NCBI GenBank assembly: GCA_006503475.1 | Contig: RSEH01000383.1 | Location: 1-30,475 of the forward strand | Direction of reading: 5' to 3' | DNA length: 30,475 nucleotides | Origin: Stentor roeselii | Taxonomy: Eukaryota > Ciliophora > Heterotrichea > Heterotrichida > Stentoridae | Part shown: piece after piece, positions 1 to 30,475 of the stretch | Numbering within the stretch: position 1 is the stretch's first letter | Layout of the letters: the number at the start of each line of letters is the position of its first letter | Translations under genes and position numbers: made by a program | Notes under the pieces: model-generated | Database searches by the model: none | The model's input: only the letters and a program-made list of their open reading frames with translations | Told to the model about the DNA's origin: nothing

Positions 1-2088
1 GTGGCATCTCTTATTCTTCTGACAGGGATTCTGTTCAAGAAACCAAGAAGTTTATGACTTCTGACATTGTCAAGGATTTCTTTATTGTTGATAGCTTCAA
101 CATACTTTCTCCATTTATCGAAAGCTTGCTTGGGTTTTCGTTTAAGAAGTCCATCCATTCTCTTGATAACTGCTCTAACCGCTGCCCAGCTATCTGAGCT
201 AATCAATACTTCAAAGCCTGAAGAAACAATTGAATCATCTGGCACCTCCAGTTTGAAAACAGCTACATCATCATAAGCACTTCCAGTAACGACTGAGAAG
301 TCATCAAACACGAAAGCTGCAGCATTTTCAGAGGCTTCAACCATATCTCGTATTTTATTCCATCGACACATCCTTCACATGAGGCATAAATAAAACCTTT
401 AGTTTCAAAAGGATTCAAAACGAGTCCTCCTTCAGGGAAGAAAGTGATGGTCACGTTTTCTGCATCAGCACAGAATTTAAAAGTCACAGTTTCATAAGGA
501 GAAACACTTCTTGGGTCTTGAGAGATAGAGACTTGGTAAGGCAGCGAAACTCCTGAGACCGGGATGAAGAAGGAGCTTCCATCAGGGATATCAACATTTA
601 TGTCAAAGGTGTAGATAGAGCTGACTTGAAGCTTAGTCTTCAGGTAAGTTCCGTAAAACTTGTCGAAGTCTTCATATGGTGTTTCCTTAATTGTCCAGAA
701 AATGTAGTACATGCCTTCAGGGCAATCAGAAGGTGCTCCAACCCAGAACTCAGCAGTGGGGTTGAAGGGTGTAAACTCCATCGTCACTCAATTTAATTTT
801 TCCTTCAACCTCATAAGATTCTACTTAGCAGTTAAAGTCACTGTATCAGTCAAAAGTGCATCAGAATCACTCACTTTACCATCTTCATAATTAACGGGTA
901 CAATCGAGAAGGTCCCGCTGTAAGTTCCAGAGTGATAATAATGACCTTTCCATCATTAACAAGGAAAGTGCTCACATAAACGATTTCAAATCCGAAGTAA
1001 GCTCCATTCAAGTTATCAAAAGAAATCGATGAAACATCCTCATTTTTTTCTCCATAAGCAACACAGAATTTTCTAGTCCAATAAGAAGCGTCTTGATATT
1101 CATAGTCTGTCAAGTTCATTTCCGAGATCGTCTTAGGACTGATCAAATCCTCGACAGTGAATGTGGCCCAGCTCTCACCATTGAACTCTTGAGCAGCAGT
1201 CAAGTTGAAAATGACGACGTTGTCAATCACAGGGCAACTGTTAGTTGAAAGGGTGACTTCAGCATCACCAAGGGTAAGTGAGCAAGTGACTGAGTCAGAG
1301 TTGTCGAAGTCCAGATTGTAAGGAGCTGGAAACATCAAGTGAAAGTTGCTTTCAGCTGTTGCACTCAGTGTCACGAAGGCCTCAACTGACAGAGAGTGGG
1401 TCTGAGAGTCTTTTGAGAATTCGGGGGTCGCGAAGTACACGTCGATGTTGTTTGAAATTGAAGAGTCGAAGGTCAAGTCAGATGATGAGGCTTGACTGCT
1501 GGTGAAGGTCATGTTCACGTCGGTCACGTACACACTCCAACTGCCTGATGATGAAGGGTTGTTCAGCTCGACTGCGAAAACGATGTCGGTTTCTGCTTCG
1601 TAGTCTTCTGATACTGTGTATTCTAACACCCAGTGATTTACTGAGTAGAAGTAACCGTCTTCAGCCCATAAGAACATTTCGTCACCGTAGTCCTCGAAGT
1701 TGTACACCTCGCCCAGGGCAGTATTATAATCAGCGTCTAAGGTAGTGTCAAGTTTTACTGTGAAAGTGTGGACTGATGAGAATCCTGGCACTGAGTTGCT
1801 TGTAGTAACTTTGAATGATTTAACATCTACGGTTTGGGCAATGACTGAGTATTTAGTGGTGTCAGAAACGATTTCCTCTGAGTCTCTGTTCACTGTCACA
1901 GTGACAGTTTGTTCACCTGTAGCGCTTGGAGTTAAGGCCACGTCTTTAATAATAGTGATTAATTCTCCTGCTGCCAGAGCTTGATTAAGGGTTACAGTCA
2001 ATACACCTCCATTAATTGAAACTGAATCGAATCTTAAATTGCACCAAGTATTGATATCGACTGTCAAGGTGCCAGATGCACCTTCATC
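1..2088 (-). pseudogene. 5'-truncated, frameshifted beta-rich surface-protein pseudogene
   Basis: Protein-like sequence runs on the minus strand from about 2088 to the window start, but not in one frame. The longest piece (2088-872) is Thr/Val/Ser-rich with alternating hydrophobic residues, typical of tandem extracellular beta-sandwich domains. It has no ATG at its head, only an in-frame TGA at 2089-2091. Frame breaks are seen near 932 (SGTYSGTFSIVPVNYEDG continues in a new frame), 822 (in-frame TAG after VTLTAK), about 768 (before NPTAEFWVGAP) and about 345 (MVEASENAAAFVFDDF resumes in a new frame). The last segment turns helical and basic (KQAFDKWRKYVEAINNKE ... LNRIPVRRIRDAT) and runs off the window. 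None of the breaks is cured by a 15-16 nt GT...TAG intron. I infer a decayed gene; the family name is unknown. A poor local assembly is the main alternative. Confidence 0.72.
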
Positions 2089-3177
2089 TCAAGTCCTTGA
2101 AATCTAATCATCTAGATACTATTTTAAATATGCAATAGGTTTGACTTTAAAATATTTTGATATCAGATTAGAAAATTATATGCGAAATTTAGGTTATACC
2201 CTTCATGAAAAATAATTTTCAAATGAATTAGTAAACTGTAGAGTAATCCTTGTAGTTTCATCTTCTATGGGACTATTTTGTTGGTATATTTTTAAATCCT
2301 TTAAATGAAGGTAATTTTATTCATCTTTATATAGATCAGGAATATTGCAGTGATTTTATTTTTGAAATAAGATCTAGGCTGAGTCTTAACCCTTTGAAAC
2401 TCAGATACATTTTCTATTTATAAATATCATTTACCAGCTTTCCATAGAGCATGTTTATGAACTGAAATTCAGCTGAGTTTATAATAGTTATAATCTGAAA
2501 CAGAAATTTTAATCTTGGGATATTTAGTAATGTAATAATATAGATTTAGTTTTAACTTTCATAATTTTTCCTAAGCATATGCCACAAAGTTTATAATTCT
2601 CGAAAATCATGAAAATATGATAAGTTGAATAAAAATTATCTGATGTTAAGGGACTATATAAAACAGTAAAATCGCTCTAAAATTAAATGATGAGCATGAT
2701 GGAGAGTTTAAATACTTTCATGTTGTAAAAAAATGCAGACTATTGTCTCCGAGTACTTTTTAACTTACTAAAATCATAGAAACAGTTCAGATGTACTATT
2801 TTATCAACATACTTAATTAAATTTAATATTATAACCCTTAAAGTTAAATATTTAGCTCCACATGTTCAAGATATTTTAAGAAGTAACTGAATGATGCTCA
2901 GCTAACCAACAAAAAGAGTTTAAGTCCTTATAATCGGTTTTGAAAAACAACCTCAAAAATATATAAAAATTCATATAAAGCATATCCAAAGTATAAACAT
3001 GCAAGGTGAAAAAATTAATAATTCATCAAAGATTCAAATGAAAATATTTGAAAAAGAACTTTCGAACACTTAGGCATTCTTTAGCAGTGAAGAAGACAGC
3101 TTACTATATTTTATATGAAGGGAAAGTACTCTTTCGAAACTGATAAAATTAAAATTAAAAGAAAGTCGACGGGAAAA
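2089..3177. other. AT-rich non-coding stretch
   Basis: No reading frame of protein-like composition is visible on either strand and all frames are stop-dense. I see no tRNA-like cloverleaf and no obvious tandem repeat. It separates two decayed coding relics and may itself be remnant sequence. Confidence 0.6.
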
Positions 3178-3760
3178 CTAAGAAAATATATAATTAGAGT
3201 TGAATAATTTAGCAAAAATTATGAATTTCCGATAAAAAAAAAATGAATTGTACTTCTTCACTGAATACTTAAGGTGCATCAAGACAGAAGATAATTTTTC
3301 TTTGCTCTGAAATATTATGAGAATAATCTGATGGATTTTATTGCATATGCAACAAAAAATTAAAGAAATAACAATTCTATCAATCAACTTAATGTTTTTC
3401 TTCAGAAATTTCATCGCTGGCATTCGCTTAATCAATAAGCTTGCCGTTACCCCTAAATAAACAGGCATGCCTGCAATATTATTTCCATATTCTGTATAGT
3501 TATTTTCAATAACAGTATATTTCCCAATATTCGGCTTAAAGTTGAACCATGTGATTCCTCTTCCATTTCTCTAATCAACGTTTTGTTAAATATCAGTCCT
3601 TACTAAAATATCAAAATTGCAACTAATCCAATTAGATGCTTCGAAGTAATTCCTCATCCATCTTCAACAATTTCATTATATAAAAAAATTGAATCATTCA
3701 CTATTAGTTTCATATTCCTTAGACACAAGTCTTCTCCATTTCTGAATGAAAAGTTGTTTT
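3178..3760 (-). pseudogene. Relic of a beta-helix (polymorphic-membrane-protein-like) protein gene
   Basis: On the minus strand a frame from about 3572 to 3411 reads NGRGITWFNFKP, then IENNYTEYGNNIAGMPVYLG. This is the pattern of Gly-Ile/Trp ... N-N ... Y-G-N-(D/N)-I-A seen in right-handed beta-helix surface proteins of ciliates and other protists. Further upstream (about 3699-3650), in another register, NDSIFLYNEIVEDG is followed by a TGA where a Gly or Trp codon would be expected and then GIT, which looks like an earlier coil of the same helix. Downstream, the open frame continues to 3178 as a Lys/Ile/Phe-rich tail that no longer looks like the family. Several stops separate the pieces, so this is called a broken remnant. 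Family assignment rests on motif recognition only. Confidence 0.5.
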
Positions 3761-3844
3761 TGAAGACTTAATTATTTATAACTACCCTGCAATTTGTTTT
3801 TCCTCTTCAGACATTCGTGATTTTGGTCTTTTATTGATTATAAA

Positions 3845-4441
3845 CTAGTTAAAGGGTTTCACTGGGTAAAGGTCTTTTTTACCTTCAAGGTTCTGATTCA
3901 AGAACTCTTCAAAGGAGTTTTCCATACTTCCCTGAAAATCCTGGAAAATCTTCCTATCCGCATCGATGATCTTCCTCTTGCCTACCCTGCCCGAGTTTCT
4001 ACTGATATTATCCCTGATATACTCGTGAAACTTGTTAGACTCTTCCCATTTCTCTAAAGAATAAACAGATCCAGTGGATTTGAGTCTTTTGGTCATATTT
4101 TTATTTGTGTTACGAATGTCTTCAATCTGTTTCAGTCGAAAGTTCTTGTTCAGAGACTTCATCGAAGCCACTTCAGTGATTTTTTTCTCGACTTTTCCTG
4201 CTTTCAAGTCTATTCGAAGCATTCTCTGCAATAAAGATTTATTTTCCGCATTGATCTGCTTTTCTCGTAGGTTCTTCACTCGACTCGTTGTGACTTTGTT
4301 CAGGTATTTTGATGATTTTGTCTTAGGACGGGAAGTATCGATTAAGGGTTTGATCGCTGAAATGCACTTGGAGAGTTTTTGGTCTTCTTTTTGTTTTAGG
4401 TATTCTTTGAAACTTGATTTGCAACTTATCAGGTTCCACAT
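3845..4441 (-). CDS. CFAP97/Hemingway (KIAA1430)-like domain protein
   Basis: 198 residues, basic and helical. Residues about 30-75 read KPLIDTSRP, then RVKNLREKQINAENKSLLQRM. This resembles the CFAP97/Hemingway domain, whose hallmark is a helix with an E-N-x-x-L-L-x-(K/R)-(I/M) core; proteins of that family are cilia and flagella associated. The remainder is Lys/Arg/Asn-rich with a more acidic C-terminus (FQDFQGSMENSFEEFLNQN). The ATG at 4441 is the first in frame after stops. The next gene on the same strand ends 293 nt upstream, in an AT-rich gap where I see nothing coding. An 18-nt GT...TAG segment overlapping the stop (3845-3862) would, if spliced, add about 20 residues including INKRPKSRMSEEEKQIAG before the next TAG; 18 nt is longer than every other intron here, so I kept the simple stop. 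The family call is moderate. Confidence 0.7.
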   Translation of the reverse strand: MWNLISCKSSFKEYLKQKEDQKLSKCISAIKPLIDTSRPKTKSSKYLNKVTTSRVKNLREKQINAENKSLLQRMLRIDLKAGKVEKKITEVASMKSLNKNFRLKQIEDIRNTNKNMTKRLKSTGSVYSLEKWEESNKFHEYIRDNISRNSGRVGKRKIIDADRKIFQDFQGSMENSFEEFLNQNLEGKKDLYPVKPFN

Positions 4442-4734
4442 TAAAAAATTATAAGATAGATTTGAATTTAATTAGGTTTTTTTGGCCTGGATATGAAAAA
4501 TAATGGGAATTAGAGTTGTTTTTAATTAAGTTTAATAGAGGAATTTTAACTAGTTTTCATAATAACTTTAGCCTTTAAAACTCTTCATTAAATATAGTCA
4601 TTTAAGGTTTTACCCAGAAAATTACAATTATTTGGACGTTTTATATTTTAGGGTTTAATTTATATGGAAATTAAGTCATTTAAAACTACTCTAAGAATGT
4701 TTCGCCATCTCAATATTACATAAATAAACTTTGG

Positions 4735-5250
4735 TCATTTAAACCTTTTATATAAGATTATTTTATCGGCTTTAGAAACCTTCGGTAGTTTTTTACATAA
4801 AATTCTTGTGATATTCGGTAACTTTAAAGGCTGAAAATTTGGGGTGGAAGTGTTTCCTTTGTTGTTGTGTGTGAAATTGAGAAATGGACTATCAGCGTAG
4901 CGAGGCAATCTCTTATTACTAAAAATTCTGGTGATTTTCTTTACTTTATCTGAAGGCAAGGTCAACGTTTTCCCTGATTTAAGATCAGTCAAAAAACCAT
5001 CTCTATCAATACGAGCCTTATACAAATTTTTCGACTTTTTCAGTCCTCCATCAATACACTCTAGTTTTTTCGCGTTTTCCTTCAAACTTTTGATTTTTTC
5101 AGCAGTCTTGTTCAAAACTCGAATGGGTTTGTAAAACTAAATAAAAACTACTTCTAAAACCTTGACAAAATTGCTAAATTTCACTTTGTTTTTCGGGTTT
5201 TCTTCATTTTCTTCTAGTAGCATGAAATAAAACTCGTCCAAATTAATCAT
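4735..5250 (-). CDS. Small basic protein, two exons
   Basis: Begins at the ATG complementary to 5248-5250 (MINLDEFYFMLLEENEENPK), runs 33 codons, then a 15-nt phase-0 intron (5137-5151) leads into FYKPIRVLNKTAEKIKSLKE and on to a TAA at 4735-4737, giving 166 residues. Without splicing there is an in-frame TAG and the second exon would lack an ATG. The first exon is acidic; the second is Lys-rich and ends LYKRFK. I do not recognise a family or motif. It is divergent from the coiled-coil gene starting at 5368, with 117 nt between the starts, which probably hold both promoters. Confidence 0.75.
5137..5151 (-). other. 15-nt spliceosomal intron
   Basis: Minus strand GTAGTTTTTATTTAG, phase 0, with the presumed branch A six bases from the 3' end. 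Its own TAG would stop translation if it were retained. Removing it joins ...FVKVLE to FYKPIRVL.... Confidence 0.8.
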
Positions 5251-5367
5251 TTTTATGAATCACTGAAAAATTTCAAATTAATCTCAAACCACTTAAAACA
5301 AATAAAACCTTGAAATCAATCTTGCTTTAAATCAAGAATTTCAAAACCTCTCATCGTGTAATTAAAA

Positions 5368-7143
5368 ATGTCAACGGATACAGAAGCCCTAGCAAACCTT
5401 TTAGAAGTCGCAGAAGGTAACAAAAACTTAGAACTCTTATTTTCCTTTCCTTTGCCTTACGACGTGGTTTTGAAGTACGAACTGATGCGAGAAAAGACTC
5501 TCAAAAAAGTTGGCCTTCCTCATTCTTCATCGAAGCTCTGGCGTCTTCAGAATGAAGCGAATCGAAAATTGAAACCGAAACCGAAACAAGAAGACCCTGA
5601 AGTCTCTACTCACGAGTTCATTGAACGACTTTCTGCAAGTCATGAAATGACGTTAAAATATGCAAGACTCATTGAAGAAACTGTTCAATCTATTGAAAAG
5701 TGCAGCTCAAAACTCAGTCAAATTTTGGATAACTCTTCTCATTCGTTTCCTTCGTTTTCGAAAGTTCAGGAACTTGAAATGATTTATTATAAGGATCTTA
5801 ACAAGTTCAGGGAAATGGACGTCGTTGAGATGAAAGTTCTTGAATTTCTTTCGAATCGGTTTTTTGATCGAGAAAAAGATATTTTTAAGACGCTTAATAG
5901 GGTTGAGGAACGGTTTGTTTATTATGAGAAAAATGTGCAGAATTTGCAGAGTCAGATTGAAAGCACGGTTCTTAAGAGTAGGAATGAAAAAGAGGAGAAT
6001 GAAGCAAGGGTCCAAGAATTATTGGCCACTTGTCACTCTTACTCAGAACAAATAGAAAAACTGAAACTTCAAAGTTCAGAGTCCTGGGAACATGAGCGAA
6101 AAATCATAAAAAACCAGCTGTGGGCAAGCTACGAAGAAAAAGTGAAAAACATGAACGAAAAGATGATGGAAACTTCGCTGCACATGGAAGCCCAAGTGAG
6201 TGAAATGAAACGCGACCTAGGCCACAAAGAGAAGAAAATAATAGAAAAATACAACGAAAACATCCTACAACTTGAAACCCAAATCATCGAACTCAAGCGC
6301 GAACTAACCATCAAAGACAAGAAACTCTCCGAAAACACGATCCAGACAGAATCTCAAATCCTCGAGTTAAAACGCGAATTTTCTCTAAAAGAAAAGAAAT
6401 TAATCGAAAAATTCACTGAAGAAACCTCATCTTTCACTTCAGAAATCAAAGAACTGAAAAGAGAGCTCAGCAAAAAAGAATCAGAACTCGAACTAAACTC
6501 ATCTAAACAAGTTTCATTAAAAGAAGAACTCGCCAGTCAAAAGCTCAGAAACAACGAACAAAGAGAAGAAATAAACAAATTAAAGGCAAAAACCACTGAC
6601 AAAGAACTGAACCAGCTCAAGTTAATGTTCAATGAACACAAAGAAGAACTCGCCCTGGCTAAGTCGAAATACGGCGACCTTCGTGAAGAGTTGATTCTTT
6701 ACAAATCCCAATGCGCGAACTATAAAGAAGAAAACACTGAACTCAAAAGTCTTTACTCGGACTCTTTAAGACTCAGAGAAACTTTTATCAAATTACAAGA
6801 AGTGCTTCATGAAATTTTTTTGAGGTACTCCAACTCGCATGAAGAGTGGCAACAGGAAAAGTGGAAAGATTCGCATGAAGATGAAATGGAAGAAGTCGTT
6901 AATGAAGTCGAGTTTCTTAAGTTTATGATATCGAAAATGGCAAATGATAACAATTGGCTCGTTGATCGACTCGCGGAACTTGGACAGGAAAATCAGAGGC
7001 TTAAGGATCAGAGTCCGAAGAAAAATGATATGATTAATGAACTCAAAGCTACCAGTAATGCTTTTAAAGGGTTTGAAAATGCTCGTAGTAAACTTTTGCA
7101 TCATTTTAATGATAGTAAAAGGGATGGGTCGTTAAACTACTAA
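5368..7143 (+). CDS. Long coiled-coil protein
   Basis: 591 residues. Residues 1-75 form a distinct N-terminal region (LLFSFPLPYDVVLKYELMRE, then SKLWRLQNEANRKLKPKPK). From about 90 to about 560 it is almost continuous Glu/Lys/Leu-rich heptad sequence. Between residues 272 and 380 four similar segments share an E-x-Q-(I/V)-x-E-(L/M)-K-R-(E/D)-(L/F) core, spaced 29, 25 and 29 residues, close to four heptads. A second acidic helical patch (HEDEMEEVVNEVEFLKFMISK) lies near 510-530. This is a structural coiled-coil protein; basal body, cortex or scaffold roles are possible, but nothing here fixes one. The ATG at 5368 sits in an A-rich context (aaaATG) and is the first in frame. No intron is needed. 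Confidence 0.85.
   Translation: MSTDTEALANLLEVAEGNKNLELLFSFPLPYDVVLKYELMREKTLKKVGLPHSSSKLWRLQNEANRKLKPKPKQEDPEVSTHEFIERLSASHEMTLKYARLIEETVQSIEKCSSKLSQILDNSSHSFPSFSKVQELEMIYYKDLNKFREMDVVEMKVLEFLSNRFFDREKDIFKTLNRVEERFVYYEKNVQNLQSQIESTVLKSRNEKEENEARVQELLATCHSYSEQIEKLKLQSSESWEHERKIIKNQLWASYEEKVKNMNEKMMETSLHMEAQVSEMKRDLGHKEKKIIEKYNENILQLETQIIELKRELTIKDKKLSENTIQTESQILELKREFSLKEKKLIEKFTEETSSFTSEIKELKRELSKKESELELNSSKQVSLKEELASQKLRNNEQREEINKLKAKTTDKELNQLKLMFNEHKEELALAKSKYGDLREELILYKSQCANYKEENTELKSLYSDSLRLRETFIKLQEVLHEIFLRYSNSHEEWQQEKWKDSHEDEMEEVVNEVEFLKFMISKMANDNNWLVDRLAELGQENQRLKDQSPKKNDMINELKATSNAFKGFENARSKLLHHFNDSKRDGSLNY
6181..6510 (+). repeat. Four ~25-29-residue coiled-coil repeats inside the coding region
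   Basis: Units begin at about 6184 (MEAQVSEMKRDLG), 6271 (LETQIIELKREL), 6346 (TESQILELKREF) and 6433 (FTSEIKELKREL); each is followed by a (K/I)-(D/E)-K-K-(L/I)-(S/I)-E stretch. Spacing near 28 residues keeps heptad phase, suggesting duplication of a four-heptad block. Confidence 0.7.
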
Positions 7144-7191
7144 TGTTTATAGTTAATTAAGAAGTCAAACTGATTCGAAATTTAAGATAAT

Positions 7192-7899
7192 ATGAAAGAA
7201 AATTTTGCAGAGATTTTGGAGAAAGTTAGTGAAAAAAATACTGCTCGGGTCAGGAATGGAATAAATCAAAGTCCTGTGGGAAAAGTAAGTTCAAATGATA
7301 GGTTTTCCAATTGTACTACCAAGTCGCAACTAGACCAATTCCGAAGATTTTCCAACAAACAAATCTACCTAAACATCGACCTGTCTGCCCACAAAGGTGC
7401 AGAAGCCCGTTTAAAAGAGCGAGAATTCTTCCACAACCTGACCCCTCCTCCAGGGAAGACCTACAAAGAAATAAAATCCCAACAACGTAAAAAAGACAAC
7501 AGCCACCTGATTCAAACTTTCGGAAACCAAAAAACCGGAATTCACGGCGAAGAGCTTCCAAAATTCAGAGAAAACCTTGAAGTCTTCATCAACCAAAACA
7601 ATTTCGACTTCCCAGACATGCTTCAGCCGGCCTTTTCCAGCAAGATAAAATATTTAAAAAAAGCGAACCTCGACATATCCGAGCCTCCAAACAAGCTTCA
7701 ATTTTCGCCTGAAAACTACAGAACAAAGAGCCAGTATCTTCGAGTTCGGGATAAAAACGTTGGAGCCTTGAAAAAATCAAAAGTAATGAAAAATCTTAAA
7801 TTTGAAGTTTTTTCAAAAAGGAAAAAAATCGGCTTTTTCTTTAAAGCTGCTCGAAATGGACGAATGATCAGGTCACGAGGGTTTATGTGTAATGATTAA
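7192..7899 (+). CDS. Basic protein of unknown function
   Basis: 235 residues, Lys/Arg/Asn-rich. I recognise no domain. Visible features are a proline-turn segment (FFHNLTPPPGKTYKEIKSQQ) near residues 80-100, a mixed region with FPDMLQPAFSSKIKYLKK near 140-158, and a strongly basic C-terminus (FSKRKKIGFFFKAARNGR). The ATG at 7192 follows an upstream stop and lies 48 nt after the coiled-coil gene. Its TAA at 7897-7899 is only 8 nt before the ATG of the receptor gene on the same strand. It is continuous without introns. Its codon use matches its neighbours, so I take it as a real gene. Confidence 0.75.
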   Translation: MKENFAEILEKVSEKNTARVRNGINQSPVGKVSSNDRFSNCTTKSQLDQFRRFSNKQIYLNIDLSAHKGAEARLKEREFFHNLTPPPGKTYKEIKSQQRKKDNSHLIQTFGNQKTGIHGEELPKFRENLEVFINQNNFDFPDMLQPAFSSKIKYLKKANLDISEPPNKLQFSPENYRTKSQYLRVRDKNVGALKKSKVMKNLKFEVFSKRKKIGFFFKAARNGRMIRSRGFMCND

Positions 7900-7907
7900 T
7901 AATAAAA

Positions 7908-10900
7908 ATGCCCGGTTTAGTCATTTTTACGCTTTTTCTTCAGTTTGCAGCAGCGGACTTTAGAAGAGAGCTGAAAGAGACTTCTTGTCTTGATACAGCG
8001 GAGACTGATTGCACGGCATGTAAGAGTGGGAGTTACCTTGATGTAAAAAAATGTTTTGAATGTCCTTCGAATTGTGCTGAGTGCACTTCAGAGAAAACTT
8101 GCACCAGTTGTCCTTCAGGGTCGTTTTTAAATCAAGAAAATTGCACTACTTGTCCGAGTAACTGTAAAACTTGTGAAAGTTCCTCGAATTGTACTTCATG
8201 TGACAGAGGTTTTTATCATAATACTGGAAAATGCTCATCATGCTCTTCGAAGTGCTCTGAATGTTCAGATCTTTCCAGTTGTTCTTCTTGCAGTAAAGGG
8301 TTTTATTTAGAGAATGTCTCTTGTATTGAATGCCCTTCTGGTTGTATTCAATGCAGTTCATCATCGCTCTGCAGTTCTTGCCAGGAACGGTATTATTTCA
8401 AAGAAAATTCCTGTAAAGAATGCTCTAGTTTTTGTAATCAATGCAATGAAACCACTTGTTTACAGTGTGATGAAGGGAGTTACTTTAATGATGGTGAATG
8501 CTTTGAATGTGATGAAAAACCTTTAAAAGCTGTCATCAGGGGGCCCACTGAATACTCGATTTTTTGTGATGGAATCGTTTTTGACGGAAGTTATTCAGTT
8601 TTTAACCCTGAACAACCTGTTGACTTCAACTGGACTGTCGAGCAAGTCGATAAGGAAGGAGGACTTATTTCCAGTGACGAGTTTTTTGAACAAGAAATTT
8701 CTCCTCAAATTTCAAATATTTCCTCTATTCTTATTGTCAATTTAACAATTGGAATATGTGGAAAAAAATCATTTACCCAGCTTATAACTGAGATCAAGTT
8801 AGAAAAAGGAGTTCTTCTAGTTCCTTACTTTGGAAATCACGTGAAAGTCGCTTATGAAAAAGAAGTTTTACTGAATTCAGGAGATGTGAACCGCTGCGGA
8901 CTAACAGGCGACTTGAAATGGTCCTGGTCAGGGGAACTAGAAGCAACAGGAAAAACTTTGACAATATCAGGACTCCCAGCAGGTCTTTACAACGAAAGTC
9001 TAAAAGTCCTTATTTCCAACTCAGTGACTTTTTTCAATTTTTCCTTAGAAATAACACCGCCGCCTGTCATAGTCGTGCTTTCCAGATCCTCAGGAGTGGC
9101 TTCAAGCGAGGAAGACTTTTTAATCAACGGCTCTGAGAGTTCCGGACTAGTCATCACAAAATACGAGTGGACCTGTTTCAACAGCACAAGTAAAAAAAAA
9201 TGTTTGAACCAAACAGGCGATGAGCTGAATCCAGGCAACGAAGAAAGTTTTTTGATTGGGAAGGAATTGTTGGTAAAAAATGGAAATTTAACGATTTCTT
9301 TGAAAGTCAAAACTTCTGATCAAGTCGCGAGTCTTAGTGTCGAGGTTTTATTTGGTGACTTTGAAGATGTTTCAGTGAAGCAAAGTACGAAAAGGTTGAA
9401 CCCAGCACAAGACTTTTTCTTGCAGACAACAGGAGAAACATCAGGGAAAGTCCTTTGGAAGAGTTCTATCGACTTGCCAACTAATAATCTTCTTTCACTG
9501 TGGATTCCAGCAGGTTCATTGAAAAACGGTGCTTCATACATGTTGAGACTGTTGATAGACCAAGTCGAATACGCGAATCTTTTCTTAAAAACAAGCGAAT
9601 TGCCTTTCTGTGATTCAACTTTTAAACTATCATCCTCTTCTGGCGACTTCGGTTCAGGGGTGTCTGTTTTTTCACCGTCATGTTCAAGTTCAGAGGACTA
9701 CCCGTTGAGCTTTACACTAAACTACTCAACACCGAGTTACTTCAACTTGACTTTAAAAACTTTACTTCCCGTTGGCTTCTCAAATTTAACTCTAAGCATT
9801 TGTGACAGTCTCGACTCATGCCAAGAGCAGAACTCTCAAGTTTCAATTTCATTTGAAAAGCTATCAGACAAAGAAATCCTTCAAAAATACTCTGAATTTA
9901 CCAAAACAACTGACATGATCCCGATGACTGTCATTTCTCTTGCCCTTAGCACCGCAATTCCTGAAGATCTTTTCAAAACCATGCTTTCAGACCTGGAAAC
10001 TTACTTCAACACCTTTAAAGACCCACAAATCGCTGTCGTTAATGGCCTCGCTGCCCTCACCTCTTCTGCTCAGCCGGACTCAAGCCTGGCTTCGAACTAC
10101 GCGAAGATTATTTCAATGATACAAGACGTGAATATCACTCATTTTAATTCAAAACTTCAACTTTTTTATACGGTTCAGATTCATTCGAACCTCGCCCGGT
10201 TGAAGTCTTCTTCGAAACTTGAAGATTTTTCCAAGGTTTTTCTGGAATCTGTGAAAAAAATAACTAAAAATTATGGACCTGGGCAGTACTTTGAAGTCTC
10301 TAATGCGGATTTCTCGTTTTTTAAAGTAACGAAGCTAGGAAATGAATTTTCTGGGTTTTTTTATCAGAGCGCAGGGAGAAACATCAGCTTTCCAAGTAAC
10401 TTACCTCTAGACTCATCATCATTAATGAACTTTTACTATATTTTATACAAAAACAAAGGGAACTACTCAGATTTCCTTGAAATTTCCTTCACAAAATCAG
10501 GAGAAATCTCAAACAACTCTTTAACCCAAACATCAGAAACCCTTGTAAAACTTTCAAGACTATCAAAGCCAATAACAATTTCCTTAAACTACCGAAAAAA
10601 CGTGAACAACAAATGGGCTTGCGCATATCTCCAAGATTCAGAATGGCATTCTTCAGGTTGTCAATTTTTAAAGAACGATTCAAAATCAATAAGATTCACA
10701 ACAAACCACACTTCTCTATTTTCACTTTTCGACACATCTGAAGTAAAACTGCCACCAGTGCAGTACATCGAGTCATCTTCAGGTTGTGGGGAGAATTTAA
10801 ACGGCATCTGGGTGTTAATCGTGATAATCTTTTTGTACATCATTTTTTTCCCCGTCCTTTGGTACTTCGACAAGGCCGACCTGAAGGAGGTAATGCGGAA

Positions 10901-11546
10901 CAACAACTACGACAATATAAAAAAATGTGACTCTGACCCGAGCATCGCCTCTCCGAGTTTCTCTGAAGAGATGCCGAGTAACAACTTGAGTTCAGACTAC
11001 GCGATTCAATACAAGCCGAAGCCTCAGAAGCTCCGAAAGCACTCTTGCAAGGTGTTAATTGAAGGACATCTCGTTTTTGGCTTACCTGTTTTTCGCACTG
11101 AGTTCACAAGGGTGCTTCGAATCAGTACTTTCGCTGTTGTACTTATTTTTGAACTGCTGCTTGAAGGACTCTTGATGATGGGCTTCGAAGATACTGACTC
11201 TGGGTCAAGTGGAGATGCGAAGAAGTATTTCGAGGACTATCGAGACAAGTACTTCGGATATACGATCTTCGCATTGGTTATTAGTCTTTTAGTCCAGGTT
11301 TCGCTTATTATTTTGTTTAGTCTCAAAGGGAAAATGAGAAGATTTGGAATTGCGGCAGGATTGGCTTTGATGTTTGTTGTTTTGATTGGAAGTATTGCTG
11401 GGATTATTATCATGGCTGTCAAGTTTTGCCCGAATTGGTCAGGGTATTGGGGAATTTCTTTTCTTTTTGGAACCATTGTGGAAGTCGGACTGGTTCAAAC
11501 TGCTGTCATGTTCAGTCGATGGGGATTGTTGAAGTGTTTTGAGTAG
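7908..11546 (+). CDS. Cys-rich/REJ-like multi-pass receptor
   Basis: 1212 residues. A signal peptide (hydrophobic core LVIFTLFLQFAAA) is followed at residues 27-201 by five to six roughly 30-residue repeats of paired CxxC with a G-x-Y/F turn, as in furin-like/growth-factor-receptor Cys-rich repeats. Residues about 208-890 are beta-rich and N-glycosylation-rich, with PKD/REJ character (VFDGSYSVFNPEQPVDFNWTV; ITKYEWTCFNS; a helical stretch near 680-800). Residues about 902-945 (KWACAYLQDSEWHSSGCQF ... NHTSLFSLF) resemble a GAIN/GPS site but have HTS in place of HL(S/T). Membrane helices lie at about 964-988, 1070-1095, 1118-1140, 1146-1172 and 1179-1203. The loop LIEGHLVFGLPVFRTEFTRVLR followed by GLLMMGFEDTDSGSSGD is characteristic of ciliate REJ proteins as I recall them. 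Polycystin-1 has eleven spans and a PLAT domain; here there are five and no PLAT is seen. Ligand unknown. Confidence 0.85.
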   Translation: MPGLVIFTLFLQFAAADFRRELKETSCLDTAETDCTACKSGSYLDVKKCFECPSNCAECTSEKTCTSCPSGSFLNQENCTTCPSNCKTCESSSNCTSCDRGFYHNTGKCSSCSSKCSECSDLSSCSSCSKGFYLENVSCIECPSGCIQCSSSSLCSSCQERYYFKENSCKECSSFCNQCNETTCLQCDEGSYFNDGECFECDEKPLKAVIRGPTEYSIFCDGIVFDGSYSVFNPEQPVDFNWTVEQVDKEGGLISSDEFFEQEISPQISNISSILIVNLTIGICGKKSFTQLITEIKLEKGVLLVPYFGNHVKVAYEKEVLLNSGDVNRCGLTGDLKWSWSGELEATGKTLTISGLPAGLYNESLKVLISNSVTFFNFSLEITPPPVIVVLSRSSGVASSEEDFLINGSESSGLVITKYEWTCFNSTSKKKCLNQTGDELNPGNEESFLIGKELLVKNGNLTISLKVKTSDQVASLSVEVLFGDFEDVSVKQSTKRLNPAQDFFLQTTGETSGKVLWKSSIDLPTNNLLSLWIPAGSLKNGASYMLRLLIDQVEYANLFLKTSELPFCDSTFKLSSSSGDFGSGVSVFSPSCSSSEDYPLSFTLNYSTPSYFNLTLKTLLPVGFSNLTLSICDSLDSCQEQNSQVSISFEKLSDKEILQKYSEFTKTTDMIPMTVISLALSTAIPEDLFKTMLSDLETYFNTFKDPQIAVVNGLAALTSSAQPDSSLASNYAKIISMIQDVNITHFNSKLQLFYTVQIHSNLARLKSSSKLEDFSKVFLESVKKITKNYGPGQYFEVSNADFSFFKVTKLGNEFSGFFYQSAGRNISFPSNLPLDSSSLMNFYYILYKNKGNYSDFLEISFTKSGEISNNSLTQTSETLVKLSRLSKPITISLNYRKNVNNKWACAYLQDSEWHSSGCQFLKNDSKSIRFTTNHTSLFSLFDTSEVKLPPVQYIESSSGCGENLNGIWVLIVIIFLYIIFFPVLWYFDKADLKEVMRNNNYDNIKKCDSDPSIASPSFSEEMPSNNLSSDYAIQYKPKPQKLRKHSCKVLIEGHLVFGLPVFRTEFTRVLRISTFAVVLIFELLLEGLLMMGFEDTDSGSSGDAKKYFEDYRDKYFGYTIFALVISLLVQVSLIILFSLKGKMRRFGIAAGLALMFVVLIGSIAGIIIMAVKFCPNWSGYWGISFLFGTIVEVGLVQTAVMFSRWGLLKCFE

Positions 11547-12196
11547 ATAAGGGTTTAACTAAATATTAATATTCAGATTTATTTTTATTGGTTTCAAGGC
11601 TTTTTCATTCCAAGTTGCCTAGGATTGTATTTTTTTACATATTTCACTGGATGAATATCTTAAATTTTATGATTTTTTAATTAATTTCTAATAAGTCTTC
11701 TTTAAATGTTGTTTTAATCTAGGATACTGAGAATTTTGCTTTATTGGGTTTCTTTTTATTGTAATTATGACTTGTAAACCTTTTGCAAAGGTTTTATGAA
11801 AAAACCGCCATTTTCTTATTTTTTATTTTTGTTAGTTTAATGAATTTTTTTGAATGTTTGGTTTTACCCACATAATATAATTTACGAATATATAACTTAA
11901 GGACATTCTGTTTTAATATTCAACTTTTAGATTTTGAAAGATTGATTGAAGGAAGTTTAAATTCTTTATCTGACTGAAGATACTAAGATCATTATTTTTA
12001 GAAATTGATTGGCCAGGTAAGATGTTTAATAGACTCATAAAATTAAATTAATATCCTGATTAACTGTTTAATTCAAAAAATCTATTTTTCCAAGGATTTT
12101 CTAATCCCTCTTATGAAAAATAATAAACCTAAACACCAAAGTCTAATCTAAACCTCATAATTACACCTCCTCTAATCCCCTAATCAAATTTTCCAA
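11547..12196. other. AT-rich intergenic region between convergent genes
   Basis: About 650 nt lie between the stop of the REJ-like receptor (plus) and the stop of the Rab escort gene (minus). No protein-like frame is visible. It contains one short perfect hairpin (11776-11794) and long T-runs. It is the largest gap in the central block, where other convergent stops are 1-3 nt apart. Confidence 0.6.
11776..11794. repeat. Small inverted repeat (8-bp stem, 3-nt loop)
   Basis: AAACCTTT-TGC-AAAGGTTT. Symmetric, so readable from both strands; it lies 230 nt past the receptor stop and 400 nt past the Rab escort stop. It could be a 3'-end RNA structure or chance in AT-rich DNA. Confidence 0.35.
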
Positions 12197-13576
12197 CTAA
12201 ATATTTTTTAATATATCTTCCTCCTCAACAACTCGAACAGGGAGAAACTCATCATCAGGAAACTTATTCTGAAACAAATCCTTGACAAGTTTCTAAATAA
12301 ACCTTACAAAATGTTTCAAAATTTCAATTCCTCCAGGGTTACTAACATGATTAAACCTTCCACTACAAATAACTTCAAAATGTTCATAACTCGCAAAAAA
12401 GACAACCTCGACAGGAACAGACTGAATAAGTCTTTCAATATATTCAACTCTGCAGTTCTTTCCCCAAAAGTGCAGCATAGAGTACCCAGCAGGTACAGTT
12501 GAAGTGCTTTCAGTGAGTTGCAGAACATAAATAACATCAGGATTTCCAAATTCTCCAGGAGGCACTGAAATCAACACAGGTCCTTCAGCTACTTTCAAGA
12601 CATCTCTACAAAGAACGACAGCTCTAAAAGTGACGTTCAAGACCTTCGTCTCTAGTTCAGGGTCAAGTCTAGCAAAGCACGGGTTCAAATAAAGACTTTT
12701 TCCTTTCATTTCTCCAAAAGTGGTCATAACTCGAAATTCATCATTTTCTTGAACGATATTCATTACTTGTAAATCCTCAGTGATGACGTAAGTTCCTTCA
12801 TAAACAGCAGACATTCTGCAGAACCCTTGGGGGATATCACTGGAGCCGTACATTGGGTAAAGCAATGCGCAGTTGTCTTTATAAACTCCTAAAGAACTGA
12901 CGTATTTTTCCATCTGACTCAAAGCTTCTGCTAATGAAACATCTTCGTTTTCAATCAAAAGAACCGAGTACATTAAAATCCTCTGCAAATTAACAGGAAG
13001 TCGCTTTTCATCCATGACTGTCTTAAACTTAACTTCTGTGTCAAAACTTCCTGCTTCAATCAACTTGCTGCAAAACTCGATAAACTTCATCAAATGGCGC
13101 TTTTCAGCTACAGTCAAAACCTCATCAGCGAAAATTTCGCTTTTATTGCAAGGCACACGTCGAATACCTGAACTGTCCCAAACGACGCCGGCTTCAAGTG
13201 GTTTAAACTCAAGGTACAAAGAAACTCCGCAGTTGATGGTCCAGTCAACAACTTCTCCAATTGAATAAACGAATTTAGGCTGAAGGTCGATGTTGAACCT
13301 TCTCGGAAATTTCTGACATTCTTCTTCTTCTGAAGGAAACTTGTGCACTTCGAATGAGCGGAATGAAAGTGAATCACCTGAAGAGATAAGAGATAAGAAC
13401 TCTTTAAGAGATAAAGTCCCATCAATGCTTCCGTAGTAACTTGAAGAGTCAAGGTGAAGGATTTTATTACCTCTTCTAGAAAGTGCCCTATGTTAAAATC
13501 ACGCTGCTAAGATACTTGTTGGCGTGTCTGTTCCAAGTAAGATGCTGTCAAAGGTGGTTTGCAGCAATTCTTCCAT
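12197..13576 (-). CDS. Rab escort protein (REP/CHM family, GDI superfamily)
   Basis: Three exons (13576-13503, 13487-12308, 12292-12197) give 449 residues. The N-terminus DSILLGTDTPTSILAAALSR (10-29) with LHLDSSSYYGS (36-45) matches the FAD-like nucleotide fold of GDI/REP, although the glycine pattern is degenerate, as is normal for the family. RRFNIDLQPKFVYS (87-100) and ALLYPMYGSSDIPQGFCR (232-249) are the conserved GDI/REP regions. CNKSEIFADEVLTVAEKRHLM (138-158) is closer to REP than to GDI, whose usual text here is a YKVPS-type motif, so I call REP. REP presents newly made Rab GTPases to geranylgeranyl transferase II and delivers them to membranes. The length is GDI-like and shorter than animal REPs, so a GDI-like role cannot be excluded. 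Divergent from the gene at 13729. Confidence 0.88.
12293..12307 (-). other. 15-nt spliceosomal intron
   Basis: Minus strand GTAAGGTTTATTTAG, phase 0, in the Rab escort gene. Retention would stop translation at its TAG. Splicing adds KLVKDLFQNKFPDDEFLPVR and a short acidic tail ending at a TAG (12197-12199). Confidence 0.85.
13488..13502 (-). other. 15-nt spliceosomal intron
   Basis: Minus strand GTGATTTTAACATAG, splitting an Ala codon (GC|G). Retention gives an in-frame TGA. Removing it joins ILAA to ALSRRGNKILHLDSSSYYGS, reproducing the conserved REP N-terminus; this is the best-supported intron in the window. Confidence 0.9.
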
Positions 13577-13728
13577 TTATGGATAGATCAGAATAACACC
13601 CTGAAAAAACCTCAAAAATTCTTAAATACAAAATTTTTTATCTAAATCAAATTTTTCTCATCTAAAAAAAATTCTTCTCAATGATTAAAATTTTATTTCT
13701 TTCAACTTTCCTATCTTCCCAGTAATAA
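13577..13728. promoter_or_regulatory. Divergent intergenic region, Rab escort / helical gene
   Basis: 152 nt between two outward-facing ATGs, with A/T runs and no reading frame. It must contain both promoters and 5' UTRs. No specific box can be assigned with confidence. Confidence 0.45.
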
Positions 13729-14736
13729 ATGGGAAAGCGATGCAAAAGACGCCTTTACACAAAAATTTCAGCCCAACCTGACATGCGGGCAGATTTTTGC
13801 AGCGACTCGATGTTATCAGACACAGAACTGAGCATAATAGACTCAAGCGAAGAGTCGGCGCGTTTGCTGAAACAAGTGAAAGACTACATCAGCGAGATCT
13901 ATTCAGAACACAAAAATGACTTGGAACTTCGGCGAAACAAACGACTTAATTCAAAGAAGCCGACAGAGTACATCCAGCCCTACAACTTAGTAGTGAACTT
14001 TCACTTTCAATGCAGAATTCGACTAGAAATTCAAGCAATTGTTCAATTTTCACTTGGCGACATGCTGAAAGAAGCTGTTTTGCTCAGTACAAATGAATTC
14101 ATCGAGTACCTCTCAGCCTTCCTCAAAGAGTTCGAAGGAAAGAAGTGCTTACTTCGAGCTATCATGCTTTATGAAGTGTATCACACACTTCTTAACTCGA
14201 TCTCTCAAATTGGCAGCATTCTTTCAGAGTTAATTAAAAAGTCCAGCTTTGAACTGACCAACAAGCAGCTTTTTTATGAAAAAGTCGCATGTGGGTACTT
14301 TGACTTGATTGAAGACGTCTGGAAAAAGGAAAACTCGAGGTATCTTGATGATATTGTCAAAATCAAGCAAGATTTGCAGTTCTTTGAAAAAGGTGAAAAT
14401 TTTGGGATTAGGAATCAATCGAATTTTCATTCGGATTCGACAAGTGAAGGGGAAAGTTCTAGTGAAGCTTTGCATAATTTGTCTATTGATGAACTTGTTA
14501 GGTTTATTGATACTGATAAGAAAAGGAAGAAGAAAAAAAATAAGAAAAGTAAGAAGGTGAGAGAAAGACTGGAGGATGAATTTGAGAAGGAAATTGAATT
14601 GCAGGTTCAGGTGTTTAAGGAAACGATTGGTAATGCTTTACCTTTAAAGGAAAGGCGGAAACCAGCGGTTTCTGAAGAGTTTTTGCAGATGATCAGGAGG
14701 AAACTTAGAGATCTCAAAAACAGTAATTCGGCGTGA
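13729..14736 (+). CDS. Helical protein with Lys-rich nuclear-signal-like tract
   Basis: 335 residues; no family recognised. The N-terminus is basic (MGKRCKRRLYTK) and followed by an acidic Ser-rich stretch (DTELSIIDSSEESARLL). Residues 75-225 look like a compact helical domain (IRLEIQAIVQFSLGDMLKEA; FIEYLSAFLKEF; LLRAIMLYEVYHTLLNSI). A Ser/Glu patch (HSDSTSEGESSSEAL) precedes KKRKKKKNKKSKK near residue 265-278, a plausible nuclear localisation or RNA-binding tract, then an amphipathic C-terminus. It ends with TGA, the only TGA stop in the window; the next in-frame stop is TAA two codons on. 43 nt separate it from the following plus-strand gene. Confidence 0.75.
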   Translation: MGKRCKRRLYTKISAQPDMRADFCSDSMLSDTELSIIDSSEESARLLKQVKDYISEIYSEHKNDLELRRNKRLNSKKPTEYIQPYNLVVNFHFQCRIRLEIQAIVQFSLGDMLKEAVLLSTNEFIEYLSAFLKEFEGKKCLLRAIMLYEVYHTLLNSISQIGSILSELIKKSSFELTNKQLFYEKVACGYFDLIEDVWKKENSRYLDDIVKIKQDLQFFEKGENFGIRNQSNFHSDSTSEGESSSEALHNLSIDELVRFIDTDKKRKKKKNKKSKKVRERLEDEFEKEIELQVQVFKETIGNALPLKERRKPAVSEEFLQMIRRKLRDLKNSNSA

Positions 14737-14779
14737 GGGTAAAGGGATATTTTAAGTTGGTTTGGAATAACTCTAATAA

Positions 14780-16825
14780 ATGGAAGAAGTCCACGAGCTA
14801 TTATCCATAATCTATAGTAAAGGGACTCACCTGGAAGCAACAGAGTCTCTAAACAATCTCTCAAGTCTCCTGGACACAATCGACCACCCAGTAGACCAAA
14901 TGGTTTTAAAGAAGACTCGAAAACTTTTCCAGAAATTCGGGTACTCTCTTTACGACCACCTTCCTCGTCTTTACTTGAAATATTTAAAAGTGATTGACAG
15001 AAAAAACACGGAACTTCTGATCACTCTGTGCAACGACTCACTGTTCATCCGGGATACGTTGACTGGAACAGAGACTAGTGAGTTGCTCACAGCAGGAGTA
15101 CGGGAATCGTTGATTTACCTTCTTCAGCATGGCTTACTTGACAGCCAACAAACTGCAATAGTCCAAAGTCTTCTGGATACCAAGCAGTCAAGTAACTTTG
15201 AAGAAGAGTTGCAGTATGCCATTGAAGAAATTGAAAATAACTCTTCTGTTGGACTTCATATTCTTATTGAAATGTTTTCAACGTTTTCTACTATGAAAGA
15301 TCAGTTTTATTACTTTTCTAATCAACTTGGAGGGTTTATGAAGAGCCTGAGCGCAAAGCGCTCAGTGGATATTTATAGCATGACTATCAGGTTCTTGGAT
15401 ATCCTTTTACCGCCCACCCGGTATGTCGTAAAGATCGATGACGAAAATTTCGACTACCAACTCTCCCATCTAAAGCTCTTTCCTCTCTACGAAGACGTTT
15501 TCTACACTTCAGTCGATCTTCTAAAAATCCTATCAAAAGCCGACAAATTCGTTCACGAAAACTGCGTAAAAATCCTTTACAAGCTCTGGAACTTATACCC
15601 CCGTCTTCGAAGCCAGTTAAACGAGATGATACTTTCTAACTTCAAAGCCATAAACTCAAGTGCAGCATACGACCCAAAACGAAAAGCATCTGAATTTTTA
15701 TACCTGATAATGCACGACAAAGAAGTAGAAGGCGACTTTAAAGGCCAACTAGAAGACGAAGGCCTTGAAAGTCTTTTCGAAGACGACTGTTACGACAAAG
15801 CCATTCCAGCGCCAATAGAATTAAAAGACTTAAAAATCAGTGCAGGTTTTCCCATCTGCTCCGAAGTGAAACCTGGTGAAAAATCAGCTTATTACGTGGA
15901 AGTAAAAGAAAAGAACTCGATTCTCTCCTGGGGCTTTGCGACTGAGGACTATGACATAAGCTACACCATTTCTCGCATGAACCCTTTTGAAGAAATTCTC
16001 TTTCAAGGCGAGCGAGTCGCCTGTGACACGACGCCCATCATTTCAGCGATTCTTGTTCAGTCCCCAGGGCTTTACAAGTTTGAATGGAACAACAATTTTT
16101 CATGGTTTCGAAGTAAAAAAATCAGATATCGCATCTCGATCCTCACACCAGTCCTTTCAAGTCCAGAAACCTTTTTAACTCCAAGAATTCAACTTTTAAA
16201 TCAAGATGAAATCGGCGATTTATGCTTTGTTTTACCGAATTCTGACTTTACCGAAATCGGGATTTCAATAAACTCTTCAGAAATCAGTTGTTTTTCTTCA
16301 GTACTCGACAAAATCCCTTTAAACAACGAGAACCCAGATGAAAAAATAAACAGAATCCTAGCAAGTGTTTCAGGAAAATGCAAAAAAATAGGAATTGTTG
16401 AAAAAGAAGTGAAAAATAGAAATTTTGATTTAAATCTTGGAGCTTTCGCTGTTTGTCGAGATGTGGAGGCTTTTGCACTTTTGAATCATGACTCGATGCA
16501 GGTTTTCACGTTGATTGCTGTGATTGAAGATGATGGTGTCCGAAGCGCGGTTGTCAATGCGGGGCGACTGCTTCCGAATGGCGATGTGAGCAACTTGAAG
16601 GGAATGGAAGCTTCTTCGGCGGTTGCCTTGCTTTTGAGTTTGTTTGGACCTGCAACTGTGGTGGTTATTGGAGCTGATATTGAGAAATTAGTTGCTCGGG
16701 CACGTTTGATGGTCCCTGGAAACATTTGGAATAACTCTTCGGTTGTTTTTAGTGACTTTTCTTTGGCGGAATGTGCCTCGAAACTTCATTATTTGCTGTT
16801 TAGGTATAAAAGTATGGTTTATTAG
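14780..16825 (+). CDS. Helical-repeat protein with a GOLD-like domain
   Basis: 681 residues. Residues 1-335 are helical and leucine-rich with HEAT/ARM-like character (LLSIIYSKG; ILIEMFSTFSTMKDQFYYF; SVDLLKILSKADKFVHENC; LYKLWNLYPRLRSQL). Residues about 347-458 resemble a GOLD beta-sandwich: ISAGFPICSEVKPGEKSAYY, then ILSWGFATEDYDISYTI (the usual W-x-F-x-T-x-x-x-D-I core), then SPGLYKFEWNNNFSWFRSKK (the G-Y-x-F-x-x-D-N-S-x-S-x-x-x-x-K core with N for D). GOLD domains act in Golgi and vesicle transport and lipid handling. Residues about 460-681 form a mixed alpha/beta C-terminal domain with a nucleotide-fold look (LFGPATVVVIGADIEKLVARAR) that I cannot name. The stop at 16825 lies 3 nt from the stop of the convergent gene. 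Cargo-adaptor function is inference. Confidence 0.8.
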   Translation: MEEVHELLSIIYSKGTHLEATESLNNLSSLLDTIDHPVDQMVLKKTRKLFQKFGYSLYDHLPRLYLKYLKVIDRKNTELLITLCNDSLFIRDTLTGTETSELLTAGVRESLIYLLQHGLLDSQQTAIVQSLLDTKQSSNFEEELQYAIEEIENNSSVGLHILIEMFSTFSTMKDQFYYFSNQLGGFMKSLSAKRSVDIYSMTIRFLDILLPPTRYVVKIDDENFDYQLSHLKLFPLYEDVFYTSVDLLKILSKADKFVHENCVKILYKLWNLYPRLRSQLNEMILSNFKAINSSAAYDPKRKASEFLYLIMHDKEVEGDFKGQLEDEGLESLFEDDCYDKAIPAPIELKDLKISAGFPICSEVKPGEKSAYYVEVKEKNSILSWGFATEDYDISYTISRMNPFEEILFQGERVACDTTPIISAILVQSPGLYKFEWNNNFSWFRSKKIRYRISILTPVLSSPETFLTPRIQLLNQDEIGDLCFVLPNSDFTEIGISINSSEISCFSSVLDKIPLNNENPDEKINRILASVSGKCKKIGIVEKEVKNRNFDLNLGAFAVCRDVEAFALLNHDSMQVFTLIAVIEDDGVRSAVVNAGRLLPNGDVSNLKGMEASSAVALLLSLFGPATVVVIGADIEKLVARARLMVPGNIWNNSSVVFSDFSLAECASKLHYLLFRYKSMVY

Positions 16826-16828
16826 ATG

Positions 16829-17563
16829 TTATATCTGACTGTTTAATAGCCTCGTGGCCATGCACTTCTTTTCCAGCATCTTCCTATCCAGCTCTTCCAT
16901 CCTCTTCCTTTTCTTAACAAGTTCCGGGTTGGTAATCTGCCAAACTTTTTTTTCCTTATCAAAAAGTTCTCCACTAGTTTTAAAATCCTTCAAAAAGAAC
17001 CCTTTAAGTTTTCTTCTAAGAATTTTCGACTTCGGCCTGATATATCCAGTTGAGTTCTTTTTTTCCTTTTCAAGTTTCAAAGTGAGGTCAGTCGCAGTTC
17101 TCAAGTCTCTCAAAGCAGGTTGAACCATCGATTTTTTAATATCTTGAATAGTATTTAAATCCGCTGCAGGAAGACTAGAATAAAGATGATTATGAGTTTT
17201 TCGAGGACTTACAGTTTTGCCCTGTGACATGTTCAAGAAATTCAAAGGCTGAGGTATTTTCGAAGGGTCTTTTATATGAACTTTACTTGTTTTCACCCAT
17301 CGTCGGACATAAGGTGACTCGCTCATTGTGGAGTGCTTCAGAGGTGGACGAGGAAATTGACAGTACCCGTCAAAGTGCTGCGGTTGAACAGTGTACATTT
17401 TTTCAATCACTGGTTCTTTAGACTTGAGAATATGTGGAAAGCCGGTGGAATACGCGGTGAATGATTTTTTCTCTCCTCCAAAGCGATTACTGGGACTTTG
17501 TCGTCCTGCAGTTGAGTCAATCGAGTAATACTTTCCGGTCTGGTAGTCTTTCCAAACTTCCAT
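16829..17563 (-). CDS. Basic protein of unknown function
   Basis: 244 residues, Lys/Pro/Ser-rich, no domain recognised. The N-terminal half holds short aromatic and proline motifs (EVWKDYQTGKYYSIDS; GYCQFPRPPLKHSTMSESPY). The second half is a highly charged helix (LRDLRTATDLTLKLEKEKK; KKRKRMEELDRKMLEKK). The mix of low-complexity proline turns and charged helices resembles microtubule-associated or axonemal inner proteins, but that is a guess from composition. The ATG at 17563 is 17 nt after the stop of the zinc-finger gene on the same strand. Its TAA lies 3 nt from the convergent GOLD gene's TAG, so the 3' UTRs must overlap. Confidence 0.75.
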   Translation of the reverse strand: MEVWKDYQTGKYYSIDSTAGRQSPSNRFGGEKKSFTAYSTGFPHILKSKEPVIEKMYTVQPQHFDGYCQFPRPPLKHSTMSESPYVRRWVKTSKVHIKDPSKIPQPLNFLNMSQGKTVSPRKTHNHLYSSLPAADLNTIQDIKKSMVQPALRDLRTATDLTLKLEKEKKNSTGYIRPKSKILRRKLKGFFLKDFKTSGELFDKEKKVWQITNPELVKKRKRMEELDRKMLEKKCMATRLLNSQI

Positions 17564-17580
17564 TTTTAACTACTTGAAAA

Positions 17581-18372
17581 TTAAAACAACTCACAAACAC
17601 AAGGAGTCTCTTCACGACTTTCAAGTTTTTCAGGACTTTTCTCGAATAAACTTGTTAAAAGAGAGTCGCTCGTTCGAGGGTCGAGGACTTGCAAAAGGGT
17701 TTCTTTTAATTTTGACTTGATTAAAAAGTGGCACTTGTTGCAGGTCAAGTTTCGAAGGCGTCTGTAAGAAACTTGGGAATCGCAATTTGAAAGAAGATTT
17801 GATAAATGAGAGTTTAAAGGCTGAAGCTCTTGTTCAGATCTTTTTAGTGATGTTGATAGTTTTAAGATAGATGTTTGGGAGGTAGAAAGAGAAATGATTA
17901 GATTTTGGATGTTTGTTTCACTTTTGGATAAAAGGGAGGATAGCTCGGTTTTTATTGATTCTTGTTTTAAGGTTTTAGATGATTCTTCTGAAATCTTTTG
18001 GGTTAAAGTAAAGGCTTTCTCGTCGTGATTGATTTGGTTGGATGAGAGAAGAGACTCGAGAGAGGATTGCTTTAATTGTTTTAAGGAAATTTCTTTTTTT
18101 AGATGCTCCTCGCGGAGAAGATAGTCTTGAAGCTCTTTTTGAAGAGATGAGATTTGTCTTGAATGTGATGAGAACTCAGTTTTAAAGGATTGTTTTAAGC
18201 AGTTTTCGCAAATTGTGTTTGAGGTTATGGTTTTAGAATGGAGTAAACATGCTGGCTTTAAGCAGTTTTGGCAGAGGTTTATTGGCTTCTTGCTTCGCAT
18301 GGGCTCGGGACAGAGTGTGCAGGATGAGGGGATTGAAATTCTTTCTTTTGGGATTGATTTTTCTGAATCCAT
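17581..18372 (-). CDS. FYVE-related zinc finger and coiled-coil protein
   Basis: 263 residues. Eight metal ligands lie at residues 18-58: C18, C21, C34, C37, C42, H45, C55, C58. The spacing CX2C-X12-CX2C-X4-CX2H-X9-CX2C matches the cross-brace order of FYVE/ZZ/B-box-type fingers and is closest to FYVE, but the basic RRHHCR lipid-binding patch is absent and one Cys is His. A long Ser/Leu/Lys coiled coil follows (about 62-200), then a second small cluster (TCNKCHFLI near 213-221 and PCVC at the end). FYVE fingers bind phosphatidylinositol 3-phosphate on endosomes; without the basic patch this one may instead bind protein. 157 nt separate it from the upstream minus-strand gene. Confidence 0.75.
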   Translation of the reverse strand: MDSEKSIPKERISIPSSCTLCPEPMRSKKPINLCQNCLKPACLLHSKTITSNTICENCLKQSFKTEFSSHSRQISSLQKELQDYLLREEHLKKEISLKQLKQSSLESLLSSNQINHDEKAFTLTQKISEESSKTLKQESIKTELSSLLSKSETNIQNLIISLSTSQTSILKLSTSLKRSEQELQPLNSHLSNLLSNCDSQVSYRRLRNLTCNKCHFLIKSKLKETLLQVLDPRTSDSLLTSLFEKSPEKLESREETPCVCELF

Positions 18373-18529
18373 TCGATTTATACCATTATAGAATACTAGA
18401 ATGTTGGGGAATTAGTTAGATATGAATTTTCGGTTTTATTATAATTTATGGATGTTTATATGGTTTATTGAATGAGGAAGGTAAAGATGAGAGTTTAACA
18501 ATACTCTAAACTAAACAGATTAGCTCATA

Positions 18530-19106
18530 TTAATTATCTCTAAGTAAAATTCCTTTAATCTTCTGTAACAATTCCGACCTAGACTTTTTCACATCCTTAC
18601 TTTTCTCTTGTTTTCTTCTTTTCATCACTTCACTGGTAGCGATTCTTTTAAAATTGGGTATTTGTTTATTTCTAAGTAAAAAAGTACATAAAAGACGACT
18701 CAACCGAAAAGAGACTCAAGCCTCTGACTTGATTCGCTTTATTAGGAACGATTCCAATTTTATTCATATGGTCAATTTTCTTATTAAGTCTGATTTGCGC
18801 TCTAATTAACTGGCTCTTGACTTTCCCTTCAATAATCTGTCGAATTTCTCGACTTTCAATAGGCGTCAAGACCTTCTGACTTAAAACTTTCGTTTTTTGC
18901 TTTCTGTAAAACTCTTCTTTAAGCTTCGGCCTATGCCCAGTGAAGCAACTTTCCCTTAAATTCGGATTTTTCGTTATTTTTAAGCAACTCGCGTTAACCG
19001 ATCCAGTAAAATAAGAAGAATCATTAACAGTAATATTATAACTTCTTTCTTTAACCGACTTTTCACAGTCCGAAAATTCAATCGACTTCCTACCTCGAGT
19101 CTTCAT
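18530..19106 (-). CDS. Small basic protein, two exons
   Basis: 186 residues from exons 19106-18688 and 18671-18530, joined across a 16-nt intron that splits an Ile codon (AT|A). Without splicing the protein would stop after SSFMYFFT. After splicing it continues INKQIPNFKRIATSEVMKRR and ends ...KIKGILLRDN with TAA at 18530-18532. The protein is strongly basic and mostly helical (LSQKVLTPIESREIRQIIEG; SQLIRAQIRLNKKID). No family recognised. It is divergent from the CRAL-TRIO gene with only 15 nt (or 54 nt, see that gene) between start codons. Confidence 0.75.
18672..18687 (-). other. 16-nt spliceosomal intron
   Basis: Minus strand GTACTTTTTTACTTAG. This is the only 16-nt member seen; the extra base lies before the A, which remains six bases from the 3' end as in the 15-nt introns. 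Retention gives an in-frame TAG. Confidence 0.8.
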
Positions 19107-19121
19107 TTATCCTAAAATTTA

Positions 19122-20546
19122 ATGCAAAATTTCCACTATTCAAATAATTCAAATTCAAAAATGTCAAATCTTGAGATTCCAATTGAAGTCCTTCCTCCAA
19201 GAGACTCTTATCGATTTTGGCCTGAAAGTTCTTATTCATTTCATGGTTCAGGGAAAAAACTCGTTAGACATATCTTTGAAAATCAGAAACTTAGTGACTT
19301 TGAAAATGAAAAACTTTCAAGACTTGAAGCTGAGATAAAGAATGGAAAAATTGAAGGATTTGTTGTTCCAATTGAATGGAGTCGAAATCATTTGTTGAGG
19401 TTTTGTTATGGGACTGGGTGGAAAACTAGAAATTCAGTGAAAGCTTTGGTCTCGTATTTGAAGTGGAAATATGAAAAGATACCAAAAGGATGGCAATGTC
19501 TTTATATGAGAGTTCATTCGATTATTGTGAGGTTTAAGTAGAACTCTGGGACTTTTTATGTTTGTGGAAGAGATTTCATGTTTAGACCTTTGATTGTACT
19601 GGATTTCAACAAAATTGACTTTAAAACGGTTAGGAATATTTAGAATAATGTTGATCTGTATGCTGATCTGCTTTGCTTTTTGTTGGAATATGTTGTTCAA
19701 TATATGCTTATTCCTGGACAGGTTGAAAATTGGGTCGTTTTGATTGATTTGGGGAAAAAAGGACTTGGAAGTTTAAGTGTCAATAGTTTAAAACAGGTAT
19801 TGTCGATTCTTCAGGTCAATTATAGGTGCCGTATGGGAATGACGTACATAGTGAATCCTCCAAAAAGCATGTTCATGTTATGGTCATGCATAAAGCCATT
19901 CCTGGACGAGATCTTGATCGAAAAGATAAAAATCTCAAACGGTTCCTCCTCATCCGAGATGCTATCCTCCTTCAACCCTCACCAACTAGAAGAAAAATAC
20001 GGAGGGCGTTTAAAAAACCTTGAAAAATTCTGGCCTCCAACAGTTCCCAATTCGCCTTTCGACGCTCCAGGAATGACGATTTCTTTATCCTCAAAAGACT
20101 CTTACTTCTCCTTCCACCACGAGGCACATCCCAAGGAAGAAAGTCCAGCTTCAATAAAAAAGCCTTCAAAACAACGAACCGAAAGCCAAGACCTAAGTCT
20201 CGATCACGGCCAAATCTCAATCGAAGAACTTGAAAGTGAAAAATGCAGTCGAAGTGACTTTGAAGAGCCAGATGAACCTCTAGTTGAACTTGAAAAATCA
20301 GTCTTTTTTGACTGTAAACCTTTAGAAAAAAGCTTTAAAAGTGAAGAAAAATTGAAAAAAATACTACTTGAAAAATCTTTTCATAATAAAGACAACTTGT
20401 CACCTTGTAAAGCTGTAGATTTCGAGACACCCAAGAAAAAAGGCCCTAGGCCGATTGGGATTATTTTGGAAAATGAAGACAGGTTTAAACGATGCTCGAA
20501 ATTCGGCTGCTGTGAAAGTGAAAACTACAGTTGCAGTGTTTTTTAA
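19122..20546 (+). CDS. Sec14-like CRAL-TRIO lipid-transfer protein
   Basis: Three exons (19122-19526, 19542-19628, 19644-20546) give 464 residues. An N-terminal CRAL-TRIO-N helix (NHLLRFCYGTGWKTRNSVKA, 89-108) precedes the lipid-binding fold at about 136-290: RPLIVLDFNKIDF, VENWVVLIDLGKKGLGSLS (the usual V-x-I-x-D-x-x-G core), MGMTYIVNPPKSMFMLW (the Y-I-V-N-x-P core), IKPFLDEILIEKI, and the closing signature HQLEEKYGGRL. Sec14 proteins bind and exchange phosphatidylinositol and other lipids. A roughly 140-residue acidic, Ser-rich tail (SIEELESEKCSRSDFEEPDE) follows and ends CCESENYSCSVF, where the Cys pair could be lipidated (inference). An in-frame ATG at 19161 has a better A-rich context and may be the true start, giving 451 residues. 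The stop lies 1 nt from the convergent gene's stop. Confidence 0.88.
19527..19541 (+). other. 15-nt spliceosomal intron
   Basis: GTGAGGTTTAAGTAG, phase 0, in the CRAL-TRIO gene. Removal joins RVHSII to NSGTFYVCGRDFMFRPLIVL, restoring the start of the lipid-binding fold. Confidence 0.88.
19629..19643 (+). other. 15-nt spliceosomal intron
   Basis: GTTAGGAATATTTAG, phase 0. Removal joins DFNKIDFKT to NNVDLYADLLCFLLEYVVQY within the CRAL-TRIO fold. Only 87 nt of exon separate it from the previous intron. Confidence 0.88.
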
Positions 20547-20547
20547 G

Positions 20548-22731
20548 TTAAAATATTGTTGTCAATGTAGAGGTCTTTATTGGGTAAGGGATCCCCCTTG
20601 CTCGGTGCTTTAAATTCGCAAGTCTTTTCAAGTGAACACATTCACCTTCACATCTTTTCACATCATGTCCTTCTAAAGACCTGAAAATTTCCATTTTCAA
20701 ATTCACAGGAAGACTTTCAAATCCTTCAATTCCGTAATTTTCACACATTTTTCTTAAATTTTCTAAAGTTTCTTCATCGAAAGCGTCTAGGTCAGGTTTT
20801 TGTTTGACTTTCAAAGTTTCTGCCTTAAATATTTTTTTTATTTTACTTTCTTTTCCATCTTGAATAAAAACTTGAATCCCTTTAGAGTTATTTTCAACAT
20901 TTTTCAATTTTTCTGTTTCAAGTCGAGCCTTTTGATGAATAATTTCATTTTCTTGCACAAGTGAAGTGACAATCACTCTTGGTCGAGTTGTAGGACTTCC
21001 AGGTCCAGAAGAAGAAGAAAGTTCCTGAGTTTCCCTGATAAGATTCGTTCTGATATTTGAAGGTTTTCTTGAACGAAATCTAGCAACAGGGTTGATTTGT
21101 TTAGACTCTTCAAAGGCAGGGCTAGTCAAGTCGAAAGAATTCAAAGTTTCTGCGAAACTTTGAGGGGTTTGTTTTGGGAGAGTCTTGGATTCGATGATTA
21201 TTGGAAGAGACTTGTAACGAAAGTGTTCAGTTGTTTCGGGTCTTTCTGGGATTAAAGGGATTTGAGGAATTGATGAAGGACTTTCATCGATTTCTTTTTG
21301 GTACTTTAGGTCTCGTAGGACTAAAGGCTTTACTAAAGAGAATTGAATCATCTGGGGCCTGGTGTCGTCTTTGAGTTGTCTTTCTACTGAGGATCGACCT
21401 GGAAGTCGAGGGGAGGTGAAGGCTAGGTGTCGGCTTGATTGAGGCGATTTTCTTATTTCTTCGAAACTTTCTTCGGTGGCAAACGAGTTATGCATCTTTT
21501 TGCTTATTTCAATCGATGATACTTTTTCAAAGACAAACTTCGAACCAGTCGATTGAGTCCAAGCAGAGTCAATCTGACTCAGTTTTTCTTCATTAATTTT
21601 ATTCAAAACCGCGATACTTTGCACTTCACTCCGTCCTTGCTTCAACATCTGCTGTGTCTGTATCAATTCCTGTTTCATACTAAAAAATCCATTTCGTATT
21701 TCCTGCAACTTTTTCGATTTTCTAGCATTTTTTTCAGTAAGTATCAAAACTTTCCCTTTAATATTCTTAACTGCGTCTTCCGCAAGAAAAAGTTTATTCT
21801 TACATTGAATAAGTTCAATTTTAACTTCATTATGACGAGTCTCTATTTCCGCCGAGTAACTTTTATACTTATTAACACTTTCAGTCATTTGTTGCATGAC
21901 CTGCTGAAAATGTTCTAAATTTCTCTTCAAGTTAAAAATTTCCATTTCTTTTTCCTTGATCAAGTCCACTTGAGTCATAGTTTCAAATTGAGTTGACTTG
22001 TTTTCTTTTTTACTTTTTATTCGAATTTTGCTGAGATTTTCACTGATTTCATTTTTCATCATCTTTAAAGTGATTCCCAGTTTTTGCCCCATGGACCCGA
22101 TGCTTATTTCAGCGGGTTCTGGAGTTTCAGTGGGTGTTGGAATATCAGTGTAAAGTTTTGAAAGGTCTTCATGTAAGTCAACAAGTTTTTGCATGATTTT
22201 TTCTGATCTTAATTTATTTGCCTTCGCGATGATGTTTTTAATGTAAAAGACTTCCTCGTTGTAAGTATCTTGGACTTCACCGGGAGGGGCTTCATAAGTC
22301 TGGCATTGATTTTCTCTGAATATTTTTAAAGGAATTGTTGAAGGCGGATTTTCAGTTGTTTTTTTTTGGAATAAAAAATGACTTGACTTGCGAAGACCTA
22401 CAATCGCCCTGATAAGACTGTTAGAAGTCAAATGGTCCTTGTTTTTTAAAATAATTGAAAGACTTTCCAGGTATTTCAAGTAACTTAAAAAAGTCTCTTC
22501 TGAGGAGGTGGAAGATGATTTACTTATCTCGAAAGAATCTAAAGTTTGGTTGATTTTTGAAAGTTCTTGTTGGTAGAAAATGTTGGAAAATCTTGAACGT
22601 GTTGAAAAAAATGACAGGTTTTCAATTGATTCATTTGAAATTGAATGACTTTTTGTTTTTCTGTCTGTTTGAATGAATCGAGAACTTGTTGAGTTTTTGC
22701 AGGACTGGATTCGAAAGGTTTTTTTTTGCAT
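20548..22731 (-). CDS. Coiled-coil protein with conserved-looking Cys/His C-terminal motif
   Basis: 727 residues. Residues 1-110 are Ser/Thr-rich; about 170-370 form a long coiled coil (EKEMEIFNLKRNLEHFQQVM; TRHNEVKIELIQCKNKLFLA); about 400-620 are low-complexity, with Ser/Pro phosphorylation-like sites (RKPSNIRTN; SSSSGPGSPTTRP). The C-terminal 50 residues are distinct: GFESLPVNLKMEIFRSLEGH, then CEGECVHLKRLANLKHRARG, then IPYPIK. I have the impression that similar (H)...C-x-x-E-C-x-H-L-K-R...Y-P tails end other ciliate coiled-coil proteins, but cannot verify it. Likely cytoskeletal. Its stop is 1 nt from the CRAL-TRIO stop; upstream, 41 nt separate it from the helical protein on the same strand. 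Confidence 0.8.
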   Translation of the reverse strand: MQKKTFRIQSCKNSTSSRFIQTDRKTKSHSISNESIENLSFFSTRSRFSNIFYQQELSKINQTLDSFEISKSSSTSSEETFLSYLKYLESLSIILKNKDHLTSNSLIRAIVGLRKSSHFLFQKKTTENPPSTIPLKIFRENQCQTYEAPPGEVQDTYNEEVFYIKNIIAKANKLRSEKIMQKLVDLHEDLSKLYTDIPTPTETPEPAEISIGSMGQKLGITLKMMKNEISENLSKIRIKSKKENKSTQFETMTQVDLIKEKEMEIFNLKRNLEHFQQVMQQMTESVNKYKSYSAEIETRHNEVKIELIQCKNKLFLAEDAVKNIKGKVLILTEKNARKSKKLQEIRNGFFSMKQELIQTQQMLKQGRSEVQSIAVLNKINEEKLSQIDSAWTQSTGSKFVFEKVSSIEISKKMHNSFATEESFEEIRKSPQSSRHLAFTSPRLPGRSSVERQLKDDTRPQMIQFSLVKPLVLRDLKYQKEIDESPSSIPQIPLIPERPETTEHFRYKSLPIIIESKTLPKQTPQSFAETLNSFDLTSPAFEESKQINPVARFRSRKPSNIRTNLIRETQELSSSSGPGSPTTRPRVIVTSLVQENEIIHQKARLETEKLKNVENNSKGIQVFIQDGKESKIKKIFKAETLKVKQKPDLDAFDEETLENLRKMCENYGIEGFESLPVNLKMEIFRSLEGHDVKRCEGECVHLKRLANLKHRARGIPYPIKTSTLTTIF

Positions 22732-22772
22732 TTTATTGTAAAATTTAGAATTTTTATGAATTATTAAATTTT

Positions 22773-23579
22773 TTATTCAAAGTTTTCAAGTGCTGGTAAT
22801 GGAACATCATTTGAGATGTCTTCTAATAAAAAACTCGTTAAAATACTTTGTTTGTTCCAATGTTGCAAAAATCCTCGAAAACTTCGAATCGCGATTTTAT
22901 TCAAATTTTTTACAATAAGATAAACTTTTGCTTTCAACTTTTTCGAACTCATGAAAGTTTTAACTTTCGCAACAAAGCGAATTGATTTAAAAGCAGCGAA
23001 AAGTGATTCATTGAGAGACTTCTGGAAAATCAAAACCGAGGCAAACAAGGCAAATTCGACAGGAACAGGGAGTAAAACGATGACTTTTCGATGATGTTTC
23101 AATAAAGTAAACACGAAATTTAAAGGTTTAAGCAGGATAAACATGATCCTCATGATAGAAGCTCGTTGTTTTCCAGAGTCGATCATGAAACTTCTTAATT
23201 TCGAGTTAATCGCATTTTTCTTCAAGACATGAAAAGCGGAAAAGGCCTGATTTTGTTCTCTTGAAAACCTTTTCACAAGCATTTCAAACTTTTTTCTATT
23301 AAACTGAGGAAAAAGTCTAGAATAAAGCCTAACATCACAAAAAGCGCTTCTTAAAACAAACTTTACCTGTTTTGCCAGTTTTTTTTCAATGTTATTCATA
23401 AGGAATTCAATAGCCAAGTCAAATTTAATCGATTTTTTTCCTTTTTGAACTAATTTATAAGTCACCCTCGCTGAAGTCTTTTCAATTAACTCAAAAGCTA
23501 AAGCAAGTCTTTTCAATTCAACGTTTTTAAAAAGCTGCTTAAAAACAATAGAAAAAAGTTTCAGTCTGATGAAGTCCAT
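22773..23579 (-). CDS. Basic all-helical protein, Sfi1-like appearance
   Basis: 268 residues with very few Pro or Gly, dominated by Lys, Phe, Leu, Ile and Ala. Helical segments recur with a basic/aromatic-hydrophobic rhythm (LKRLALAFELIEKTSARVTY; NQAFSAFHVLKKNAINSKLR; SLFAAFKSIRFVAKVKTFMS; AIRSFRGFLQHWNKQSILTS). The last carries the A/S-F-x-x-(F/W)-x-x-W type core seen in centrin-binding and related helical-repeat proteins of ciliates. One patch (KVIVLLPVPVEFALFASVLI) is hydrophobic enough to be a membrane segment. Family uncertain. The ATG lies only 7 nt after the stop of the ER chaperone gene; the intervening bases include further stop triplets. Confidence 0.7.
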   Translation of the reverse strand: MDFIRLKLFSIVFKQLFKNVELKRLALAFELIEKTSARVTYKLVQKGKKSIKFDLAIEFLMNNIEKKLAKQVKFVLRSAFCDVRLYSRLFPQFNRKKFEMLVKRFSREQNQAFSAFHVLKKNAINSKLRSFMIDSGKQRASIMRIMFILLKPLNFVFTLLKHHRKVIVLLPVPVEFALFASVLIFQKSLNESLFAAFKSIRFVAKVKTFMSSKKLKAKVYLIVKNLNKIAIRSFRGFLQHWNKQSILTSFLLEDISNDVPLPALENFE

Positions 23580-23586
23580 TTATTAG

Positions 23587-25725
23587 TTATTCTTTTTTTT
23601 CATCTGGAGGTTTGAAATTAGCGAATTTTTCAAGTTGACTTCTGAGAAATAAAAACTTGTTATCGAAGTCCTTCGAATTAATTGCAGGAATTTCCCAGTT
23701 TTTCAAGGTTTTTTGATCTTCTACCTTTTGATTAAGCCATTTTTCAGTTTCGAATAAAACGTGCCAGGCTTCTTCGATTTCTTTTCGAGGAATCCAGGTA
23801 GTTTCATTGACCATATTCATGAATTGCTTTAATTTTTCAAGGTAACTTCGACTGTCCATTACGAGTTTTTCCCTGACTTTTAAGTCGTTTTCCTTTTCTA
23901 GAACAGAAACAAGTTCATTTCGAATAATCCAAATTTTTTCTTTTATTTGAGATTCATTCGCTGTTTTGAAATCTTCTGAAATAAGCCAGTTTTCGGTCTC
24001 TTCGACGTATTTTTGAAGGACTTTTTCTTCAGTTTCATTCATGACTTGTTTAAAATCATCTTCTTGTAGCTTGTCTTTGAGAAAATAAAGAATCGATTCG
24101 ATGTCATTTCGAGTTTTTAACAAAATTTCATTTTCTTTTATTGATGACTGAAAAGTAGAAAGGTTTTCTATCATTTTTTCTAAAGTTTCTTCTGGAATGG
24201 GTAAAGGAATTGACTGGTCTTTTGAAGTGAATTTTAATGAAGAACCTTCTTGACGAGCTGAAAGAAGAAAACTGAAACCTTTCGAGTCTAAAGTGAAAGA
24301 AAGGCTAAGAGTCCCTTCTTCTGGAAAAGTGTATTTATAGAACTTTAAAGCACTATTACAGGTTTCAATAAGAAAGAGAGATTTATTCTCAGGTATCTGA
24401 ATTTCTAATGTTTTTTTCGATTTTAACTGAGAATTCTTCAAGAAAATCATCGATTCTTCTAAAGAAGTCAAATAAGAAATCGAACAAGATGACACTTCAG
24501 AAAGTTTAAAATTTCCTGTTGTTACTGATGCTCCTTCCTTCGCTGCTAACAAAGCAGCGCCTAATGCTACTGATTCTGTCGGGTGCATATGGAAAAAAAC
24601 TTTAGATTTGAAGTGATTTTCTAGAATTTCTTGAATTTTTGTTACTTTTGATAAACCACCGATTAACTCGATTTCTTTGATTGACTCGAAAGGGATTTTT
24701 AGTTCTTTTAATAAAGAATCTGCAAGGGTTAAAAAAGAGTTTTTGTAATTTAGGATTATTTTGTTTAACATTTCTTGGGAAAGGGAAAAGTTTAGGTCGA
24801 GGTTGTTTATCAGGTTCTCGAGGATTAGGTCGAATTTTTGGGAAGTGATTAGGAAGGACTTTGCGGAGTTTACTTCTTTCCAGAGCTTTGAGAGACTACT
24901 CGGGTGGGAATGAAGGTCGATTCCGTGCTTTTGGAAAAAGTCTTGGATTATTAACTCGCATAACTCGTTGTCGATTATGTAACCGCCAAAGTCTGTTGTT
25001 GATAAGTGGCCTAAGGGCTGTACATTTCCAAAATATTTCTGATTTTCAAAATACCCCCACAAAGAAACAACAGAAACCTGAGTATAAACACTTCCAAAGT
25101 TAAAAATCATCATAACATGATCAGTATCCTGATCAACTCTTTCCATAGAATAGTAAAGTGCAGCAGCCGAGTTATCATAAACAAAATCCATCAAGTTCAA
25201 GCCAGCGATTTTCACAGCAGCAATCAAAGCATGTTTCTGTTGTCTAGAAAACGAGCAAGGAATAGAAACGACACAATCACGAATATCACTCCCAGCGAAA
25301 GTATCAACAACTCTCTTAACACCCTGCAAAACAATTCCAGCAACTTCTTCCGCCACAAAATTTCTTCCAAAAACTTTAAACTCAACACCTCCAAACGAAT
25401 TTCTCTCTTTTTCAACAAAATCAAAGGTTTTATTCGCAAGGTGCTTTACCCGATCACTAAAAAAATCAACTCCCAAGTAATTTTTCACGTTTTTCACAGC
25501 ATTTTCAGGATTTTTCATATACTTAAAAAGTCCTTTCGAGCTAGTCAAGGTTTCTTTTCCATTGAAAGCAAAGACATTAAAAGTATTTCTCTTATTATCC
25601 TCATTTTCAACAATAACAAGTTTTTTTCCAGGTTTAATGACAGCGATTTTAATAAACTCTGAGCCAAAGTCAATCCCGATGACATGAGCAGAGATTTTCA
25701 AAATCACAGCAAAAATCAAGATCAT
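23587..25725 (-). CDS. ER-lumenal Hsp70-superfamily chaperone (Grp170/HYOU1/Lhs1 type)
   Basis: 712 residues. A short signal peptide (MILIFAVILKISAHV) leads straight into the first ATPase strand VIGIDFGSEFIKIAVIKPGK (15-34), the Grp170/Lhs1 version of the Hsp70 phosphate-1 motif with D-F-G-S-E-x-x-K. Also visible are IVLQGVKRVVDTFAGSDIRD (131-150), VVSIPCSFSRQQK (152-164), VYDNSAAALYY (182-192), a degenerate phosphate-2 motif FNFGSVYTQVSVV (208-220) and the adenosine motif IELIGGLSKVTKIQEIL (352-368). A beta domain (about 400-520) and charged helical C-terminus with several Trp follow. Grp170 proteins act as nucleotide-exchange factors for BiP and hold unfolded clients. It is shorter than human HYOU1 and ends PPDEKKE, without an evident KDEL/HDEL-type retrieval signal. 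Divergent start only 24 nt from the SHIPPO gene. Confidence 0.9.
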   Translation of the reverse strand: MILIFAVILKISAHVIGIDFGSEFIKIAVIKPGKKLVIVENEDNKRNTFNVFAFNGKETLTSSKGLFKYMKNPENAVKNVKNYLGVDFFSDRVKHLANKTFDFVEKERNSFGGVEFKVFGRNFVAEEVAGIVLQGVKRVVDTFAGSDIRDCVVSIPCSFSRQQKHALIAAVKIAGLNLMDFVYDNSAAALYYSMERVDQDTDHVMMIFNFGSVYTQVSVVSLWGYFENQKYFGNVQPLGHLSTTDFGGYIIDNELCELIIQDFFQKHGIDLHSHPSSLSKLWKEVNSAKSFLITSQKFDLILENLINNLDLNFSLSQEMLNKIILNYKNSFLTLADSLLKELKIPFESIKEIELIGGLSKVTKIQEILENHFKSKVFFHMHPTESVALGAALLAAKEGASVTTGNFKLSEVSSCSISYLTSLEESMIFLKNSQLKSKKTLEIQIPENKSLFLIETCNSALKFYKYTFPEEGTLSLSFTLDSKGFSFLLSARQEGSSLKFTSKDQSIPLPIPEETLEKMIENLSTFQSSIKENEILLKTRNDIESILYFLKDKLQEDDFKQVMNETEEKVLQKYVEETENWLISEDFKTANESQIKEKIWIIRNELVSVLEKENDLKVREKLVMDSRSYLEKLKQFMNMVNETTWIPRKEIEEAWHVLFETEKWLNQKVEDQKTLKNWEIPAINSKDFDNKFLFLRSQLEKFANFKPPDEKKE

Positions 25726-25749
25726 TGTTTTTAATGTCTTCCAATAAAA
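25726..25749. promoter_or_regulatory. 24-nt divergent intergenic spacer
   Basis: Only 24 nt separate the ATG of the ER chaperone (minus) from the ATG of the SHIPPO gene (plus). Both 5' UTRs and core promoters must be minimal or must extend into the opposite coding region. No TATA-like element can be singled out. Confidence 0.45.
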
Positions 25750-26715
25750 ATGTCAAGAATTGACTACGAACTTTACAAGTCTCTAGACTCTCCAGGTCCA
25801 GGCAACTACGACTCTAAAATAAAGCCACTGACCCCTTCTTACAGCTTTCAAGGTAAAAGAAAACCTGCAAAGCCAAACGAGACTCCAGGGCCTGGAGCCT
25901 ATCAACCTGAAAGGGCCTCATCGAAGACTCCTAAGAACCCATTTATCGGAAAGTCAGAAAGAAAAGAGCTTTCTTCAATAATTGACTCGCCAGGGCCAGG
26001 GACTTATGATTTGAAAATCATGAAAAAAACCCCGAGTTGGACTTTTCATGGAACAAGTCCCAAGATGCCTGGTGAGACGATTTTAGGACCTGGAAGGTAT
26101 GAACAGTCCATTTCTTATTCAGCCTCTTTAGGAATCACTCCTCGATCTCCAAGGCCTGACCTCTTCGCGAGTACTGTGGAAAGTCCGGGACCTGGAAGGT
26201 ATTCAGAGAAAAGTGAAACTTTTAAAGGAAAAACTTATTCTTTTGGAAATGGAAATCGACCTGTTGTTAAATCGGATACTCCTGGACCTGGGAATTATGA
26301 ACAAAATAATAGAGGAAAAAGTGTTGCTTTTAAGTTTGGAAAGGAAATTAAAAAAACTCTTACTGTTGCTTCTGAAGCACCTTCTGCTATTTATGACCCG
26401 AAAATACTTAAAAAAACTCCTTCTTTTACATTTGGAGTTAAAGTTCAGGGAAAAATTGGAAATCAATTTCCGGGACCTGGAAGTTATGAGGTTGTTGAAA
26501 AACAACAGAAGGTATTTCATAGTAAAACCTCGAAAAGTTTGAGGTTTCAGATGAGCTTTAGTGAAAAAGAGACACTGGAGAAACCGGGACCTGGGAAATA
26601 TGATTTTGAAAATGGTAGAAAAAAATTTAAACCTGATACGTCGAAGGCGCAGAGATTTTATGTTAAGAAAAATGACTTGCCTGGGCCTGGACAGTATAAT
26701 CCTATTAAGGTTTAG
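25750..26715 (+). CDS. SHIPPO/STPGR-repeat axonemal protein (ODF3/CIMAP-like)
   Basis: 321 residues. About ten SHIPPO repeats with a P-G-P-G-x-Y core occur every 25-40 residues: SPGPGNYD, TPGPGAYQ, SPGPGTYD, ILGPGRYE, SPGPGRYS, TPGPGNYE, a degenerate APSAIYD, FPGPGSYE, KPGPGKYD and LPGPGQYN. Between them lie K-T-P-S/F-x-F-x-G and K-x-Y-S-F-G stretches, also typical. SHIPPO proteins (ODF3, CIMAP and relatives) bind or stabilise axonemal and other ciliary microtubules. The first ATG in frame gives MSRIDYELYKSLDSPGPG, so the start is well set. The seventh repeat lacks the P-G-P-G core. No intron is required. Confidence 0.93.
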   Translation: MSRIDYELYKSLDSPGPGNYDSKIKPLTPSYSFQGKRKPAKPNETPGPGAYQPERASSKTPKNPFIGKSERKELSSIIDSPGPGTYDLKIMKKTPSWTFHGTSPKMPGETILGPGRYEQSISYSASLGITPRSPRPDLFASTVESPGPGRYSEKSETFKGKTYSFGNGNRPVVKSDTPGPGNYEQNNRGKSVAFKFGKEIKKTLTVASEAPSAIYDPKILKKTPSFTFGVKVQGKIGNQFPGPGSYEVVEKQQKVFHSKTSKSLRFQMSFSEKETLEKPGPGKYDFENGRKKFKPDTSKAQRFYVKKNDLPGPGQYNPIKV

Positions 26716-27080
26716 TTAGAAGTTTTTAATTTTTTTTGGATTGAGTTAGGAATTGTAAGAGGGATTATTTAAGGTTAAAATGAATTTAGAGTTTTTATTT
26801 AAGTAGCATGTTTTGGATATAATGTGATTCAGGTTAGATTGAAGTTTTTAATTATTTTTTTAGATTTAGTTAGGTGTAGTGAGAGGACTTTATTGAAGAT
26901 TAAATGAATTTAGAGTCTTTATTTGATTATCATGATTGTAGATATAATCAAATTAGAATTAGAGAGAAATTTTCAATTAATTTTTTTATGGAATAATAGT
27001 ATATGATGAGAAGGCTTTATTGGAGATTAAAGACATTTTAACTTCTGCCTTATTTATCAAGTTTTAAGATATAAACATAG
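26711..27080. repeat. Three degenerate ~120-125-bp tandem repeats
   Basis: Units begin near 26711, 26834 and 26954. Shared landmarks are gaagtttttaat (26719, 26841; gaaattttcaat at 26966), then a gag(a)gg(a/c)tttattgaagattaaa-like block (about 26757, 26881, 27008), and in the first two units tgaatttagag(t/c) (26781, 26905). The array starts at the stop of the SHIPPO gene and fills the gap to the next ORF. No coding potential. Confidence 0.65.
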
Positions 27081-27117
27081 AGACTTAATCAAATACTACC
27101 TAATTTAATCTATTTTA

Positions 27118-27420
27118 TTATTCTTCTATTTTTTCTTCTACTATCTTTTCATCTTTTTTCATTATAAAAATACTATCAAATTTCTGAACCAAATTTGTTA
27201 TCTCATTTTTTACCTCATCAATAGCTTTTTTATTTTCATTAATAACTAAATCAATCTGAACCAAATTTTTTATCTCATTTTTTACCTCATCAATAGCTTT
27301 TTTATTTTCATTAATAACAAGATCAATTTTTCCATCAATACAATTCAACTTTTTCTGCCATACAGCTTGTATTGAATCTTCAACAGGAATAACTTCATCA
27401 CAAACTGCAATCTTTCTCAT
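27118..27420 (-). CDS. Small ORF with a fresh internal duplication
   Basis: 100 residues from the ATG at 27420 (MRKIAVCDEVIPVEDSIQAV). The frame is open a further 15 codons upstream but has no earlier ATG. It contains two near-identical copies of IDLVINENKKAIDEVKNEI-x-NLVQ, a helical, coiled-coil-prone 24-residue unit, then a Lys/Glu tail (KKDEKIVEEKIEE). No family recognised. Its third-position AT bias and its setting in repeat-rich DNA make it less certain than the genes to its left; it may be a recent or transposon-derived ORF. Confidence 0.45.
   Translation of the reverse strand: MRKIAVCDEVIPVEDSIQAVWQKKLNCIDGKIDLVINENKKAIDEVKNEIKNLVQIDLVINENKKAIDEVKNEITNLVQKFDSIFIMKKDEKIVEEKIEE
27184..27327. 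repeat. 72-bp tandem duplication within the small ORF
   Basis: Two copies with an offset of 72 bp (27184-27255 and 27256-27327) differ at only a few positions, for example aaatttgttatc versus aaattttttatc. The period is a multiple of three, so the frame is kept and one 24-residue helical unit is doubled. Confidence 0.9.
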
Positions 27421-28817
27421 AGAATTATTTTTATCTTTCGGTTCATAGTTCCTCCAAAAACACAAAAATTTAAAATCAAATTTTCTCTAAAACAATAAAA
27501 CTTCAACCTCATAAATAGTTTCAATCATCTTGAGTGTGGTGAAAAACTCACTTTAAATCTAAATCTATTCTAGAGTCTTTACTTTCTTTATGTTTTCTTC
27601 GAGAGAGAAATTTTCGAGAGAAATTTAGAATTATCTATAATTTTAGTTAGAGGAATTGGAAAGATTTTTACAATTAAGACAGAGTCTTGATGAGATTTCT
27701 TCTATTTGGATGATTTTTCACGATGAAATTCGGTTGGAAAGGTTCATAAATTAAAGGTTTGGGTTAAGAAAGAATTTCCAAAAGATCTTTAAAATTTCTT
27801 AGCTATTCAATGAAAAATCGCTTAAAATTCTACTTTATATCAGGATCTGTGAGGATATCACTTTCTTTATACTTCTTCTTGAGAAAACATAGAATTGACA
27901 AACAAAGGGATTGCCTACAATTATACTAGGGAATAAGGAGAGGCCTGTTATTGAGACAAAGTTTGATTGAGTTTAGCCTATCTCAAGGAGTAATAAGCGA
28001 TTACATTGGAGATGATTGATGATGAATCTCAAAAGATTGCTGGATGTTTATTTTAGGTTATTAGTTAATCACAGAGGTTATGATGAAAGGATGTAGAAAT
28101 GATTTTGACTAAATTGGTTTGATATTGTTTAGAATTTCTATTTAGGATTAGAAGATAACTTATTGTGTTTAAATTGGAAGGAAATTAGTAATTGATTAAT
28201 ATGCTATTATTTTTTAGATATATAGAGTAAGTTATTAAGTATAGTTTACAAGGTAAATAGTTTTAAATGAACTCTGATGAATAAATTTTAGCTTGAATAG
28301 TTCACGCTTTGGTTAAAGATGTTCTTTTCAGCATAAAGTTGTCTAGTATTTTGCTTATATTTTTCCATATTTACCTTATTCATAATTATCTTAAACAAGA
28401 ATCAAAGCCTAATAGATATATAAAATATTTAAAAATCTATTATAGCAATTTTAAAGCTATTAAAAGACTATAAGCCAATATCATCTTTTCATATTTTAGT
28501 CTTGGAAAACAATTGATGTTTAATTTTTCATGTTTTCATCATTAAATTTTCATGTTTTTGATTTAAATATTAAGTTTTATTGTGATAAGATATGTTTGTT
28601 TTCTTGATAACATTCCTAGTGACAATCAAAAATTTTTTGATAAATAGCTTATTAGTAATTTTAATGAAATCTTTTGTGTATATAAATGATTATATTTAAC
28701 AGCGAGTGTCACTAAGAATGAAGAGTAATATTGGATATTAACTTAGAGGAAATACTCTTAAATATTGAAAATATAAAGGCTTTATATTTGAGGAAAAATA
28801 TTATGTTACTTAAGTAA
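27421..28817. other. Gene-poor AT-rich region with faint repeats
   Basis: About 1.4 kb with no protein-like frame. Two segments, about 27570-27700 and about 27865-27990, share order and partial text (ctttctttat...cttc, tagaatt, then ag-ga-ttg-gaca-agt-ttgatgag-like blocks). Both recall the 120-bp repeats at 26711-27080, suggesting a diverged repeat family. 28500-28570 has short direct repeats of ttttcatgtttt. No RNA gene recognised. Confidence 0.45.
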
Positions 28818-28818
28818 C
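28805..28818. repeat. 14-bp perfect palindrome at the stop codon
   Basis: GTTACTTAAGTAAC; its last base is also the final base of the stop codon of the 497-residue gene on the minus strand. Could be a chance AT-rich palindrome or a 3'-end or protein-binding site. Confidence 0.35.
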
Positions 28819-30311
28819 TAAATGTCTGCTAAAATTTGGATATTTTTATATCCAGGAAACAAATATTGAACACAAAGATCCTTTATGAAATTTTCGTCAA
28901 TATTTTTACTGAACTCGATTTTAAAACTTTTTTCGAGCAGTTTAAGTGGATTATGAATGGTTTTATCATCCTTTAAAAGAATTTCAAGAATAATTCTCTC
29001 AATTTGTTTACCATGCTGATTTCTAAGTTCTTCCATGGTATTTTTATTAATTTTAGGACATGTAATATTCAAACTGATCGTTTTATCAAAATATGTTAAA
29101 ATGCTAGAATATTCTAAATCACCTTGTATATTTAAATCACTTTGATGATTAGAATTAATTTGTGTATCAATCTTTGTTTTTTTTTCTAAGATATAATGTT
29201 TAATCGAATGAATACAATCTCTTTGAAAGTTGTTCTTGGAGGTAAGATTATTCAATTTTAACTTGTATATTCCCCTTTTATTTAATTTGGCTTTAAGTTT
29301 TCCTAAATAAATTTTCGTAAAAATTCTTTCAGAATTGTTCTTGAATTTTGGTTTTTCTAAGGAAATCCAAGGTGCTTTTAAGTCATCATTTAATCTAAGG
29401 AAAAGATAGTCAATGTAATTTGAAATAAATCCTTTAAGCTTGAATCGATAATCTCTTTGCTTTACTATATAATTGAAAATTTCATTTTGGATGAAGATAT
29501 TTTTTTTAGCATTTAATTTCGAATTATTATCGATATTCGTAGGTAAACTTTCATCAAAACATTCAATTGCATTTATGATAATAGATTGATTTTTGTTCGT
29601 TAATTCGAAAGATGACATTTTGTTCAAGTATAATCTTCCAATATTTTTGTCTGTTTTTATTGATTTAGGTTGATCAATATGTGAGGGATTGATTGATTCA
29701 TTAATTGAAGTTTTGTTTTTAATACTCTTGCTTTCTTCATAACCTGAGTCCTCATTCTGAAAGAGTTCAAAAGCATGTTGATCAATAACTTCTAATTTTA
29801 ACTCTTTATACTCATTTTCTAAATCATCCTTAATTCCTGCTTGGGGAAATTCTTTATAAGGAATTCTATCTATATATATAGTTTGGTCTAAAACATTTGA
29901 TTCCTGATCATTTTCTTCATGATCATTAGAAAATTCATGATTAATTTCTTGAATTTCTTGGAAACTTTTATTAATCTCATTGTTTTTTAGGTCTTCAAAT
30001 ATATGAATTTCTTTATTAGTTTCTGCTGAAACCTCAACAACATCTAAAAAAAAATTTGGTTCAACAATTGCTTCAGTATAAAAAAAAATTCCTTCACAAT
30101 GTTTCGTGCTTTCAATTTCATTACTATCATTAAAAAATAACTTAAAATCAACTCTTGCTTCTTTCCAAAGATAACTTTTTTCATTTAAAGTAGCATTGAA
30201 ATTCTCTTTATTTGACGAATATTCGGATTTATTTTCTTTGTACTTTTGTTCGATATCAAGAAAGGCATTTGATGTGACTTCTTCCTGAGAAAGGATAGTC
30301 TGATTATACAT
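28818..30311 (-). CDS. AT-biased protein of unknown function
   Basis: 497 residues, uninterrupted. Residues 1-230 are acidic and Asn/Glu/Ser-rich, probably disordered (EIQEINHEFSNDHEENDQES). Residues about 250-497 are basic, helical and better ordered (NEIFNYIVKQRDYRFKLKGF; KIYLGKLKAKLNKRGIYKLK; QHGKQIERIILEILLKDDKT; a final FIKDLCVQYLFPGYKNIQ). No family recognised. Codons are strongly biased to A/T third positions (AAT, ATT, AAA), unlike the TCG/GAC/TTC-containing genes elsewhere in the window, and it sits alone in repeat-bearing AT-rich DNA. Long uninterrupted length argues that it is or was recently translated. It could be a fast-evolving lineage gene or a mobile-element passenger. Confidence 0.6.
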   Translation of the reverse strand: MYNQTILSQEEVTSNAFLDIEQKYKENKSEYSSNKENFNATLNEKSYLWKEARVDFKLFFNDSNEIESTKHCEGIFFYTEAIVEPNFFLDVVEVSAETNKEIHIFEDLKNNEINKSFQEIQEINHEFSNDHEENDQESNVLDQTIYIDRIPYKEFPQAGIKDDLENEYKELKLEVIDQHAFELFQNEDSGYEESKSIKNKTSINESINPSHIDQPKSIKTDKNIGRLYLNKMSSFELTNKNQSIIINAIECFDESLPTNIDNNSKLNAKKNIFIQNEIFNYIVKQRDYRFKLKGFISNYIDYLFLRLNDDLKAPWISLEKPKFKNNSERIFTKIYLGKLKAKLNKRGIYKLKLNNLTSKNNFQRDCIHSIKHYILEKKTKIDTQINSNHQSDLNIQGDLEYSSILTYFDKTISLNITCPKINKNTMEELRNQHGKQIERIILEILLKDDKTIHNPLKLLEKSFKIEFSKNIDENFIKDLCVQYLFPGYKNIQILADI

Positions 30312-30475
30312 TTTATATTTATATTATCTGGTTTAGTATATACATTTTAATATTGTATAAAAATTAGGCAGGTATTATAAAAAATTTTCCTCAAATGAAC
30401 AATTTTTTGTAGACATTTTTATATTTTACAGCTTTTTTTAGTAAAAAACTGGATATTTCGATTTTATCGAAGAAA
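30312..30475. other. AT-rich upstream region of the last gene
   Basis: 164 nt with no coding frame, presumably the 5' flank of the minus-strand gene. No telomeric repeat is seen at the window end. Confidence 0.4.

Follow-up and report, generated by a model that had tools for sequence, protein, structure and literature searches.

Overall, our analysis indicates, with a probability of about 0.92, that U2-type spliceosomal introns of an ordinary kind account for the very short segments interrupting reading frames in this DNA, the host being a ciliate and probably a heterotrich. Nearly all of these introns are exactly 15 nt long, with a consensus that opens with about GTA, has TA at positions 9-10 and closes with TAG or CAG. 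They occupy definite positions, carry an A six bases from the 3′ end (-6), leave frame and domains continuous across their junctions, and include members with no in-frame stop. Introns of 15 nt with an A at -6 are an already known type for heterotrich ciliates such as Stentor, and the tiny introns of Stentor coeruleus were reportedly described by Slabodnick in 2017. Real 15-nt introns are recoverable from a reading of the sequence alone, and the attractive stop-codon story attached to them owes much to their detection via broken frames.

Six candidate introns in the window

The window, that is, the whole stretch of 30,475 nucleotides analysed, holds six segments that the first-pass annotation had proposed as introns (Table 1). 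Their coordinates are correct, and all six run from GT to TAG, five being 15 nt and one 16 nt long, with four on the minus and two on the plus strand. Each has an A at -6, and each would place a stop in frame if retained: the closing TAG in five cases and the TGA inside GTGA at 13488. As the annotation had stated, tiny introns are known for Stentor, and the window set matches the pattern published in PMC9505925.

Table 1. Introns and candidate introns, in window coordinates
Sequence	Positions	Strand	Length (nt)	Phase	Stop if retained	Context
GTAGTTTTTATTTAG	5137..5151	-	15	0	TAG	joins 36 + 133 codons in one frame
GTAAGGTTTATTTAG	12293..12307	-	15	0	TAG	near 3′ end of Rab escort/GDI-type gene
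GTGATTTTAACATAG	13488..13502	-	15	2	TGA	intron 1 of the same Rab escort/GDI-type gene
GTACTTTTTTACTTAG	18672..18687	-	16	2	TAG	candidate; joins 139 + 46-47 codons
GTGAGGTTTAAGTAG	19527..19541	+	15	0	TAG	SEC14/CRAL-TRIO gene
GTTAGGAATATTTAG	19629..19643	+	15	0	TAG	same SEC14/CRAL-TRIO gene
GTAACAAAAACTTAG	5417..5431	+	15	1	none	unproven candidate; near start of gene 5362-7143

Comparison of predicted proteins confirms the introns at 13488 and 19629. Splicing at 13488 (coding gain 22.3) raises the Pfam GDI score from 116.6 bits for the exon-2 frame alone to 131.4 bits, and the junction aligns to Rab Escort Protein 1 without a gap. Across 19629, CRAL_TRIO scores 116.4 bits (profile 2-153) in the spliced form versus 94.9 bits (36-153) in the exon-3 frame alone. 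The intron at 19527 is supported by homology: the spliced protein has a match to PDR16 over residues 52-299, which, judged from the match table, would span the junction, and CRAL_TRIO starts just downstream of it. Coding gain was below 5 for both introns of this gene. At 5137 and 12293 the basis is the coding frame (gains of 13.8 and 5.1, respectively); exon 2 of the 5137 gene, scanned alone, gave no Pfam match, and the 31 codons downstream of the 12293 intron are covered by no domain match.

Alternatively, the segments could be GT...TAG strings that terminate open frames by accident, and the frequency of the bare motif in the window is indeed at chance level (GTN7ANNTAG, 11 observed vs 10.83 expected; 16-nt form, 8 vs 10.95). 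The introns are singled out by reading frames only, not by the motif. However, domain continuity at 13488 and 19629 and a sharp excess at 15 nt, in both frame-joining and whole-genome counts, make a chance origin highly improbable. Domain continuity rules it out at 13488 and 19629, an exclusion that does not extend to 18672.

The segment at 18672 is the weakest of the six. It may be no true 16-mer, either because there is no intron and the gene ends at the TAG or because a 15-mer was lengthened by an assembly error in a run of six T, and we give this reading a little short of even odds. The coding gain of 3.9 and the lack of a Pfam match for the spliced protein agree with it. Genome-wide, 16-mers of strong consensus show no excess over 14- or 17-nt forms when GTAAG donors are counted (39 with A at -6 and 33 with A at -7). 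However, this count covers GTAAG donors only; the A at -6 is shared with 442 of 633 published Stentor 16-nt introns (PMC9505925); and approximately 5-7% of heterotrich introns are given as 16 nt in PMC9505925 and PMC11441545. The first-pass annotation had argued from this segment for a fixed distance between branch and 3′ site and a flexible 5′ part. The A at -6 stands, but flexibility is weakly founded, since essentially one length is seen and the case for it comes from a single 16-mer with a T6 run and little frame support. With length fixed, a constant distance from the A to the 3′ end is indistinguishable from a constant distance to the 5′ end.

Intron length, the A at position 10 and the splicing machinery

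We extended the analysis to 293,265 bases of the 44.4-Mb genome, a sample from which loci L001-L009 were excluded. The first detectors, coding windows of 150 and 60 nt, yielded few introns, probably because introns lie near gene starts, and a frame-gain score was used instead. At a gain of at least 8, 24 frame-restoring GT-AG segments of 15 nt were found, compared with a mean of 1.7 for 10 other dinucleotide pairs. Genome-wide, the pattern GTAAG..TANNTAG occurs 51, 643, 39 and 45 times at 14, 15, 16 and 17 nt, respectively, and the reversed 15-nt pattern 168 times. The 15-nt form, as in heterotrichs, is therefore in the great majority both in the sample and genome-wide. Position 10, equivalent to -6 at this length, is A in 23 of the 24 segments versus 7 of 17 controls, and at a gain of at least 5 in 30 of 33 versus 18 of 50, so that the fixed A proposed from the window recurs among the GT-AG segments of the sample. 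Among 28 stop-bearing sample introns scanned, a Pfam domain above cut-off crosses the junction in nine, as one does at 19629 in the window; 12 of the other junctions had no Pfam match over them and seven had sub-threshold matches only. Of 29 sample introns, 17 lie within the first one-third of the frame obtained by joining.

This picture resembles that of Stentor coeruleus, for which Nuadthaisong 2022 (PMC9505925) reports that 8005 of 8806 introns have A as the 10th base and that 442 of 8806, being 16 nt long, have it as the 11th. The two share a dominant 15-nt length, GT-AG ends, the A at the 10th base and AT-richness, as well as the standard code, canonical U1, U2 and U6 motifs and a bias of introns to the 5′ side of genes. 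In contrast to the 7.2% of 16-nt introns in S. coeruleus, strong-consensus 16-mers here do not exceed background. The 15/16-nt length class is also that of Blepharisma stoltei (PMC9942806). However, TGA encodes Trp in Blepharisma, whereas here all three codons act as stops: the 89 frames of at least 200 aa end with TAA (42), TAG (39) or TGA (8).

We propose that the introns are excised by a spliceosome whose U1, U2 and U6 are canonical; these were located with ACTTACCT, GTAGTA and ACAGAGA, respectively, and SF1 is also encoded. Frame and domain continuity suggest splicing itself, and the branch chemistry is inferred. For the branch adenosine, the likeliest candidate is the A at position 10, and branching there would form a lariat loop of approximately 10 nt with a 5-nt tail. 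The classic branch sequence UACUAAC carries A-A, and the T at -7 differs from it, so U2 pairing would be weak.

In-frame stops, stopless introns and nonsense-mediated decay

The frequent stops on retention would arise because parts of the splice signals coincide with stop codons, each in its own frame: bases 2-4 (TAA, TGA or TAG) in phase 2, bases 9-11 (TAA or TAG) in phase 1 and bases 13-15 (TAG) in phase 0. Introns ending with CAG or AAG, or lying in a phase not covered, would have no stop and would be tolerated. As a rule for the whole class, the in-frame stop fails, since stopless 15-nt introns are present in the same genome; nine are backed by domain fit or paralogues. One position common to paralogues reads TAG in one gene and CAG in two.

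The support for individual stopless introns varies. In an ankyrin gene (L023), four of five Ank models score better spliced (PF00023, 68.1 vs 64.0), but PF12796 is worse (69.3 vs 90.2), and the locus is mixed. In a RING gene (L015), eight of 12 shared models improve (zf-RING_2, 37.4 vs 30.8), and four go in the opposite direction (PF00097, 29.2 vs 30.5; PF12861, 15.7 vs 19.5; PF24921, 14.4 vs 18.6; PF14569, 13.4 vs 14.0). The PUA scores of 20.6 and 15.0 both lie under the cut-off of 24.8, the L012 pair compares unequal lengths (149 vs 98 aa), and the L025 pair gave no match in either spliced or retained form. L031 was scanned in spliced form only and one L013 candidate in retained form only. 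Two L013 candidates, L014-8037, L019 and L025 are unproven as stopless introns, and the candidate at 5417 in the window has a motif score of 6.3, within background.

The first-pass annotation had suspected that its stop bias was partly ascertainment, and a scan independent of broken frames gives a stopless share not clearly below chance. At a motif score of at least 8, 24-30% of introns look stopless against a chance expectation of 37%; the 14 stopless matches compare with about 20 (codon shuffle, P=0.09) or 18 (antisense, P=0.23) expected. At a score of at least 7, the 22 matches exceed background by 4.8 (codon shuffle) or 12 (antisense), versus 17.4 expected (P=0.015 or 0.18). Stop-bearing introns served to train the score, the stop-forming columns being omitted per phase, so some bias may remain. 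An earlier scan of frames trimmed to the first ATG gave 15 matches (score of at least 7), where 17.5 introns in addition to background were expected (P=0.0005-0.06); this apparent depletion was dropped because such a scan overlooks introns located after a stop but ahead of the next ATG, and the stop-to-stop scan gave a higher count and a weaker depletion signal. A column-shuffled motif control (13.9 vs 10 for the true motif at a score of at least 7) was discarded because it creates codon-favoured patterns.

Nonsense-mediated decay (NMD) might maintain in-frame stops in introns of 3n length, making the stop a functional part, as argued for Paramecium. The shortfalls of stopless introns above lean this way, although at a score of at least 8 the shortfall is not significant. 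The genome encodes both UPF1 and UPF2, with domain matches over cut-off: for UPF1, the strongest of eight CH-domain matches reaches 1.1e-57, and for UPF2, a single partial match scores 34.1 bits (cut-off 29.8). Stop statistics were taken from 29 introns, drawn from 33 15-mers with a gain of at least 5 by removing one overlapping competitor and three rows that lack A at position 10. A stop at bases 9-11 occurs in six of eight phase-1 versus 10 of 30 other introns (p=0.05), most phase-1 introns having been found via stops. However, TAG closes 14 of 22 phase-0 versus seven of 16 other-phase introns (p=0.32), and bases 2-4 form a stop in eight of eight phase-2 introns versus 24 of 30 elsewhere (p=0.31). 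The nine supported stopless introns and the paralogue-shared position also speak against such selection, which we consider possible but unlikely. The annotation's suggestion that every intron has a stop that would suit NMD is not supported as a general rule, but stop-bearing retained transcripts may still be decayed, as the NMD genes are encoded.

Our preferred account of ordinary U2-type introns admits a wider reading, which we advance tentatively. In this lineage, intron length may be fixed at a multiple of three, which other ciliates avoid, with about one quarter of introns translatable in frame; NMD would not be the guard of splicing, and one ancestral intron could end with the stop TAG in some paralogues and with CAG, hence without a stop, in others. 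Under this reading, either splicing must make hardly any errors or an insertion of five residues must do no harm. Should RNA data bear out the stopless share, heterotrichs would be a natural setting in which to ask whether intron sequence is shaped by NMD, because a 3n length is used and translatable introns are still tolerated. In Paramecium, PMC11334263 describes selection against translatable 3n short introns. Like those of Paramecium, the introns here are short and accompanied by encoded NMD factors; unlike in Paramecium, where 3n lengths are avoided, the sole length clearly over-represented here is 3n, and stopless introns are not rare.

Short introns and neighbouring genes of the window

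All six segments lie at the coordinates claimed for them by the first-pass annotation, and each starts with GT, ends with TAG and carries an A six bases from its 3′ end (6/6). The assertion that each would cause an in-frame stop if retained was likewise borne out for these six (closing TAG in five, TGA within GTGA in one).

Features of the window and of the paralogous loci L017, L027 and L029
Feature	Position	Strand	Length and phase	Stop on retention, or remark
Intron 5137	5137-5151	minus	15 nt, phase 0	closing TAG
Intron 12293	12293-12307	minus	15 nt, phase 0	closing TAG
Intron 13488	13488-13502	minus	15 nt, phase 2	TGA within GTGA
Candidate intron 18672	18672-18687	minus	16 nt, phase 2	closing TAG
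Intron 19527	19527-19541	plus	15 nt, phase 0	closing TAG
Intron 19629	19629-19643	plus	15 nt, phase 0	closing TAG
Cysteine-rich protein	7896-11546	plus		1216 aa
Hsp70-type gene	23587-25752	minus		one open frame, long tail
PGPGxY-repeat protein	25735-26715	plus
Tandem-repeat frame	27118-27486	minus		repeat of ~25 residues (IDLVINENKKAIDEVKNEI)
L017 intron	8465-8479
L027 intron	5795-5809			same position as in L017
L029 intron	9913-9927			probably same position

The bare motif is ordinary in the window: GTN7ANNTAG occurred 11 times compared with 10.83 in shuffles, and its 16-nt form 8 times compared with 10.95. It is the reading frame that sets the introns apart. Removal of intron 13488 gave a GDI/Rab escort protein match of 131.4 bits, compared with 116.6 for the exon-2 frame (Pfam), and the spliced product aligned without gaps to Rab Escort Protein 1 across the junction. 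With introns 19527 and 19629 removed, CRAL_TRIO scored 116.4 bits (profile 2-153) compared with 94.9 (36-153) for exon 3 (Pfam), and a PDR16 match, taken from the match table only, extended over residues 52-299, a range covering both junctions. Neither of these two introns reached a coding gain (the frame-lengthening score for removing one segment) of 5, each having been scored as a lone intron next to a short middle exon. Introns 5137 and 12293 rest on coding gains of 13.8 and 5.1, respectively. The coding gain of candidate 18672 was 3.9, and a Pfam scan of its spliced protein found no domain.

The genome assembly comprises 44.4 Mb in 522 contigs, and the window corresponds to positions 1-30475 of contig C326. 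The Hsp70-type gene of the window (Pfam HSP70, 217.5 bits) resembles the ER Hyou1/GRP170 kind. The cysteine-rich protein has hydrophobic stretches at its C-terminus; its match to the Pfam VSP family (35.7 bits, with a cut-off of 31.4) probably arises from generic CxxC repeats. The PGPGxY motifs, of which another protein is made, resemble the SHIPPO repeats found in axonemal proteins.

Intron length and the A at position 10

The sample comprised the window and 27 further stretches of the genome (262,790 bases), together 293,265 bases; GT-AG segments of 10-45 nt in it were scored by frame lengthening on removal, and segments bounded by 10 other dinucleotide pairs served as controls. Segments of 15 nt with a gain of at least 8 numbered 24, whereas the controls averaged 1.7. 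No other length was comparable, the next best ratios being those of 12 nt (2 versus 0.7) and 21 nt (5 versus 2.3), and 16-nt segments numbered 1 versus 2.7. Position 10 was A in 23 of the 24 and, at a gain of at least 5, in 30/33 compared with 18/50 controls. After one overlapping competitor and three segments without this A were dropped from the 33, 29 were kept, and spliced proteins were scanned with Pfam for 28 (for 5137, the second exon alone). An above-cut-off domain crossed the junction in nine (GDI, Myb, DNAAF5, Cupin_8, DHHC, nucleoside transporter, Serinc and two Kelch), seven junctions were covered by sub-threshold matches only, and no match extended over the other 12.

Across the whole genome, GTAAG combined with TANNTAG occurred 51, 643, 39 and 45 times at 14, 15, 16 and 17 nt, the 16-nt form with A at -7 33 times and the reversed 15-nt pattern, a control, 168 times. 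Thus, 15 nt dominates and the strong-consensus 16-nt class does not exceed neighbouring lengths; therefore, the flexible 5′ part proposed earlier lacks support here. In S. coeruleus, by contrast, PMC9505925 (Nuadthaisong 2022) gives 633 16-nt introns, 442 with A at -6 (the 11th base), among 8806 introns, of which 92.8% are of 15 nt and 8005 have A as their 10th base. PMC11441545 puts ~95% of heterotrich introns at 15 bp and describes 3n introns as depleted in Loxodes and other ciliates. PMC10946202 credits Slabodnick 2017 with interpreting the conserved A as a branch point, and did not observe such an A in every ciliate compared.

Stop codons in retained introns

In a 15-nt intron, the splice signals occupy three separate frames: a stop can come from bases 2-4 (TAA, TGA or TAG) in phase 2, from bases 9-11 in phase 1 and from bases 13-15 in phase 0. 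Calculated from discovery-unbiased columns only, 56% of introns (bootstrap 48-62%) would have an in-frame stop at random phase, so that in the absence of selection 44% are expected to lack one.

The scan for stopless motifs covered 229,968 nt in 265 stretches of open coding sequence and yielded 14 matches at a score of at least 8, compared with 6.6 (codon shuffle) or 4 (antisense), and 22 at a score of at least 7, compared with 17.2 or 10. Nine stopless introns are supported, all among the 14. Removal of 15 nt raised Myb_DNA-bind_7 from 74.8 to 82.7 bits and made its match gapless at sampled locus L012 (where the two forms compared differed in length); it also raised Serinc from 135.5 to 144.4 at L014, DUF4485 from 62.8 to 74.3 at L030, and PUA from 15.0 to 20.6, below cut-off, at L010, where an NSUN6 match was gapless at the junction. 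At L015, zf-RING_2 rose from 30.8 to 37.4, with 8/12 shared RING models better and 4/12 worse, and ankyrin locus L023 was mixed (4/5 models better spliced, Ank_2 worse). Paralogues at L017, L027 and L029, a TRP-like membrane protein family, share an intron position; the intron ends in TAG and stops in L017, and ends in CAG without a stop in L027 and probably L029. L029 has a second stopless intron where its paralogues lack those five residues. Therefore, a stop on retention, true of the six window segments, is wrong as a rule for this genome.

Mild depletion of stopless introns is possible but unproven. Against an expected 37%, they made up 24-30% at a score of at least 8, and a number this low had P=0.09 or 0.23, depending on the background; the shortfall at a score of at least 7 gave P=0.015 (codon shuffle) or 0.18 (antisense). 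TAG was not significantly enriched in phase 0 (14/22 versus 7/16 elsewhere, p=0.32), and the same held for phase 2 and a stop at 2-4 (8/8 versus 24/30, p=0.31); a stop at 9-11 was found in 6/8 phase 1 introns versus 10/30 elsewhere (p=0.05), but most of the phase 1 introns had been discovered through their stops. No test of heterotrich intron stop content was found in the literature searched, with Slabodnick 2017 and supplements outside it; the terms "stop codon", "nonsense" and "NMD" are absent from the main text of PMC9505925, and the passages of PMC12862383 hold nothing on the subject.

Genetic code, splicing and decay factors

Frames of at least 200 aa ended in TAA (42/89), TAG (39/89) or TGA (8/89), and therefore the code is standard; Blepharisma, which reads TGA as Trp (PMC9942806), is an unlikely source of this genome, whereas Stentor or a different heterotrich with the standard code is a likely one. 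Canonical motifs were found for U1 (ACTTACCT), U2 (GTAGTA) and U6 (ACAGAGA), and SF1 is encoded. Together with published Stentor work, these point to putative spliceosomal removal with a branch at A10. Among nonsense-mediated decay factors, UPF1 and, by a partial match, UPF2 are encoded. The UPF1 zinc-binding (CH) domain gave eight matches over cut-off (contigs C52, C515, C90, C49, C505 and C1); one is strong, at 198.9 bits, and the other seven score lower, at 52-83 bits, which is a larger number of UPF1-like stretches than expected.
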